Made by a program: the position numbers and the translations under genes | Part shown: piece after piece, positions 1 to 64,000 of the stretch | How the letters are laid out: each line of letters begins with the position of its first letter | Numbering within the stretch: the first letter of the stretch is position 1 | Assembly (NCBI RefSeq): GCF_900015215.1 | Contig: NZ_LN555523.1 | Coordinates: forward strand, 1,349,481 to 1,413,480 | Reading direction: 5' to 3' | DNA: 64,000 nt | From: Romboutsia ilealis | GTDB taxonomy: Bacteria > Bacillota > Clostridia > Peptostreptococcales > Peptostreptococcaceae | The notes under the pieces: generated by a model | Databases searched by the model: none | What the model was told of the DNA's origin: nothing | The model's input: the letters and a program-made list of their open reading frames with translations, nothing else

Positions 1-573
1 CTCATAATCGCTATCTCTAAAATCAACATTCGCGCTTAAAACTCGATTTATATTAACATCTTCATTAGATTCATTTATAATTTTTACACTTCTTGTTATT
101 GCATCAAACTCTTCAAAAACACTATAGCTTAATATAAGCTTTACATTTTTTAAAGAATCAACTAACGTTAACTCAAGAGTCATTGCTTCATTTTCATCTT
201 CAACATAAGTTGCTGGTAAATTATTTAATTTATTCTTACCTGCATATATATTATGTGATTCATATCTAAAATCTGTAGCACTTGTACCATCTGAAAACTG
301 CAATTCAACTGCTGGCGTTCTTAAATCTGTACTACCATATCCTGGATATTCTTGAGGTGTCATTTCTAACATAAAATCATCTATATTATCTGTATTTGTT
401 AAAAAACTTCCCCAATTTTTACTTCTTAGTACATAATCTAAATTTTTAGCCTTTATTTTTTTCCCCCAGTAAACATGGGCTACATGATTAGAATCTAGCA
501 CTTTTAAAACGTAGCTAGTTTTTGATGTAGATAAATTAAAAGTCTTGCTACTTGCGTCATAAACTATTGCCAT
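1..573 (-). CDS. Alpha-galactosidase (GH36), N-terminal part, cut by window edge
   Basis: Seen: an open frame from ATG at 571-573 to the window edge (191 codons), preceded by a GGGGG ribosome binding site. The translation starts MAIVYDASSKTFNL and contains segments such as HVYWGKKI, TPAVELQFSDG and DFRYESHNIYAGK, which match the N-terminal beta-sandwich domain of GH36 alpha-galactosidases. The catalytic barrel lies outside the window. Family role: hydrolysis of terminal alpha-1,6-galactose from raffinose, melibiose or stachyose in the cytoplasm. It is divergent from the AraC gene at 716, and the neighbouring symporter, fructokinase and sucrose phosphorylase fit raffinose breakdown to galactose plus sucrose. 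The family call rests on the N-terminal domain only. Confidence 0.8.
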   Translation of the reverse strand, partial: MAIVYDASSKTFNLSTSKTSYVLKVLDSNHVAHVYWGKKIKAKNLDYVLRSKNWGSFLTNTDNIDDFMLEMTPQEYPGYGSTDLRTPAVELQFSDGTSATDFRYESHNIYAGKNKLNNLPATYVEDENEAMTLELTLVDSLKNVKLILSYSVFEEFDAITRSVKIINESNEDVNINRVLSANVDFRDSDYE

Positions 574-715
574 TTTATAAATTCCCCCTGTATTTTATTT
601 ACTAATTTTTTCTTTATATCTAGTATTGTATATTTTTATGTATTAAAATAATATATACATATGTTAACAAAATATGGTTTTATGTTATATTAAAATAAAC
701 AAAAGGGGTTTTTAT

Positions 716-1579
716 ATGTCATCATATATATATTTCGAAGACGATGGAATTAAATATTTAGAGTCAACAAAAAAAGAATATGTAGATTTATGTTTATGTT
801 TTTGTGGAATAGAGGTTTGTAAATCTTCTCATAGTTTTGGGCCTGCAATAAGAGAACAGTATATTATACATTATATACTTGATGGAAAAGGAATCTATAA
901 AGTTGGTGATAAAGTATATAATTTAGAAAAAAATCAAGGATTTTTAATATGCCCTGGTGACTTAACTTACTATGAAGCGGATAATGATGATCCTTGGACC
1001 TATATATGGGTTGCATTTAATGGTATAAAGTCAGAACAATATTTAAAATATGCTAATTTAAGTCACGAAAATTTAATATTTGAAAGTAATCATAAAGAAT
1101 TACTTAAAGACTATGTTTTAGATATGTTAAAAATAAATAGAATGCGTAATTGTGATGAGTTAAGACTTCAAGGCTTATTATACTTATTTTTAAGTACTAT
1201 ATCAGATTCAGTTGATTATAATGTTTCTGAAAATAAAGATCTTTCTTATACATTATATATAGAAAAATCAATAGAATTTATAAATAATAACTTTGCTAAT
1301 AATATAAAGGTAACTGATATAGCTAATTATGTTGGATTAAACAGAAGCTATTTATCTAGCTTATTTAAAAAAAGCTTAAATCTTTCTCCACAAGAATTCT
1401 TACTTAGTGTTAGAATGAATAAAGCTTATGAATTATTAAAAAAACTAGAACTATCTATAGGGGATGTTTCTAGATCAGTTGGATATATAGACCCTCTTAC
1501 ATTTTCTAAAACATTTAAAAAATATAGTGGCTATAGCCCTAAGCAATATAGAGAAAACCTCTATAAAAATAATTTATAA
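716..1579 (+). CDS. AraC-family transcriptional regulator, sugar locus
   Basis: 287 residues from ATG at 716, chosen because AAAGGGG lies just upstream; an in-frame ATG at 674 has no such site. The first half (about residues 10-140) is a cupin-like effector-binding domain (CPGDLTYYEADNDDPWTYIWVAF is the typical stretch, in pieces). The last 100 residues hold the paired helix-turn-helix of the family, ending with the usual signature (SVGYIDPLTFSKTFKKYSG, SPKQYRE). Family knowledge: MsmR/RafR-type activators respond to an oligosaccharide. It is divergent from the alpha-galactosidase gene, so it probably activates that gene, and it faces the symporter gene across a shared terminator. The target is inferred. 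Confidence 0.88.
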   Translation: MSSYIYFEDDGIKYLESTKKEYVDLCLCFCGIEVCKSSHSFGPAIREQYIIHYILDGKGIYKVGDKVYNLEKNQGFLICPGDLTYYEADNDDPWTYIWVAFNGIKSEQYLKYANLSHENLIFESNHKELLKDYVLDMLKINRMRNCDELRLQGLLYLFLSTISDSVDYNVSENKDLSYTLYIEKSIEFINNNFANNIKVTDIANYVGLNRSYLSSLFKKSLNLSPQEFLLSVRMNKAYELLKKLELSIGDVSRSVGYIDPLTFSKTFKKYSGYSPKQYRENLYKNNL

Positions 1580-1595
1580 TTAATAATATATTCAT

Positions 1596-1641
1596 AAAAA
1601 AACTAGAGGTTAGTAAACACAATGATAACCTCTAGTTTTTT
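1596..1641. terminator. Bidirectional terminator between araC-type gene and symporter
   Basis: Inverted repeat with 16-nt arms (AAAAACTAGAGGTTA... paired with ...TAACCTCTAGTTTTT), loop about 13 nt, A-rich on the left and T-rich on the right. It lies between the convergent stop codons at 1579 and 1680 and can serve both strands. Confidence 0.9.
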
Positions 1642-1679
1642 ATCTATTTTATTTTCATTAGTTAATATAACTTATATAA

Positions 1680-3053
1680 TTAAACTGTTTGTGTTTTATT
1701 ATTTATATTATTTCTTCTTTTTTCTATTTCATTTAAAACATGATCTTTAAATTCACCATTTAATTTATAGAATTTCAAATACAATCCTAAACATGCTAAC
1801 ATTAATAACGATGGTATTACAAACATGATTACTTTCATTCCAATTATAGTTTGAGCACTTTGTACAGTATTTGGAACATAATTGATTATATTAAGCCCAA
1901 TACCTACTATAAGACCACTAAATGCTGTAGCAAACTTAACTATAAACGTTTGCATAGAGAATATAATACTTTCACTTCTCTTACCAACTTTGTATTCTCC
2001 ATAATCAACTGCATCACACAACATAACTGTTGTTGATGCTGATGAGAAAGCAAATCCTAAGTTATAAATAACTCCTGCTATGCATAATAATACTGAACTA
2101 GTAGATAAACTACTTATAAAAAGCATTGATGTAAATCCTATTACAGGCAGTAAACAAGCTAAAATATAAACTATTTTTCTTGATAGTTTGCTTACTAATT
2201 TAGGAAATATCATTAATGCACAAACTTGAGCTATTGTTGATAATCCTGTAAATACTGCATATAAACTTTCATTTTGTATTGCATATTTGAAAAAATATAA
2301 TGCAAATCCTGCAACTAAAAATAATGCTATTTGATAAATTATTACTGATCCAATTATTACTAATAATTGATCATTTTTAAATAATATTTCAAATACACCT
2401 TTTAAAGTTATCTTTTCTTGATTTTCTACAATATTTCTTTCTTTTACATTAAATACTGTTATTAACGTTGATATAACAAATATTATAGCTATACCAACAC
2501 CTAATCTAAAATATCCTATAGAGTTATTTCCTATTCCTAAAAATGATATTAACATTAACCCAAAAGTATTAACTGTTGAGCCGCCGATAGTTGCAAAAAC
2601 TCTAGGTATAACCGACATCTTATCTCTCTCTGAAGAATCACTTGTAAATGACGGTATCATTGACCAGTATGGTATATCCATTATTGTATAAGTCATTCCC
2701 CATAATATGTAAGCAGCTGAGCAATATACATATACCATTTTCCCAGATAAAAATTTAGCTGGATTAATAAATAAAAATATAAGAACAACTGCATTTATTA
2801 ATGTCCCGATTAAGAGCCATGGTCTAAATTTCCCCCACTTTGTATTAGTATTATCAACTATTTTTCCCATTATAGGATCATTAATTGCATCCCAAAATCT
2901 CGATACAAAGAACAATCCTCCTACAAAAACAGAAGATATACCTACTTCATCTGTAAAAAACATCATTAAATAAGTTGCTACAAAAGCATAAACTAAATCT
3001 TTACCAAAAGCACCTATTCCATAAGAATATTTTTCTCTAAAAGTTAGTTTCAT
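1680..3053 (-). CDS. GPH-family glycoside:cation symporter (MFS)
   Basis: 457 residues from ATG at 3053; the longer TTG start at 3059 is less likely because AAGGGG is optimally spaced from the ATG. About 12 hydrophobic segments. The N-terminus (REKYSYGIGAFGKDLVYAF, FFTDEVG, FWDAINDPIMGKIVDNT, KFRPWLLIG) carries the diagnostic GPH motifs of MelB/LacS-type carriers. There is no C-terminal EIIA domain. Family role: sodium- or proton-coupled uptake of galactosides, raffinose or related glycosides. Between the alpha-galactosidase and sucrose phosphorylase genes it is the obvious importer for this locus; the exact substrate is inferred. Confidence 0.9.
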   Translation of the reverse strand: MKLTFREKYSYGIGAFGKDLVYAFVATYLMMFFTDEVGISSVFVGGLFFVSRFWDAINDPIMGKIVDNTNTKWGKFRPWLLIGTLINAVVLIFLFINPAKFLSGKMVYVYCSAAYILWGMTYTIMDIPYWSMIPSFTSDSSERDKMSVIPRVFATIGGSTVNTFGLMLISFLGIGNNSIGYFRLGVGIAIIFVISTLITVFNVKERNIVENQEKITLKGVFEILFKNDQLLVIIGSVIIYQIALFLVAGFALYFFKYAIQNESLYAVFTGLSTIAQVCALMIFPKLVSKLSRKIVYILACLLPVIGFTSMLFISSLSTSSVLLCIAGVIYNLGFAFSSASTTVMLCDAVDYGEYKVGKRSESIIFSMQTFIVKFATAFSGLIVGIGLNIINYVPNTVQSAQTIIGMKVIMFVIPSLLMLACLGLYLKFYKLNGEFKDHVLNEIEKRRNNINNKTQTV

Positions 3054-3367
3054 TTTCAATTCCCCTTTTTATTTAATTTTATTCGATAAACTTTTTTAGT
3101 AGCTACATAAATATTTCAAATCCCCTAAAAATAACCTTGTTTTATACTATTTATGTAGATCCTAGATTATCCTTACTTATTGAGAGTAAATTTAACCCTT
3201 AAAATTCTCTATACTTCCCTATAGTTTACTTTATCCTCCTTTTTTTTACAATTAAAACCTTTTCCTTATATTGTAATTTTTGTTTATCTTTTTATAAATA
3301 TTTTTATGTGTGCTAAATATGGTAAAATGTTAGTTTTATTAATTATTTTATTAAATTCTATATTTTT

Positions 3368-3385
3368 ATGTCAATCGGTTGACAT
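3368..3385. promoter_or_regulatory. LacI-type operator upstream of fructokinase
   Basis: Perfect inverted repeat ATGTCAATCGGTTGACAT (arms ATGTCAA and TTGACAT, 4-bp centre). It overlaps the -35 box of the promoter at 3379-3407, so a bound repressor would block RNA polymerase. The shape and central CG resemble sucrose-repressor (ScrR) operators of the LacI family, and a LacI-family gene follows the operon. The pairing with that regulator is inferred. Confidence 0.75.
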
Positions 3386-3407
3386 ACTTTGTATAACTAT
3401 CTATACT
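3379..3407 (+). promoter_or_regulatory. Sigma-A promoter of the fructokinase-sucrose phosphorylase operon
   Basis: TTGACA at 3379-3384 and TATACT at 3402-3407 with an exact 17-bp spacer. The start would be about 30 bp before the AGGGGG ribosome binding site of the fructokinase gene. Confidence 0.8.
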
Positions 3408-3442
3408 GAAAAAGTAAAGGAATTAATAATAGGGGGAATAAA

Positions 3443-4399
3443 ATGTTTTCTTTTGATAACACATTAAAATTTAATAATAAGGAAATCGATGTATTTACTA
3501 TTGGGGAATTATTAGTAGATATGATTTCAAATGATTATGATGATAGTTTTGATTGCAGTCAATATACTAAGCTCTTCGGTGGATCACCTGCTAACATTGC
3601 TATGAACATAAAAAGATTAGGAGGAAATTCTGCTTTGTCATCAGCAGTTGGAAATGATGGTTTAGGTGATTTTTTAATCAATCATCTAAAAAACAATAAT
3701 ATAGATACTAGGTATATTAGTAAGGTTGACAATTCTACTAGTATGGTTCTTGTATCAAAAAGTAAAACAACTCCAGTTCCAATATTTTATCGTGGCGCTG
3801 ATTATGATCTTCAATATGATGATAATATTGAGTTTGCATTAAAAAACTGCAAAATAGTACATTTTTCTTGTTGGCCTATTTCTCAGAAAAACTCAAGGAA
3901 AACTATTGAAAAGGTAATAGATATGGCAAAAGAAAATAATATTCTTATTGGATTTGATCCAAACTATCATGAAATGATTTGGGAAAAGAATCACAATGGA
4001 TTAGAGTATATAAAAAATATTATATCTAAAGTTGATATTATAAAGCCATCTGAAGTTGATGCAGAAAGAATCTTTGGATGTGATACTCCTGAAAACCAAG
4101 TTAAAAAATTTATAGATTTAGGAGCAAAACTAGTAATAATGACCCTTGGAAAAGATGGAGCTATTGTAACTAATGGAGATGAAACTCTTACATTTAAAAC
4201 TTTCGCTACTGAAATAGTTGATACTACAGGAGCTGGAGATGCATTTTGGTCTGGTTTTTATACAGGATTAACAAAATCATACTCTTTAAAAGATTCTTTA
4301 AATCTTGGATTTGCAACAAGTGCTTTTAAGCTTAAACACGTAGGTGCAATCGCTAACCTACCTACTATAGAAGAAATTAAAGATATTTATAATATATAA
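3443..4399 (+). CDS. scrK: Fructokinase, PfkB (ribokinase) family
   Basis: 318 residues, ATG preceded by AGGGGG. The N-terminal PfkB motif (GGSPANIAMNIKRLGG, about residues 51-66) and the C-terminal signature DTTGAGDAFWSGF with the catalytic Asp and anion hole (about 263-275) are both present. Reaction: fructose plus ATP to fructose 6-phosphate in the cytoplasm. The next gene, 18 bp downstream, is sucrose phosphorylase, which releases fructose, so the specificity is well supported by context. Transcribed from the operator-controlled promoter at 3379-3407. Confidence 0.9.
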   Translation: MFSFDNTLKFNNKEIDVFTIGELLVDMISNDYDDSFDCSQYTKLFGGSPANIAMNIKRLGGNSALSSAVGNDGLGDFLINHLKNNNIDTRYISKVDNSTSMVLVSKSKTTPVPIFYRGADYDLQYDDNIEFALKNCKIVHFSCWPISQKNSRKTIEKVIDMAKENNILIGFDPNYHEMIWEKNHNGLEYIKNIISKVDIIKPSEVDAERIFGCDTPENQVKKFIDLGAKLVIMTLGKDGAIVTNGDETLTFKTFATEIVDTTGAGDAFWSGFYTGLTKSYSLKDSLNLGFATSAFKLKHVGAIANLPTIEEIKDIYNI

Positions 4400-4417
4400 T
4401 ATTGGGGGAATTTATAA

Positions 4418-5887
4418 ATGGCAGTAAAAAATCAAGTTCAACTTATAACTTATCCAGACTCTCTAGGGGGAGATTTAAAAACACTTAATCAAGTACTTAC
4501 AACATATTTTCCAAATACATTTAAGGGAGGTATTCACATACTTCCTCCATTCCCATCATCAGGAGATAGAGGATTTGCACCACTTACATATTTTGAAATT
4601 GAACCTAAATTTGGTACATGGGAAGATATAAGAAAAATAGGAGAAAAACATGATGTACTTCTTGATTTAATGGTTAATCATATATCTAGACAATCAGTAT
4701 TTTTTAAAGATTTTTTAAAAAACGGAAGAAAATCTAAGTATTCTAACTTATTCCTTACACTTGATAAAATATGGAGTGATTCAAAACCAGTTCAAGAAGA
4801 TATATCTAAAATGTTTTTACGTAGAACTACTCCATACTCTACTTTTACAATAGAAAGTACTGGTCAACAAGAAACTGTATGGACTACATTTGGAAAAGAA
4901 ACTCCATCTGAACAAATAGATTTAGATATTAATGCTCCAGAGGTTAAACAATTGCTTACAGATTTCTTGACTAACTTTAGCAAACAAAATGTTAAAATTG
5001 TTAGATTAGATGCTGTTGGCTATGTAGTGAAAAAAATAGGTACAAGTTGTTTCTTCGTTGAACCAGAAATTTATAAATTTTTAGATTGGGTCACTGAATT
5101 AGCTACTTCCTTAGGTATAGAACTATTACCTGAAGTACATGCACATTATACAACACAATTTAAATTGGCTAAACATGGTAACTGGATTTATGACTTTATA
5201 TTACCATATATGATACTTGAAACATTAATAAATAAATCAAGTAATAGACTTTATAGCTACTTAAAAGTTCGTCCTCATAAACAATTTACTATGCTAGATT
5301 GTCATGATGGTATACCAGTTAAACCTGACTTAGATGATTTAGTTGAAACTAAAGCTGCTCAAAAAATAGTTGATGTTTGTGTTGAAAGAGGATCTAACTT
5401 AAGTTTAATATACTCTGATGCTCATAAAAATAAAGATGGATTTGATGTTCATCAAATAAGATGTTCATACTACTCTGTTTTAAACTGTGATGATGATGCT
5501 TACTTAGCTGCAAGGGCTATACAATTTTTCGCGCCGGGTATACCTCAAGTATACTATGTTGGATTATTAGCCGGTAAAAATGATGATGAAATGGTAAGAT
5601 TAACTGGTGAAGGTCGTGAAATAAACAGACATAACTTTACTATTTCAGAAATAGAAAAAGAAGTTCAAAAACCAGTTGTACAAAGATTACTTAAACTTAT
5701 AGATTTTAGAAATGATTATTCTGCATTTAATGGTGAATTTATTATAGAAAATGCTAAAGATAATGAGATTAAACTTACTTGGAAAAATGAAGATAAGTAT
5801 TGTACATTAAATATTGATTTAGATACATATAAATCAGTTATAGAATATATAGATGAAAATAAAAATGTTGTATTATACAATATATAG
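4418..5887 (+). CDS. gtfA: Sucrose phosphorylase (GH13_18)
   Basis: 489 residues, close to the usual 480-505, with GGGGG upstream. The starting motif QLITYPDSLGGDLKTL is typical of the subfamily. The barrel shows the nucleophile Asp in RLDAVGY, the acid/base Glu in LLPEVHAHY and the third carboxylate in LDCHDGIP. Reaction: sucrose plus phosphate to glucose 1-phosphate and fructose, saving one ATP. It forms an operon with the fructokinase gene. Imported sucrose, or sucrose left after alpha-galactosidase acts on raffinose, would be its substrate. A hairpin terminator follows at 5973. Confidence 0.94.
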   Translation: MAVKNQVQLITYPDSLGGDLKTLNQVLTTYFPNTFKGGIHILPPFPSSGDRGFAPLTYFEIEPKFGTWEDIRKIGEKHDVLLDLMVNHISRQSVFFKDFLKNGRKSKYSNLFLTLDKIWSDSKPVQEDISKMFLRRTTPYSTFTIESTGQQETVWTTFGKETPSEQIDLDINAPEVKQLLTDFLTNFSKQNVKIVRLDAVGYVVKKIGTSCFFVEPEIYKFLDWVTELATSLGIELLPEVHAHYTTQFKLAKHGNWIYDFILPYMILETLINKSSNRLYSYLKVRPHKQFTMLDCHDGIPVKPDLDDLVETKAAQKIVDVCVERGSNLSLIYSDAHKNKDGFDVHQIRCSYYSVLNCDDDAYLAARAIQFFAPGIPQVYYVGLLAGKNDDEMVRLTGEGREINRHNFTISEIEKEVQKPVVQRLLKLIDFRNDYSAFNGEFIIENAKDNEIKLTWKNEDKYCTLNIDLDTYKSVIEYIDENKNVVLYNI

Positions 5888-5972
5888 TTATAGTTTCATT
5901 TAAGTTTTAGTATCCTATTTATTTACAATTTTTATAAAATTATATAGCTAAAATAAAATTTAATTTTTATAT

Positions 5973-6021
5973 AAAAGATATAGTTGTAAGATTTAAATTA
6001 TAATTACAACTATATCTTTTT
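5973..6021 (+). terminator. Terminator after sucrose phosphorylase
   Basis: Inverted repeat AAAAGATATAGTTGTAA ... TTACAACTATATCTTTTT with a loop of about 14 nt and a T-run. It lies 85 bp after the stop codon of the sucrose phosphorylase gene. Confidence 0.85.
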
Positions 6022-6177
6022 ATGTTAAGAGATAATAATTATATTTTTATATAGAATGTGTCAAATAGTATGTATAAAAGTTTATTTATTTAAAAATAAG
6101 TTATTATGTACTTACTCAAAATCTCTAAACTATTATGGTATAATATACTAATTAAGTAAGACAAAGGAGGTACTTTT

Positions 6178-7152
6178 TTGGCTAATATAAAAGATGTTGC
6201 AAAGGAAGCTGGCGTATCCGTAACAACAGTATCTAGAGTTATGAACGATAGAGGATATATATCTGAAAAAACTAGAAAAAGAGTATATGATGCTATGGAG
6301 AAGATAGGATATCATCCTAATGAGTTGGCAAAAAATTTCTTTAGACAAAAAACTAATATAATCGGATTAATACTTCCAGATATAAGTATTAGCTTCTATG
6401 CTGAAGAAACTAAATATATATAAGAACATTTATATAAAAATGGATATAAGCTAATGTTATGTAATGCATATAATAGTAAAGAAAGAGAAAAAGAATATAT
6501 AAATATGCTGCAAAGAAATAAAGTAGATGGAATTATAATAGGAAGCCATACCTTAGAAATTGAAGATTATTTAAAAATAGACATGCCTATAGTAGCATTA
6601 GATAGATATTTAGGAGAAAATATTCCTATAGTATCTGCTGACCACATACAAGGTGGTATTTTAGCCGCTAATCATTTAATAAATTGTGGATGTAAAAATG
6701 TAGTTCAATTTTCAGGAACAAATGTATTAAATTCTTCTGCTAATAAAAGACATATATCATTTGAAAAGGTAATGGATGATAATAAGGTGACTGTTCATAC
6801 TATCGAAATGGAATTAAATACTTTTTCAAAGGAACAAAACTTACATTACATAGATTATATGTTTAATAACTATAAAGATATTGATGGTGTATTTACAACT
6901 GATAATATGGCTATTTTAGTTATAAAAGAATGTTACAAAAGAGGCATAAATATTCCTAAAGATTTAAAAATAATTGGATATGATGGTACAGAAAGTTCAG
7001 AATTATTTATTCCTACTCTAACTACTATAAAGCAACCTATTAAGGAAATTTGTATTGATGTAGTTAATAAATTGATTAAATTAATCAATAATGAAAGTGT
7101 TAGACTGGAATCAAATCATACTGTTACTCTTATAGAAGGTGAAACTACTTAG
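6178..7152 (+). pseudogene. LacI-family repressor interrupted by one in-frame stop codon
   Basis: TTG start at 6178 with AAAGGAGG at a 7-bp spacing. Residues 1-81 hold the LacI helix-turn-helix (IKDVAKEAGVSVTTVSRVMN, then the hinge ending HPNELAKNFF). TAA at 6421-6423 interrupts the frame after EETKYI. The same frame resumes at once with EHLYKNGYKLMLCNAYNS and runs to 7152, covering a normal periplasmic-binding-protein-like effector domain. Without the stop the protein would be 324 residues, normal for the family. No frameshift is needed. Either the gene is a recent nonsense mutant or the base is a sequencing error. If real, the operator at 3368 would have lost its local repressor, since the 81-residue product lacks the dimerisation domain. 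Confidence 0.85.
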
Positions 7153-7268
7153 ATATATTATAGTGTATATTTTTGTTTTTATACGGTATTTTTTAATTTA
7201 ATCTTGACTTATCTTATCTACTTTTCTATTATAGATATATAAATATTTCATTTGAGAAGAGGACAAAT

Positions 7269-7535
7269 ATGAGAGAATTCTATATGAGACACAGAAACAG
7301 TATTATAATGTTTCTTAATATAATGATTATTTCTTTAGGTGTCTTTGCAAAAGATACTAAATTTATAATTATCGGTATACTTTTAGCAGCACTTTCTTTC
7401 TATGTTATTTCTTTAGAAAAGAAAGCTGAAGAGCAAAAAGCTAGAGAAAAGGCCGAAAGAAAGGCTTTAAGAAATGCTGAAAAGTTTAGAAATAGAGGAA
7501 AGAAAAAGAAGAAAAAATCTAAGAAAAGAAAATAA
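7269..7535 (+). CDS. Small membrane protein with a lysine-rich cytoplasmic tail
   Basis: 88 residues with AGAAGAGGA upstream of the ATG. Two hydrophobic segments (about 12-28 and 31-49) are followed by a charged helix (EKKAEEQKAREKAERKALR) and a tail of lysines and arginines (GKKKKKKSKKRK). I do not recognise a named family. The arrangement suggests two membrane passes with a basic tail that could bind nucleic acid, ribosomes or anionic lipid; this is inference. It is followed directly by a terminator at 7541 and appears monocistronic. Confidence 0.7.
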   Translation: MREFYMRHRNSIIMFLNIMIISLGVFAKDTKFIIIGILLAALSFYVISLEKKAEEQKAREKAERKALRNAEKFRNRGKKKKKKSKKRK

Positions 7536-7540
7536 TATTT

Positions 7541-7565
7541 AAGCTCCTATTTGATAGGAGCTTTT
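7541..7565 (+). terminator. Terminator of the small membrane protein gene
   Basis: AAGCTCCTA loop TAGGAGCTTTT, a compact 9-bp stem immediately after the stop codon at 7535. Confidence 0.88.
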
Positions 7566-7585
7566 AATATAATATCCTTAAACGA

Positions 7586-7622
7586 AAAAATGCATCCTTA
7601 TAAAAATAAAAGGATGCATTTT
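7586..7622 (-). terminator. Terminator of the reverse rubrerythrin gene
   Basis: AAAATGCATCCTT ... AAGGATGCATTTT with a 9-nt A-rich loop, 11 bp past the rubrerythrin stop codon. It gives a T-run when read on the minus strand. Confidence 0.88.
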
Positions 7623-7632
7623 ATAATCTATA

Positions 7633-8178
7633 TTACTTTGTGAAATGTCTTTCTAATAATCCTAAGAATGCTTTACCATGTCTAGCTTCATCTTTACACA
7701 TTTCATGAACTGTATCATGTATAGCATCAAGTCCTAATTCTTTAGCTCTCTTAGCTATTTTTAATTTTCCTTCAGTTGCTCCGTATTCAGCTTCAACTCT
7801 TGCTTTTAAGTTAGCTTGAGTATCTGCAACAACAACTTCTCCTAATAATTCAGCAAATTTAGCAGCATGTTCTGCTTCTTCAAATGCTATTCTCTTATAA
7901 GCTTCAGCAACTTCTGGGTAGCCTTCTCTATCTGCTTGTCTACTCATTGCTAAGTACATTCCAACTTCTGTACATTCTCCAACAAAGTTTGCTCTTAATC
8001 CTTCTAATATTTCTTCATCTACACCAGCAGCTACACCTATTCTGTGCTCATCTGCCCACTTCATTTCACCTTTCATTTCTTCAAACTTATCAGCACCAAC
8101 TTTACATACTGGACATACTTCTGGAGCAGTTTCTCCTTCATGTATATATCCACATACTACACATACAAATTTCTTCAT
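7633..8178 (-). CDS. Reverse rubrerythrin (N-terminal rubredoxin domain)
   Basis: 181 residues with AGGAGGAG before the ATG. Residues 1-35 form a rubredoxin-type iron site (CVVCGY ... CPVCKVG, two CXXC knuckles). The remainder is a ferritin-like four-helix di-iron domain with EEAEHAAKF and DEARHGKAF ligand motifs. The rubredoxin-first order is the reverse of classical rubrerythrin and is typical of clostridial NADH-dependent peroxide and oxygen reductases. Cytoplasmic oxidative-stress protection. Single gene with its own terminator. The intergenic region 8179-8391 holds a probable promoter but no clear PerR box that I could find. Confidence 0.92.
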
Positions 8179-8391
8179 AATTTTTCTCCTCCTAATATAA
8201 AATAATCAATCTGATTTATTTTTATTGTTTATTTTCCTATATTTCATATATACCCCTTGAAATATACTTTAAACAATAAATATTAATTTTTTAATATTTA
8301 CAAGCATATTTTAGCATATTTTACCTTTTTTTATCAATGATTTATTTTTACTTCTTTTATTAATTTTTAATAATCATACTATAATTTTTTA

Positions 8392-10212
8392 TTATATACT
8401 AAGTCCACTTCTAAATTGACTATTATAAAGATTTGCATAGAACCCTTTTGCTTCTAAAAGTTCATCATGAGTTCCTTTTTCAATTATTTCTCCATCTTTT
8501 ACTGCTAAAATAACATCTGCATTTCTTATAGTACTTAATCTATGGGCAATTATAAATGTAGTTTTACCTTCCATTAAATTAACCATAGCATTTTGTATGT
8601 GTACCTCTGTTCTAGTATCTATAGATGAAGTAGCCTCGTCAAGTATAAGTATTGATGATTTAGAAAGTATCGCTCTAGCTATAGCTAATAGCTGTCTTTG
8701 ACCTTGCGATAAGTTACTTCCATTATCACTAAGTACAGTATCATAACCATCTTCAAGTTGCATAATAAAATGATGCGCATTTGCAAGTTTTGCTGCCTCT
8801 ATTATTTCTTCATCAGTTGCATTTAAATTACCATATTTTAAGTTCTCTCTTATACTTACTGAGAATAAATAAGTATCTTGTAGTACTACTGCAACTGATT
8901 TTCTTAAACTTTCCATAGTTATATTATCTATATCTATACCATCTATAGTTATAGTTCCGCTATCTATATGATAAAACTTGTTTAGTAGATTTATTATAGT
9001 AGTTTTACCAGAACCAGTAGGACCTACTATTGCTATAGTTTGACCTTTGTGTGCAGTTAAGTTTATTTTATTTAAAACTTTCTTATTTTTATTATAAGAG
9101 AAATCAACGTTTTCTAACTTAACTTCACCATCTAAGTTTTCTACATCTACAGCATCTGATTTATCTACTTCTGATTCTTCATCCATTACTTCAAATACTC
9201 TTTCTGCACCTGCTAATGCACCTTGTATTGTATTTGATATATTAAGTATTTGATTTATAGGTTGGTTAAAGTTTCTCATATATAATATTATCGAGAATAT
9301 TACCCCAACAGTTATATCCATACCTTTTAAAAGAAATACTCCACCGCAAATAGCTAATATCAGATATGTTAAGTTATTTATAAAGTTATTTATAGGTCCC
9401 ATAAATCCTGATAGAGCTTCTGCTAGTATTGAATATTTAGTTATATTTTTATTTATCTCACTAAACTCTTTCTTTACCTTTTCTTCTTGAGAAAATAATA
9501 AAACAGCTTTTTGTCCTGATACCATTTCTTCTATATACCCATTAAGTTGACCTAATCCACTTTGCTTTTTAACAAACAGTGGTTGAGTACATTTTACTAA
9601 AGCTCTAGTTGCTAATATTGTAATAGGTGTTGTAATTAATCCTATTATAGTCAATGTTTTATTTAACATAAGCATTGCTATAAGCATACCTACTATATTT
9701 ATAACACCTGATATTAATTGAGTTATACTTTGTGACATAGTCATATTTATATTATCTATATCATTTGTAAGTCTACTCATTAAATCCCCACTTGAGTGAG
9801 TATCAAAATATTTTAATGGTAAATGTTGCATTTTTTCATATAAATCTTTTCTTATTTCTGCTGAAGTTTTTTGGGCTATACTTACCATTAATCTATTTTG
9901 TATAAATGTAGATAATGTTGCTACTAGGTACATAAATATAAGTACTATACATATTCTAAATAAACCACTTATATCTCCTACTGATATATATTTATCTACT
10001 ATCTCTCCATTTAATTTTGTACCCATTATACTTACTAATGTTGTTATTACACAAAATACAAATATAAGCATAAGAGATAATCTTTTATTTCCTATATATT
10101 TTAATATTCTAAAAGTTGTTTCTTTAGGGTTATTTAATTTTTCATTACTCTTTTCAAAATTTATTCCTGGTCCTCTTCCTATTCTTGGTTGTGGTACTGA
10201 TTTAGCCGACAC
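8392..10212 (-). CDS. ABC transporter, fused membrane and ATPase domains (second subunit)
   Basis: 606 residues from GTG at 10212. This start is chosen because GAGGAGGTG lies 7 bp upstream; the frame itself opens at 10230. Six membrane segments (about 30-310) are followed by the ATPase domain with Walker A GPTGSGKTT, Q-loop VLQDTYLF, signature LSQGQRQ, Walker B ILILDEATSS and switch His in IAHRLST. It overlaps the partner ORF by 11 bp. Paired half-transporters behind a MarR gene are typical of heterodimeric multidrug exporters (BmrCD/EfrAB type). This subunit has the canonical catalytic Glu after Walker B, whereas the partner has Asp (see partner). The substrate is unknown. Confidence 0.9.
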   Translation of the reverse strand: MSAKSVPQPRIGRGPGINFEKSNEKLNNPKETTFRILKYIGNKRLSLMLIFVFCVITTLVSIMGTKLNGEIVDKYISVGDISGLFRICIVLIFMYLVATLSTFIQNRLMVSIAQKTSAEIRKDLYEKMQHLPLKYFDTHSSGDLMSRLTNDIDNINMTMSQSITQLISGVINIVGMLIAMLMLNKTLTIIGLITTPITILATRALVKCTQPLFVKKQSGLGQLNGYIEEMVSGQKAVLLFSQEEKVKKEFSEINKNITKYSILAEALSGFMGPINNFINNLTYLILAICGGVFLLKGMDITVGVIFSIILYMRNFNQPINQILNISNTIQGALAGAERVFEVMDEESEVDKSDAVDVENLDGEVKLENVDFSYNKNKKVLNKINLTAHKGQTIAIVGPTGSGKTTIINLLNKFYHIDSGTITIDGIDIDNITMESLRKSVAVVLQDTYLFSVSIRENLKYGNLNATDEEIIEAAKLANAHHFIMQLEDGYDTVLSDNGSNLSQGQRQLLAIARAILSKSSILILDEATSSIDTRTEVHIQNAMVNLMEGKTTFIIAHRLSTIRNADVILAVKDGEIIEKGTHDELLEAKGFYANLYNSQFRSGLSI

Positions 10213-11935
10213 TCTCAAGCACCTCCTCACCTAATTGTGATATAGCTATACTTCTGTATATTTCACTAGTTTTTAATAATTCTTTATGTGTTCCTATATT
10301 GGCTATTTTTCCATCATCCATTACTATTATCTTATCTGCATCCATAACACCTGATATTCTTTGTGCAATTACTATAACAGTAGAATCTTTCATAGTTTCT
10401 TTTATAGAATTTTGAAGCTTTGCTTCTGTAGCCATATCTAATGCACTTGATGAATCATCCATTATAAATATTTTGGGATTTCTTATTAAAGTTCTAGCAA
10501 TTGAAAGACGCTGTTTTTGTCCTCCTGATAAGTTTTTAGCTCTTTGTTCTACTTCACTGTCAAATTTATCTTCTTTATTGTTAATGAATTCATAGGCTTG
10601 AGCATTAACTGCGCTATCAACTATCATATCTTTAGATGCATTTTCATTACCAAATCTTATGTTACTTTCAATAGTTCCGCTAAATAGTATATTTTCTTGA
10701 AGTACTATTCCTATATTTTCTCTAAGTTGACTTAAAGATATATCTTTTATATTAGTTTTACCTATTAAAATTTCACCTGAACTTACATCGTATAGTCTTG
10801 GTATTAAATTTACAAATGAACTCTTTCCACAACCAGTTGATCCTATAATTCCTATAGTCTCTCCTTGTTTAGCCGTAAAAGATATATTTTCTAATACATT
10901 TTCACTATGTTCATTGTATCTAAATGATACATTTTTAAATTCAATATCAAAGTTTTCTATTACCTTAGTATTTTCTTTATCTTTTATACTAGTTTCAGTT
11001 TCAAATACTTCATTTATTCTTGTAGCTGATGCTTTAGCTCTTGAGTAACCTATCATTATATTTATAACCATTACTACAGAACCCATTATTTGAAGTAAGT
11101 AATTAATAAATGCTACTATTTTACCTATTTCTAAGTCTCCCGCATTTACCATATTACCACCAAACCATAATACAGAAACAACAGTTAAATTCATTATTAA
11201 TGTAGCCATAGGCCATAGTATTAAGTTCATATTTTGAGATTTTATACTAGTATTAGTTAATTCTTCGTTTGCTTCTATAAATCTACTTTTTTGAGTATTT
11301 TCTATTGCAAATGCCTTTATTACCTTAACTCCTAGTATACTCTCCCTCATTACGGTATTTACATTATCTATGTTTTGTTGAACCTTAGTGAACAATGGTA
11401 ATAATTTTTTTAATATAAACAATACTGAAACTGTAATTATTGGTATCGCTATTAAAAATATAGTAGATAATTTAGGACTAAGTATATAAGCCATAATTAT
11501 CCCACCAATTGCAGTAAGAGGTGCCCTTACCATCATTCTAAGTGCCATATTAGTCATCATTTGTATTTGTGTTACATCATTTGTAAGTCTTGTTATTAGT
11601 GATGAGGTTTTAAGTTTATCTAACTCTATAAAAGATAGTGTTTGGATTTTATCAAATAATCCTTGTCTTACCTCTTGCCCTAAATTCATAGATGCAACTG
11701 CTGCTAAATATGAACATGCAGATCCTGCTATTAAACCAACTATTGACGCAATAACCATTTGTATACCTATATAAAGTACATAGTTTAAGTTTCCATTTGC
11801 AACACCTGTATCTATTATTTTAGATAATAATGTTGGTTGTAGTAAGTCCATTGCAACTTCTAAAAACATTGCTAATGGTGCAAGTATTGCACATACAATT
11901 GCTGATCCTTTTAAATACTTAAACAATTTTATCAA
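10202..11935 (-). CDS. ABC transporter, fused membrane and ATPase domains (first subunit, degenerate Walker B)
   Basis: 577 residues from TTG at 11935, which has AGGAGG at 8 bp. Six membrane segments precede an ATPase domain with GSTGCGKSS, VLQENILF, LSGGQKQ and Walker B IFIMDDSSSALD. Here Asp replaces the catalytic Glu, and the switch histidine is replaced (IAQRISG). Both changes mark the degenerate half of heterodimeric exporters, so this subunit probably forms an asymmetric pair with the product of the next gene. Operon order: MarR regulator, this gene, partner. Inferred role: drug or lipid export at the cytoplasmic membrane. Confidence 0.9.
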   Translation of the reverse strand: MIKLFKYLKGSAIVCAILAPLAMFLEVAMDLLQPTLLSKIIDTGVANGNLNYVLYIGIQMVIASIVGLIAGSACSYLAAVASMNLGQEVRQGLFDKIQTLSFIELDKLKTSSLITRLTNDVTQIQMMTNMALRMMVRAPLTAIGGIIMAYILSPKLSTIFLIAIPIITVSVLFILKKLLPLFTKVQQNIDNVNTVMRESILGVKVIKAFAIENTQKSRFIEANEELTNTSIKSQNMNLILWPMATLIMNLTVVSVLWFGGNMVNAGDLEIGKIVAFINYLLQIMGSVVMVINIMIGYSRAKASATRINEVFETETSIKDKENTKVIENFDIEFKNVSFRYNEHSENVLENISFTAKQGETIGIIGSTGCGKSSFVNLIPRLYDVSSGEILIGKTNIKDISLSQLRENIGIVLQENILFSGTIESNIRFGNENASKDMIVDSAVNAQAYEFINNKEDKFDSEVEQRAKNLSGGQKQRLSIARTLIRNPKIFIMDDSSSALDMATEAKLQNSIKETMKDSTVIVIAQRISGVMDADKIIVMDDGKIANIGTHKELLKTSEIYRSIAISQLGEEVLESVG

Positions 11936-11959
11936 AGTCAATCTCCTCCTTGTATTTAA

Positions 11960-12412
11960 TTAAAATTTATCTTTTTTTCTTTTTGCTAAGTTTTCATATA
12001 ATCTATTTAAAGTATTTATAGCGTCAATTCTTTCTTTTTCTGAAAATCCATCAAAGCAAATTTCATCTAATTTTAAAAATACCTTTTCAACCTTTTTTTG
12101 AGCTTCTATTCCTTTTTCAGTTAAAAATACATTTAATATTCGTTTATCTTTTGGATTTCTTTCTCTATATATAAGCTTTTCTTTTTCCATAGATGATAAT
12201 ATACTCGTAACCGTAGCTGGCTCTATTTTACAACAAGAAGCAATCTCTCTTTGGCTACAACCAGGATGATTAATAATAAAATCTAATAATTTTGGTTTTC
12301 CCTCTGTTAAATTTACTTTTTGAAATTCTATTTTTGCCATTTTTCTATGAGTTTTATTTAATCTTATTAAACTACCATGTAATGAATTTGCCCTTATACC
12401 TTTTTTAAACAT
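11960..12412 (-). CDS. MarR-family transcriptional regulator
   Basis: 150 residues, GGAGAG upstream of ATG. Winged-helix region at about 45-115 (SQREIASCCKIEPATVTSILSSMEKEKLIYRERNPKDKRILNVFLTEKG in pieces) is the MarR fold. It is the first gene of an operon with the two ABC exporter subunits (25 bp to the next start). Two tandem palindromes at 12436-12463 directly upstream are likely its own operators, giving autorepression relieved by a ligand, as known for MarR-ABC operons. Confidence 0.9.
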   Translation of the reverse strand: MFKKGIRANSLHGSLIRLNKTHRKMAKIEFQKVNLTEGKPKLLDFIINHPGCSQREIASCCKIEPATVTSILSSMEKEKLIYRERNPKDKRILNVFLTEKGIEAQKKVEKVFLKLDEICFDGFSEKERIDAINTLNRLYENLAKRKKDKF

Positions 12413-12435
12413 AATCTTCTCTCCACTTCAAATTC

Positions 12436-12463
12436 ATTAGATATCTAATCATTAGATGTCTAA
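12436..12463. promoter_or_regulatory. Tandem palindromic operators for the MarR regulator
   Basis: ATTAGATATCTAAT (12436-12449, perfect palindrome) followed 2 bp later by TTAGATGTCTAA (12452-12463, one central mismatch). They lie 24 bp upstream of the MarR start codon. Spacing of 16 bp centre to centre suggests two dimers on nearly opposite turns. Binding by the MarR protein is inferred from position. Confidence 0.7.
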
Positions 12464-12615
12464 CTATTTATATACTATCAAATCTCAAACTTTATGTAAA
12501 GGAAAAATATTATCTTTTGAAACCTATTATCATCAACAATTTAATACAATTAAGTATAGTATTTACTCGAAATACACTTTAATTATTTAAAAGTTCTATT
12601 TTTTACTCTAAAATA

Positions 12616-12654
12616 AAAGAGTATGTTTACTTAAATTTAGTTAACATACTCTTT
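12616..12654 (-). terminator. Terminator of the CBS-domain gene
   Basis: AAAGAGTATGTT ... AACATACTCTTT, 12-bp stem, 10 bp beyond the stop codon at 12664 on the minus strand. Confidence 0.85.
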
Positions 12655-12663
12655 ATTATTAAG

Positions 12664-13602
12664 TTAATTAATATAACTTACTCTTACTTTTTCAATTTTT
12701 TTATTACTAACTTTTACAACTTCTATATTAATATTATCTACATTTATCACTACTTTTTCATTAGATTTTGGTATTTCCCCTAATTTGGTTATTATATAAC
12801 CATTTAAGGTATTATACTCACCTTCTTCTAACTCTAAATTAAAAGCTTCATTAAATTCATCAAGCTCTATACTACAATCAACTATAAATATACTTTCATT
12901 AATTTTTACAATATTGTTATTTTCTTTATCGTACTCATCTTCAATATCGCCAACAATTTCTTCTACTAAATCTTCCATGGTAACTATACCACAAAATCCA
13001 CCATACTCATCGATAAGTATAGCCATGTGTATTTTGTTACCTTGTAAAATTTTAAATAATTCATTAGTTTTTTTACTTGTTGGAACAAAATATGGTTTAT
13101 GCATTATTTCTTCTAAGTTAATATTCTCAAACCCTCTATCTTTTGCATGTATAAGTATATCTCTAACATGAACTATTCCTATTATATTATCGATATTATC
13201 TTTATATACAGGTATTCTTGAATAGTTAGAGTGTAAAAGTTTATCTATATTTTCTTCAACATCGTCATCTATGTTTATTGAAAAAGTATCTTTTCTAGAA
13301 GTCATAATATCTTTTGACCTTGTATCATTGAATTTAAAAATACTTTCTATCATATCTTTTTCATAAGTCTGTATTACTCCTTCTTCTTCAGATTTACATA
13401 TTAACGATTTTATATACTCTTCAGATACTTTACCATTTTCTTTTTCTGATCTATATTTTTTTAATATATTAGATTTAATAAATGTACTAATCTTTAAAAA
13501 TGGTCTAAGTAATATTGATAATATTGAAATTATTTTCTTTTGAATTGTTAGTAAAAATATTAATATTGGTTGATTTGAATGCCTATGGGAATCAGATTCC
13601 AT
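12664..13602 (-). CDS. CBS-pair / CorC-HlyC domain protein
   Basis: 312 residues, AGGAGG upstream. An N-terminal hydrophobic stretch (about 12-45) is followed by the family hallmark KSEEEGVIQTYEKDMIESIF, then MTSRKDTFSI opening a CBS pair (about 95-215, containing RIPVYKDNIDNIIGIVHVRD and MAILIDEYGGFCGIVTMEDLVEEIVGDIEDE, in pieces), then a C-terminal CorC_HlyC domain (about 230-308). The usual DUF21 membrane domain of 4 helices is missing or reduced to one segment, so it is shorter than hemolysin III/CNNM-type proteins. Family role: possibly magnesium or cobalt homeostasis; nothing local confirms it. Confidence 0.85.
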   Translation of the reverse strand: MESDSHRHSNQPILIFLLTIQKKIISILSILLRPFLKISTFIKSNILKKYRSEKENGKVSEEYIKSLICKSEEEGVIQTYEKDMIESIFKFNDTRSKDIMTSRKDTFSINIDDDVEENIDKLLHSNYSRIPVYKDNIDNIIGIVHVRDILIHAKDRGFENINLEEIMHKPYFVPTSKKTNELFKILQGNKIHMAILIDEYGGFCGIVTMEDLVEEIVGDIEDEYDKENNNIVKINESIFIVDCSIELDEFNEAFNLELEEGEYNTLNGYIITKLGEIPKSNEKVVINVDNINIEVVKVSNKKIEKVRVSYIN

Positions 13603-13901
13603 ACTAATTTTTTACCTCCTTTTTCTTACTAGATAATATGATACTATCACAATAAATGTGAGATTGCAATTAATAATTTATGTTAAAATTCATTGTATTA
13701 ATATATATTATTCTTATCTATTTAATTGATTATATTATTTATCTGTTACTTTATTTATTATTTAATCAATTATAAATAAAATTATTTATATTATTGTAAA
13801 ATCAATTCTTAAAATTCCCCTATATAATATATTTATAAAATGAATGAAGTTTATGAGATATAAAAGTTTTATTTGTAAACATCTTAATAAATATATTGTA
13901 A

Positions 13902-13932
13902 AAAAAAATGTTAGCATTTGCTAACATTTTTT
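13902..13932 (-). terminator. Terminator of degV
   Basis: AAAAATGTTAGCA TT TGCTAACATTTTTT, a tight 13-bp stem overlapping the end of the DegV gene stop codon. Confidence 0.85.
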
Positions 13933-14770
13933 ATAATACACTTATTAATACCGCACCTTTTGATGCATATGTACCCATAACAGCTCCTACCTCTGATATC
14001 ATAATACTTTTAAAATTATGATTTTTAAGCATCATTTCTTTTACTTTAAGTGCTTTATCTAAACAATTTGCATGTGCTATAGCTAATGATTTTACTTCAC
14101 CTTTTTTAATTGAAGAACATACATTTTCAACTACTTTTTTTAGTGAATTATTATCTCCTCTAGCCTTATCACAAGGCTTAACTTCACCATTTCCTATTTT
14201 TACTATAACCTTAAAGTTTAAGGCATTTATAAGTTTACCAGCTATAGGATTTATTCTTCCCCCTTTTATCGCATTTTCTAAAGTTTCTAATGATCCATAA
14301 AATACTATATCATTTTTTAGAGATTCTATAATACTTACTATTTCATCTAAACCTTTTCCTTCTTCTGCTAATTGTGCTGCTTTAACTATTAAAAGTCCTT
14401 GACCTATAGAACCTGTTTCTGTATCTATAACTGCAACTTTTTTATTTGGATATTCTTCCTCAAACATGCTTTTAGCAAGTACTGCTGTTGAATATGTTCC
14501 TGATAACTTTGAAGCTAGAGTTATAACTAATATCTCCTCTTCCTCACCTTCATAACTTCTCATAAATCTTTCTGGTGAAGGGCAAGAAGTCTTTGGAAGA
14601 ACTGGTGAATCAGCCATCATTTTATAAAATTCAGCTTTTTCAATCTCTCCATCTGCATATATATCATCTCCAAAAGCTATGTTAAGAGGTACTATTTCTA
14701 TATTATATTTTTCAGCTATCTCATTATTTAAATCACAAGAGCTATCTGTTACTATTCTAATCTTTTTCAT
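13931..14770 (-). CDS. DegV-family fatty-acid-binding protein
   Basis: 279 residues from ATG at 14770, chosen for GGAGTGAG at 6 bp; an upstream ATG at 14797 lacks a site. Starts KKIRIVTDSSCDL and has TSCPSPERFM and ITLASKLSGTYSTA, the conserved lipid-carboxylate-binding segments of DegV, plus GRINPIAGKL. Known family role: binds fatty acids and delivers them to fatty acid kinase FakA. No FakA gene is nearby. It is divergent from a TetR gene, with a palindromic site between them, so it is likely part of a lipid-responsive pair. Confidence 0.9.
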   Translation of the reverse strand: MKKIRIVTDSSCDLNNEIAEKYNIEIVPLNIAFGDDIYADGEIEKAEFYKMMADSPVLPKTSCPSPERFMRSYEGEEEEILVITLASKLSGTYSTAVLAKSMFEEEYPNKKVAVIDTETGSIGQGLLIVKAAQLAEEGKGLDEIVSIIESLKNDIVFYGSLETLENAIKGGRINPIAGKLINALNFKVIVKIGNGEVKPCDKARGDNNSLKKVVENVCSSIKKGEVKSLAIAHANCLDKALKVKEMMLKNHNFKSIMISEVGAVMGTYASKGAVLISVL

Positions 14771-14808
14771 ATATCTCACTCCATTTAATATTCTCATATC
14801 TTTTCAGT

Positions 14809-14822
14809 CGGTCAGTTGACCG
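14809..14822. promoter_or_regulatory. TetR-type operator between degV and tetR
   Basis: CGGTCAGTTGACCG, 6-bp arms around GT, located 39 bp upstream of the DegV start and 160 bp upstream of the divergent TetR gene. It fits a TetR-family dimer site controlling degV. Binding is inferred. Confidence 0.65.
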
Positions 14823-14981
14823 TTTTTTTATTTTAATTTTATACTCAATCTATATTAAAGTCAATAATTAAAATTACCAATTATATAACATAAACTATAA
14901 TTACATATAATTAATTGACAATAATATTTACTATATTTATAATTTACTTAGTAAAATGCGAAATTCTAGGATGGTATTTGT

Positions 14982-15536
14982 ATGAAACAAAATAATATGA
15001 AAGAAACAATTTTATCAGCAGCTACAGATTTAATAATAAAACAAGGGATAAAGAACACTTCTTTAGCTGATATAGCTAAAGCCACAAATATAAGCAAAGG
15101 TACATTATATTATCACTATTCTTCAAAAAATGATTTAATATGCGCCATTGCAGATATGCATTTAGAAGCTATAACAAAATCAGTACTAGATTGTGTTTAT
15201 GGAATAGGAACTGATGATGATTCTGTTAATATGGTAAATTTAATAATGGAAAAAATATCATCTATAGAAGGCAGAGGAAGAATACATATGTATCTCTTAT
15301 GTGAAGCTATAACGGAAAATAATACTCTAAGAGAATCAATTAAAGTTAAGTATTTTGAATGGAGAAATACTCTAAAACAAGAAATTTCTAAGGCCGTTAA
15401 GGATAATACAGACGCTGAAGCTCTTTCCTTTTTATTGGTAGCTGTAGTGGATGGTCTTGTTGTTCAAGGTATTTTAAAATCTGAAACTATTCCTTATGAA
15501 AGAATTGCTAGTTTCTTATTAAAAAGCTGGTTATAA
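14982..15536 (+). CDS. TetR-family transcriptional regulator
   Basis: 184 residues, AGGATGG upstream of ATG. The N-terminal helix-turn-helix is canonical (KETILSAATDLIIKQG, TSLADIAKATNISKGTLYYHYSSKNDL, residues about 6-55). The C-terminal ligand domain is not assignable. Divergent from degV with the operator at 14809-14822 between, suggesting it represses degV in response to a lipid-like ligand; this is inference. A long bidirectional terminator follows. Confidence 0.9.
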   Translation: MKQNNMKETILSAATDLIIKQGIKNTSLADIAKATNISKGTLYYHYSSKNDLICAIADMHLEAITKSVLDCVYGIGTDDDSVNMVNLIMEKISSIEGRGRIHMYLLCEAITENNTLRESIKVKYFEWRNTLKQEISKAVKDNTDAEALSFLLVAVVDGLVVQGILKSETIPYERIASFLLKSWL

Positions 15537-15580
15537 AAATTTAATTAACTTTAGTAATTATAAAAAAAATTTATATACAC

Positions 15581-15641
15581 CACTAGATACTTGCTAAAAA
15601 AGATGGTATATTAGACCATCTTTTTTAGTAAGTATCTAGTG
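15581..15641. terminator. Long bidirectional terminator
   Basis: 27-nt arms around a 7-nt loop with a single mismatch (a G-U pair in one RNA). It begins CACTAGATACTT and contains an A-run in the left arm and a T-run in the right arm. It lies between the convergent TetR and acetyltransferase genes. The rest of 15642-15841 is AT-rich and shows no gene. Confidence 0.85.
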
Positions 15642-15841
15642 ATATATCCCACAATATTACTAAGTACTCTTAATTAAAATAATATTGTACATTTTATTAA
15701 ACAATATTTTTATAAATAAATACTATATAATTTTATATACATCTATCTAAGTTTCATTAATAACCTATTAAAATATAGTTAACTTGATTAAATAAAAAAG
15801 CGGAGTATATCTCTACACTATTTCTTAATTCATTATTATTC

Positions 15842-16396
15842 TTAATCTATAGTTTTTATAACCCTACATGGATTTCCAACTGCAATAGTATTATTTGGTA
15901 TATCTTTAGTTACAACACTACCAGAACCTATAATAACATTTTTACCTATCTTAACACCAGGATTTATCGTAGTCCCTCCACCTATCCAAGTACCATCTCC
16001 TATTTCTATATCCTTAGCAAATTCAAACCCTGACTTTCTAAGAGATGGTGATATAGGATGACCTGCTGTAAATATATTTACATTAGGACCTATTAATACA
16101 TCATTTCCTATAGATACCTTTGCACAATCAAGTACTGTTAAATTATAGTTTGCATAAGAATTTTCGCCCCAGTGTATGTTATATCCATAATCACATCTAA
16201 AAGGTGGCTCTATATAAAATTTTTTTCCGACTGATCCAAATAATCCTCTTAATAATTTATCTCTTTTTTCTATTTCATTTGGCTTAAGCGTATTGTACTC
16301 ATATAAAACTTCCTTAGCATACTGTCTTTCATCAGTTAATTCTTCACCAAAAGGTAAATACAATTCTCCCATTATCATCTTTTCTTTTTCTGTCAT
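15842..16396 (-). CDS. Sugar O-acetyltransferase (maltose/galactoside acetyltransferase, hexapeptide repeat)
   Basis: 184 residues, GGGG upstream of ATG. N-terminal Mac domain (MTEKEKMIMGELYLPF, about 1-55), then left-handed beta-helix repeats with the catalytic His in FTAGHPISP and the closing SGSVVTKDIPNNTIAVGNP. Reaction: acetyl-CoA-dependent O-acetylation of maltose, glucose or galactosides. It lies 23 bp downstream of the alpha-glucosidase gene and is probably co-transcribed, so it may detoxify or tag sugars left by that enzyme. Substrate inferred. Confidence 0.9.
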   Translation of the reverse strand: MTEKEKMIMGELYLPFGEELTDERQYAKEVLYEYNTLKPNEIEKRDKLLRGLFGSVGKKFYIEPPFRCDYGYNIHWGENSYANYNLTVLDCAKVSIGNDVLIGPNVNIFTAGHPISPSLRKSGFEFAKDIEIGDGTWIGGGTTINPGVKIGKNVIIGSGSVVTKDIPNNTIAVGNPCRVIKTID

Positions 16397-16418
16397 AATA
16401 ATTATTCCCCTTATTATA

Positions 16419-18059
16419 TTATTTTAATTTATATATTATAGCTTCATACGGTCTTAAATTTATTTTTTCTATATCTTTACTTGAATCCTTGTAGTTACTT
16501 AATAAAATTTCACAACCTTCATACTTTATAGACTTATCTAGTACAAATTCTTCGTCTTTGTCATAGAAGTTAGCTACTACTAATATTTTTTCATCATTTA
16601 ATTCTCTTATATATGAAAATATTGAGTTGTGATCTTTATATAACAATTTAAAATCACCATATACAACTACATCTTCATTCTTTCTTATTTTTATAAGTTT
16701 CTTATAATGATTAAATATTGAGTTTTCATCTTCTAAATTATTCTTAACATTTATATCTACATAATTTGGATTAACCTTTAACCATGGTTTTACTTTACTA
16801 AATCCACCATTTAAGCTATCGTCCCATTGCATAGGAGTTCTTGCGTTATCTCTTCCTTTAGCATATATAGATTTCATTATATCTTCTTCTTTATAACCTT
16901 CACTTATACGCTCTTTGTACATATTTAAAAGCTCTATATCATTGTATTCATCAATACTATCAAATACCACATTAGTCATCCCTATTTCTTCCCCTTGATA
17001 TATATACGGAGTTCCCTTTTGCATATGTAGTACGGTTGCTAACATTTTAGCACTTAACTCTCTGTATTCTTCGCTGTCATTTCCCCATCTTGAAACTATT
17101 CTTGGCAGGTCATGATTATTCCAAAATAAACTATTCCATCCTTCATTATCTAATTCAGTTTGCCACTTATTAAATACTTCTTTTAATTTTATAAAATTAA
17201 GAGGAGCTAAATCCCACTTAGTTTTACCTGGTATTTCATCTAAAGATATGTGTTCAAATTGGAATACCATACTAAGTTCATTTCTTATCGGGTTGCTATA
17301 TAATTTAGCTATTTTAGGAGTAGCACCCCAAGTTTCACCTACTGTTAATAAGTCATATTTTCCAAAAGTGTTTATATTCATTTCATTTATGTATTCATGA
17401 AGCTTAGGACCATTAGCAGTTATTAACTTATCAGGTTCTTTTCCTACTAGGTCTATAACGTCTAATCTAAATCCACCTACTCCTTTATCTATCCAGAAAT
17501 TTATCATATCGTATAACTCATTTCTAACTTCTTCATTTTCCCAATTTAAATCTGGTTGTTTTTTAGAAAATAAGTGTAAGTAGTATTCATTACTATTTTT
17601 ATCTAACTCCCATGCACTTCCGCTAAATGTTGATTTCATTTCATTTGGCTCTTTACCATCTACTGGTTTTCTAAATACATAATAATCTCTATATTTACTA
17701 TTTGGATTTTTCTTAGCTTCCATAAACCACTTATGTTCATCTGAAGTATGATTTAATACTAAGTCCATTAATATCTTTATTCCTCTATCATTAGCTTCTT
17801 TCAACAAATTGTCCATATCTTCCATCGTACCAAATTCATCCATTATATCCCTATAATCACTTATATCATATCCATTGTCATCATTTGGAGATTTATATAC
17901 TGGTGATAACCATATTACATCTATCCCTAGTTCCTTTAAATAATCAAGTTTCGATATTATTCCTCTTAAATCCCCTATACCATCATTATTACTATCACAA
18001 AAACTCCTTGGATAAATTTGATAAACTACTGAATTATGCCACCATTTTTTCTCTAGCAT
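16419..18059 (-). CDS. Alpha-glucosidase / oligo-1,6-glucosidase (GH13_31)
   Basis: 546 residues, GGGGGG upstream of ATG. Barrel motifs are complete: DLVLNHTSDEH, GGFRLDVIDL (nucleophile Asp), LTVGETWG (acid/base Glu) and WNNHDLPR. The Val after the nucleophile Asp is the residue associated with alpha-1,6 specificity in this family, favouring isomaltose and similar oligosaccharides over maltose. Cytoplasmic, no signal peptide. Operon with the acetyltransferase. Divergent from an AraC-type gene at 18185 that is the probable regulator. No transporter is linked here. Confidence 0.92.
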   Translation of the reverse strand: MLEKKWWHNSVVYQIYPRSFCDSNNDGIGDLRGIISKLDYLKELGIDVIWLSPVYKSPNDDNGYDISDYRDIMDEFGTMEDMDNLLKEANDRGIKILMDLVLNHTSDEHKWFMEAKKNPNSKYRDYYVFRKPVDGKEPNEMKSTFSGSAWELDKNSNEYYLHLFSKKQPDLNWENEEVRNELYDMINFWIDKGVGGFRLDVIDLVGKEPDKLITANGPKLHEYINEMNINTFGKYDLLTVGETWGATPKIAKLYSNPIRNELSMVFQFEHISLDEIPGKTKWDLAPLNFIKLKEVFNKWQTELDNEGWNSLFWNNHDLPRIVSRWGNDSEEYRELSAKMLATVLHMQKGTPYIYQGEEIGMTNVVFDSIDEYNDIELLNMYKERISEGYKEEDIMKSIYAKGRDNARTPMQWDDSLNGGFSKVKPWLKVNPNYVDINVKNNLEDENSIFNHYKKLIKIRKNEDVVVYGDFKLLYKDHNSIFSYIRELNDEKILVVANFYDKDEEFVLDKSIKYEGCEILLSNYKDSSKDIEKINLRPYEAIIYKLK

Positions 18060-18184
18060 ATTCTCCCCCCCTATTTTTATTTAATTGTAATATATCTATA
18101 ATGCTATTATAATAAAATAAAAGTATTAAATTCTATAAATATATTGATATTTAATAACATAAAACTGACTTTAAGGGGATTATT

Positions 18185-19075
18185 ATGGTAAATGAAAAAC
18201 TTGAGGAAAAAAGAAAACATGGTAATTTTTTATTACCTCTTGGAATTTATGATGTTGATTTAGGAGATAAAGAATATTCAATATCTGCCCATTGGCATAA
18301 AGAAGTCGAAATAATATTAGTAAAATCTGGTGAATTTAATTTACAAATTAATTCTGATTTTTATACTTGCAAATGTGGTGATATAGTTATTATAAATTGC
18401 GAAGAACTCCATTACTTAATTGCTAAAGAAAATGTGTATAGTGAATTTACAAGCTTAGTATTTGATGTTTCTCAACTAAATAGCTCTATACTTGACAGTT
18501 CATCAGTTAACTTTATAACACCTATTGTAAATAAAAAGTTTAAACTTCCAACAATAATAAATGAAAATTTTAGTATTTATAATAATTTAAAGGAAATAAT
18601 TCTAAAAATTATTGAAGTTTATAGTCATAAATATTATGGTTTTGAACTAGAAATTAAAGCTTTAATGTTTAGTTTTTTTGCTAATATCTTTAAAGAGAAC
18701 TTAGTAATAAAAAAAGATTCTACATTATCAGATGACAGTAAAATTTTTAAGATAAAAGATGTTATAAAATACATAGAAGATAACTATAGAAATGATATAA
18801 ATATAAATACATTAGCTAATATTTGTCACTATAATGAATATCATTTTATGAGATTTTTTAAGAAATACACTGGTAAAACATGTATTCAATTTATAAAAAA
18901 TTATAGACTTGAAAAATCATATAATTTACTTAAAACTACAGATTTATCTGTTACTCAAATCTCTTTTGATGTAGGATTTTCAAATGTATCCTATTTTATA
19001 AGAAGTTTTAAGGAAAAATATAAAGTCACACCTAAAGAACTTAGGTTAAGAGTTGATGATTCATTTAAAGTTTAA
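18185..19075 (+). CDS. AraC-family transcriptional regulator (alpha-glucosidase locus)
   Basis: 296 residues, AAGGGG upstream of ATG. N-terminal cupin sensor (about 20-120, with HWHKEVEIILVKSGEF and the GDIVIINCEELHYL turn) and C-terminal double helix-turn-helix (about 195-290, with CHYNEYHFMRFFKKYTGKT and DVGFSNVSYFIRSFKEKY). Divergent from the alpha-glucosidase gene with a 125-bp shared promoter region. Likely activates that gene when an oligosaccharide binds the cupin; inferred from position. Confidence 0.9.
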   Translation: MVNEKLEEKRKHGNFLLPLGIYDVDLGDKEYSISAHWHKEVEIILVKSGEFNLQINSDFYTCKCGDIVIINCEELHYLIAKENVYSEFTSLVFDVSQLNSSILDSSSVNFITPIVNKKFKLPTIINENFSIYNNLKEIILKIIEVYSHKYYGFELEIKALMFSFFANIFKENLVIKKDSTLSDDSKIFKIKDVIKYIEDNYRNDININTLANICHYNEYHFMRFFKKYTGKTCIQFIKNYRLEKSYNLLKTTDLSVTQISFDVGFSNVSYFIRSFKEKYKVTPKELRLRVDDSFKV

Positions 19076-19135
19076 CTATTGATATAATTATTGTTTATAT
19101 ATATCACATAGCTTTTATATTTTAAATTTATTATA

Positions 19136-19169
19136 CGTAAAAATCCCTAGAATTTTCTCTCTAGGGATT
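19136..19169 (-). terminator. Terminator of tyrS
   Basis: AATCCCTAGA ... TCTAGGGATT stem, 14 bp past the tyrS stop codon, followed on the minus strand by a T-run. Confidence 0.85.
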
Positions 19170-19182
19170 ATATAAAATAAGA

Positions 19183-20412
19183 TTATTTTAAAACTACTTT
19201 CTTGAATTTTTTCTTTCCACGTTTTATAACCATACCGTCACCAGCTAAAGCATCTTTAGTAAATGTAGCTTTTACATCAGATACCTTTTCTCCATCTACA
19301 GTTACTCCACCTTGTTCTATGTTTCTTCTAGCTTCAGATCTAGTTGGTGCAAGTTCTGCTTTAACTAATAAAGATATTAAATCTATAGCTCCATCAGTTA
19401 AATCTGCTTCTTCTATTTCTGTTGTAGGCATATCAGCATGAGCCGCTCCTGAGAATAAAGCTCTTGAACTTTCTTGTGCTTTTATAGCTTCTTCTTCGCT
19501 ATGAACAAGTTTAGTTAATTCAAATGCTAATACTTCTTTAGCTTCGTTTATTCTGTTTCCTTCCCACTTTTCTATTTCTTCTATTTCTTCAAGTGATAAG
19601 AATGTTAACATACGCATACATTTAAATACGTCAGCATCAGCAACATTTCTCCAGTATTGATAAAATTCAAATGGAGATGTTTTGTTAGGATCTAACCATA
19701 CTGCACCATTTGCAGTTTTACCCATTTTATTTCCTTCTGAGTTAAGAAGTAATGTTATAGTCATTGCATATGCATTTTCACCTAATTTACGTCTTATTAA
19801 ATCAGTACCAGCAAGCATGTTACTCCATTGGTCATTTCCACCTAATTGCATTTGGCATCCATATTTTTCATATAAATGATAGAAGTCGTAAGCTTGCATT
19901 ATCATGTAGTTAAATTCTAAGAAGCTAAGTCCTCTTTCCATTCTGTTTTTATAACATTCAGCAGTAAGCATTCTATTAACACTAAATTGAGCTCCTACTT
20001 CTCTTAATAAGTCAACATAGTTTAAGTCTAATAACCAATCAGCATTGTTAACTAATAAAGCTTTATCTTCTCCAAAATCTATAAATTTACTCATTTGCTT
20101 TTTGAAACATTCACAGTTATGATTTATTTGTTCTGGAGTCATCATTTGTCTCATATCTGTTCTTCCTGATGGGTCACCTATCATAGTTGTTCCACCACCA
20201 ACAAGTGCTATAGGCTTATTTCCTGCCATTTGTAATCTCTTCATTAAACATAAAGTCATGAAGTGACCAACGTGTAAACTGTCTGCAGTAGCGTCAAATC
20301 CTATATAAAATTTTGCTTTACCTGCATTTATAAGTTCTTTTAATTCATCTTCGTCAGTTACTTGAGCAACTAAACCTCTAGCAACTAATTCATCGTATAC
20401 AGTCATAGTCAT
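19183..20412 (-). CDS. tyrS: Tyrosyl-tRNA synthetase
   Basis: 409 residues; AAGGAGTG precedes the ATG at 20412. Class I motifs: HVGHFMTL (HIGH equivalent) and KMGKT (KMSKS equivalent), with the tyrosine pocket around [15 protein letters not shown] and [25 protein letters not shown] in pieces. C-terminal S4 RNA-binding domain (about 345-409, [21 protein letters not shown]). Charges tRNA-Tyr. Expression is controlled by the tyrosine T-box leader at 20445-20738. Monocistronic. Confidence 0.97.
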
Positions 20413-20444
20413 TACTATTCACTCCTTATAATTGTTTTTAGTAT

Positions 20445-20738
20445 AAAAAAAGCTCTCGTCCCAATATAAAGGACGAAAGCATTGCTTACGTGTTACCACC
20501 TTAGTTCATCAATATCTCACAATATTGACCTTAATAAGTACGCCAAATTTTGGTTATACTTTAACACTGTAACGTGTGCCAATACGTTAATCCCTACTAG
20601 TTGTTATCTTTGGGGATTACAGCTCAAAGATGTATTCAAATTAACTTGTCTATTTCCTTTCACCAACCGGAAACTCTCTGAAAGACTACATTAATCTTAC
20701 TTATTCTTTTCATAGCATTTAAAAATAATTATTATATT
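20445..20738 (-). promoter_or_regulatory. T-box riboswitch, tyrosine specifier, upstream of tyrS
   Basis: Read on the minus strand: AGAGAG and GGTTGGTGAAA of stem I, specifier loop GAATACATC with Tyr codon UAC at 20632-20634, T-box AAGGTGGTAACACG at about 20489-20502, and a terminator stem GCTTTCGTCC ... GGGACGAGAGC with seven T at 20445-20480. Uncharged tRNA-Tyr would stabilise the antiterminator and allow tyrS transcription. The reverse-strand ORF that can be read inside this leader is not a gene. Confidence 0.95.
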
Positions 20739-20744
20739 TACTTC

Positions 20745-20773
20745 ATTATATTAATACGTAATAATTTTGTCAA
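20745..20773 (-). promoter_or_regulatory. Sigma-A promoter of the tyrS leader
   Basis: On the minus strand TTGACA (20768-20773), 17-bp spacer, TATAAT (20745-20750). Consensus boxes with optimal spacing directly upstream of T-box stem I. Confidence 0.85.
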
Positions 20774-20786
20774 CCTATAATATAAT

Positions 20787-21620
20787 TTATTTCGGTAAAA
20801 AATTTTCAAATATTATATTATCACTATATTTATATGCTTTTTCCATAGCTTCCTTATTTTTTACGGTCCATATAATTATAGGAACTCCTTTTTTTCTTAA
20901 ATTTTCTAACTTTGACTTTGGAATACCTTCTAATTCATACCCTATATAATTAGGTTTACTTTTAAAGTTTAATAAAAGATTTTTTAAAGCAAATTTCTCA
21001 AGTGCATTTAAATTTTCACTACCTTCTGTAAAGGTACCTGATAATTGACCTCTTATAACTTCACTTGCATTATTTTTATACCACTGTAATATAAACGGAT
21101 TAAATGATTGTATTGCATATTTACCTTCATATCCTTTTAATATTTTATAAGTTTTTTCTGATAGTTTTATATAGTCTTTACAATCTTTTATTTCTATTAA
21201 TATAGCAACTTTATTATCTACTAATTCTAACACTTCCTCTAAAGTTGGTATTCTTTCATTAGTTTTTCCTAATCTTAAGTTTTTTAATTCATCATAATTT
21301 ACATCTTCTATATTTCTAGTATCATTAGTCATTCTCTTTAGGTTTTCATCATGAAAGACTACAACTTCTTTATCTTTTGTAAATTGAACATCAAGTTCTA
21401 TAGCATAATTATTTTTTACAGCATTTTCAAACGCACTTAATGAATTTTCTGGAATATCTTCAGTATATAACCCTCTATGTGCTATGGGATTTTCTTTTAT
21501 CCAAGATATTTTATCTTCGCTAAGAGCTTCCCCTGCAGTTAGAAAATTATAAAAAACTGTAACTCCGCATGCAAGTGCTAAAGCTATTGATGACATAATT
21601 ATTATCTTGGAATTCTCCAT
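20787..21620 (-). CDS. Glycerophosphodiester phosphodiesterase, membrane-anchored
   Basis: 277 residues from ATG at 21620, which has AGGGGG at a good distance; a GTG at 21629 is less likely. One N-terminal membrane helix (about 5-25), then the GDPD barrel with AHRGLYTEDIPENSLSAF, ELDVQFTKDKEVVVFHDENL (His and Glu metal ligands), IEIK and a closing VPIIIWTVKNKEAMEKAY in pieces. Hydrolyses glycerophosphodiesters to glycerol 3-phosphate plus alcohol, probably at the outer face of the membrane. Eleven bp after the upstream DUF2232 gene, so probably one operon. Confidence 0.9.
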   Translation of the reverse strand: MENSKIIIMSSIALALACGVTVFYNFLTAGEALSEDKISWIKENPIAHRGLYTEDIPENSLSAFENAVKNNYAIELDVQFTKDKEVVVFHDENLKRMTNDTRNIEDVNYDELKNLRLGKTNERIPTLEEVLELVDNKVAILIEIKDCKDYIKLSEKTYKILKGYEGKYAIQSFNPFILQWYKNNASEVIRGQLSGTFTEGSENLNALEKFALKNLLLNFKSKPNYIGYELEGIPKSKLENLRKKGVPIIIWTVKNKEAMEKAYKYSDNIIFENFLPK

Positions 21621-21640
21621 ATCCAACACCCCCTACAAAA

Positions 21641-22609
21641 TTAGTTCATTAAATTATCTAATATATAATTTTGCCTTACCCTTATATCCATCCTCTTATC
21701 TAATATAATATTAAATAATATTATTAGTAGTACAGCTATTTTAAATGCTAATACTAATATTAATATTGTTATTAGTAGTGCATATCTTGCATAAGATACT
21801 TTTTGATATTTAGATAGTATATAGTTTTGAATTACATTATATCCATCTCTAATAATAAAATACGCACATAAGTAGCTAGCACATGTAGATATAGTTATTA
21901 AGTATGTATTATTTATTTCTATATTCATAAATTTAAATATTTGAAAAATTAATAAGTATAATGAACATCCATAAAATACTTTCTTCGAACAAGTTATAAA
22001 TCTAGAATACGCTTTAAAATTCCTAATAATGTTATACTTTTTTTTAGAATTATTCTTTAATATTTTTAATTTATTACTAAAGATTAATCCTAAGTAATAT
22101 ACACTAAACATCATTCCAAATGGAAACATTGCAATTAGTAAATAATACATTGTATTTGCAACTTCTTTATTATTAAAAAACTTTATATATCCCTTAAATT
22201 CCTGCATAAAGCTATAACCTATTAGTTTTGAGGCATATATATCTATAAATACCATAAGAAGTACAGATAATATAGACCCATATACTAAATCATCCATTAT
22301 AGTAGTGTTCATTTGTAAAAGAACTCCACATATTATTCCTAAAATAACGCTTTGACTTGCCCAAATAGCTGTTCCAATATTACCTAATACTAAACCTGTT
22401 ATTACAAGTGAAGTTACACCTGATAATATGCTATATTTAATGTCACATTTTAAGCATATTACAACAAAAAATATTGGTACTATAAAATCTAAATAAAATG
22501 TGTATCCAAGTCCAGTAGATACAAAGAATATAGTTCCTACAACAAATAAAGCTGACATAAGTGCAGCTTCTGTCATTTTTTTAGTATCATTCAAGTTAAA
22601 CATCTCCAA
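21641..22609 (-). CDS. DUF2232 (YybS-like) multi-pass membrane protein
   Basis: 322 residues with about eight membrane segments. The N-terminus (KKMTEAALMSALFVV) resembles DUF2232 proteins related to energy-coupling S components and to YybS, which in Bacilli is near ribosomal protein genes. Start is uncertain: TTG at 22609 is the frame limit, while the ATG at 22603 lies too close to the only GGAG. Operon with the GDPD gene downstream. Function unknown; a small-molecule transport role is possible. The region 22610-23028 is AT-rich and shows no gene or clear signal except the promoter region of the next gene. Confidence 0.7.
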   Translation of the reverse strand: MEMFNLNDTKKMTEAALMSALFVVGTIFFVSTGLGYTFYLDFIVPIFFVVICLKCDIKYSILSGVTSLVITGLVLGNIGTAIWASQSVILGIICGVLLQMNTTIMDDLVYGSILSVLLMVFIDIYASKLIGYSFMQEFKGYIKFFNNKEVANTMYYLLIAMFPFGMMFSVYYLGLIFSNKLKILKNNSKKKYNIIRNFKAYSRFITCSKKVFYGCSLYLLIFQIFKFMNIEINNTYLITISTCASYLCAYFIIRDGYNVIQNYILSKYQKVSYARYALLITILILVLAFKIAVLLIILFNIILDKRMDIRVRQNYILDNLMN

Positions 22610-23028
22610 ATCTTATTAATTAATACTTATAAATATTAATTATATCACTTATTTACAATGAAATCTAATTAGAAATCTAACTATTAAATAAATTTATTAA
22701 AAACTAAAATCATATAATTTTCCTACTTTTATAACTTTAAATCAATTTTTCATAAACCATTACTGCTTTTTTATTTATCTACATATAGTTTAATTTGATG
22801 TATGACCCTTTTTATTCTTACTCCAAATGCTCATAGCTTATATTATTAGCTTATAAATTTTATATATTTAACTTTATAGTGATTGTATAAAAATATCAAT
22901 TCTTTTAAAATTTCTTTATACTTTCATTATATTTACAACCGATTTAAATTATAAATTCTTAATGTATTAATATTCTTATTTTAAAATGCTATAATAACAC
23001 TTATAAAAGTATAAAAGGAGGATCATCA

Positions 23029-23469
23029 ATGTTTATAATAAAACACTTTGAGGATTTAAGCGTAGATGAATTTTTTGAAATAGCTAAAGCTAGGTATGAA
23101 ATTTTTGCATGTGAACAAAAAATTACCCAGGAAAATGACTTTGATGATATTGATAAGAACTGCTATCATATTTTCTCTTTAGATAATAACACAATTATAT
23201 CATATGCAAGGATAATACCTAAACAATATAGTAGCTATGAAGATACTTCTATAGGTAGAGTGCTTGTAAATAAAAATTATAGAAGGAATGGATTAGCTAA
23301 AAAGTTAATGTTAAAATCTATTGAGTTTATAAATAATAATCTTAACGAAGAACATATAACTTTATCTGCTCAATATTATATAAAAGATTTATATAAATCT
23401 TTAGGATTTAAAGAAATATCAGATGTCTATGATGAGGTAGGTATTCCTCATGTAAAAATGAGATTATAA
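23029..23469 (+). CDS. GNAT-family N-acetyltransferase (ElaA-like)
   Basis: 146 residues, AAAGGAGGATCATCA before ATG. ElaA-like start (FEDLSVDEFFEIAKARYEIFACEQ) and acetyl-CoA loop RVLVNKNYRRNGLAKKLM (about residues 84-101) are present. Transfers an acetyl group from acetyl-CoA to an unknown amine. Followed directly by an IS982-family left-end remnant at 23489. Confidence 0.88.
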   Translation: MFIIKHFEDLSVDEFFEIAKARYEIFACEQKITQENDFDDIDKNCYHIFSLDNNTIISYARIIPKQYSSYEDTSIGRVLVNKNYRRNGLAKKLMLKSIEFINNNLNEEHITLSAQYYIKDLYKSLGFKEISDVYDEVGIPHVKMRL

Positions 23470-23488
23470 AAATAAATCTATATTAACT

Positions 23489-23630
23489 CGTTGTGCTAGT
23501 TAAATTTTTCAATAATAAAACTCTAACAAATATAGTATCCTAAGATTATCTCTACTAATCTAAAGGAGGATTATATATGCTAGAGTTTAATAATTATTAT
23601 ATCCAAGATCAAAAAAATTTAACTGATTTA
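23489..23630 (+). mobile_element. IS982-family remnant: left end only
   Basis: 142 bp nearly identical to the left end of the complete copy at 40547: inverted repeat CGTTGTGCTAGTTAA, the leader, AAAGGAGG, and the first 18 codons of the transposase (MLEFNNYYIQDQKNLTDL). The match stops at 23630, just 11 bp before the stop codon of the MFS gene on the other strand. All the rest of the element is gone, so this is a deletion scar. Confidence 0.92.
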
Positions 23631-23640
23631 ATTATACAAT

Positions 23641-24819
23641 TCAGGTAGTAATTTTTTCAGTTTTTTCAGTAAAAGAAACTCTAAACATTAAAATACATAC
23701 TATTAAACAACATATTCCACTTAATATAAACGGTAACTTATTTCCTATATCAAATATAAATCCAGAAGCTAAAGATCCTATAATCATACCTATGGCTTTA
23801 TAAGAACCTTGTATTCCCATTATTTCTCCATAATTATCCTTAGCAAGTTTTGATACAATACTTTGTTGTATTGGAATAACTAAAGCACTACTTCCAACAA
23901 ATATCATTATAAACATAAAGCTCAGTATTATATTATTAAATAATGAAGCTACTACCATACTTATTCCTGATATTATACAAGCAGCTACTAATGTATATTT
24001 TTCATTAAACTTTTTACTTAGATAAGGATTTATCCATAGGTTCATAATTAATGCTATAAATCCTGCAATAGCCATAACTATACCATTTACCATTGTCGGC
24101 ATATTAAGAACTGATTCTAAGTAATAATTTATTGTAGAGTTATATGAAGTTGTTGCTATAGTTACTAAAGTCATAACTATCATCATTGTACTTAGTATAG
24201 GAGTTAATCTAGTATTGTTATTTCCTTTTTTCAGATGCTTTGTATAAATTTTAATCTTACCTTGTTTTTTATCTATAGTTTCATCTACTATAAAATATAT
24301 AATACCTGCAACTATTAAACATAGTATAAACTGAGTTAAAAATGCAAATTTATATCCATATCCACCACAAAATCCGCCTATTAAAGCTCCTGCTGAACTA
24401 GCTATAGATGTTGTAGCTGTATGATATGACATATATTTTGTTCTTTCTTCTTTTGAAGATATATCACTTACATATGCTATACATGTAGTTATAAATGATA
24501 CTGACATTGCACCGCCTGTTATTCTAAACAAAAGTATTAGTGGCGTACTTTCTATAAATCCAAATCCTAATTGACTGATTCCATATCCAATTACACCAAT
24601 AACTAAAAATCTTTTTCTTCCTTTTTGATCAGACATCGATCCCCATATAGGAGACATCACAAAGTGAGCTATTGACATTGTTGAATATAACACACCAAAC
24701 ATATATGTTGGCATACTTAGTGCATTTATAAGCGATGGAGTTACTGGATGTGCCATATTAAAAGTAGCCATCGTTATAAAGTTTATAAACAATATCTTTT
24801 TCATTTTATTCTTGTCCAT
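23641..24819 (-). CDS. MFS efflux transporter, 12 membrane segments
   Basis: 392 residues. Conserved MFS motif A at SPIWGSMSDQKGRKRFLVIG (about residues 55-74) and repeated hydrophobic segments support a drug:proton antiporter (TetA/Bmr-like). N-terminus MDKNKMKKILFINF; ribosome binding site AAGGAG. The 3' end abuts an IS982 remnant, but the ending (EKTEKITT) looks natural. Substrate unknown. Confidence 0.88.
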   Translation of the reverse strand: MDKNKMKKILFINFITMATFNMAHPVTPSLINALSMPTYMFGVLYSTMSIAHFVMSPIWGSMSDQKGRKRFLVIGVIGYGISQLGFGFIESTPLILLFRITGGAMSVSFITTCIAYVSDISSKEERTKYMSYHTATTSIASSAGALIGGFCGGYGYKFAFLTQFILCLIVAGIIYFIVDETIDKKQGKIKIYTKHLKKGNNNTRLTPILSTMMIVMTLVTIATTSYNSTINYYLESVLNMPTMVNGIVMAIAGFIALIMNLWINPYLSKKFNEKYTLVAACIISGISMVVASLFNNIILSFMFIMIFVGSSALVIPIQQSIVSKLAKDNYGEIMGIQGSYKAIGMIIGSLASGFIFDIGNKLPFILSGICCLIVCILMFRVSFTEKTEKITT

Positions 24820-24933
24820 AATTTCTCCTTAGTTGTTTTATTTTTTCACTTTTAATATTATACCATAATAATTAATACATAAATTTCGTGAAATTTTTAT
24901 ATTTTTATAAAAATTAAGAAAATAATACATAAT

Positions 24934-24978
24934 AAAAGCCTTATAATCATAAAACTTTAAATGATTATAAGGCTTTTT
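24934..24978 (-). terminator. Terminator of the ClpP-like gene
   Basis: AAAAGCCTTATAATCAT ... ATGATTATAAGGCTTTTT, 17-bp stem, 25 bp beyond the stop codon at 25003. Confidence 0.88.
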
Positions 24979-25002
24979 ATTATTTTTTATATTATATTAC
25001 TA

Positions 25003-25593
25003 TTATAAATTAGGCAATTCGTCATAACTTGTTATAACTTTGTTTACTATACCATATTCAACAGCTTCTTCTGCATTTAACCAATAGTTTCTATCTGTAT
25101 CTTTTTCTACCTTTTCTAATGGCTGACCTGTTGCATTACTTATTATATTATTAATTCTTTTACGCACTCGTACTATTTCTTTTGCCTCTATATTTATATC
25201 TGTCGCTTGCCCTTGGCATCCGCCTAGCGGTTGATGTATCATATATCTAGTGTTTGGTAATGAATATCTATCTTCTTTATCTGCTGCAAGATATATAGTT
25301 ATACCTGCACTTGCAACCCATCCAGTACCTATTATAATAACACGAGGTTTTATAAACTTAATCATATCATGTATAGTATCCCCTGCTTCTACATGACCAC
25401 CTTGACTGTTGATAAATAGTTTAATTGGCTCATCTCCCATTTCTTGTAGTATTAATAATTGTGTTGCTACTTTTTCAGCTAATTCTTGATTTATCTCTCC
25501 TGAAATAATTAATGATCTAGAGTTTAATAATTTTTCTACTACTGCATTAGATGTCTCTTTTGCATTTTCTTGTTTTTCCCCTTGATTATTCAT
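25003..25593 (-). CDS. ClpP-family serine protease
   Basis: 196 residues from ATG at 25593 (GGGGGT at 7 bp; the frame opens at 25608). Catalytic triad is visible: Ser in GWVASAGI, His in YMIHQPLGG, Asp in KDTDRNYWL. The oxyanion loop NSQGGHVEAGDTIHDMI is ClpP-like. Against canonical ClpP the Ser motif (ASMA) is changed to ASAG, and no Clp ATPase partner or tig/clpX is adjacent, so this is probably an accessory ClpP paralogue (ClpP2 or TepA-like) rather than the main ClpP. Cytoplasmic. Confidence 0.88.
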   Translation of the reverse strand: MNNQGEKQENAKETSNAVVEKLLNSRSLIISGEINQELAEKVATQLLILQEMGDEPIKLFINSQGGHVEAGDTIHDMIKFIKPRVIIIGTGWVASAGITIYLAADKEDRYSLPNTRYMIHQPLGGCQGQATDINIEAKEIVRVRKRINNIISNATGQPLEKVEKDTDRNYWLNAEEAVEYGIVNKVITSYDELPNL

Positions 25594-25740
25594 GTGTTCT
25601 ACCCCCATTTAATTCTTATTTTTAATATAATAACCACTTACTAATAAGTATAGCACAATTATTTTTAGTCTACGTTTATATTTTTGTTCAATTTAATATT
25701 TTATCTATTACACCAAATAATTAAAGGTCATATTTACTTA

Positions 25741-26028
25741 TCAGTAATTATACATAAATAATTTGAGAACTTTATTTATATCATCTTTACATTCATAAAA
25801 TACACCTTCATCTCTAAGTGCACATAAAAAGTTAACTGACCATAAAAGTGGTATTAAACACATATTAAATAACCAATCTAATATTCCTTGACTAGTAAGT
25901 TTATAAAAGAAGGATTCAGATGTCTCTATTTTTGCTTTTGCTTTATCATTCTTAAAACTGTCTATATCTTTATTTACTTCATTTACATCATATCCATATA
26001 ACCAATTTGATGATGTAACGCTTAGCAA
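25741..26028 (-). CDS. Hypothetical protein fragment
   Basis: 95 codons from a TTG with no ribosome binding site; the frame stays open a few codons further upstream to a TAG. Contains one hydrophobic segment (LFNMCLIPLLWSVNFLCAL). I do not recognise it. The missing start signal and short length suggest the tail of a decayed gene. Confidence 0.35.
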   Translation of the reverse strand: MLSVTSSNWLYGYDVNEVNKDIDSFKNDKAKAKIETSESFFYKLTSQGILDWLFNMCLIPLLWSVNFLCALRDEGVFYECKDDINKVLKLFMYNY

Positions 26029-26081
26029 ACAAAGTCTTGATACTTTCTATTAATTGAATTTAGAAATAAATTTTACATCAA

Positions 26082-27158
26082 TTATTTTATTATTTTTAAT
26101 TCTTTATTGTATTTGTTTAATATTTCATGACCATCTTCTGTAACTAAAACTAAATCCTCTATTCTAACTCCAAATTCACCTGGTAAATATATTCCTGGCT
26201 CTACCGAAAATATCATACCTGGCTCTAATATATCAGTATTTACAGATGATACATCTCCCATATCATGAGTTTCTATTCCTATAGAATGACCTGTTCTATG
26301 AGTAAAATATTTTCCATATCCTTTTTCAGTTATATATTCTCTAGCCGCATTATCTATATCACAGAATCTAATACCTGGCTTTACCATAGATATAGCTCTT
26401 TTATTAGCTTCAAGTACTATATTAAATACTTCTTTTGCTTTTTCAGGAGCACTTTTATAAAACACTGTTCTTGTCATATCTGAACAATAATTATCTTTAA
26501 TACATCCTATATCAAGTATTACACAGTCACCTTCTTTTACCATTTCTAAACCACACTGAGCATGAGGGTCTGCTCCATTTTTTCCATAAGCTATAATTGG
26601 ATTAAATGAAAAACCGTCAGCTCCTAATTCTTCATATATAGTTGCTAATCTTTGGGCCATCTGCTTTTCTGTTAATCCTTCTTTTAATAGATTTTGAAGT
26701 TTCTCCATAGCCATATCATTTATATGAGATGCATTTCTCATAAGCCTTTTTTCTTCTTCATCCTTGTACATTCTTAGTGTGTCTATTATAAAAGATGCAT
26801 TTACATATTTATTTTCAGTATTTAATTCCATAAGGTGTAATAAAAATCTAGCTGGCCAATTTTTATCTACTCCTATCGTTTTACCTTTTTCTATGTATTC
26901 AGATATTATTAAAACTCCGTCCTTGGTATCATCAAACCAAACTTTTTCTACACCTAAATCTTCATGTACCGGAAATAACTCATTTATAAATAATTTATGA
27001 TTTCTATTTATATTAAGGTATAAAGCTATTAGTCTTTCTCCTGGATGAATCATTTTACCCGTTAGATAAAATATAGCTTTTGGATCTGTAACTAACATTT
27101 GAGGTATATCATTCTCTTCCATTTTTATCAAAATTTTATTTAGTCTATTTAATTTCAC
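26082..27158 (-). CDS. Xaa-Pro aminopeptidase (M24B)
   Basis: 358 residues. N-terminal creatinase-like domain (about 1-130), then a pita-bread M24 domain with metal ligands in ILDIGCIKDNYCSDMTRT (two Asp), HRTGHSIGIETHD (His), SVEPGIYLPGEFGVRIED (two Glu). Removes N-terminal residues preceding proline, or cleaves Xaa-Pro dipeptides; cytoplasmic peptide recycling. Single gene; a terminator for the gene upstream lies at 27362. Confidence 0.93.
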   Translation of the reverse strand: MKLNRLNKILIKMEENDIPQMLVTDPKAIFYLTGKMIHPGERLIALYLNINRNHKLFINELFPVHEDLGVEKVWFDDTKDGVLIISEYIEKGKTIGVDKNWPARFLLHLMELNTENKYVNASFIIDTLRMYKDEEEKRLMRNASHINDMAMEKLQNLLKEGLTEKQMAQRLATIYEELGADGFSFNPIIAYGKNGADPHAQCGLEMVKEGDCVILDIGCIKDNYCSDMTRTVFYKSAPEKAKEVFNIVLEANKRAISMVKPGIRFCDIDNAAREYITEKGYGKYFTHRTGHSIGIETHDMGDVSSVNTDILEPGMIFSVEPGIYLPGEFGVRIEDLVLVTEDGHEILNKYNKELKIIK

Positions 27159-27361
27159 AAAATCACCCTTTACTAGTAAATTTTATTTAATTATGCCATA
27201 TAATTCAATTTATTAATCATTTTATTATAATTAAATCTTAATCACTTTTATATTATATCCAAAGAATGATAATAATTATATGTTCATAGCGTATATTAAG
27301 TGTTAATATACATTTGTATTTAATTTCGTTTTATTAATATTTTAAATATATAATATTCTAT

Positions 27362-27402
27362 AAAGATACAAGAAACATAAACGGTAGGATTCTTGTATCT
27401 TT
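27362..27402 (-). terminator. Terminator of the cation diffusion facilitator gene
   Basis: AAAGATACAAGAA ... TTCTTGTATCTTT, 13-bp stem, 8 bp beyond the stop codon at 27410. The rest of 27159-27361 shows no gene. Confidence 0.85.
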
Positions 27403-27409
27403 ATATATT

Positions 27410-28303
27410 TTAATTTTTAGAGTTTTTAATTTCATTTAAATATGGTTCTACATGTACTGTTACACCTTTTATAAAATCAATATTTTTAAGTATTATGTTT
27501 TCTAAGTTGTTAGCTATATCATGACCCTTATATACTGTCAAATTTTTATCTACACATATTACTAAATCAACGTAGGCCATAGCTCCATATTTTCTAGTTC
27601 TCAAGTCTAATATATCTTCAACGCCTTTTGTATTTTTTACTATAGATATTATTTTATCCTCATATTCTTTACCAATAGATAGATCCATAAGCTCATTTGC
27701 AGAATTTAATAATATATTAACTCCTACCTTAGAAACAAATAATGCAACAACTATAGTTGCTAAAGGATCTAAAATCTTAAATCCTATTATTGCTCCACCT
27801 ATACCTATAAATGCTGCTATAGATGATAAAGCATCAGATCTATGATGCCAAGCATCTGCTTTTAATGCAGGAGAATTTATCCCATTTGCTACTTTAATAG
27901 TTATTCTATACTGATATTCTTTTATAAGTATTGATATAACAGAAACTATTAATGGAAGTATTGTTGGAACTTTAAGTTTATCTATATTAATTAATGATAT
28001 AACACCTCCATATCCTATTTTTAAAGCCACAAATATTAATACTATAGATAATAAAAGTGCTACTAAAGTTTCTGCCTTTTCATGACCATAATTATGTTCT
28101 TTATCATTTGGACTCTTTGATATCTTATTTCCAATTAAAACTCCTATTGAAGTTAAAATATCAGATGCTGAATGCAAACCATCTGCTATTATAGCATTTG
28201 AATTTCCAAGTACTCCTGCACCTATCTTTATAATAGTTAAAACTATATTCCATATAATTGATAATCTTGTTATTTTGTTTGATTCATCATATCTTGATTC
28301 CAT
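27410..28303 (-). CDS. Cation diffusion facilitator family metal exporter
   Basis: 297 residues, TTGGAGG before ATG. Six membrane segments, with metal-site motifs NAIIADGLHSASD in helix 2 and KADAWHHRSDALSS in helix 5 (HXXXD and DXXXD patterns), then a cytoplasmic ferredoxin-like C-terminal domain (about 205-295). Exports Zn, Fe, Mn or Co against a proton gradient. The inverted repeats just upstream (28332-28408) look like metal-regulator sites, supporting metal control. Confidence 0.92.
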   Translation of the reverse strand: MESRYDESNKITRLSIIWNIVLTIIKIGAGVLGNSNAIIADGLHSASDILTSIGVLIGNKISKSPNDKEHNYGHEKAETLVALLLSIVLIFVALKIGYGGVISLINIDKLKVPTILPLIVSVISILIKEYQYRITIKVANGINSPALKADAWHHRSDALSSIAAFIGIGGAIIGFKILDPLATIVVALFVSKVGVNILLNSANELMDLSIGKEYEDKIISIVKNTKGVEDILDLRTRKYGAMAYVDLVICVDKNLTVYKGHDIANNLENIILKNIDFIKGVTVHVEPYLNEIKNSKN

Positions 28304-28331
28304 TTTTATGCCTCCAATTTATACAAAATAA

Positions 28332-28408
28332 TTATCAATTGATAACCAAATAGTATAAAATTATTTAATAATATCATTATCATTTATCTATATTAATTGA
28401 TAATGATA
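28332..28408. promoter_or_regulatory. Fur-like inverted repeats upstream of the metal exporter
   Basis: Perfect palindrome TTATCAATTGATAA (28332-28345), and an inverted pair TATCATTATCA (28372-28382) with TGATAATGATA (28398-28408). GATAATGATA/TATCATTATC is the core of Fur-family boxes, although the 15-bp gap between arms is longer than in a classical box. They lie upstream of the CDF exporter start at 28303. Regulation by Fur, MntR or another metalloregulator is inferred. Confidence 0.5.
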
Positions 28409-28434
28409 CTATGTATCAAAATCTATAGTAATAG

Positions 28435-28469
28435 AAAAAGGATTATATCAAGTATGATAAATCCTTTTT
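28435..28469 (-). terminator. Terminator of the NMT1-type binding protein gene
   Basis: AAAAAGGATT ... AAATCCTTTTT stem beyond the stop codon at 28495, T-run on the minus strand. Confidence 0.78.
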
Positions 28470-28494
28470 CATAAATATCTACATAAATTTTACT

Positions 28495-29535
28495 TTACTT
28501 GGCATTTTCTATAGCTTTATTTGCGAAATCAGTATTTACTATATCATTATAAACAGGTGCTTTATCTAATTCACCCGCTTCTTCCATTATATCAACTAAA
28601 TTATTTAAACTTTCTTCAGTAAATAAAGGAGTTTCACACCAAGCGTCTACTGATTTATATCTATCAACAACACTTATTAAATCATTTAGTGATAAGTCAT
28701 TAAAGAAAGGTTGCATAGCTTCTGCTATTTCTTCACTTGAAGCTGTTTTACACCATTGTTGACCTTTATATAATGCATTAGTAAATCTTTGTATTAAATC
28801 TTCATTATCTGCCATAAAGTCTTTAGTTGTTGAATATGCAGTATATGGAACTTCTCCTATTGCTTTCGTTGCTAATTCTCCTACTGATGCAACTATATAC
28901 CCTGTTTTTTCTTCTTCCATTTGAGTTCCTGTAGGTTCAAATGCTGTTGTAAAGTCAGCTTCTCCACCTGCAAACGCACCAGCCATTACACCAAATTGTA
29001 CATCTGTTCTTACATTAACTTCTCCTGCTTCTGTATTTGTACCTATAGTTAAACCATTTTTCTTTAATACATATTCTAATGTCATTAAAGGTACTCCACC
29101 TGCTCTTCCACCTAACATTTCTTTACCTTTTAAATCCTCAAGAGTAAAGTCTGGCATTTCTTCTCTAGCAACTATGAAACTTCCATCTGTTTTAGTAAGT
29201 TGTGCAAAGTTTACTGCATAATTTTCGCTACCTTGATTGTATACATATATAGAAGCCTCTGGCCCCATAAGTCCTATTTGAGCTTCACCTGAAATTAATG
29301 CAGACATAGTTTTATCTGCTCCTGAAGTATTTATTATATCAACTTCAATACCTTCTTCTTCAAAAAATCCCTTAGTTACAGCTGCATATTGAGGTGCATA
29401 AAAAACTGAGTGAGCAACTTCCGCTATAGTTACTTTATCTAATTTCTTATTGGTAGTTGTTGTTTGATTACATCCAGTAAGACACATTACACTTAATGCT
29501 AAGGAGCTAGTTACCGTAATAAACTTCTTAAACAT
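28495..29535 (-). CDS. ABC transporter substrate-binding lipoprotein, NMT1/THI5-like
   Basis: 346 residues, AAGGGGG before ATG. Signal peptide with lipobox LTGC (Cys about residue 22). The fold signatures EVAHSVFYAPQYAAVTKGFFEEEGI, SGEAQIGLMGPEA and FTTAFEPTGTQ belong to the SsuA/TauA/THI5 group. Family ligands: sulfonates, nitrate, thiamine precursors or riboflavin-like compounds. No ATPase or permease gene adjoins it. An intact ATPase-permease pair of exactly this type, lacking a binding protein, lies at 56412-57957, and ATPase fragments lie at 31368 and 34880, so the operon may have been split by rearrangement. Confidence 0.88.
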   Translation of the reverse strand: MFKKFITVTSSLALSVMCLTGCNQTTTTNKKLDKVTIAEVAHSVFYAPQYAAVTKGFFEEEGIEVDIINTSGADKTMSALISGEAQIGLMGPEASIYVYNQGSENYAVNFAQLTKTDGSFIVAREEMPDFTLEDLKGKEMLGGRAGGVPLMTLEYVLKKNGLTIGTNTEAGEVNVRTDVQFGVMAGAFAGGEADFTTAFEPTGTQMEEEKTGYIVASVGELATKAIGEVPYTAYSTTKDFMADNEDLIQRFTNALYKGQQWCKTASSEEIAEAMQPFFNDLSLNDLISVVDRYKSVDAWCETPLFTEESLNNLVDIMEEAGELDKAPVYNDIVNTDFANKAIENAK

Positions 29536-29705
29536 GAATAAATCCCCCTTGAAATTTAATAAGATAGTATATATTATGGCTCTCTCCTTAAATTTGTTAC
29601 TAAAATTAGCTTGATAGTCCTATCTTCAAATTATTTTTCTACTACTATAATATCATCTATTTATATCATATTTTTTATTAGTTAGGATTTGTTTTAAAAT
29701 AGTAT

Positions 29706-31130
29706 TTAATTGTTATATTTTGATTTTTTATTTCTTTCTCTTTGTGCTAATTTAGGCATTATAAGCCCTAATCCTACTAATACAAATGGTGTAACTATAT
29801 TAAGAGTAAGTTGGAATGTATCTTCTGAGTACATACCTCCAATACAAGCAAATGCTGTAAATGCAAAGCACCATAATCCTAGCAATATACCCATAGTTTT
29901 ACTCTTTGTAAATTTATATTCTGCATTAAACTTATCTCCTGCTTTTTTAAGAGCAATATATGCTACAAATACCCATAAGTAACGTAAAGGCATACAAACT
30001 GCATTTAGTTTAACTAACCATTTAACTAAAGCATCAACACTTCCTATACCAAATGCTGGTATTATAATTAATATAGACACTATAACCCCTATAAGTTTAT
30101 TTCCATTTATATAAGAACCATGCTCATTTTGTTTAAACATACTTTTAGGCATATATTCTTTATCACAACTTCCAAGTAACATACGAAGTGGTGCATCTAT
30201 TGAGATTATTAATGTTGATACTTGCCCAACAAAATTAGTTATAGCATATAATATAACAAAGAAGTTCCCAACATGATAATATTCTCCAAGTCTTTGGAAT
30301 GCATAATATGATCCATTAGTTAATAAGTCTTGAGGTATATTATTTGAATCAAACATCATTCCTAAAGATATTGTTCCAAGTATAGCACAAACTGCTACCA
30401 TTATTGCTAATGCAATCATTCCCTTTGGAAATCCCTTTGAAGGATTATCCATTTTATTTACATAAGGAGATATCTTTTCACATCCACCTACTGCAAATAC
30501 AAGAATTGATATACTTGTAAAATATTTAAGATCAAATGTAGGCATAAATGTTTTTAATGACCAATCAATATCTATAAAGTTACCTTCTGTGATTGCTGGT
30601 GCTGCACTCATAAGTATTATAAATAGTATAGACATTACAAACATTGATGTCCCTGCTATTGTAGTAATTTTCTTTAAAGGATTCATACCCTTAGTAGCTA
30701 TTAATAAACCTATTAAGAATACAACTAGACATGCAATTTGAAGTACTACAGGATTTATACTACTTATAACATTAGACTGAAAAATAGCCCAACTTCCTGC
30801 TATTATGGCACCTTGTGGTTTTTGAGATATATATGGAAGATGAACTACCCAATATGTCCATCCTGCATAATATGCCATTTTAGATCCTATAGTTTCTGAA
30901 ATCCATGAACTTACTCCTCCACCTAATTCCTTAAATGAAGAACCTAGTTCCCCAACCATTAATGCGTATGGAATAAAATATATTGCAAATATAATTACCC
31001 ATGATACTATTGCTTGTAATCCATTGAATTCAGAGAATCCATTTATTACATTACCAAATCCCCATACAGTGGAAAATGCCATAAATGCTAATGTTATCCA
31101 TGTTATTCTCTTCGCTTCTTTGTTATTCAT
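29706..31130 (-). CDS. APC-superfamily amino acid transporter (YjeM-like)
   Basis: 474 residues, GGGGGAAAAGA before ATG. About 12 membrane segments; the first carries the APC start TLAFMAFSTVWGFGNVING. The segment GGGVSSWISETIG and the overall length match the YjeM/GadC-like glutamate:GABA antiporter branch. Moves amino acids or amines across the membrane; substrate unknown. Last apparently chromosomal gene before the accessory region. Confidence 0.88.
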   Translation of the reverse strand: MNNKEAKRITWITLAFMAFSTVWGFGNVINGFSEFNGLQAIVSWVIIFAIYFIPYALMVGELGSSFKELGGGVSSWISETIGSKMAYYAGWTYWVVHLPYISQKPQGAIIAGSWAIFQSNVISSINPVVLQIACLVVFLIGLLIATKGMNPLKKITTIAGTSMFVMSILFIILMSAAPAITEGNFIDIDWSLKTFMPTFDLKYFTSISILVFAVGGCEKISPYVNKMDNPSKGFPKGMIALAIMVAVCAILGTISLGMMFDSNNIPQDLLTNGSYYAFQRLGEYYHVGNFFVILYAITNFVGQVSTLIISIDAPLRMLLGSCDKEYMPKSMFKQNEHGSYINGNKLIGVIVSILIIIPAFGIGSVDALVKWLVKLNAVCMPLRYLWVFVAYIALKKAGDKFNAEYKFTKSKTMGILLGLWCFAFTAFACIGGMYSEDTFQLTLNIVTPFVLVGLGLIMPKLAQRERNKKSKYNN

Positions 31131-31367
31131 TCTTTTCCCCCTACTCTATATTATATTTCAATATTATAAATAACATATTATACTGCTTTATATTATCTAT
31201 AATGTATTGACTATATTAGATTTGTTTAATTGTGAATTTTATACATATTATAAAATTATTATTTATTCTTTATAATATATATTAGTAGTTAAATCTTAAA
31301 ATAACTTAAATTACATATAAACTCAACTTATATCACTTTATGAACTTGATGTTGTCGTAGATATAAT

Positions 31368-31760
31368 AAATATGTATCCAAAAGAGCTATCTGGAGGTAT
31401 GAGACAAAGAGTTGCTCTTATACGTACACTTGCAGTAGACCCTGATATACTTTTACTTGATGAACCATTTTCAGCTCTTGATTATCAACAAGAATATTAG
31501 TTAGTGATGATATTTATAGAATAATAAAAAATGAAGGCAAATCTGCAATTCTCGTAATTCACGATATCTTAGATGCGCTATCTATAAAAGTGCTACCTCT
31601 GAAAAGGATATAATAAATTCACCTAAAAAAGATATAGATTCATCCTCAGAATTAAAAGATGTTGACTCAGTAGATATCAACTATACTGATTTAACTACTC
31701 CAGAACTTAAAGAAAATACTTTTGGGCAAAGACTTCGAAAGTCTAGATTAAAATTAGCAA
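31368..31760 (+). pseudogene. Chimeric relic: ABC ATPase fragment joined to HTH gene fragment
   Basis: 31368-31577 is almost identical to codons 125-194 of the intact ATPase gene at 56412 ([19 protein letters not shown], Walker [13 protein letters not shown]), with one missing base near 31488 that shifts the frame. The match stops after the HDI.(D/E)A(L/I) codons. It then continues as a relic of the HTH gene found at 35455: KSATSEKD, then a divergent acidic linker, then ENTFGQRLRKSRLKLAISI. The same ATPase-to-HTH junction occurs at 35455. Neither part can be functional. The rest of 31131-31367 shows only an AT-rich upstream region. Confidence 0.85.
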
Positions 31761-31777
31761 TATCTATTAATTATAAC

Positions 31778-32308
31778 CTATTTACCATTCCACTCATCAC
31801 TCTCAATTTCAACTAAATTTGGTGTTATTCTAATAGCTTTGTATTTACCTTTCTTTAAGTTTTCATCATAATTAAATGTAATTATAATGCTCCTTTTAGG
31901 TACTTCATCTAATTTCAACAATTCATCTTTATACCTTTTAGGAATATTTTCTATATCCCCATCATTAATATTTGCAAGTGCTGCAATTAAATGTTGCTTC
32001 TTCTTCCCTTTAATAATATCAATAAAGGTATTTTCCTTCATAATAATATATAGTTCTTTTTCAAATTTATTATATAAATAAATCTGTTTCCATGAATAAT
32101 TTTGAATATAGTTAACAGTAAACTTATTATTATTCCTAAATGTATGTTTTAAGTTAGAGTATATATAATTCCATACTAAATGACCTTTTCCAATCATAAG
32201 CTCAAAGTTATTTTCTTTAAATAGCCTATTATTTTTAATTTGAGATCTATTTATACATTTTGCAATATAATCTTTTTCTTTGAATTTCAACTTAGTAGGA
32301 TCTTTCAT
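31778..32308 (-). CDS. Hypothetical protein, 176 residues, island gene
   Basis: ATG at 32308 preferred (GGGAGATGG about 11 bp upstream); the frame opens at 32335. No membrane segment; mixed charge (pI high). Recognisable segments are few: FELMIGKGHLVWNYIYSNLKH and PKRSIIITFNYDENL, then a C-terminal IRITPNLVEIESDEWNG. Shape resembles small DUF-type proteins that accompany restriction or toxin genes, but I do not recognise the family. It lies next to an Mrr fragment and HepT/MntA. Confidence 0.6.
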   Translation of the reverse strand: MKDPTKLKFKEKDYIAKCINRSQIKNNRLFKENNFELMIGKGHLVWNYIYSNLKHTFRNNNKFTVNYIQNYSWKQIYLYNKFEKELYIIMKENTFIDIIKGKKKQHLIAALANINDGDIENIPKRYKDELLKLDEVPKRSIIITFNYDENLKKGKYKAIRITPNLVEIESDEWNGK

Positions 32309-32446
32309 AAGTAATACCATCTCCCAATAATACAAATAAACTTAATAATATATTACATTTTTATATGTATATGTTATATTATCTTGTACTTATTTAATTA
32401 TTGTAAAATAAAATATGGATAGCTAAAATACATTAACTATCCATGA

Positions 32447-32675
32447 TTAATATCTCTTATGTAAAATATATGAATTTATACCATACCTGTTAAAATAATC
32501 AACTAATAAACTACCATTTATAAGAGATATATTATTTTCAGATGCAAATTTCTCACACTCTAAACTAAAATTACTTGTAGAAATAAATATACCTTTCATA
32601 GCATCAGAATTTCTTAATACTGTCTCAAACTCTCTAAGCTTTGGTATATCAATATTACTTTTTCTAATCTATTAT
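32447..32675 (-). pseudogene. C-terminal fragment of Mrr-type restriction endonuclease
   Basis: About 75 codons open to TAA at 32447. The translation reads KLREFETVLRNSDAMKGIF, ISTSNFSLECEKFASENNIS, LINGSLLVDYFNRYG. This is the end of the Mrr_cat (PD-(D/E)XK) domain, where the Ser-containing GIFISTS.FS and (I/L)ING..L motifs are typical. The nuclease core upstream is gone; the reading frame hits the HepT gene end. A remnant of a type IV methyl-directed restriction enzyme. Confidence 0.75.
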
Positions 32676-33106
32676 AAATTACTATTACAACTATTTCTTA
32701 TACTAACAAATACATCTTCATTTTCTGTAAACAGCTCATACATTTCTTCAAACTCAGGTATATCATAACCATGTGAATCATCATTTCTTAACTTACGAAG
32801 TGTTTCTATAACTATTGCAGAATTTTTAGGCAATAAGTTATGATACTCACATGATAAAAGATAATCATAAAAATTCTTAGATTTTATATTTAAATCAATA
32901 GTCTTATAATATAGCATCGCTTTTGTTAATTCCAAGAAAGAAACCATATAATTTTTAAAACCTTCCTTAATATATCTCTCCCATAAAGGAGGCATATCCT
33001 CTTTGTTATATAACATTTTAAAGTTTTGTAAATCATATAAACATGATCCAAAATCTCTATTTACGGCTTCTATAGAACTCCACGCTAATTTATTTTTAAC
33101 TACCAT
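32672..33106 (-). CDS. hepT: HepT-like HEPN ribonuclease toxin
   Basis: 144 residues, GGAGGG before ATG. Helical HEPN protein with the catalytic motif RNDDSHGY at residues 107-114: an exact RX4HXY motif, where R and H form the RNase site and the Tyr is the residue AMPylated by the cognate MntA antitoxin. It overlaps the MntA gene by 11 bp, in the order antitoxin then toxin. Known role: growth arrest by tRNA or mRNA cleavage when the antitoxin is lost, and abortive phage defence. All key residues are present, so the pair is probably functional. Confidence 0.9.
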   Translation of the reverse strand: MVVKNKLAWSSIEAVNRDFGSCLYDLQNFKMLYNKEDMPPLWERYIKEGFKNYMVSFLELTKAMLYYKTIDLNIKSKNFYDYLLSCEYHNLLPKNSAIVIETLRKLRNDDSHGYDIPEFEEMYELFTENEDVFVSIRNSCNSNL

Positions 33107-33476
33107 ACATATCCCTCCAGTTTAATATATCTATAACATCACTATTTTCAATATAAAAATTATTTAGATAATCTTTAAACTCTTTAGATTGATATATGAT
33201 ATCACCTTCAAATATATTTTTTCTAAGTTCTACTGTATAATTATCTGTAACAATTTTTAAATCTACATCAATGTCTAATACATTTCTTAGAGATTGAGTT
33301 TTAACTGCAAGTTCTGTAATCGGTACTTTTTTAGTTGGTATCCATGCTATGTCTATATCACTATTATAGGTTGCTCTGTCTGTACCAAAACTACCAAATA
33401 TTATGATTGCTAGAGTATTTTCTTTAGGAAATATATTTACTATTGAGTCCTTAGTTTCCTGTGATATATTTCTCAT
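33096..33476 (-). CDS. mntA: MntA-like minimal nucleotidyltransferase antitoxin
   Basis: 126 residues, ATG with AAGAGGTGA upstream. The nucleotidyltransferase motif is GSFGTDRATYNSDID (residues 28-42), an exact GSX10DXD, with Asp40 and Asp42 as metal ligands. A third Asp lies in DVDLKIV. Known role: adds AMP units to the Tyr of HepT and so inactivates it. Overlaps hepT by 11 bp. A hairpin at 33516-33549 precedes the gene. Confidence 0.9.
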   Translation of the reverse strand: MRNISQETKDSIVNIFPKENTLAIIIFGSFGTDRATYNSDIDIAWIPTKKVPITELAVKTQSLRNVLDIDVDLKIVTDNYTVELRKNIFEGDIIYQSKEFKDYLNNFYIENSDVIDILNWRDMYGS

Positions 33477-33515
33477 CTCTAAATCACCTCTTATATATTT
33501 ATAAAATTTATAGTA

Positions 33516-33549
33516 CTAAAAAGACTCTGGTCTTATAAAGTTTCCAGAG
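33516..33549 (-). terminator. Hairpin with T-run upstream of mntA
   Basis: On the minus strand CTCTGG, 13-nt loop, CCAGAG, TCTTTTT. It sits 40 bp upstream of the mntA start, so it is either the terminator of a gene lost to the right (IS remnant) or an attenuator for the toxin-antitoxin operon. It has a short stem of 6 bp. The rest of 33550-33709 is AT-rich without a gene. Confidence 0.5.
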
Positions 33550-33709
33550 CTCTGAATATTTATTTTTATATAATCCCTAGTGGCAACTTCAATTATTTGC
33601 TTAGTATCTAATTTATTATACCACATTTTATATATAGTTAAAATAATTCACTATTAAAGGATTTTTATATTATCACTTAAAGTTATTTTTATTATTTTAT
33701 TAACTAACT

Positions 33710-34447
33710 CGTTGTGCTAGTTAATAAAATAATAAAACTCCAACAAATATAGTATCCTAAGATTATCTCTACTAATCTAAAGTAGGATTATATATGCTAG
33801 AGTTTAATAATTATTATATCCAAGATCAAGAAAATTTAACTGATTTATTTACAAATATATTTGTAATTATAGATGATATATATAATGATATTATACCTAT
33901 AACTGTAAGTAATAGACGTAATATAAAAGATAGCAAACTTTCTGATAGTGAGATAATCACTATTAGCATAGTTGGTGAACTTTTAACTATTGATTCTGAA
34001 AAAGCATTCTTTAGTTTGCTTAAAAGGTAATATAAAAATGCAGTATGGGATTTATGTGATAAATATAAATCTATTTCTATTATCGGTGATAAAGGGTATG
34101 TAAATAAAAGGCTAACGCCTGAACTGAAAGTTGAAAGGGATATAAATATATTATTTTTAAAGCTAGAAGAAGGATAGAAACTAGTTTTTTTCAGTTGGCA
34201 GAACAATTAAATTTGAATAAAGTAAAAAGTAAATCAATGTTAGGGTTTATAACTAGAATTTCAATAAAAGTTTTAGCTCATAATATATCATTTCTAATAA
34301 ACAAATTAATGGAAAATGAAGATTCTATATCTAAAATAAAAAGATTAGTATTTGGATAAAAATTACAAATACTAATCTTTCATAAGATATTCTTTTTTTG
34401 TACAATTTAAATTCCTTTATTTGTAAAAATAATTAACTAGCACAACG
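33710..34447 (+). mobile_element. Decayed IS982-family copy with two internal deletions
   Basis: Both ends are kept: CGTTGTGCTAGTTAA at 33710 and ...AACTAGCACAACG at 34447. The transposase frame starts at 33794 and is nearly identical to the copy at 40635 for 78 codons. At about 34027 roughly 300 bp are deleted (join to the AVWDLCDKYKS segment), and about 50 bp are missing near 34160. The end RRRIETSFFQL ... KIKRLVFG is intact. Non-functional. It is 738 bp against 1118 bp for the full copy. Confidence 0.9.
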
Positions 34448-34539
34448 AGTTAATTAACTATATTGGTTTTAATTCAAAATCAAATTTACTAAACCCTACC
34501 GATAAAATAAATCCAAAGTTGCACTTTAGAACACAAAGC

Positions 34540-34648
34540 AGAAGCTCTATCTTACAAAGTGCAACCTTTAATAAAAACACTATAAGTATTAATAATATTA
34601 ATACTAGATCTCGCAAGTGTCTTGATTTCAAAACACCTTCACATATCT
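34540..34648 (+). pseudogene. Relic of the HTH gene N-terminus
   Basis: Translation LQSATFNKNTISINNIN matches LQSATFDKNGVSIDNTE, the beginning of the HTH protein encoded at 35455, then diverges and reaches TAA at 34648. The few bases before it (GCAGAAGCTCTATCTTAC) resemble the ATPase-HTH junction at 35440-35455, so this is a third trace of the same chimera. Confidence 0.55.
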
Positions 34649-34688
34649 TTTCAGTATCATAAACATGAAGTGTTGCACTTAAATTGAC

Positions 34689-35455
34689 AATTTATTATTT
34701 TTCTACCAATATATAGTAAATCCTATATTTAAAATATATTTCAAAACTACCCCATGAGTAGCGAATCAAGACCCCATATTTTAAGACATTAAAATTTATC
34801 TTTTCGTAAAAAATGGTACAAATCCTTCCACAAATTAATACAATAATATATACTAAAAAAACTTCTTGGAGGTGACTATATGAAAGATATGGTCAAAATA
34901 TCAAACTTAAATCAAACTTTTTATACCAAAGACGGAGAACTTGAAGTTCTAAAAAATATAAACTTTAATCTAACTAAAGGACAAATTCTAACAATTCTTG
35001 GACCTAGTGGTTCTGGAAAATCAACTATACTAAATATACTAACTAACCTTTTAAAACCTACCAGCGGTGACGTAGTTATAAATGGTAAAGTTGGATATAT
35101 GTTTCAAAAGGATCATCTATTAGAGTGGAGAAATATTATGGACAATATAACTATTGGACTTGAAATTCAAAAGAAAAAAACTGATGAAGCAATGAAAAGA
35201 GTTGAAAGACTTTTAAAAACTTATGATTTATGGGATTTTAGAAATATGTATCCTAAAGAATTATCAGGTGGTATGAGACAAAGGGTTGCACTTATACGTA
35301 CACTTGCAGTAGCTCCTGATATATTACTCCTTGATGAACCATTCTCAGCGCTTGATTATCAGACAAGAATATTAGTTAGTGATGATGTTTATAGAATAAT
35401 TAAGAATGAAGGTAAATCTGCAATTCTCGTGACGCACGACATTTCAGAAGCTATA
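34689..35455 (+). repeat. Segmental duplicate of 56221-56987 (upstream region plus ABC ATPase 5' part)
   Basis: A 767-bp direct repeat. The coordinate offset of 21532 bp is constant: leader hairpin, ribosome binding site and start codon are in register. Many stretches are identical, with scattered silent and a few missense differences in the coding part (for example N56 against D56). The homology ends abruptly at 35455 after the SEAI codons. Confidence 0.92.
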
Positions 35456-35491
35456 TGTTGCAAAGTGCAACTTTTGATAAAAATGGTGTAA
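34880..35491 (+). pseudogene. Truncated ABC transporter ATPase (SsuB/TauB-like), 3' end replaced
   Basis: GGAGGTGACTAT then ATG. Residues 1-191 match the intact gene at 56412: Walker A GPSGSGKST, Q-loop, LSGGMRQR signature, Walker [12 protein letters not shown] and switch His THDISEA. After SEAI the sequence departs and ends with 10 foreign residues at 35491. The intact version has 251 residues, so the last 55 are lost. All ATPase motifs survive, so the product could fold partly, but it has no permease gene. Its tail overlaps the HTH gene start. Confidence 0.85.
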
Positions 35492-35961
35492 GTATTGATA
35501 ATACTGAACTTAAAGGTAAATCAGTAAGTGTTGATTGTAGTGAATTTATCCAAGAAAAGCTTACAGATAACACTTTTGGAGAAAGATTAAGAAAATCTAG
35601 ATTAGAATTAGGGTTGTCTATTCCAGAGGTTGCCGACATGTGTAATGTAACTAAATCTATTATTAGTGGATATGAATGTAACAGATTTAATCCTACTAAA
35701 GAAGTACTTAATCTACTATCATCTAAGTTTGATATGGACTATCTTTGTATGGAAGGTTATACAAAACTTGTATATAATTTTGATGAGTTTTTGGATAAGC
35801 TTAGTTTATGGATTAAAGAAAATAATCTTACTAAAGAAGATGCTGCAAGTAAGCTTGGTATATCTCGTGGACTTTTTAGATTTTGGTTTAACGGTGGTGT
35901 TATTAGTATTAGTACATATAATAAAATTCAAGATAATCTAAAAAAATATAATCTACTATAA
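35455..35961 (+). CDS. Double helix-turn-helix DNA-binding protein
   Basis: 168 residues. An N-terminal acidic segment (about 1-40) precedes an XRE-type domain (FGERLRKSRLELGLSIPEV, then VTKSIISGYECNRFNPTKE, about 42-95). A second HTH follows (NLTKEDAASKLGISRGLF, about 124-141). No recognisable ribosome binding site exists: the ATG lies in the end of the truncated ATPase, so translation may be coupled to that frame. The start region GTTGCAAAGTGCAAC is a small palindrome. Relics of the same gene occur at 31578 and 34540, each joined to ATPase sequence. Target unknown. Confidence 0.7.
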   Translation: MLQSATFDKNGVSIDNTELKGKSVSVDCSEFIQEKLTDNTFGERLRKSRLELGLSIPEVADMCNVTKSIISGYECNRFNPTKEVLNLLSSKFDMDYLCMEGYTKLVYNFDEFLDKLSLWIKENNLTKEDAASKLGISRGLFRFWFNGGVISISTYNKIQDNLKKYNLL

Positions 35962-36030
35962 TAAAGAAAATAGAGTTAAAATAACATAGTTATACTATAA
36001 TCTATATAATCAAACTATTAAAAAGCAACA

Positions 36031-36069
36031 AAAAGATACTATAATCATAACAGGTTAGAGTATCTTTTT
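36031..36069. terminator. Terminator after the HTH gene
   Basis: AAAAGATACT ... AGTATCTTTT, 10-bp stem followed by a T-run, 70 bp past the HTH stop codon. Confidence 0.75.
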
Positions 36070-36233
36070 ATTATTTTTATACTGAAATCAAGATATATTA
36101 GGAATAAAAAGTATAATCAATAATCAAACTATTATCTAGTAGGTACGCTATTGTAAAAGTAAACAATCTAAACAGATTTAAACTTACTTTACAGAGCTAA
36201 ATAATTGGATAATAAACTTTATACCATAAAACG

Positions 36234-36283
36234 AAAAAAGAACTATCTGTAAGCTATTAAATGCTTATACATAGTTCTTTTTG
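36234..36283. terminator. Second terminator hairpin downstream of the HTH gene
   Basis: AAAAAAGAACTAT ... ATAGTTCTTTTT with a nested GTAAGC/GCTTAT stem. The surrounding stretch 35962-36548 otherwise shows no gene. Confidence 0.75.
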
Positions 36284-36548
36284 TTATTTTTATTTGATTA
36301 TAGTGTAATCAACTTTTAATTATTGAAATTTGAACAATAAATTAAATTGATTATACTTTTAGCTCCATATACTTAATATTAGCTCTATTTTCTTTATAAT
36401 TTATATTATATCAAACTATTTAATAATCTCGCCTTGTAAATATGTCTTAGTTCATCATATTTCCCTTTAATAAATTTATCAATAGTATCTAGGTATCCAA
36501 ATCCTCTTCTAATTTATACTATAATTGCTATTCTATAATTATCTTTTA

Positions 36549-36752
36549 TTAAAATTTTCGTTTAAACTTAGGACATGATGCCCAAGCATACATATTTGCA
36601 TTTCTTATTAAGCATTTACACATTGCATTATGTTCATATTCCCAAAGACCTGCAACAGTATTAACTGGTCTTAAATTAGAATTACATGGATCATACCAAT
36701 TAACACAGAATGCACATATTTTAGCATTTTTTATACTAGCTATTTTTTTCAT
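36549..36752 (-). CDS. Small cysteine-rich protein
   Basis: 67 residues, GGGGGGAATT before ATG. Six Cys: CAFC at 13-16, C23, C45 and C47 (MCKC), C60 (SCPKF), plus conserved-looking WYDPCNSNLRPV and AMCKCLIRNANMYAWASCPKF. The pattern suggests a zinc-binding fold or a 2-disulfide/metal cluster. I do not know the family. It sits directly downstream (70 bp) of the two dynamin genes on the same strand and could belong to their operon. Confidence 0.65.
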   Translation of the reverse strand: MKKIASIKNAKICAFCVNWYDPCNSNLRPVNTVAGLWEYEHNAMCKCLIRNANMYAWASCPKFKRKF

Positions 36753-36821
36753 AATTCCCCCCCATGATACAAAATATTAGAAATATATTTTTATATAGCT
36801 AATTTTATTAAATAACATTAT

Positions 36822-38528
36822 TTATAATATAGCATGCATATCTATCTGATTTTTTAAATCAATTAATTCTTTTTTTATATCAATCAATTCACTTACCATA
36901 GTATTTTTCTTCGCTAATTCTCTATTAACTTTATTGCTTTCATTATTTATATTATCAATCATCTTATTAAAAGTGCAATTAATAAAATCTTGAATTTGTT
37001 CTATAAATTCTTCTTCTATTTGATTTATTATCTTGTTAAATTCATTTTTTAAATTTTCTTTTTCCCTTAAAATTTCTTGCTCTCTTTTACTATCTGCTAA
37101 AGTATCTTTAATAGTAACTCCTACATCTATAAATGATATTATAGGACCTAAACATTTTGCAACATTTCCTATATTTTTACTTATATTTACAGCTTGCCAT
37201 GGTTTAAATTTATATCCGAATTTATGTCCAACAAATTTAACACCTTGGTGTATAAAGCTACCTGATGCTTCTGATGCAGTTCCAAAAAACTTACTTGTTC
37301 CTTTAGTAAAAGTTTTTTGAATTATAGTATCTGCTCCTCCTTTTGTCATTTTTTTTATTTCATTATATAAATTATGCTCAGCCTTACTAATTTTACTAAA
37401 ATTAAGTTTACTATTATTTAATTTTGATCCATTTTCAATATAATAAACAACAATTTCACTATTAAAAAAATCTTTTATTTCATCATCTAAATATTCTTGA
37501 CTATTATAAATTACATCTTCTAAACTTGAAGTTATGCTATTATATATTTTTTCTATCATATTATTAATATAAATTTCATCATATTTTTCAATATCTTCAG
37601 TACCTATAGAATTTAATATTTGATTAACATTTATATTAAATTCTAATATTCCATTATTTAAAATTTGTTCGCATTCTCTTTTAGTTTTATTTCTATTATA
37701 TATAATCTTACGTTGTAACCTATTAAGTATAGCAATTCCATTATTTCTACTATCGTTATTATATTGAGTTTCTAATATATCATCTATTGAATGTATAATT
37801 AATTCTGCTGGCGTTGTTAATTTCGCTAATTGACCCTTTCTAGTAATAAAATTATTTAACATCTCTTTAAATTCATTAAAATGGCTATATTCAATTAAAT
37901 TATTATTACATTCATTAATTCCATCTACATAATCTTTTACATCTATATATGCTACATCAAATGAATCTAATGTATATGGTGATAATGATTTATTTAATGT
38001 AATTTCATAATTTTCTTTTAATTGCTCATACTCACCTGCTTCTTTTGACATTTTATTAATAACAAATAATATTTTGTTTTTGTAGTTCTGTTCAAATGCT
38101 AATTTAATAAAATTACTAAGTGTACAAGGATTAAATAAATCACTTGTAATACAAAATACTAATAAATCTGCTTTTTTTATACATTCTATTGTAATTTCAT
38201 CATGTTCTTTTCGTTCTGTATATAAACCAGGAGTATCAGTTAAATAAAATCCACCCCATTCATAATTAGTAGTTTCTTCTGTAGTTATGTTACTTCCAAT
38301 TTTTATACCTTTATTTCCAGTCAATGCACTTATTATACTAGACTTACCTGCTGTATACTGACCAATAAAAGCAATTTTTATTTTCTCTTCATCTTGTATG
38401 TTTTTCATGTCTGAAATTAATTTATTTCTATAATCCGTAATATCATTATCTGTTAGAAGCTTAATAACCTTATTATAATTATTATAGATCCTTTCAGATA
38501 TTTCACCTGACTTAAATCTATTCTCCAT
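36822..38528 (-). CDS. Dynamin-like GTPase, second of a pair (LeoA/LeoB-like)
   Basis: 568 residues from ATG at 38528 (AAGGAG at 7 bp; the frame opens at 38534). G1 GQYTAGKSS (about 56-64), switch TTEETTNYEW, G3 DTPGLYT, G4 NKMS. The middle is predicted coiled coil. A hydrophobic stretch near 405-475 (TKGTSKFFGTASEASGSF ... CLGPIISFIDVGVTI) resembles the membrane-associating tip of LeoA-type bacterial dynamins. It overlaps the upstream GTPase gene by 11 bp. Known for the family: paired bacterial dynamins assemble as hetero-oligomers on membranes, in vesicle release and in phage defence. Function here is inferred. Confidence 0.85.
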   Translation of the reverse strand: MENRFKSGEISERIYNNYNKVIKLLTDNDITDYRNKLISDMKNIQDEEKIKIAFIGQYTAGKSSIISALTGNKGIKIGSNITTEETTNYEWGGFYLTDTPGLYTERKEHDEITIECIKKADLLVFCITSDLFNPCTLSNFIKLAFEQNYKNKILFVINKMSKEAGEYEQLKENYEITLNKSLSPYTLDSFDVAYIDVKDYVDGINECNNNLIEYSHFNEFKEMLNNFITRKGQLAKLTTPAELIIHSIDDILETQYNNDSRNNGIAILNRLQRKIIYNRNKTKRECEQILNNGILEFNINVNQILNSIGTEDIEKYDEIYINNMIEKIYNSITSSLEDVIYNSQEYLDDEIKDFFNSEIVVYYIENGSKLNNSKLNFSKISKAEHNLYNEIKKMTKGGADTIIQKTFTKGTSKFFGTASEASGSFIHQGVKFVGHKFGYKFKPWQAVNISKNIGNVAKCLGPIISFIDVGVTIKDTLADSKREQEILREKENLKNEFNKIINQIEEEFIEQIQDFINCTFNKMIDNINNESNKVNRELAKKNTMVSELIDIKKELIDLKNQIDMHAIL

Positions 38529-40546
38529 AATCAATCTCCTTAAATTTTAATATATTTACATTTTCTTTTATAAGATTTTTTAACCTTTTTGTATCTTTAT
38601 GTAAAGATTGTGTTGTATATATTTTAATTTCATTTTCATTTCGTTCTACCTTAGGAATTCTTATAAATAATTCATCTTGTTTTATATTTAAATCTTCATA
38701 ATTATCTTCTAAAAATTCAATTATACGCCATGCATACATTTTATTTATTTTATCATTTTCTATATTTACTTTATTGTGTATTTGTATAGATTCTTTTAAA
38801 ATTTTATTAAATCCATCTATTAGATTATTTAATGATTTGTAGATATGATTTTGAATTGATTCTGTATTTCCACAAATTTGATCATTTATATCTTGATAAT
38901 ATTTTTCTCTTTGTTCTTCTAGTTTACTTTTTAACTGTTTATGAAAATTATTTATTGATTCTCTTCTTTTTTCTTCTTTTGATTTAAATAAGTTTGATAG
39001 TATTCCACCTAGTACACTACCTATCGTAAGAATCCATCCTAATGGACCTGAAACAAAAAAACTTCCTATTAATCCTACTATAGAACTAATTATTGTTCCA
39101 ATAGTTTTAAATGAAAATTCACTATTTATGTTAAAACCACTATCCATACTTATACTCTTAAATGCATAACTAATATCCTCATATAAATCATTTACTAATT
39201 GTGAAATATTCGAATTATACTCAAGAGATGCTTTCTTAATTTCATTATTTAATTCTTCCGTAAATCTAATATCTAAAATAAATTGATTCCAATTAGATTG
39301 TATTCTTTGTTCATCATTTTTATAATTTTCTTCTGCAAATATAATAGAGTCTTGCTCTATTAATTTATTAAAATTATACTGAACTATTTGTAGTACTTGT
39401 TTTTTATAGTCTTCACTGTATGTTTTAAGTGTATTTTCCATTGTAGATTTACTATTTTTTAGTTTTTCTATTTGAGTTTTCAATATATTTATTTGATTTT
39501 CAAAAGTTAAACTACATTCATTAAATAAAAATGATGTATCATTTAAAATAGTTTTACTTCTACTTATTTTCCCTGATGTTAAAATATTATCTTGTATACC
39601 ATTAGTAAATTCCTCTATATTTGATGAATTGTATAATAGTTCTCTATAATGTGAAAACTTCTCTTCTTTAGACATTAATGCTGCTAATAAAAATACAGGA
39701 TATATTTTCACTTCATCTTTATACCCTTTGTTATATAAATATTGATTAATTCTATTTATATAACCTTCTATTTTATCTCCTTCTTTCCATTTATTAGGTT
39801 TTTTTATAAATTCATCAAATCGTGCATTCCTAATATTCTCTTTATGATTTAATAGTATAATTATCGGTTTATTTCTTACTAATAATTTTTCTATCATTTC
39901 TAATGTATCTTGGTGTATTGTATCATCGGATGTAATAAAGCAAATTAAATCAGACTCTCCTATTACACTGTTTGCTATCTCTTCATCTACTCTTCCATTT
40001 TCTTCTGCTCCACCTATTCCTGGTGTATCTATAATTCTAATACTTTTCCATTGATATACTCTATTAAACTTTGTTGTTCTTTGCATCCCTACTCCAATAC
40101 ATTCTTTTCCTTCTCCAGTTAATACTGTATGTAATGTACTTTTTCCAGCTTTAGTTCTTCCTATAAGTGAAATTGTATAATTATTAATTGCATTTTGTTT
40201 TTTATATAATTCTTCATTATAACCGTCCATCTTATCACTTACATCTGTCTTTATAGTATTTAGCAGTCCTTCTATTATTCCATCTGCTTCATCATGTGTA
40301 TTTTTATCTATACCTGTATTTATATTTTTAATATCTAAACTTATGCTCTCTAAATCAGCAATGTAATTAGCTAGATGATTATCTATATTTTTATATATTG
40401 GAGTAATATATTCAAAGTCATTTTCTGCTATTTTTTTACATAATTCTATAGTTTCATTGTATTTTAATTCTATTTTATCTTTGTTATAGTTAGCTCTACC
40501 AAATATTCTGTCTATTAATTTCTTTATTATATTTATTAAATTAACT
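38518..40546 (-). pseudogene. Dynamin-like GTPase, 3' part of a gene split by IS982
   Basis: The frame is open from the IS boundary (40546) to the stop at 38518, without an ATG until 40230. So 105 codons upstream of that Met (RIFGRANYNKDKIELKYNET and on) are the true continuation of the gene at 41665-42134. The GTPase has G1 GRTKAGKST, G3 DTPGIGG, a variant G4 (LLNHKE) and, around the middle, a double membrane segment (SIVGLIGSFFVSGPLGWILTI). A 570-residue product from ATG 40230 would keep the GTPase domain, but no clear ribosome site precedes it. The intact gene would encode about 828 residues. Confidence 0.9.
40535..40546. repeat. Direct repeat flanking the IS (left copy)
   Basis: ATTAAATTAACT, identical to 41665-41676. 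It marks the insertion site. Removing the IS and one copy joins the two ORF halves in frame. Twelve bp is longer than the usual IS982 duplication of 7-9 bp, so part of the match may be chance. Confidence 0.85.
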
Positions 40547-41664
40547 CGTTGTGCTAGTTAAATTTTTCAATAATAAAACTCCAACAAATATAGTATCCTA
40601 AGATTATCTCTACTATTCTAAAGGAGGATTATATATGCTAGAGTTTAATAATTATTATATCCAAGATCAAAAAAATTTAACTGATTTATTTACAAATATA
40701 TTTGTAATTATAGATGATATATATAATGAGATTATACCTATAACTGTAAGTAATAGACGTAATATAAAAGATAGCAAACTTTCTGATAGTGAGATAATCA
40801 CTATTAGCATAGTTGGTGAACTTTTAACTATTGATTCTGAAAAAGCATTCTTTAGTTTGCTTAAAAGGGAATATAAAAATCTATTTCCAAAGATAGGAGA
40901 TAGAACGAGATTCAACAGAACTAAAAGAAACTTATATTGGGTAATATCTAAAATAAGAGAGCATATTTCTTTATTTATGCAATCTTATTCTAACAATATA
41001 AGAATTGTAGATAGTATGCCTATTCCAGTATGTGAATTTGGTAGAGCACATTTTAGTAAATGCTTTAAAGGCGAAGCCTCTTATGGTAGATGTCCTTCAA
41101 AAAAACAAACTTATTTTGGATTTAAATTTCATGCTCTTACTACAATAGATGGATTTTTATCTGATTATATTATAACTCCAGCTAATGTAGATGATAGAAA
41201 TGCAGTATGGGATTTATGTGATAAATATAAATCTATTTCTATTATTGGTGATAAAGGGTATGTAAATAAAAGGCTAACGCCTGAACTGAAAGTTGAAAAG
41301 GATATAAATCTATTATTTTTAAAGCGCGGAAATAGTAAAGATAATTATCCCAAAGATATAAGACAATTGATATTTAAAGCTAGAAGAAGGATAGAAACTA
41401 GTTTTTCTCAGTTGGCAGAACAATTAAATTTGAATAAAGTAAAAAGTAAATCAATGTTAGGATTTATAACTAGAACTTCAATAAAAGTTTTAGCTCATAA
41501 TATATCATTTCTAATAAACAAATTAATGGGAAATGAAGATTCTATATCTAAAATAAAAAGATTAGTATTTGGATAAAAATTACAAATACTAATCTTTCAT
41601 AGGATATTCTTTTTTGCACAATTTAAATTCCTTTATTTGGAAAAATAATTAACTAGCACAACAG
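40547..41664 (+). mobile_element. Complete IS982-family insertion sequence, 1118 bp
   Basis: Ends CGTTGTGCTAGTTAA and TTAACTAGCACAACAG, imperfect only at the outermost bases, and flanked by 12-bp direct repeats. It carries one transposase gene. The downstream hairpin of the transposase end (CAAATACTAATCTTT region) is inside. It splits the TerB-dynamin gene. Remnants of the same element are at 23489, 33710 and 50620. The intact frame and repeats suggest a young insertion that may still be mobile. Confidence 0.93.
40635..41576 (+). CDS. IS982-family transposase
   Basis: 313 residues, AAGGAGGATTATAT before ATG. Catalytic-domain segments: VDSMPIPVCEFGRAHFSK (first Asp), DYIITPANVDDRN, IIGDKGYVN (second Asp), RRRIETSFSQL (Glu), consistent with the DDE fold of IS982. 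Length is normal. N-terminal 80 residues include a helix-turn-helix. Intact, so it could supply transposase to the deleted copies. Confidence 0.94.
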   Translation: MLEFNNYYIQDQKNLTDLFTNIFVIIDDIYNEIIPITVSNRRNIKDSKLSDSEIITISIVGELLTIDSEKAFFSLLKREYKNLFPKIGDRTRFNRTKRNLYWVISKIREHISLFMQSYSNNIRIVDSMPIPVCEFGRAHFSKCFKGEASYGRCPSKKQTYFGFKFHALTTIDGFLSDYIITPANVDDRNAVWDLCDKYKSISIIGDKGYVNKRLTPELKVEKDINLLFLKRGNSKDNYPKDIRQLIFKARRRIETSFSQLAEQLNLNKVKSKSMLGFITRTSIKVLAHNISFLINKLMGNEDSISKIKRLVFG

Positions 41665-41676
41665 ATTAAATTAACT
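41665..41676. repeat. Direct repeat flanking the IS (right copy)
   Basis: ATTAAATTAACT, identical to 40535-40546; see that entry. The frame of the TerB-like half passes through it. Confidence 0.85.
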
Positions 41677-42134
41677 AATATATTTTTACTTTTATTCTCA
41701 TTAGTATTTTTATAATTTTTATTTTCTTCATTAATATTATTAATAATATTTCTAACATCATCTTCAAAGTATTCTAAATCTAATTTACTTAAACCACAAG
41801 CATTCATACATTTTTCTATTATTTCATTTTCTTTTGGATGTTTATTATCATCAGCATTTCTAATACACATCAATAAAAAAATTATTTCTTTCTGTAATTC
41901 TTCCGATTCTTTTTCTAATGCTAATATCGCACTATTTAATGTTACCTTGTCATCATTATCATTTAGTATATTGTTTATTATATTATAAGCATCTTCCCCT
42001 AATTTTTTATCTTTTATAAATAAATCTAGTACTTTTAGCTCATAACTGTGTATATGATTATCACATACAATCATATAACCTATAATAGCTAATAAATTAT
42101 AATCCTTTATTTGTATTAAATAATCAAATTTCAT
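41665..42134 (-). pseudogene. TerB-like N-terminal part of the split dynamin gene
   Basis: ATG at 42134 (AGGTGA upstream; the frame opens at GTG 42146). About 155 residues: helical domain with the TerB-like metal motif pattern (GYMIVCDNHIHSYELKVLD, then a second acid-rich repeat IRNADDNKHPKENEIIEKC). It ends KSKNILVNLI at the IS boundary. Reading into the IS adds only CCAS and a stop at 41649. TerB-like domains are known in tellurite-resistance and phage-defence proteins and sit N-terminal to GTPases in some LeoB relatives. Restored gene: 470 bp here plus 2017 bp at 38518-40534, exactly 829 codons. Confidence 0.88.
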
Positions 42135-42146
42135 CTTTATTATCAC

Positions 42147-42484
42147 CTATAATTTTAATGTTATTTTTATCTTCCTATTTCTGATATTATTATATAAATA
42201 ATCTTTTAATTATTTAATCACAGCTTTACTCTCCTTTCTTATCTTTATAAAGTCAATTATATTCTAATATAATATGTATTGAAATATATCTTACTTTATT
42301 CATTTACTTTTATATGTATTTTCTAAATAATGATTAATTCAATCATATAATATAATAAAATAAAAATAAACTTAATAATTACTTTTTATTTTAAACTATT
42401 ACACCTTTACATATATTATTATACTAATAAAATAGACGCCAAAATGTTAATCTAGCGTCTATTTCTATATAAAAAATGATAAAT
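42147..42484. other. Intergenic region
   Basis: Contains the promoter region of the dynamin operon and the RiPP terminator at 42430-42464. No ORF with a ribosome binding site on either strand. Strongly AT-rich. Confidence 0.6.
42430..42464 (-). terminator. Terminator of the RiPP operon
   Basis: AAATAGACGC ... GCGTCTATTT, 10-bp stem, 21 bp beyond the stop codon at 42485. Confidence 0.88.
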
Positions 42485-44062
42485 TTAAATATTAGTACAG
42501 TATTCATTATTATGTAATGAAATATAATAATCATATATTTCTTTTAAAATACTTTCTTCATTTATAAAATATTCCCAAAATTTATCTTCTACTTTTTTAA
42601 ATTTTTCTAAATCAAATTCTATAAATAATATACTTAAATATTTTTTAATTACTTCAATATCTCTTTTCTTAAGTTCGGCAAGCTTATCAGAATATCTATT
42701 AATATCTTTATACCATATTTCATGCTCAAGCATACTATATGTAACCCAATCTAATTCATAATCTAATTTATTAAGTTTAGGTATCATTTTATTTCTTACG
42801 TACTCTAAGACTTCCTCTACCTCTTTATTTTTATACTTATATTTCACATCTAAATACTGTTTTTCATCATCTATTAATAGACCTTCTTTACTAGCTTTAT
42901 TGTATAAATCAGTATACTTATTGATAACTACAAATGAATATAGATAATTAAAAAGATATGTACATTCTACATTACATAAAAATTCAAAGTTTTCTTTTAT
43001 ACTTTTTTTCGAAGAATATGGATTAAATGATATAAATCCAAGAATAGGAAATATGTTATATTTTTTTAGTAAATCAATTATTTTATAATTATCTCTTACG
43101 GTTGTATATTTATTATATAAATCTAAATCACTTTGATTTCCAGATTCAATTCCAATGAAAACTTCAACAAATCCCACTTCTCGCATAATATTTAATAATC
43201 TATGATCTAGTGGTGTATCATCTATAGAATTTGCTTTCATATAACATTGATATGCTAAATTTAGATTCTTTGATTTTAGTTTTTCACAAAGCTCAAATAG
43301 CCTTCTTTTAGCAATTTCAGTATTTGGATCTAGTATATTATCATCTGTAAAAAATATTTTTTTTACACCAAATTTTTTACTAACATATTCAATTTGCTCA
43401 ACAATATCATCAATATTTTTATATACAATTTTTCCATGACGTTCATTACAAAATGAACAGTTTCCCGTGCATACATTATTTTTAGTTTGAATACAATGAA
43501 CTTTCCTTGAATTTCTATTATAACTATCTCTAATATAGTAATCATACGCTGGAGTCCATGTTATATTAGTATTAAAGTAATCCTTCTTATTATCAAGATC
43601 AAAAGGAGTTACAATTGAATCATGCTTAATTTCTAAATTACACTGAAAAAATTTATTTTTTATAAGTGACTCTAATAAATATTCTGTAGGTTTTTCTCCA
43701 TCACCAAGTACTATATAATCAATAAATTTATTTTCAGATACAATTTCTCTATAATATCTAGTAGGATATCCTCCTCCAAAATCAATAATTGCATCATCTT
43801 TTTTATTCTTAATTTCTTTTGCAATATTACAACACTTATTATAATTTGAACTATTAACTGAAAAAGCATATAAGTCATATTCCATACTAATAGAATCCAT
43901 AATCTCTTCTAATTTTGTTTTATTACTATAATATTGGATATCTATATTAAATCCCTTATTTCTAAGATAACCTAGTAATTGATCCATACCTATATTTCCA
44001 TATCTCCAAACATTATTAATAGAGATAAATAATATTCTAAATTTTTCTTTTATTTTATCCAT
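42485..44062 (-). CDS. Radical SAM enzyme with B12-binding-like N-terminal domain (RiPP maturase)
   Basis: 525 residues from ATG at 44062, overlapping the previous stop by 8 bp, with GGAGAG upstream; the frame opens at 44113. Residues about 8-150 form a B12-binding-like Rossmann domain (GMDQLLGYLRNKGF, then FGGGYPTRYYREIV and GDGEKPTEYLLE). The radical SAM cluster is CTGNCSFC at 198-205 (CX3CX2C), followed by FFTDDNILDP and VFIGIESGNQ. The C-terminal 150 residues are unassigned. Cobalamin-type radical SAM enzymes catalyse C-methylations and other modifications in RiPP pathways. The usual DXHXXG base-off His motif is not evident, so cobalamin use is uncertain. Second enzyme of the operon with the 31-residue precursor at 45332. 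Confidence 0.88.
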   Translation of the reverse strand: MDKIKEKFRILFISINNVWRYGNIGMDQLLGYLRNKGFNIDIQYYSNKTKLEEIMDSISMEYDLYAFSVNSSNYNKCCNIAKEIKNKKDDAIIDFGGGYPTRYYREIVSENKFIDYIVLGDGEKPTEYLLESLIKNKFFQCNLEIKHDSIVTPFDLDNKKDYFNTNITWTPAYDYYIRDSYNRNSRKVHCIQTKNNVCTGNCSFCNERHGKIVYKNIDDIVEQIEYVSKKFGVKKIFFTDDNILDPNTEIAKRRLFELCEKLKSKNLNLAYQCYMKANSIDDTPLDHRLLNIMREVGFVEVFIGIESGNQSDLDLYNKYTTVRDNYKIIDLLKKYNIFPILGFISFNPYSSKKSIKENFEFLCNVECTYLFNYLYSFVVINKYTDLYNKASKEGLLIDDEKQYLDVKYKYKNKEVEEVLEYVRNKMIPKLNKLDYELDWVTYSMLEHEIWYKDINRYSDKLAELKKRDIEVIKKYLSILFIEFDLEKFKKVEDKFWEYFINEESILKEIYDYYISLHNNEYCTNI

Positions 44063-45254
44063 TTTTCCACTCTCCATCATAAGGATTATACATACATCTT
44101 GGATTTTTACCATTTATTCTATTGTTTGATATAGCAAGAGGTCTACAATCTTTACATGCATATCTATATTCACAGTCCTTGCACTCTTCTACTCTTGAAT
44201 AATCAAAATTCCAGCATACTTTTAATCTATTAGAATTAATAATTTCCTGAAGAGTGTTATTTCTTATATTTCCATAAGATACGTTTCTCTCAAATACACA
44301 AGGTAAAATATCACCATTTTCACAAACTACTAATTTACTATACCAACAAGTGTTACGATTAATATATTCATCAAAATCACTCTTTTTTATTGAAAAATTA
44401 GCTTTTTTTCTATATGCCATTTTCAAAATATTTTCCATTACAGGTAAATGATTAGATTGACTTCCATCAATTACTTCTCTTATAACATCAAATCTTACAC
44501 CTGAAACATTTAACTGTCCTACAAATGCTTTTATTTCATCATAGTGTAACTCATTTTCTCTCATTAAAGTTACAGCTATATTAACTTTTACACCTTTCGA
44601 AACTAAAAATTTTATATTTTCTACTAGCCTATTAAAACTACCCTTTATACCTGTAATTCTGTCGTGAACATCTGAATTTTGACCATACAATGAAACTTTT
44701 ACATTAATATCATTATCAATAATAATATTATTCATTTCATCATCTAAAAAATATCCATTAGTGAATAGTGTCGTAGAAATATTCTTTTTGGATAAATATA
44801 ATAAGATATCTTTTATATTTTTGTGGGTACATGGTTCTCCACCTATTATAACAACTCTATCTACAGATAACTCGGCTATATCATCAATTACTTGTTTCCA
44901 TTCATCAATTGATAATGAGTTATTTTTATCACTTATATGATTTTCACCCTCATAACAATGCAAGCACCTCATATTGCAAGCTTGTGTTATCTCTAGCCAA
45001 ACAAGCCTTAGCCTGTCTCTCTTTTTTTCAGGAATATACTTAGAAGAAGAAAAACTTTTATTAATTAGGTTATTTGATTCAAGTAAATCTAGATATTCTT
45101 TTTCTGCTTCTATTAATTCCACTCCATCTATATATTTATTAACTATTTTACAAGCATCTTCATTAATTGAAAAAACATCACCATTATTCAAATCATAAAT
45201 TGCTCCACGCTTAGCACCTTTAACATAAATTACATCATTGTTTATTTGATACAT
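44055..45254 (-). CDS. Radical SAM/SPASM peptide maturase with N-terminal PqqD-like domain
   Basis: 399 residues, AAAGGAGGAAGT before ATG. Residues 1-70 look like a PqqD-type precursor-recognition element (VKGAKRGAIYDLNNGDVFSI, then a helical half). The radical SAM motif is CNMRCLHC at 93-100 (CX3CX2C). The SPASM tail has CX10GX4C (CWYSKLVV.ENGDILPC pattern) and CKDCEYRYACKDC (CX2CX5CX2C) plus a final Cys in RCMYNP, consistent with two auxiliary 4Fe-4S clusters. This architecture belongs to sactipeptide, ranthipeptide and cyclophane synthases, which build thioether or C-C crosslinks on a ribosomal peptide. The precursor gene lies 78 bp upstream. Confidence 0.92.
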   Translation of the reverse strand: MYQINNDVIYVKGAKRGAIYDLNNGDVFSINEDACKIVNKYIDGVELIEAEKEYLDLLESNNLINKSFSSSKYIPEKKRDRLRLVWLEITQACNMRCLHCYEGENHISDKNNSLSIDEWKQVIDDIAELSVDRVVIIGGEPCTHKNIKDILLYLSKKNISTTLFTNGYFLDDEMNNIIIDNDINVKVSLYGQNSDVHDRITGIKGSFNRLVENIKFLVSKGVKVNIAVTLMRENELHYDEIKAFVGQLNVSGVRFDVIREVIDGSQSNHLPVMENILKMAYRKKANFSIKKSDFDEYINRNTCWYSKLVVCENGDILPCVFERNVSYGNIRNNTLQEIINSNRLKVCWNFDYSRVEECKDCEYRYACKDCRPLAISNNRINGKNPRCMYNPYDGEWKNG

Positions 45255-45276
45255 ACTTCCTCCTTTTGTAGTATCT

Positions 45277-45306
45277 AAAAAGGACTATTTTAATTATAGC
45301 CCTTTT
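45277..45306 (-). terminator. Leaky terminator/attenuator between precursor and maturase genes
   Basis: On the minus strand AAAAGGGCTAT, short loop, ATAGTCCTTTTT: a 7-bp stem with one G-U pair followed by T-run. It sits between the precursor stop and the maturase ribosome site. In RiPP operons such hairpins give high precursor and low enzyme expression. Confidence 0.7.
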
Positions 45307-45331
45307 CATAATTTATCTATTTTTTAGTTAA

Positions 45332-45427
45332 TTAATCATCTGGATTACATCCATCTGATGGTCCACAATCTGTCAAACAAAAATCTCTTTTATCTTCTTC
45401 ATGTGTAACTTTTTCTAATGTTGGCAT
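45332..45427 (-). CDS. RiPP precursor peptide, 31 residues, three cysteines
   Basis: ATG at 45427 preceded by AGGAGGTGGATTAT, an ideal ribosome binding site; TAA at 45332. The peptide starts MPTLEKVTHEEDKRD (charged leader-like half) and ends FCLTDCGPSDGCNPDD, with Cys at 17, 21 and 27 (CX3CX5C). It precedes, on the same strand, the two radical SAM enzymes, with an attenuator hairpin between. Family knowledge: short precursors with Cys, Asp, Ser and Gly in the C-terminal half are substrates of SPASM enzymes forming thioether links. No signal peptide or double-Gly cleavage site is obvious. I do not recognise a named precursor family, including SCIFF (six Cys in 45). Confidence 0.85.
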   Translation of the reverse strand: MPTLEKVTHEEDKRDFCLTDCGPSDGCNPDD

Positions 45428-45737
45428 ATAATCCACCTCCTATATACTTTTAATTTTATTAAATTTATAATACATGTAGAACCATTTTTAGTTCATTTAT
45501 ATTTTTATAATATATTTATACCTATATTGTCATTATATAAGCCATTCTTATAGTTTGATCTACATTAGATATAAATCTAAATTTCTTGTTTATAACATTA
45601 TGCTATCCATAGTTTTGTAAATTAGATAATTTAATCTCTCTCATACACAAAAAATTCTTATTTTCATATATTAACTAATATAACCATTAATCATATACTA
45701 AAAATAATATATGATTTTAAAAGGAGGGATAATCTCA

Positions 45738-46808
45738 ATGAAAGAAGCTAACCGTAAAAAATGGACTAATATTGAAGTTGTAGGTTTAATACTTGTTATT
45801 TCAAGCCTTTTAGCTCTTATTTTCTCACCAGATAGCTTATCTAATCTTTTTAACTCTATTACAGCTCAAGTATTCCCAATAGTTGTAGATGTCTTTCTAA
45901 CAAGTGATGTTGGCATAGCTATAGTTGTAAGTGTAATTGTAGGACGTATACTAGAACGATTTGGCTTTACAGATGCTCTAATTCGCCTATTCTTACCTAT
46001 AATGAAATTACTAAATATAAATCCTTCTGTTGTTATCCCAAGTATATATAACATACTAGGTGATATTAATGCATCAGGAAAAGTCGCTGGTCCTGTACTT
46101 GTTAAAGCAAATGCAACGAAAGCAGAACAAAAAATTGCAGTAGCCACTATGATACAAAACCCTCAATCTTTTGCTACATTTGTATTGGGAATAATTACTC
46201 TTAGTGTATTTAAAATCAATAGCTTACCAGTCGTTATACTATCAATATTCTTACCTCTTATAATTGTACCTTTTATATTATCTAAAACTATCTATAGAAA
46301 TACTAAAGGTGTTGAATTAGAAGAACTTCCTCGATTTACTCCTGATACACCTATTATGAAGGTTCTATTTGATTCAGGAGCCGAAGGTATGCATCTATTA
46401 TTATTAGTAATAATACCTGCTGTAGCTGTAGTATTTTCTATAATCGGAGTTTTAGATTTCCTTGGAATATGGAGTCAAATTCAATATTATATGGGATCTA
46501 TTTTATCTGTTTTAGGAATTGAGCCATCAAGTGGTATAGTTTCTTTTTTAGTAAGTCCAACTTTAGCAATGTCACAAGTAGCTGATTTAGTTGGTCAAAT
46601 TAATCCTCGTTTGGTAGTTGGAGGCTTTGTACTTGCAAACTCTGGATTACCATTATCTGTAATTGTAGGGCAAGTACCTGTTACCTGGGCTGAATCAACA
46701 GATTTAACAGAGAAAGAAGCTTTAAATGCTGCAGTATTAGGATGTTTAATTAGAGTAGTAACTGCTACTATATTAGCATATGCTCTTACTCCATTTATAG
46801 TCGGGTGA
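45738..46808 (+). CDS. Membrane protein with nucleoside-recognition (Gate) domains
   Basis: 356 residues from ATG at 45738 (AAGGAGGG upstream; the frame opens at 45711). About eight membrane segments in two Gate-like repeats (GRILERFGFTDALIRLFLPIM ... and VSPTLAMSQVADLVGQINP). The Gate family includes YjiH, SpmA/B and nucleoside transporters; the substrate is usually unknown. The next gene, an amidohydrolase, starts 5 bp later, so the pair probably imports and hydrolyses one compound. It is divergent from the RiPP operon; no sign that it belongs to it. Confidence 0.8.
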   Translation: MKEANRKKWTNIEVVGLILVISSLLALIFSPDSLSNLFNSITAQVFPIVVDVFLTSDVGIAIVVSVIVGRILERFGFTDALIRLFLPIMKLLNINPSVVIPSIYNILGDINASGKVAGPVLVKANATKAEQKIAVATMIQNPQSFATFVLGIITLSVFKINSLPVVILSIFLPLIIVPFILSKTIYRNTKGVELEELPRFTPDTPIMKVLFDSGAEGMHLLLLVIIPAVAVVFSIIGVLDFLGIWSQIQYYMGSILSVLGIEPSSGIVSFLVSPTLAMSQVADLVGQINPRLVVGGFVLANSGLPLSVIVGQVPVTWAESTDLTEKEALNAAVLGCLIRVVTATILAYALTPFIVG

Positions 46809-46813
46809 TTATA

Positions 46814-48025
46814 ATGAAAGATTATAAATTTGCATATCGTGCTAATAAAATCATTACAGTGTCTGAAAAAGGAACTGTAGAAGATGGAGTAATTATTATA
46901 AATAATGGGAAAATTGAAGATATAGGAACTTATAAAGAATTAAAAAATAAACTTGATAATATATCTATGTATGATTATGGTGAAAAAGTAATCACGCCTT
47001 CCTTAATTGACTGCCACTGCCATTTATTAGAATATGCACCTGGATCACTTTATCCGGTTACAAAAGAAACATATCTAGAAGCTGGAAGAATACTATTATT
47101 TAATGCACTTTTATCGGGAATAACATGTATAGGAGAACAAATTTGTGGAAGTCCTATATGTAATATTTCTATAGATGATTATATGCAAATAGCTAAAGAT
47201 TCTCCTATAAGAGTAAAGTTTTCATTAAATACTATTACAATAGGAACAAATGATTTACCTAATTATACTTGTCTACATGAAAATGAACAAGTTAATAAAA
47301 ACATATTGTCAGATATTGAAATAATCTCTGAAATAGCTAATAAAAACGAATATCCCGGTGAAAATATATTTATTAACGCTACACCTGCTAATCTACCTGC
47401 TTCTTTAGTTCCTAGAGCTGGTGAGATTATTTTTACAGAAAAAGAACTTAAGTCTATAGTAGATACTTTTCATAATAAAGATAAAAAAATCGGAGCTCAT
47501 GTTGCTGGATATGAAGGAATTAATTTAGCACTTAGATGTGGTATAGATGTTCTTCATCATGCTCATGGTATTAGTGATGAACAAATAAAAATAGCAAAAG
47601 ATAATAAAACTTCTATTGTCGCAACACCTTTAGGTGGTACACATCTCACACCTAATTTGCCTTCTGATATCTTAAAGTTAGTAAAAGAAGGAATAGATGT
47701 ATCAATTGCAACTGATGCATATTTACCTCCAGCACCTCATCTAAATTTAGATGAGACTATTCTATATGGTTCTGATGTGTTAATGCTTATTGCTCAGCCT
47801 TCTATGAAATTATTATTTAAAAATGGATTTGATGAGAATGCATGTCTTTCTTTATTAACTACTAATCCCGCTAAGGTGTTAGGGTTAGAAAATAGTGTTG
47901 GGAAACTTGATATTGGTATGAGTGCCGATTTTTTAGTTGCTGATGGTGTTCCAGGACTAGATATTACTGATCCTAGTCAGATATCAGCTATATTTATAAA
48001 TGGAAATAAATTAATTTCTAGATAA
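46814..48025 (+). CDS. Amidohydrolase-superfamily metal-dependent hydrolase
   Basis: 403 residues from ATG at 46814; a GTG at 46805 is possible but overlaps the previous stop. Metal motif DCHCHLLE (HXH, about 66-73), then HVAGYEG, HHAHGI and TDAYLPPAP, the ligands of the binuclear or mononuclear TIM-barrel site, and the C-terminal LGLENSVGKLDIGMSADFLVADG typical of imidazolonepropionase/prolidase-like members. Translationally coupled to the Gate-domain carrier. Substrate likely a cyclic amide, dipeptide or modified amino acid taken up by that carrier. Confidence 0.88.
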   Translation: MKDYKFAYRANKIITVSEKGTVEDGVIIINNGKIEDIGTYKELKNKLDNISMYDYGEKVITPSLIDCHCHLLEYAPGSLYPVTKETYLEAGRILLFNALLSGITCIGEQICGSPICNISIDDYMQIAKDSPIRVKFSLNTITIGTNDLPNYTCLHENEQVNKNILSDIEIISEIANKNEYPGENIFINATPANLPASLVPRAGEIIFTEKELKSIVDTFHNKDKKIGAHVAGYEGINLALRCGIDVLHHAHGISDEQIKIAKDNKTSIVATPLGGTHLTPNLPSDILKLVKEGIDVSIATDAYLPPAPHLNLDETILYGSDVLMLIAQPSMKLLFKNGFDENACLSLLTTNPAKVLGLENSVGKLDIGMSADFLVADGVPGLDITDPSQISAIFINGNKLISR

Positions 48026-48488
48026 TAGTTTAAAACTAATCTCTGTTAGTAAATTTATATAAATAAAGTAGATATCTTAAAATTAATAATAAGTTTTAGA
48101 TATCTACTTTATTTTTAAAATCTGTTAGTTTTGAATATGATAATATTTTTTAAAATTATAGTATTTTCAATACTTCTATCACCAATTTAGCTAATATAGC
48201 ATACTTTTATTATAAAATTTCTATTATTTTTTTATAGAGCCATCTATCATAATAAATTTTGTATTAATATATAGTATAAAACATAAATTATTATATTTTT
48301 ATAATCACATTTATACTTATATCTATATTAATTATTTATCGATACTAGTATTTTACTTTAATATAACTTATCTAGTTTCATAACTATATTATCATAATTA
48401 TATTTATCCTTATTATTTTTATTTTAATATATACATATGCTCTATAATTAATTATAGTAATTAATTTAATCTCTAGGATTAATAGTAA
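48026..48488. other. Intergenic region, AT-rich
   Basis: Beyond the terminator at 48065 there is about 370 bp of very AT-rich DNA (over 80 percent by eye) without a credible ORF. It lies between the amidohydrolase gene and the convergent LAGLIDADG gene. Confidence 0.6.
48065..48114 (+). terminator. Terminator of the Gate-amidohydrolase operon
   Basis: AAAGTAGATATCT ... AGATATCTACTTT, 13-bp stem, loop 20 nt, followed by ATTTTT. Located 40 bp past the stop codon. Confidence 0.85.
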
Positions 48489-50591
48489 TTATATGTTATT
48501 TATAATTAAATCTCCACTATATTTAAAGTGATTTTGCTGCTTAACTTCCTCATCCAACTTTAAAATAAGTGCTTCAACATTTTCTTGTGCTAGTATGTCT
48601 AAATTTTTTTCAAATTTATTAAACCACTTTGATACAGTGTCACTATTTAAGTTATACCTTTCCGATATTTTTTTAAAAGTTAAGTTTGTATTTAATTTTA
48701 CACTACATATATCTTTCTTAAACTGTTCATTATAAATATTTCTATATCTAAATTTCTGTTTATATATAAAAAATTTATCAAACTCTTTCTTCTTTCTATC
48801 ATAGTATATATTAGCATCCTTATATATTAGTTGATAAAATTCACATTTTTCTATTATATCAAATTTATAAGTATTTCTATCTGAATGATCTGAGTTATAA
48901 CTTAAATTTATATTGTGTTGCTTTAAATAATCTCTTAATCCAACTATAAAGTTATTATTAACACTTGCAAAGCTTACACTTAAAGTTCCTTTGCTAAAAC
49001 ATGAAGTTCCATCTCCGTCAAAAAAACCTCTTATAAAATGAGGTATTAGATTTTTAGGTACTATATCCTCACTTGGAAAATCTATTTTAAAAGTTTTCCT
49101 TCCTGTAACTCCTAGTTTATTTAGATCACCTATTAATTCTTTATCATATATAAACAATCTTGCCCTTTTAAAGTACTCATCGCTATTTCTATCTACTCTA
49201 GTATAGGAATAATTAATTCTACCTGTATACTTAATTGAATTTTTAAAGCAACTTAATATAAATCTATCTTCATATTTAACAGAAAGTTCTAATGTATATC
49301 TATTACTATCATCACTAACCCCTCCATCTGCATATATAAATCCTAAATAGTATGCTTGCTCTTCGTTTGTTACTTTTTTGAAAAAACTTTTGTCAAAGCT
49401 ATATTTTCTTTTACTTTTATCTTTAAACTTAGAAGTATCTATTCCATTTTTATTTAATACAAAACCTACTATATGAACATTTGTATTATATTTTTTTGCT
49501 AAGTCACGTATAGACATACGTTCAATACTTTCATCATTATATAATATTATAATTTTATCCAGATCCTTCTCTATTTCTTTTATCTTACTCTTGTATTCTA
49601 ATTCTATATATTCACCATAAAAATCATACTTCAGAAAATTTACATAATTATAATATATTCCTACTTCCTTACAAATCTGTCCTACACTTTTGCATATACC
49701 CTGTCTTTTATATTTATCAAATAACTCATTATACTTTTTAATATTCTCTTTTATAGTTTCATAATCTTCTTCATTATTTCTATTATATTCTTTCATATAA
49801 TTAGAGAATATCTTCCTATTTATACCAAAGTAAAATTCAATCTTACTATAAGATAGTTTATATTTATTAATATTCTCAATATAACATTTACCTGCTATTA
49901 CCTTTAATTTATCTAGTATTATATCTGGTATTACCCTTACATTTAGTTTTAATATATCCGATATTTCCCGTATAGTATAATTACTTATAATTTCTATATA
50001 TTCATTATTCACACTATATTTCTTATTATTGATTACAGAACTTGCTATATCTCTTAATAACTCTTCTTCATTTAATTTGTAAAATTTATGATTTATATAT
50101 AGTATGTTTTTTTCAATGATGTCATTTATAGTACTATTATCATACGGATAGGTGAGTGATTTTTTTGTTTTAATATTAATATTATCATTCTTTAATCTTA
50201 TTTTTAAGGGTCTTTCTTCTATTCCTGAGTCTGCTGATAATTTTTCGAGAGATTCATAGGATACATATTTAAGTAATACCTTACTTGCCTTATATCTAGA
50301 ATCTGTAATCATGTCATTTAATCTTTTTATTGAAATATATTCTTTTAAAAACTCCAAATTTATTTCAAATACATTCCCTTCAAATTCGACTTCTTTTTGT
50401 TTTAGTATACTTTGAATTTGTATATATAAATCTTGTCTTATATTTAAAATTTCATCTTCAAATGCTTTACAATCTCTTTCACAAAATCCCCCTGAAAAGT
50501 TTTTTAAATTACTATTTAAAATATCTCCATCTAAAATTTCTCTAATATTGTTACAATTTTTAAATGGATATCTATTAATTCTTTTATTCAT
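48489..50591 (-). CDS. Free-standing LAGLIDADG endonuclease-like protein with flanking HTH modules
   Basis: 700 residues, GGGGGT upstream of ATG. Two LAGLIDADG helices are clear: AYYLGFIYADGG (about residues 408-419) and IPHFIRGFFDGDGT (about 518-531), each with the acidic metal ligand, giving a single-chain homing-endonuclease-like core (about 400-610). N-terminal 400 residues have several HTH-like helices (GQICKEVGIYYNYVNFL, MSIRDLAKKYNTNVHIVG) and the C-terminus another (FKKISERYNLNSDTVSKWF). It is not within an intron or intein. Known LAGLIDADG proteins with HTHs include WhiA and mobile-element endonucleases; this is far longer. It is adjacent to a tyrosine recombinase and a 41-bp IS982 scar. 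Confidence 0.85.
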   Translation of the reverse strand: MNKRINRYPFKNCNNIREILDGDILNSNLKNFSGGFCERDCKAFEDEILNIRQDLYIQIQSILKQKEVEFEGNVFEINLEFLKEYISIKRLNDMITDSRYKASKVLLKYVSYESLEKLSADSGIEERPLKIRLKNDNINIKTKKSLTYPYDNSTINDIIEKNILYINHKFYKLNEEELLRDIASSVINNKKYSVNNEYIEIISNYTIREISDILKLNVRVIPDIILDKLKVIAGKCYIENINKYKLSYSKIEFYFGINRKIFSNYMKEYNRNNEEDYETIKENIKKYNELFDKYKRQGICKSVGQICKEVGIYYNYVNFLKYDFYGEYIELEYKSKIKEIEKDLDKIIILYNDESIERMSIRDLAKKYNTNVHIVGFVLNKNGIDTSKFKDKSKRKYSFDKSFFKKVTNEEQAYYLGFIYADGGVSDDSNRYTLELSVKYEDRFILSCFKNSIKYTGRINYSYTRVDRNSDEYFKRARLFIYDKELIGDLNKLGVTGRKTFKIDFPSEDIVPKNLIPHFIRGFFDGDGTSCFSKGTLSVSFASVNNNFIVGLRDYLKQHNINLSYNSDHSDRNTYKFDIIEKCEFYQLIYKDANIYYDRKKKEFDKFFIYKQKFRYRNIYNEQFKKDICSVKLNTNLTFKKISERYNLNSDTVSKWFNKFEKNLDILAQENVEALILKLDEEVKQQNHFKYSGDLIINNI

Positions 50592-50619
50592 ATGATACCC
50601 CCTTATATAATTTAATTAT

Positions 50620-50660
50620 CGTTGTGCTAGCCCATTATTTTATATTTAACTAGCACAACG
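50620..50660. repeat. 41-bp IS982 scar: both terminal repeats facing each other
   Basis: CGTTGTGCTAG (50620-50630) and CTAGCACAACG (50650-50660) are the exact outer 11 bp of the IS982 copies, with only 19 bp between. The internal 1.1 kb is absent. It is either a deletion derivative or a minimal non-autonomous element, and it forms a strong hairpin between the recombinase and LAGLIDADG genes, so it may also work as a terminator. Confidence 0.85.
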
Positions 50661-50674
50661 AGTTGATTGAATAT

Positions 50675-51247
50675 TTATCCTCTTAAGTTTTTTAATGCCT
50701 CTTCAAATTCTTCATCAACAATGTGAGTATAAATCATCGTTGTACTTAAATCTTCATGTCCTAAAGCCTTTTGAACTAATCTTATATTTTTAGTAGATCT
50801 TAATAAATCAGATGCAAAAGTATGCCTAAAGGTATGAGGGCTTACATTCTTACTTATCCCTGCTCTTTTTGAATACTTATATACCATTCTTCGAACATTT
50901 CTATCGTCTAATTTATTTTTGCTATTAGTAGTAAATACTAAATCACATATGCCTAATTTTTCAGATTGTTTTTCTTTCCACATTCTCAACTCTTCTACCA
51001 CACTATCAGAAATCCAAAGTATTCTATCCTTCGAACCTTTTCCTTCTAGTACCTTCAATTGACCAGTCATTAAATTAATCTCTTTCCACCTTAGATTAAT
51101 CAGCTCTGATAATCTCAATCCAGAAGCTAAAAATAATGTAATAATAGTTCGATTTCTAATCGAATTAAAATACCTAACATTAAAAATACTCATTATCTGC
51201 TTCTGCTCTTCCTCAGTTAAAATTTCTGGAATTTTCCTTCTTGCCAT
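50675..51247 (-). CDS. Minimal tyrosine recombinase (catalytic domain only)
   Basis: 190 residues from ATG at 51247 (GAAGGAGT upstream; the frame opens at 51286). All catalytic residues are visible: Arg in GLRLSELINLRW, Lys in GKGSKDR, HTFRHTFA (His, Arg), LGHEDLSTT (His), and the Tyr nucleophile in MIYTH. The N-terminal SAM-like core-binding domain of normal integrases (about 100 residues) is missing, so it resembles short XerC-like or phase-variation recombinases. It may act on inverted repeats near the island or be an orphan integrase. Confidence 0.88.
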   Translation of the reverse strand: MARRKIPEILTEEEQKQIMSIFNVRYFNSIRNRTIITLFLASGLRLSELINLRWKEINLMTGQLKVLEGKGSKDRILWISDSVVEELRMWKEKQSEKLGICDLVFTTNSKNKLDDRNVRRMVYKYSKRAGISKNVSPHTFRHTFASDLLRSTKNIRLVQKALGHEDLSTTMIYTHIVDEEFEEALKNLRG

Positions 51248-51406
51248 AAAAATACTCCTTCTAAGTACTTTTACCCTAAAATACATATTATAGGGTATTA
51301 TGCACCTATATTGTTATTATAGAATTTTCTTATTAATCTATAACTATATAAAAGGGTATTATACACAAAGTTAAATTTTTAATTTCATTTATCACACTTT
51401 GCATAA

Positions 51407-51450
51407 AAAAATAAGCTAAGATATTTTATAAAATATCTTAGCTTATTTTT
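51407..51450 (-). terminator. Terminator of the mcrBC operon
   Basis: AAAATAAGCTAAGATATTTT ATAAAATATCTTAGCTTATTTT stem, 12 bp past the stop codon at 51462. Confidence 0.88.
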
Positions 51451-51461
51451 ACTTCTAATGC

Positions 51462-53396
51462 TTAGTATAAATCGCCTCTATATGACTTACTGCATACAGG
51501 ACAATGTACATCCCACTCTAACTTACTCTCTTTATGATAATTTCCATTTATATACTTATATAGATTTCTTATATTATTAGGATGCTCTTTTTTATATCTA
51601 CAAGAATTTCGAACCCAAAATGCACCACACTTATTATCACTACATTCATAATGAGTCTTATATCCTTTATCATCTAATATATTTCCAATATTTCCACACT
51701 CTGGACATATATAATCCCATCCCATATAAAAGTGTATAAGCATTTTTGCAAATATACTAATTCCATAACTATTCTTAGGGCTAGATGTAATATACCCACA
51801 CCTATGAGGTTTTAAATATTCAAAGTTGCTAGTAATATTCTTATCTGGATGAATCAAAAATGCTCCAACTGAATTTTTTGATAATTGTAAGTATCTATAT
51901 GCAGATATTTTTAAATCATTCTGCAATGTTTCTAATCTTTTACTATATGGTTTATACTTAGCATCTAAGAAAACTTCTCTACATTTATATTTATCAATCA
52001 TAACTAAGCTCAAATCTGGTCTTTGACCTTCCAAGTTCTTCTCTGATGTTATAATTATAGATTGTCCTTCTTTTCTTCTTATTTCTATACTAAATCCTCG
52101 CAAAGTCGAGTACTCATTATAATACTCAATCATTTTTTCAACTAGATTATCTGCTCCTTCATTGAATTTTAATTCATTTATAAAATAATCTAGTACTTTA
52201 AATAAAATCCATTTTTCATATAAATCTGGTGATTTTATTAAGTCATGCTTAAATATACTTAATATCTCATTTTTTCTAACTAATTTATTTAAAGTTTCAA
52301 AAACATCAAATACTTCTTGGTATAATGGATTGAAATTAAATATATGCGTATCTTCCCATGATTGAGTTACTATATCTTTAAATATTTCTATTTCTATAAT
52401 ATTATTTAACTTTTGTATAAGTTGTTTCCATGTGTTTATTCTATTATTAATGTTTATACCTTTTTCTTTAATATTCTTAATTCTATTATTTGCTTTTTTA
52501 GCTATATTAGCATCTCTAGTCTTTAGCTTTTTTATTTCATTAATCTGAAATCTTAAACTTTCATTTATACTTTCTTCATATTTTATTTGATTTTCACATA
52601 TATCTATTAACTCTTGTAATGCCCCTTTTAAAATCCTATGCTCTTTTAAATCTAAAGTTTTTTTAGATACATCGGTATTAAACATTTCCTTATATGGATA
52701 CATCTCTTGTTCTATGTACAACTTAGCATTAAACTTTTTTATTTTATCAACTTTTACTCTTTCTCTTACTTCTATTAGTAATTCTTGTGGATTATCATTA
52801 ATTTCTTCTAAAATATCACATAAGTTATCTATATATATACTAAGTGAATCAAGATTAATTAATACATTACCTGATGTACTTCCGTTATAATCTTTTTGAT
52901 AATTATCTAATAAATTTTCAGTAATTATTTTTAACTGAGTTTCCATAATATCATATTCTTCTTCAGTAACTAAATCGGGTATAATTTTTATCTCTGGTGT
53001 TTCATATTTATTTCCTTTACTATCTTCACCTTTAAACTTTATTACACCACATTGATTTATACCTATAGGATAACTTATAGGTTGATACTTTTTTAATTCT
53101 TCACTCCATATATACTGCGGAGTAGAGACCCATATACCTTTTTGCGCCTCTATCAAACTTCTATTATATCCAAATTTTCCAATAGCAGATACCCTTACTA
53201 AATCTTTATTGGTTATTATACCTATATTAACATACTTACCATTTATCTTAGTGTACTCTTTACCTATATAGTGATTATCTCTATACTCTAAATTTTTTAT
53301 TACCTCAACGTCCTTTACTTCACCTTCTATATGTTCTTTATTATCAACTCTAGAACTTAAATTTTTCCAAGATATATCTAACCATACTACTTCCAT
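51462..53396 (-). CDS. mcrC: McrC-like nuclease subunit (DUF2357, PD-(D/E)XK)
   Basis: 644 residues, GGGGGT upstream, 6 bp after the McrB-like stop. N-terminal DUF2357-like part (about 1-230), helical middle (about 240-400), then a PD-(D/E)XK nuclease: acidic GQRPDLSLVMID and EVFLDAKYKPYSK with D-A-K at the core. C-terminus adds a zinc-ribbon-like region with two CPXC knuckles (YICPECGN and HCPVCSK, about 570-640), which is longer than classic McrC. McrB and McrC together restrict DNA carrying modified cytosine; the GTPase-driven subunit loops DNA and McrC cuts. Confidence 0.88.
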   Translation of the reverse strand: MEVVWLDISWKNLSSRVDNKEHIEGEVKDVEVIKNLEYRDNHYIGKEYTKINGKYVNIGIITNKDLVRVSAIGKFGYNRSLIEAQKGIWVSTPQYIWSEELKKYQPISYPIGINQCGVIKFKGEDSKGNKYETPEIKIIPDLVTEEEYDIMETQLKIITENLLDNYQKDYNGSTSGNVLINLDSLSIYIDNLCDILEEINDNPQELLIEVRERVKVDKIKKFNAKLYIEQEMYPYKEMFNTDVSKKTLDLKEHRILKGALQELIDICENQIKYEESINESLRFQINEIKKLKTRDANIAKKANNRIKNIKEKGININNRINTWKQLIQKLNNIIEIEIFKDIVTQSWEDTHIFNFNPLYQEVFDVFETLNKLVRKNEILSIFKHDLIKSPDLYEKWILFKVLDYFINELKFNEGADNLVEKMIEYYNEYSTLRGFSIEIRRKEGQSIIITSEKNLEGQRPDLSLVMIDKYKCREVFLDAKYKPYSKRLETLQNDLKISAYRYLQLSKNSVGAFLIHPDKNITSNFEYLKPHRCGYITSSPKNSYGISIFAKMLIHFYMGWDYICPECGNIGNILDDKGYKTHYECSDNKCGAFWVRNSCRYKKEHPNNIRNLYKYINGNYHKESKLEWDVHCPVCSKSYRGDLY

Positions 53397-53402
53397 TATA
53401 TT

Positions 53403-55328
53403 TTACCCCCAAAACTGGATAATCCTCTTATTCCTTAACATGTTCGTTGCTTTTTCTTTTGAATATCCATTTGGTAAACTATTTATAAAAGAATTAAAAG
53501 CACTTAGCTTCTCTTCATCTAATTTATTAAAATGTATTCTAGGTAATATTTTTGAATATATTATTTGATCATAAATTAAATCTTTATCATATATATGCGT
53601 ATTTATAAATTGTTCTATATGCTTACGTCCTCTACCATTTAATCGTACATTTGGTATTATATTTAATATTTTTGACTGTTCTATAATTTCATCTGCTAAA
53701 CTTTTAGCTTCTGCACTTATAACTATATCCTCAGTAATTCCTTGTATAAATTCTTCAGTGTCTATATCTATAATTCCATCTATATAATCATCTTCTAAAC
53801 TCTTTCTTATTTCATCATAATTTTCTAGATGTTTTAACTCTATTATAAAACTTCTATCTATGACCTTTGGACTTAATGATTTTACTGTTTCATCCATATT
53901 TAAAGTTCCTACAAATCTTACATTTTTAGGAATTATAAACTTTGCAGGGTAATATATCACTAATTCAAAGTTATTTCTTGCTATATCTCGTTCCACTTTT
54001 TTTAATGTATTTATCTTTTCTTCTATTTTATCTATTCCTTGTTCTATTAAATCTTCTATATTTTCGCCTAAAGATTCTTCTAATTCTCTTTTCGCTTCTT
54101 TAAAGGTTCTATATGAATATAAATCTAAACATCTTTCATTTATATTTTTTTCTCTAATACTTAAAAAACTAGAGAAATAGTACTCTATATGAGCTAGGTT
54201 CATTTCATCTAAACAAATTATGTGCACTCCATTTGGATCAAGCTTCGCCTCTACTAATGCATCTAAAAAAGGTGTAGATACATATCTCTTTTGTATTGGA
54301 TTAAAAAATCCTAGTATATCTTGTACATCACTCCAACTTGATTGAACCGCAATATGATGTACTTTAAATTTATTTATTATCTTTCCTAGTTGATTTACTA
54401 AGCTAGATTTACCTGTTCCTGATGGCCCAGATAATAATACAAGTTGGTCTACTTTAAGAGCTTTGAAAAAGCTACTGATTACATCATAACTATAAACTAG
54501 ACCTTCATCTTCATAATGATATAGTAGTTTTTGAATTGTCAATATTATCTCTTCTATATTATCTACCTTAATTAATTCTTTAGAATCATTGTCTAAGCTA
54601 TGGTCTAATTCTAACTCATATATAAAATATTTTTTTAATTTATTTATTTTTTCTTTTAGTTGATGAATATCTTCATCTAATACCTTTATTTTTCGTTCCC
54701 TAATATCTATACTCTTATCTAAGCTTTTACATTTACTTTCCTTTTCTTTGGTTTCTAAAATAATTTCATTTTGTTTATCCTTTAGTTCTTCTATATACTG
54801 TAATGTATCTTCTGCTTTTTCGGTGTATATCTCCTCAAATTTTTCATATATAATAGGTATTAATTCTTTATCACTTTCAAATTTTTCTTCCAAATACTTA
54901 GCAAATTTATTTCCATATAAATCTTTTATTTCTTGGCTTTTAGGTAGTTTCCTCACTGTTTCTGACTTTACTTTTATAAGTTTATCTAAATACTGCAATG
55001 ATGTTTCAGGATAGTATTCTCCTACAACTATATCACCTCTATTAAACCCTGAATCTTGTGAGTGAAATACAACTGTTAGCTTTTCTTCATTTAATGGGTT
55101 TTTTATATATGTTAATTTATTGCTCGGGTCTAATACATCCATAAAATGTATCCATGATTGTTTTTCTTCATTATATTTTTTACCATTTATTTCACATATT
55201 ACTTCATCTCCCAATATTCCTTCAGATCGTAGAATTCCTATAAGTTCTTTCACTTGATTAGATGTAATTAAATTATTCTCATAGTCAAACTTTATACTTT
55301 CTATTCCAAAAACATGTTCCTCTGTCAT
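53403..55328 (-). CDS. mcrB: McrB-like AAA+ GTPase, restriction subunit
   Basis: 641 residues, GGGAGA upstream of ATG. A unique N-terminal DNA-recognition region (about 1-160), a long coiled coil (about 165-240), then the AAA+ domain with Walker A LSGPSGTGKSS, Walker B plus signature ICLDEMNLAHIEYYFSSF, and the NMDETVKSLSPKVIDRSF sensor segment diagnostic for McrB. Six bp before mcrC. Expected to form a hexameric GTPase that recruits McrC; type IV restriction of foreign modified DNA. The N-terminal domain decides which modification is recognised and is not assignable by eye. Confidence 0.9.
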   Translation of the reverse strand: MTEEHVFGIESIKFDYENNLITSNQVKELIGILRSEGILGDEVICEINGKKYNEEKQSWIHFMDVLDPSNKLTYIKNPLNEEKLTVVFHSQDSGFNRGDIVVGEYYPETSLQYLDKLIKVKSETVRKLPKSQEIKDLYGNKFAKYLEEKFESDKELIPIIYEKFEEIYTEKAEDTLQYIEELKDKQNEIILETKEKESKCKSLDKSIDIRERKIKVLDEDIHQLKEKINKLKKYFIYELELDHSLDNDSKELIKVDNIEEIILTIQKLLYHYEDEGLVYSYDVISSFFKALKVDQLVLLSGPSGTGKSSLVNQLGKIINKFKVHHIAVQSSWSDVQDILGFFNPIQKRYVSTPFLDALVEAKLDPNGVHIICLDEMNLAHIEYYFSSFLSIREKNINERCLDLYSYRTFKEAKRELEESLGENIEDLIEQGIDKIEEKINTLKKVERDIARNNFELVIYYPAKFIIPKNVRFVGTLNMDETVKSLSPKVIDRSFIIELKHLENYDEIRKSLEDDYIDGIIDIDTEEFIQGITEDIVISAEAKSLADEIIEQSKILNIIPNVRLNGRGRKHIEQFINTHIYDKDLIYDQIIYSKILPRIHFNKLDEEKLSAFNSFINSLPNGYSKEKATNMLRNKRIIQFWG

Positions 55329-55431
55329 TAATAAATCTCCCTTATTTAAAGTAATTTTATCTAAATATCATAGTTTATATATAGATTATACAAAATATAT
55401 TTTATTTTTACAAAATAATATATTACCGAAA

Positions 55432-55478
55432 AAAAGTAAGGATAAAATTTTAAATAAATAAAATATATCCTTACTTTT
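55432..55478. terminator. Terminator-like hairpin
   Basis: AAAAGTAAGGATA ... TATCCTTACTTTT, 13-bp stem. It separates mcrB (whose start is to the left) from the helicase remnant and could end the latter on the minus strand. The remainder of 55329-55572 shows no gene. Confidence 0.75.
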
Positions 55479-55572
55479 ATTAACTCTATTCTTTAATTTG
55501 TATTGGTATTTTTAAATTCCAGTCTATATCATTCGTTTTCTATTTTCATACTCTTGTTAAAAATATTTCTAA

Positions 55573-56200
55573 CTACTCTAATAACTCCGACATCTTATCA
55601 TAACTACTCACAAAAACAGCCTTCTTAGCCCTAGTAGCAGCTACATATAAAAGAGATCTCTCGGCAACAATCCTTTGTTTTCTCACAACATTATCAGAAG
55701 CTGAATCAATAAACTGTTTTAAAGGAACAACTCCATCATTAATACCCACTAAAAATACATGATCAAACTCTAAACCTTTAACCCTGTGCATAGTAGCAAC
55801 TCTTATACACTTATTCTGCCTATCTTCAGCTTCCTTTCTATGTATCTTATAAGTCTTAATCATTCTATCCCTTAAAAATTCTCTGTACATATCCAACTGT
55901 CTGTCAGTACGAGCAACTAAGCATATATTATTTAAATCTATACCTTGCTCTTCTAAATCTTTTATACGATTAGCTATGTAATCAACTTCTTCCTCAATAT
56001 TATTAAAATTAACAACTTCAGGACTTGGTCCATGTACTAGTGATTTGTATCCTTTGTTATCTTCAGTACCCGTGTCTAAGTCGTCAAACTTTATACCATT
56101 AAGTAAATTAAATGCCCATGCTCTTGTTTCTTCAGTAGTTCTGTAGTTTATCTTCAATCTATGACTTCTACCTCTTATGTTAATTCCACATTTACCTTAT
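55573..56200 (-). pseudogene. C-terminal fragment of a UvrD/Rep-type helicase
   Basis: The open frame starts after TAA near 56200 and carries KCGINIRGRSHRLKINYRTT then the SF1 helicase 2A domain: TMHRVKGLEFDHVFLVGIN (motif V) and LLYVAATRAKKAVFVSS (motif VI), ending MSELLE. The ATPase half (Walker A, about 500 residues) is absent. The break lies 20 bp before the segmental repeat at 56221, so the rearrangement that moved the ATPase repeat probably deleted the helicase. Not functional alone. Confidence 0.82.
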
Positions 56201-56220
56201 TAGACTATTATTTAGTATAA

Positions 56221-56987
56221 AATTTATTGTTTTTCTAATAACATATGATAAATCCCATAATTAAAATATATTTCAAAACTACCCCATGAGTAGCGAATCA
56301 AGACCCCATATTTTAAGACATTAAAATTTATCTTTTCGTAAAAAATGGTACAAATCCTTCCACAAATTAATACAATAATATATACTAAAAAAACTTCTTG
56401 GAGGTGACTATATGAAAGATATGGTCAAAATATCAAACTTAAATCAAACTTTTTATACCAAAGACGGAGAACTTGAAGTTCTAAAAAATATAAACTTTAA
56501 TCTAACTAAAGGACAAATTCTAACCATTCTTGGACCTAGTGGTTCTGGAAAATCAACTATATTAAATATACTAACTGACCTTTTAAAACCTACTAGCGGT
56601 GATGTAGTTATAAATGGTAAGGTTGGATATATGTTTCAAAAGGATCACCTACTAGAGTGGAGAACTATAATGGACAATATAACTATTGGACTTGAAATTC
56701 AAAAGAAAAAAACTGATGAATCAATTAAAAGAGTTGAAAGGCTTTTAAAAACTTATGATTTATGGGATTTTAGAAATATGTATCCAAAAGAGCTATCTGG
56801 AGGTATGAGACAAAGGGTGGCTCTTATACGTACACTTGCAGTAGACCCTGATATACTTTTACTTGATGAACCATTTTCAGCTCTTGATTATCAGACAAGA
56901 ATATTAGTTAGTGATGATGTTTATAGAATAATAAAAAATGAAGGTAAGTCTGCAATTCTCGTAACTCACGACATATCAGAAGCCATA
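56221..56987 (+). repeat. Segmental repeat (partner of 34689-35455)
   Basis: 767 bp matching 34689-35455 at a fixed offset of 21532. It covers the 191-bp leader and codons 1-191 of the ATPase gene. Here the gene is complete, so this is the parental copy or a better-preserved one. Confidence 0.9.
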
Positions 56988-57167
56988 TCGATGAGTGATA
57001 AAATAATAGTATTATCTAGAAGACCAGCTATTGTAAAAAGTGTTCATGAAATAAACCTTGTAACAGAAGGAGAAAAAACACCTCTAAAAACTCGTAAGGT
57101 ACCACAATTCCAACAATACTTTGACATTCTATGGAAGGAGTTGGATTCTTATGAAATTAAACAATAA
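56412..57167 (+). CDS. ABC transporter ATPase, SsuB/TauB/NMT1-type
   Basis: 251 residues, GGAGGTGACTAT before ATG. Walker A GPSGSGKST (about 39-47), Q-loop GYMFQKDHLL, signature LSGGMRQR, Walker [13 protein letters not shown], switch His LVTHDISEAI. Drives import of sulfonate, nitrate, thiamine-precursor or similar substrate. Its stop overlaps the permease start by 17 bp. No binding-protein gene follows; the orphan at 28495 is the likely partner. The upstream leader contains a hairpin CTACCCCATGAGTAG at 56279-56293 that is also conserved in the truncated copy. Confidence 0.93.
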   Translation: MKDMVKISNLNQTFYTKDGELEVLKNINFNLTKGQILTILGPSGSGKSTILNILTDLLKPTSGDVVINGKVGYMFQKDHLLEWRTIMDNITIGLEIQKKKTDESIKRVERLLKTYDLWDFRNMYPKELSGGMRQRVALIRTLAVDPDILLLDEPFSALDYQTRILVSDDVYRIIKNEGKSAILVTHDISEAISMSDKIIVLSRRPAIVKSVHEINLVTEGEKTPLKTRKVPQFQQYFDILWKELDSYEIKQ

Positions 57168-57957
57168 CTACTCAGAAGGATATGCCAATTACCTTAAAAA
57201 CATAAAAAGAGAAAAAGTAAAAGTTTTATTAATTCAAATAGCATTACTTGTTGGAATATTAGTACTATGGGAAATCCTTGCAAACGCTGGGATAATACAA
57301 ACATTCTTATTTAGTAAGCCATCTGATATATATAAACTATTTATAAAGTATATATCAAACGGTGAACTTATGAAACACGTTGGTATATCTGTATATGAAA
57401 CAGTACTTGGATTAGTAATAGGTACAGTTTTAGGCATACTCGTTGCAATAGCACTTTGGTGGTCTGAAAAATTATCAAAAATATTAGATCCATTCTTAGT
57501 TGTATTAAATGCTCTTCCTAAAACTGCTCTAGCTCCTATTATAATTGTTTGGGCTGGTGCTGGAATTCAAGGAATAGTAGTTACCGCAGTTACAATATCA
57601 GTTGTCGTTACTATATTATCTGCTTATAACTACTTTATAAATGTAGATGAAGAAAAAATAAAAATGTTAAAAAGCTTTGGCGCAACTAAATCTCAGATAT
57701 TATTTAAACTTATAATTCCTTCAAATATAGGTAATCTTATAAATCTTACTAAAATAAACATTGGTATGGCATGGGTTGGGGTTATAGTTGGTGAATTCTT
57801 AGTATCTCGTTATGGTTTAGGATATTTAATAGTTTATGGTAGTCAAGTATTTAAATTAGACCTTGTAATGATGGGTGTATTTGTATTATCATTTTGTGCT
57901 TGGATTATGTATGAAATTTTAAACATAGCTGAAAAACTATATAACTCTAGAAAATAG
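57151..57957 (+). CDS. ABC transporter permease, SsuC/TauC-type
   Basis: 268 residues from ATG at 57151 (AAGGAG at 10 bp; frame opens at 57121). Six membrane segments and the conserved EAA loop (FGATKSQILFKLIIPSNIG, about 190-210), where the ATPase docks. Cytoplasmic membrane. Together with the ATPase upstream it forms half of an importer; a binding lipoprotein is missing locally. Long terminator at the stop codon. Confidence 0.92.
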   Translation: MKLNNNYSEGYANYLKNIKREKVKVLLIQIALLVGILVLWEILANAGIIQTFLFSKPSDIYKLFIKYISNGELMKHVGISVYETVLGLVIGTVLGILVAIALWWSEKLSKILDPFLVVLNALPKTALAPIIIVWAGAGIQGIVVTAVTISVVVTILSAYNYFINVDEEKIKMLKSFGATKSQILFKLIIPSNIGNLINLTKINIGMAWVGVIVGEFLVSRYGLGYLIVYGSQVFKLDLVMMGVFVLSFCAWIMYEILNIAEKLYNSRK

Positions 57958-58004
57958 CATAGAAAAATGAACTCTAATTATTAGAGTTCATTTTTCTATG
58001 CTAT
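57954..58004. terminator. Bidirectional terminator at the permease stop codon
   Basis: 51-nt perfect palindrome with 24-nt arms around 3 bp (starts ATAGCATAGAAAAATGAACT). It overlaps the TAG stop codon and lies between convergent genes at 57957 and 58010. Confidence 0.92.
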
Positions 58005-58009
58005 TTTCT

Positions 58010-58357
58010 TTATTTTGGAAATACTTCAAATACACCAATAGCTTTACAAAGTAGCTCAGGCGTTAATAAATATTTTTCATGCTCTCCATCTAATACCTTA
58101 AATACTTCAAATTTTATTTTTAATATTGTATCATTAAAAGCTATAATTTGACCTATTATATCTACATGATCTCCACAAACTAAAGGTTTTATAAGTTCTA
58201 GGTCTTCATATTCCTTTAATACACCTTTATGACCTTCATTTCTTATAAGCAGTTCTTCGGCTATATCATCAAATATTTCTATAATCTTATAAGTACCTAT
58301 GTATTTATCATGATCTATATCCTTTTCTTTAAGCTTTATTCTCATCGTAGCTTTCAT
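58010..58357 (-). CDS. 3-aminobutyryl-CoA ammonia-lyase-like hotdog protein
   Basis: 115 residues, GGGAGGGATATAT before ATG. The segments IFDDIAEELLIRNEGHKG, YEDLELIKPLVCGDHVDI and LKIKFEVFKV follow the Kal/beta-alanyl-CoA ammonia-lyase hotdog pattern. Family reaction: removal of ammonia from 3-aminobutyryl-CoA in lysine fermentation. Other Kal pathway genes (kamA, kce, kdd) are absent here, so it may be a relocated or different-substrate thioester enzyme. It lies alone. Confidence 0.65.
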   Translation of the reverse strand: MKATMRIKLKEKDIDHDKYIGTYKIIEIFDDIAEELLIRNEGHKGVLKEYEDLELIKPLVCGDHVDIIGQIIAFNDTILKIKFEVFKVLDGEHEKYLLTPELLCKAIGVFEVFPK

Positions 58358-58584
58358 ATATATCCCTCCCCTTATTACTTATTGTTAAATATATGCAATT
58401 TATTTAAAATATATTATATCTAAAATCTTCTAATATTTTCCGTATTTAAAAACTAAGTTTCGTATGATTTTAGATCGTATAAAATAAATAAGATATATAA
58501 TAATTTATTTATATAGTCTATAAAATTTTGACTTTTGCATATAATAATTACTGTGGTAAAATATTATATTTTGAGGTGCTATAT

Positions 58585-58806
58585 ATGGATTTAAATTTTA
58601 AGTCACGTAGAAATAAAAATAAGAATAAATTAATGAAAAAAATTAATTTTTTTCAAGATAAAATTAACTATGACGATATAATGTCTTATGGTGATAATTC
58701 ATACGAAGATAATTACGATGAAATTATATTAAATGATGATATTTTTATAGACTCTGACGATAAATTTAATGAAGATATTTACAAAGATGATACACTATTT
58801 TATTAA
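58585..58806 (+). CDS. Small acidic protein, unknown
   Basis: 73 residues from ATG at 58585 (GAGGTG upstream). N-terminal basic part (KSRRNKNKNKLMKKINFF) and C-terminal acidic Asp/Tyr-rich part (YGDNSYEDNYDEIILNDD, IFIDSDDKFNEDIYKDD). No membrane segment. I do not recognise a family. Flanked by a perfect-palindrome terminator. Probably a genuine gene from its ribosome site and terminator. Confidence 0.6.
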   Translation: MDLNFKSRRNKNKNKLMKKINFFQDKINYDDIMSYGDNSYEDNYDEIILNDDIFIDSDDKFNEDIYKDDTLFY

Positions 58807-58818
58807 TAATTTAAAATA

Positions 58819-58860
58819 CATAAATACCCCTATAGTCAATTGACTATAGGGGTATTTATG
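58819..58860. terminator. Perfect palindromic terminator
   Basis: 42-nt perfect palindrome (starts CATAAATACCCCTATAGTCAA) between convergent genes ending at 58806 and 58868; it carries T-runs on neither side, so it may act mainly as a strong stop hairpin. Confidence 0.82.
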
Positions 58861-58867
58861 TTAAAAA

Positions 58868-59734
58868 TTATGCATTTTCAAACATCTGTATAGCATCTAT
58901 TCTAGTTAAATAGATAGCCTCATTTAAAGATCCTATATATTTAGCATATTTTGCAACCTTATCTTTTATAAATTCTATATCTGTATCATTTTTCAGACAA
59001 TCATCAATATATTCATCCATTAATTGATTTTTATATGGTTTTAAATCATAACCTAAGTAATCAGCTAATCTTTCTATCTCTCTATTAAAGTCCCCATCTT
59101 CTTTTATTAAGTACTCGTAAACATCCATTCTATAAGGATTTAAAGTTATAATCTGCTTTACTACCATAGTACCATCTACTCTATTTATAAATCCATCCTT
59201 ATAATTATTGAATAAGGCACTTGATTTTTTTATATTATCTTCATCTACTTTTGAAGATACTATTTCTATATCATTTTTTATAAGTGCATCTATTACTGCA
59301 TTATGTATATTAAAGCAGTCATTATATATATATATTGATAAATTTTCTATTAAAGGCTTAAGAGATGCTTTTGTCATGTAATTACTTTTTTTGCTTTTTG
59401 TTTTGGTTTGTTTTATAGTGTTATTAAACATTCTTTGATAATTTAAATACTTTGCACAATAACATTCTTTAAATGTGTTAATGTCTATAGTTATAAGATT
59501 ATAACCTACTAATGTTTCAACACCTTTTTTTATAGTACTTTCTATATTATCCATTCCCAGTTCTAATGACTTTTCCGATAAGTCTTTTAACGTTAATATA
59601 TTATCTAAACAATAATTTTTAAAATTATCACGTGCATATTCTGCTTGATTTTTAAATAGTTTCCTTATGCTATTGTAGTTATTCATTTTTTCATCGAATT
59701 CTACTATAGCACCATTTATATCAAACGTAACCAT
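58868..59734 (-). CDS. Hypothetical protein next to SIR2-like gene
   Basis: 288 residues from ATG at 59734 (AGGGGGAGAAA upstream; frame opens at 59791). Mostly helical, no membrane segment, few conserved-looking motifs: FDINGAIVEFDEKM, a basic stretch TKTKSKKSNYMTK (about 130-145), and a C-terminal LADYLGYDLKPYKNQLMDEY region. I do not recognise a family. It lies 140 bp downstream of the SIR2-like gene on the same strand, so the two may form a functional pair. Confidence 0.6.
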   Translation of the reverse strand: MVTFDINGAIVEFDEKMNNYNSIRKLFKNQAEYARDNFKNYCLDNILTLKDLSEKSLELGMDNIESTIKKGVETLVGYNLITIDINTFKECYCAKYLNYQRMFNNTIKQTKTKSKKSNYMTKASLKPLIENLSIYIYNDCFNIHNAVIDALIKNDIEIVSSKVDEDNIKKSSALFNNYKDGFINRVDGTMVVKQIITLNPYRMDVYEYLIKEDGDFNREIERLADYLGYDLKPYKNQLMDEYIDDCLKNDTDIEFIKDKVAKYAKYIGSLNEAIYLTRIDAIQMFENA

Positions 59735-59874
59735 CTTTTCTCCCCCTAGTTTCTCCTTAATTTTTCCCCTATATTTATAATTTGATAACAATGCTTATTT
59801 TCCTTCTAAATTATGTTCAAAAGTGTAAAAATATCGGTGAAAATACTTTAGATAGCAATTTAGCTACCTTTATT

Positions 59875-60957
59875 TTATATCTTTATCCCATTTATAAATC
59901 TTAAAGGATCCTTTGCAAACTCTTCAAAAGAATTATCTTTAAATATAACTCCTTCTCCTAAGAACCTTTTATATCTATCTTCTTCCTTTCTCTTAAACTC
60001 TTCTCTTTTCCCTTTATAACTATTAAATATCATAAATTTTAAAGGAGCTTTTTTTCTACTAGTCTGAACTCTTTTTATCATATACTTTATATGTATATCA
60101 GCATCAGAAAAAGAATATCCGCAAAAAATAAGTAAATCACTTTCTCTTAAAGTTTTTTCTACTTCATTCCAAACTGTTGATACAAATACATTAGTCATAT
60201 TTTTAAAATATGTTGGAGGTATTATAATAGGTATTGTAATTTCATCACATGCTAAACATTTAGCTTCATCTATATTATCTAAAAGTCTCATTATCCCACC
60301 TTCATAAGGTGTTATTGTCAAACTGTTACATACTGGACAGTATAACCAATTTAATGACCCATGTATCTTATAAAGTTTAACAGATGGAGGCTGTGGCTTT
60401 TTCCAACTGTGTCTAAAATCAAAATTTGTAAAATCAACTCCATAATCAAGCATTATAGGATTATCTTTTTTATATAGCCCTGCTATCGTATTATCTATAT
60501 GTATATCATAGTTTGCACTTATAAATGTGGTATCTTTTAATAGATTTTCTTTTAATAAGTTATCTATTAATAATTTGTGGTAGTAATTATTAGTTTTCTC
60601 ATTATTATGAACAGCCTTAGCCATAAGTAATATAAGGTACTGTCTTAAAATACGTATACTATCACTTTTTTTGTGTAAGTTTTCAAGTCCAAAGTTTTTA
60701 AATGATTCTCTTCTTTGTTCTGCTAAATCTATAAGACCTAGTACTTCTTCAAATGTTGGAAATGATATTTTATCTATATCATCATTTATTATATCTATAT
60801 TAAACATATCTTTAAAAAACTTATGTAGTTCTATGTTCATTTCACTTTTATAATCTTTTTGTGTTAAGGATTTAAAATATTCAACAAAAAGTTGACTTTG
60901 AATAGGGCAATGTTCTGCTGCTGAAGCTCCTGCACCTAAAAATATTGCTATTTTCAT
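59875..60957 (-). CDS. SIR2-like NAD-binding protein with zinc ribbon
   Basis: 360 residues from ATG at 60957 (GGAGG upstream; frame opens at 61002). Rossmann start IAIFLGAGASAAEHCPIQ (about 3-20), middle ISANYDIHIDNT, catalytic-region HGSLNWLYCPVC, second pair CLAC, and C-terminal LIFCGYSFSDADIHIKYMIKR. These match the SIR2-like (SIR2_2) group, with four Cys forming a zinc site as in true sirtuins. SIR2-like domains in bacteria either deacetylate proteins or destroy NAD during phage infection. The retained zinc Cys favour a deacetylase-like or intermediate form. Partner gene downstream unknown. Confidence 0.82.
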   Translation of the reverse strand: MKIAIFLGAGASAAEHCPIQSQLFVEYFKSLTQKDYKSEMNIELHKFFKDMFNIDIINDDIDKISFPTFEEVLGLIDLAEQRRESFKNFGLENLHKKSDSIRILRQYLILLMAKAVHNNEKTNNYYHKLLIDNLLKENLLKDTTFISANYDIHIDNTIAGLYKKDNPIMLDYGVDFTNFDFRHSWKKPQPPSVKLYKIHGSLNWLYCPVCNSLTITPYEGGIMRLLDNIDEAKCLACDEITIPIIIPPTYFKNMTNVFVSTVWNEVEKTLRESDLLIFCGYSFSDADIHIKYMIKRVQTSRKKAPLKFMIFNSYKGKREEFKRKEEDRYKRFLGEGVIFKDNSFEEFAKDPLRFINGIKI

Positions 60958-61053
60958 TTTATCCTCCAATTCTTTGTTATTAATATTATTATTTATATTC
61001 ATATATAATTATATTTTCTCCATTATATATAAAAATTACATAAAAAATATATA

Positions 61054-61082
61054 ATAAAAAAAGTAGGATCTATACTCCTACC
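61054..61082 (-). terminator. Terminator of the DUF4177 gene
   Basis: On the minus strand GTAGGA, 7-nt loop, TCCTAC followed by seven T, 43 bp past the DUF4177 stop codon. Confidence 0.8.
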
Positions 61083-61124
61083 ATTTTGCTTGTCAATATA
61101 TTAAAATTACAAAGTAATCTAATT

Positions 61125-61265
61125 TTATATTTCTCTCTTAAAATAATGCCAAATCCAACATGTACATACTAATTCCCATCCCTGCTGTCCATATTCATTA
61201 AGTATTCTTGTTGTTCTTTCTCCATCACCTAAAATAGATACACATTTATACTCATATTTTTTCAT
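61125..61265 (-). CDS. DUF4177 family small protein
   Basis: 46 residues, GGGGATGTTGAT before ATG at 61265. Starts KKYEYKCVSILGDG and has NEYGQQGWELVCTCWIWHYF, the DUF4177 pattern (VXXIL...LN.YG..GWELV). Family function unknown. Short single gene; not annotatable by length alone, but the motif is clear. Confidence 0.8.
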   Translation of the reverse strand: MKKYEYKCVSILGDGERTTRILNEYGQQGWELVCTCWIWHYFKREI

Positions 61266-61440
61266 ATCAACATCCCCAATTTTATTTATCTTATATAACA
61301 ATTACTACATTTATTATATTATAAAATCCACTAAATGTTCACATTTTTTCAGACTATTCTTGTTACTATTTAAATGTATTTATATTACTTTAATACACAA
61401 GTTTTACATAGATTTTAAGGTGTTATAAAATCCTTATAAT

Positions 61441-61490
61441 AATAAAGTACCTTAAAATAACCTATAAAAGTTATTTTAAGGTACTTTATT
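61441..61490 (-). terminator. Terminator of glutamine synthetase
   Basis: AATAAAGTACCTTAAAATAA ... palindromic arms of 21 bp around an 8-nt loop, 9 bp past the stop codon at 61499. Confidence 0.88.
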
Positions 61491-61498
61491 GTTATATA

Positions 61499-63394
61499 TT
61501 AAAAAATATTTTTCTTATATTGAATGTATTCTCTTTGAAGTAATTCCATTTTAGCTTTCATTACTAATTGAAGTTGTGATGCTAGTTCTAATTCATTATT
61601 ATCTAATGCCTCTATTATTTGACTAAATAAAGACTTTCTTATTAAAGTATCTTTCATTAATTCATGTTTTATATTATCTATATCATTATATACAACCTCA
61701 TCTAAAGCATCCATCTCATCTATTGTATGCATTTTTTTGCATCCTCTTATTATATCCATATTATCTTGTATAACCCTATTTTTTAACTCCATCATCCATC
61801 TTTCTATAGCACCTACTTTAAATGAATTTATAATATCATCAGTAAATACATCATTATCTTTTAATACTTCAACTTTTTCAATATATTTATCTAAATTTAA
61901 CATATTTTCATAAACTGTAGCTGGTGATTTTCCAAATAATTTTTCTCTTTCATCTTGAGTATAGTATTCAAATACATTTTCTTCATCCCTATATTTTCTA
62001 TCTTTTTCTAGATAAAAACTAGTTTCACCTGCTTCTTTAGATATTTCTTTTTCTAATTCTTTTGAATCTAAATTACTAACTGCTACTGCTTTTATACCAT
62101 CTACTGCTGCTTGATAAATACTTGCTAAAACTAAATAAGTATTTGATAATGGATTTGGAGCTCTTAGCTCAAATCTAGTTGCTAATGGATTATCTATATC
62201 TCTTATAAGTCCTATTAATACTGATCTATTTCTTGATGGGACTTCATAAGTTTTACCAAGTGAAGTAACTATACATACCGGTGCTTCAAATCCTGGTACT
62301 AATCTATTTAAAGCATCATTTGAATCTGTTACAAATGGATTTAATACTTCATAATTTTTAAGTATTCCCATTAATGCTCCATATCCTATTTCACTCATAA
62401 AATCACTATTCATACATTTTGGTGAGAATAAATTCTTAACTGTTCCATCCTTTAATTTTGCACTTATTCCTATATGAGTATGTTCTCCACTTCCAGCTAC
62501 TCTATTAAGTGGCTTAGCTTTAAAAGTTACATCAAGACCAAAACTTTTAAATACTTCTTCAACTATATCTCTTATTACTATCTCATTGTCTGCTGTTTGA
62601 ATTGCACTTGAATATTTCCAGTCTATTTCTAATTGTTCCATTGCATGATTAGTTTTACCATCTATACTTATTGAACTTGCTATACCGCCAACTTCTTTAT
62701 GACCCATTTCAGGTTCTACACCTAACTCTTGAAGTATTATAAGAGTTCTTTCTAGAGCACTTCTTATAGTACCTTGAGTTTTTTTCCAGTACTGCTCTTT
62801 TAAGCTTTGAGATACATATAATTTATCTAAATCTGCTTTATCTTCTGGTGTACTTACCCAAAATTCTAGCTCTGTTGCTGATGTTATATTTATCTTTTCT
62901 ATATCATCCACACTATTTATATCTATATTATTTAAAAGATTAGGATATTTTTTTAACAAATCAATCAAAGTATTCTCTAAATTATTTGTTGCTCTTTGTA
63001 GTATTCCTCTTGAACATACTTTTTTATCATTGTGTATTAAGAAAGAAGGTATCTTAAGTGTCCCAACAGGTAGGTTAGTTTCATAGTCAGTTAACTCAGT
63101 ATTATAATCAATATACCAATTTACATCTAAATCAGGAAGTAAATTAACTTTAGCATTATTTAATGTTGCAATTTCATGAAGTTCTACACTTGAACCATCT
63201 GTTTGTATTCCTCTATATAAAAAATCATCTATATCTTTTTTAAATAATTCTACAGGTATTTTTTCATCAGTTGCATTTCCACCTAAATCTACCCCCATAA
63301 GTGAAACAAATTTTATTTGTTTATTAGTGTTTAGTATTTGAACTATTTTTGCACTATTGTGATCTTCTTTTTTTATTACTCTTAATAATCCCAT
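61499..63394 (-). CDS. glnA: Glutamine synthetase, long clostridial form
   Basis: 631 residues, AGGGAGGGATTATT before ATG. Beta-grasp start (KFVSLMGVDLGGNATDEKIPV), the catalytic core with ITSATELEFWVS, GHKEVGGIASS, GSGEHTHIGIS (metal-ligand His motif), RLVPGFEAPVCI and EVPSRNRSVLIGLIRD; a C-terminal extension of about 150 residues beyond normal GSI (450) is helical and contains AIERWMMELKNRVIQ. This long form is known from clostridia. Reaction: glutamate, ammonia and ATP to glutamine. Transcribed after asparagine synthetase (17 bp gap). Confidence 0.92.
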   Translation of the reverse strand: MGLLRVIKKEDHNSAKIVQILNTNKQIKFVSLMGVDLGGNATDEKIPVELFKKDIDDFLYRGIQTDGSSVELHEIATLNNAKVNLLPDLDVNWYIDYNTELTDYETNLPVGTLKIPSFLIHNDKKVCSRGILQRATNNLENTLIDLLKKYPNLLNNIDINSVDDIEKINITSATELEFWVSTPEDKADLDKLYVSQSLKEQYWKKTQGTIRSALERTLIILQELGVEPEMGHKEVGGIASSISIDGKTNHAMEQLEIDWKYSSAIQTADNEIVIRDIVEEVFKSFGLDVTFKAKPLNRVAGSGEHTHIGISAKLKDGTVKNLFSPKCMNSDFMSEIGYGALMGILKNYEVLNPFVTDSNDALNRLVPGFEAPVCIVTSLGKTYEVPSRNRSVLIGLIRDIDNPLATRFELRAPNPLSNTYLVLASIYQAAVDGIKAVAVSNLDSKELEKEISKEAGETSFYLEKDRKYRDEENVFEYYTQDEREKLFGKSPATVYENMLNLDKYIEKVEVLKDNDVFTDDIINSFKVGAIERWMMELKNRVIQDNMDIIRGCKKMHTIDEMDALDEVVYNDIDNIKHELMKDTLIRKSLFSQIIEALDNNELELASQLQLVMKAKMELLQREYIQYKKNIF

Positions 63395-63410
63395 AATAAT
63401 CCCTCCCTAT

Positions 63411-64000
63411 TTATATATCTAGTTTTACATTATATTCATTTAACCAAGTTTCTAACTGAATTAAATAAGCTATTACTTGAGGTCCTGTCATAAGTTGACC
63501 AAACCAAGGTTTAGTAAAGCTTCTACCTTGAGTATTTATCATATTAATAACAGCTTCTTTATCTACTATTTGAAAAAGCTTAGCATTTGGATTTTGAGCT
63601 ATATCATTTAACATTTTACACACTGCTTTAGTGTATATTGGATTGTGAGTTTTTGGATACGGACTTTTCTTTCTATCTATTATTTCATCTGGAAGTAGAG
63701 TTCTCATAGACTCTCTTAAAAGTCCTTTTTCACGACCATGTAATAATTTCATATCTGCAGGTATATTATAAGCATATTCAACTAGTGTTTTATCTGCATA
63801 AGGTACTCTTCCCTCTAAACTATTTGCCATAGTCATTCTATCTTTTCTATTTAATAAAGTTATCATAAACCATTTTAAGTTTAGATAAGTTAACTCTCTC
63901 ATTCTTTCATCTCTTTTGCTTTCGCCTTTTACTTTTGGAACTTTTTTTATACTATCTTGACACATTTGTTTTGCATATTCTTCTATAGGTAAATCCTTTA
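63411..64000 (-). CDS. asnB: Asparagine synthetase B, C-terminal part, cut by window edge
   Basis: The frame stays open to the window edge (not ended at the Met at 63965). Synthetase-domain motifs: LNLKWFMITLLNRKDRMTMANSLEGRVPYADKTLVEYAYN in pieces, including the diagnostic RMTM.NSLE.RVP segment, and KSPYPKTHNP. Reaction: aspartate, glutamine and ATP to asparagine. It forms an operon with glutamine synthetase, consistent with amide-nitrogen metabolism. The glutaminase N-terminus lies outside the window. Confidence 0.93.
   Translation of the reverse strand, partial: KDLPIEEYAKQMCQDSIKKVPKVKGESKRDERMRELTYLNLKWFMITLLNRKDRMTMANSLEGRVPYADKTLVEYAYNIPADMKLLHGREKGLLRESMRTLLPDEIIDRKKSPYPKTHNPIYTKAVCKMLNDIAQNPNAKLFQIVDKEAVINMINTQGRSFTKPWFGQLMTGPQVIAYLIQLETWLNEYNVKLDI

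Follow-up and report, generated by a model that had tools for sequence, protein, structure and literature searches.

A probable compact radical-SAM RiPP operon with a 31-residue, three-cysteine precursor in Romboutsia ilealis

Three tightly packed genes in Romboutsia ilealis raise the question of whether a very short, cysteine-bearing open reading frame (ORF) encodes the substrate of the two radical-SAM enzymes encoded behind it, and of what peptide such a set would make. The locus lies in a 64,000-nt stretch of DNA (hereafter the window; assembly GCF_900015215.1, contig NZ_LN555523.1, positions 1,349,481 to 1,413,480, forward strand).

Locus layout and precursor peptide

The three genes are located on the minus strand in the order peptide, SPASM enzyme (P0002), and B12 enzyme (P0003). 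There are 77 nt between the peptide stop and the SPASM gene start, and the SPASM and B12 genes overlap by 8 nt, which agrees with the gene order and translational overlap proposed in an earlier sequence-only reading of this DNA. The features are as follows (window coordinates).

45428..45449, minus strand: ribosome-binding site, AAGTATATAGGAGGTGGATTAT before ATG (from sequence)
45332..45427, minus strand: precursor peptide gene, 31 aa (from the ORF, ribosome site, simulation, and the related G444 peptide)
45255..45331, minus strand: 77-nt spacer with a 13-bp hairpin, U-rich in its 3' arm, and the AAAGGAGG site of the SPASM gene (from the fold)
44055..45254, minus strand: SPASM radical-SAM enzyme P0002, 399 aa, with AAAGGAGG ribosome site (from Pfam and motifs)
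42485..44062, minus strand: B12-binding radical-SAM enzyme P0003, 525 aa (from Pfam and motif)
42420..42484, minus strand: 15-bp terminator-like hairpin 3' of the operon (from the fold)

The peptide, MPTLEKVTHEEDKRDFCLTDCGPSDGCNPDD, has Cys at positions 17, 21, and 27; we propose residues 1 to 16 as leader and 17 to 31 (CLTDCGPSDGCNPDD) as core. An AGGAGG ribosome site stands ahead of its gene, the upstream sequence being TATAGGAGGTGGATTAT-ATG. Four ORFs of 20 to 120 aa in the window, the peptide ORF among them, carry AGGAGG 4 to 11 nt before the start, and it alone has at least 3 Cys within 16 residues. Thirty first-order Markov simulations yielded a mean of 0.6 AGGAGG-preceded ORFs, none with at least 3 Cys. 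The peptide ORF is far above chance, and the proposal of a three-Cys peptide gene with an ideal ribosome site, made from the letters alone, gains the support of the simulation. The precursor had also been placed outside recognized families, and indeed no Pfam or NCBIfam model matches it.

The 13-bp hairpin of the spacer folds at -13.7 kcal/mol (z = -3.05; 1/200 shuffles as good) and the 15-bp hairpin after the B12 gene at -18.7 kcal/mol (z = -5.83; 0/200). A consensus terminator scan found 0 sites at either, and the U runs sit inside the 3' arms, so that the word "terminator" rests on the folds only. Pfam models recognized neither a protease nor an exporter or immunity protein in ten proteins encoded on the flanks, in line with the earlier reading. 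Its view of a missing protease and transporter as unusual did not stand, because many radical-SAM RiPP pathways consist of two or three genes (peptide, enzyme, and optional transporter), as stated in an excerpt of PMC9062424. We conclude that the locus is probably a compact radical-SAM RiPP operon, and predict with good confidence that the SPASM enzyme acts on the peptide.

The two radical-SAM enzymes

P0002 exceeds the Pfam cut-offs for both Radical_SAM and SPASM, contains the radical-SAM motif CNMRCLHC (CX3CX2C) at residues 93 to 100, and has SPASM-region Cys (303, 319, 358, 361, 367, 370, and 387) that are invariant in 4/4 family members. Motif, Cys, and domain models thus make it a SPASM radical-SAM enzyme. 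Its four-Cys block reads CX2CX5CX2C; the canonical SPASM block is CX2CX5CX3C. With full-length P0002, none of the best 25 of 76 matching NCBIfam models reached its cut-off (the weakest of these 25 by E-value scored 64.8 bits), and the C-terminal piece passed only the generic SPASM model TIGR04085 (33.8 bits; cut-off, 27). The best solved relative of the SPASM family profile is SkfB (6efn; E = 7e-27). This entry and 5wgg, which we take to be CteB, cover positions 19 to 368 of the profile, the 5wgg match beginning at position 19.

The label "PqqD-like" given earlier to the N-terminal domain proved weaker than stated. At E ≤ 10, the N-terminal piece of P0002 matched nothing in Pfam and, at chance level, a single NCBIfam model (E = 0.097). 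Domain models recognized no RRE domain in P0002, the N-terminal family profile matched nothing convincing in the PDB, and both AlphaFold models were unusable (mean pLDDT, 46.8 and 41.7). In favor of the label, the full-length relative in another genome, G416, matches PF05402 below the cut-off of 23.4 bits (E = 0.0042 and 17.8 bits; 13.6 bits in a genome-wide scan). A PqqD/RRE-like domain is weakly suggested.

P0003 passes the Pfam cut-offs for B12-binding (45.6 bits; cut-off, 32.1) and Radical_SAM (54.7 bits; cut-off, 29.5), which identifies it as a cobalamin-dependent radical-SAM enzyme, and has CTGNCSFC at residues 198 to 205. All of its 19 NCBIfam matches were below their cut-offs, the top one being BchE (101.6 bits; cut-off, 481); PhpK scored 72.7 bits, and models of P- and C-methylases also matched. 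Its sole sequence match in the PDB was OxsB. The closest relative found, 27% identical and in genome G1035, was rejected as a family member because the surrounding ORFs form an unrelated biosynthetic cluster.

Relatives and their Cys-rich ORFs

Full-length SPASM relatives with 32 to 36% identity were found in three other genomes (G416, G444, and G449), each of which has a Cys-rich ORF upstream on the same strand. The G444 ORF (61 aa) is separated from the SPASM gene by 201 nt, and the G449 ORF, partly masked and of the G416 type, by about 157 nt; in G416, an ORF of 161 aa built of CRPCPPSQ repeats lies 467 nt away, a gap that weakens the link between precursor and enzyme. In the proteins of G416 and G449, an acidic leader is followed by a long stretch of Cys/Pro repeats. 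Cys-rich ORFs next to SPASM homologues, which the sequence-only reading had suggested seeking, exist in 3/3 other genomes, and one aligns with the window peptide. To judge by these sequences, P0002 is a member of a rare SPASM subfamily, and in 4/4 genomes the subfamily gene is preceded by a Cys-rich ORF. The B12 enzyme adjoins a family SPASM gene in the window only (1/4), which makes it an accessory: no B12 radical-SAM gene was present in the 18 to 19 kb around each of the three other family SPASM genes, and no comparable enzyme pair was found elsewhere. The two-enzyme set, earlier presented as a unit, is not conserved.

The window peptide aligns with residues 1 to 36 of the G444 peptide across leader and core. 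With a gap cost and a 36-residue limit fixed after a first look, the score was reached by 4/5,000 (window) and 0/5,000 (G444) whole-peptide shuffles and by 36/5,000 and 41/5,000 core-only shuffles. With standard gap costs the result was weaker (112 and 42 of 5,000), and the comparison of window and G416 gave 56 and 311 of 5,000. Common to the window and G444 peptides is C-x2-D-C-x-P-x(2,3)-G-C-x-P; the form C-x2-D-C-x-P-x(1,4)-G-C-x-P, picked after viewing both peptides, occurs in each of them; shuffled cores contain it in 10 and 27 of 200,000 cases. The CX3CX5C spacing singled out earlier is conserved only in part, as CX3CX6C in G444, and is absent from G416. C-x2-D-C is shared by window and G444, and Cys-x-Pro by all. 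C-x2-D occurs twice in the window peptide and three times in that of G444 (shuffle P = 0.08 and 0.06), and never in G416. Cys-x-Pro is found at only 2/3 Cys of the window peptide (P = 0.019 by shuffling, with eight patterns tried) and at 7/7 and 28/29 Cys in two other precursors.

As a control, 28 other radical-SAM loci were scanned for an SD-preceded ORF with at least 3 Cys in 20 residues and a start within 700 nt upstream. Four loci had one, and only that of L013 was a peptide of <100 aa, the others being frames of 158 to 207 aa (one internal start gives 105 aa). This strict scan scored only 2/4 family loci, since the G416 and G449 ORFs start >700 nt away. Together, the Cys-rich ORFs of the relatives and the G444 alignment support a real radical-SAM RiPP family, which would be distinct from SCIFF and PapB.

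The SPASM subfamily is small and sparsely spread, and no NCBIfam model specific for it is among the best 25 of 76 matches. Nothing besides the window's own genome was found with P0002 in 99 relatives (E ≤ 1e-30) or with P0003 in 393 genomes of the order (E ≤ 1e-40; in this, the class, and the P0003-relative searches, at most 3 to 5 candidates were scored per genome, so misses are possible). With profile A1 (E ≤ 1e-40), the only full-length match in 71 genomes of the family came from the own genome; two further matches (E = 1.8e-43, positions 90 to 388; E = 3.9e-41, positions 36 to 373) lack the N-terminal domain, partly or entirely. Three congeners searched gave no match. The three full-length relatives came from 391 genomes of the class, with three weaker matches below them in other genomes or genes, and again from 341 genomes of the class that were mostly identical to these; searches of the families and orders to which G416 and G444 belong (11, 22, 58, and once more the 22 genomes) brought just one addition, the distant G1169. 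Viral contigs gave no match and a plasmid megablast of window positions 36000 to 48000 none, and other matches were remote: for P0002, ≤28.6% identity among the best 20 of 328 in plasmids and ≤27.9% in 12/12 in phages; for P0003, ≤26.9% among the best 20 of 34 in plasmids and phages; and three Anaerolineales enzymes (26 to 27%) in a genome-contig scan.

Proposed chemistry and known systems

We propose that the RRE-like N-terminal domain of the SPASM enzyme would bind leader residues 1 to 16 and that the enzyme would abstract hydrogen from residues near Cys, giving thioether bridges with a loss of 2 Da per link; thioether formation is, on balance, the predicted outcome. The links may be non-alpha (ranthipeptide-like) and lie inside C-x2-D/C-x-P units, with C17-D20, C21-D25, and C27-D30/31 as candidate pairs. 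Asp is a doubtful candidate for the acceptor, and Cys-Asp links cannot be the family-wide reaction, since the G416 core repeat has neither Asp nor Glu. The B12 enzyme is likely to act on the same peptide, and we lean toward a C-methylase that would add 14 Da per methyl to the core. The hairpin 3' of the peptide gene, a possible partial terminator, could let the peptide outnumber the enzymes, and the leader would be cut by a protease encoded elsewhere or the peptide used whole.

Instead of methylating, the B12 enzyme might form a bond or catalyze a rearrangement; its substrate would be the peptide or a small molecule, and the peptide perhaps a carrier. We rate this as possible but the less probable course: its class includes the ring-forming BchE, the ring-contracting OxsB, and the thioether-forming ThnL (PMC13331322, in excerpt), the first two being the best NCBIfam and only PDB matches of P0003, but methylation is given as the commonest reaction in an excerpt of PMC11659888, and the methylase models match as well, below cut-off. 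Also unlikely is a sactipeptide-type antimicrobial, in which the SPASM enzyme would make Cys S to C-alpha links (subtilosin/thuricin-like). SkfB is a sactisynthase, and the distant relative in G1169 (E = 2.4e-52) clusters with two sactipeptide-like precursors (ACFVACGSLC... and ACVVACGMSC...) that have C-x3-C-G in common with the window core, with a second SPASM-type enzyme, and, by eye, with a peptidase-like gene and an ABC transporter. The window peptide, however, stops four residues past its last Cys, with no hydrophobic C-terminal acceptor half, and no transporter gene is recognizable among the ten flanking proteins.

We give still less credence to the view that the Cys-rich ORFs encode structural or metal-binding proteins, e.g., for the spore surface, which would be cross-linked by the enzyme, rather than secreted products. 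The repeat character of the G416 and G449 proteins would suit it, as would the lack of an exporter around these ORFs (by eye) and the Cys-rich, self-assembling spore proteins described for Clostridia in literature excerpts, but the four upstream regions have no sporulation-type -10 element in common, and the portions of the spore protein literature searched do not mention radical SAM. A sporulation promoter was not supported: CATANNNT lies at -175 (window), -41 (L008), and -227 (L009), with none in L010 and 0.35 to 0.55 expected per region. It is highly improbable that the peptide ORF is not a real gene and that the enzymes have another substrate: although no family model matches this short ORF, its ribosome site, the simulation, and the similarity to the G444 peptide all speak for it.

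Within the radical-SAM RiPP reading that we prefer, a speculative extension is a separate class acting on a Cys-x-Pro unit, with precursors that range from a 31-mer with one core to a repeat protein of 161 residues and, in the lineage of the window, a recruited B12 enzyme methylating the bridged core; we regard it as tentative and rather improbable. If true, one enzyme subfamily would bridge a short signaling or metal-binding peptide in one lineage and make a polymer-like, multiply bridged protein in another. Neither "Cys-X-Pro" nor "CXP motif" was met in the parts of the literature searched. The precursors have no match among Pfam or NCBIfam models and vary so much in length and composition that they can reveal the residues that the enzyme really needs, and the three-gene operon with its B12 enzyme is a minimal system for the order of bridging versus methylation.

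Among named families, grasp-with-spasm (TIGR04193) is nearest to P0002. It is the sole one of the best 25 NCBIfam models to span residues 4 to 397 (82.5 bits), leads by a wide margin when the C-terminal 139 residues are scored alone (83.8 bits; next, 33.8), and is also matched by the G416 relative in its N-terminal piece (E = 1e-5). However, its cut-off of 175 bits is reached neither by P0002 nor by the G416 (112.8 bits) and G444 (59.5 bits) relatives, and Pfam found no partner ATP-grasp gene among the ten flanking proteins of the window neighborhood. The ranthipeptide systems (SCIFF/CteB, TIGR03974; PapB/freyrasin, NF047865) likewise have a SPASM enzyme adjoining a Cys-rich precursor, but neither of their models ranks in the best 25 of the 76 matching P0002, whereas a SCIFF maturase scores >425 bits with TIGR03974. 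The SCIFF maturase of the same genome is a separate gene (727.4 bits; 25% identity to P0002 in alignment), so the window system is not SCIFF, as had been recognized from the sequence. The SCIFF precursor has six Cys in 45 residues, the window peptide three in 31. The links made by PapB join the Cys and Asp of Cys-Xn-Asp motifs, n = 0 to 6 (PMC9413430, in excerpt); the window core has Asp 3 to 4 residues past each Cys, the G416 repeat core neither Asp nor Glu.

Sactisynthases (SkfB, AlbA, and StsB) also combine radical-SAM and SPASM domains, but their NCBIfam models score P0002 at 72 to 89 bits versus cut-offs of 300 to 850, and the window peptide has no acceptor half. P0003 has its B12-binding and radical-SAM domains in common with cobalamin radical-SAM methylases and BchE. 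A RiPP-like cluster of G416 (L040) has a B12-type radical-SAM enzyme, a small Cys peptide, and an AlbA-like SPASM enzyme in a row and, unlike the window, an extra S8-type peptidase and ABC transporter (by eye); the B12 enzymes of the two loci are 24% identical and the SPASM enzymes 26%.

Operon layout and genomic setting

The operon is carried on a 2.58-Mb contig and reads, in transcription order, as follows.

45427-45332, minus strand: peptide ORF, 31 codons, first gene
77 nt, minus strand: spacer between the peptide ORF and the next gene
45254-44055, minus strand: SPASM radical-SAM gene (product P0002)
44062-42485, minus strand: B12-binding radical-SAM gene (product P0003), overlapping the P0002 gene by 8 nt

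The ATG of the peptide ORF is preceded by a properly spaced AGGAGG. The window contains four ORFs of 20 to 120 aa with a well-placed AGGAGG, of which only the peptide ORF packs three Cys into 16 residues. In 30 simulated sequences the mean number of AGGAGG-preceded ORFs of this size was 0.6, and no three-Cys ORF occurred. The peptide gene is set off from the enzyme genes by a 13-bp hairpin (z -3.05), and another, of 15 bp (z -5.83), lies behind the operon; a scan for consensus terminators returned 0 sites.

The stretch around the operon looks variable. One flank has a transposase gene at 40635-41576 together with a TerB-like gene. The opposite one has divergently transcribed genes, for a Gate (nucleoside-recognition) membrane protein and for an amidohydrolase, with an integrase and DUF2357/AAA_5 genes farther out. 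Searches of three congeners with P0002, P0003, and the family profile gave no match. The integrase (50675-51286) adjoins a LAGLIDADG-domain protein within 48489-55328, where the DUF2357 and AAA_5 pair (DUF2357 scoring slightly under its cut-off) resembles McrBC-type defence genes. Two adjacent GTPase genes of 570 aa each, one dynamin-like, overlap by 17 nt at 36822-40230.

Cysteine-rich ORFs upstream of P0002 relatives

Searches yielded three genomes with full-length relatives of P0002 (32 to 36% identity), two of one genus (G416 and G449) and one from a different family of the same class (G444), and all three (3/3) carry a Cys-rich ORF upstream on the same strand.

G444: 61 aa, 201 nt before the SPASM gene
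G416: 161 aa, 467 nt before the SPASM gene
G449: same type as G416, partly masked, about 157 nt before the SPASM gene

Upstream DNA of G416 and G449 has diverged apart from a promoter-like block, ATGAATATnnTATAGGGTnACATnAAATA, kept ahead of both repeat-protein genes (L008 ~3700-3760 and L009 ~735-793, respectively). We scanned 32 radical-SAM loci for an SD-preceded ORF of 25 to 250 aa with at least 3 Cys in 20 residues, starting at most 700 nt upstream. Positives were 2/4 of the P0002 family loci (window and G444), G416 and G449 not being scored because their ORFs start >700 nt away, and 4/28 of the others. The latter comprise L013, which is a RiPP-like locus in its own right, plus L018, L019, and L028, whose frames reach 158 to 207 aa and are no small peptides (a nested L028 start gives 105 aa).

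We then compared the peptides. The G444 and window peptides align from leader to core (TLEKVTHEEDKRDFCLTDCGP-SDGCNP / TKEVKTYEQ--ITMCFPDCDPVFVGCSP). With a gap cost and a limit to G444 residues 1-36 that were picked after a first, weaker alignment, the score was reached by 4/5000 (window shuffled) and 0/5000 (G444 shuffled) whole-peptide shuffles and by 36/5000 and 41/5000 core-only shuffles; that first alignment, with standard gap costs, gave 112 and 42/5000 against G444 and 56 and 311/5000 against G416. The first Cys is at position 17 in the window peptide and 18 in the relatives. Cys-x-Pro accounts for 2/3 of the cysteines in the window peptide, 7/7 in G444, and 28/29 in G416 (shuffle P of 0.019, 0/20000, and 0/20000, respectively, with eight patterns tried), and the G416 value is inflated by repeats; the window value alone would not withstand correction. 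The sequence-only reading had rightly called a precursor, which the G444 peptide now supports.

Other radical-SAM loci

A fifth, distant relative (E 2.4e-52) sits in G1169 inside a fuller cluster (L057, G1169:C77:1-14000).

L057 871-6966: cluster with two SPASM-type enzymes
L057 2475-2636 and 2675-2812: two tandem sactipeptide-like precursors

Judged by eye, this cluster also encodes an ABC transporter and a peptidase-like protein. The window's own genome encodes a SCIFF maturase (G000:C1:2090005-2091378, L003 1363-2736, minus strand; TIGR03974, 727 bits, cut-off 425). The SCIFF gene usually lies just upstream of its maturase; no Cys-rich ORF was found in the 223-nt upstream gap or the rest of the 4-kb locus L003, and within this locus the maturase is possibly an orphan. 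A RiPP-like cluster in G416 (L040, G416:C1:4007000-4022000, 4004-10243) combines a B12-type radical-SAM enzyme, a 42-aa peptide (MFEPEYMEVEASCSDCLNCAVCVTFPGLDAELAGTLMLAQLG) whose gene is preceded by a good ribosome site, and an AlbA-like SPASM enzyme (220 bits against a cut-off of 850). S8-type peptidase and ABC transporter genes were assigned there by eye.

The two enzymes and their proposed chemistry

P0002 (399 aa, CNMRCLHC) has a SPASM domain above the Pfam cut-off, and its C-terminal 139 residues score 33.8 bits on TIGR04085, a generic model for SPASM domains, above the cut-off of 27. Three radical-SAM and seven SPASM-region cysteines are invariant in the four-member alignment. Against NCBIfam (E<=1), 76 models matched, and none of the best 25 of these reached its own cut-off. 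The family alignment keeps G..R..IYD.......SI in the N-terminal 80 residues. The PqqD-like N terminus proposed from sequence alone is hinted at by the G416 relative (PqqD/RRE, 17.8 bits, cut-off 23.4), and P0002 itself had no match; the family profile aligns from position 19 with 5wgg, which we take to be CteB, and an N-terminus-only profile found no meaningful PDB match.

P0003 (525 aa) exceeds the Pfam cut-offs for both a B12-binding and a radical-SAM domain; its 19 NCBIfam matches, BchE first, are all under cut-off. In the 18 to 19 kb around each SPASM gene of G416, G449, and G444, tblastn with P0003 (E<=1e-3) gave no match, and the sole CX3CX2C in open frames of at least 150 aa was the SPASM enzyme's own. 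The earlier stress on a two-enzyme set was not borne out, nor was that on a missing protease and transporter.

What is observed is the set of genes and their similarity to relatives; the chemistry, drawn from characterised relatives, would likely comprise the following. The leader would steer peptide binding to the enzyme, H abstraction would occur close to Cys, a thioether would be made with the aid of auxiliary clusters, and the B12 enzyme would C-methylate, before or after these steps. The models are SCIFF and sactipeptide chemistry (review PMC8326336), cobalamin enzymes (PMC13331322), and PapB, which makes Cys-Xn-Asp links (PMC9413430). Asp acceptors are compatible with the window peptide but not with the G416 repeat; the acceptor may therefore vary among members, or a common target may lie within Cys-x-Pro. 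The window operon represents a real, rare, and uncharacterised radical-SAM RiPP family whose nearest known systems by sequence are the grasp-with-spasm maturases, TIGR04193 being the top score for the C-terminal 139 residues of P0002 at 83.8 bits, below its cut-off of 175.
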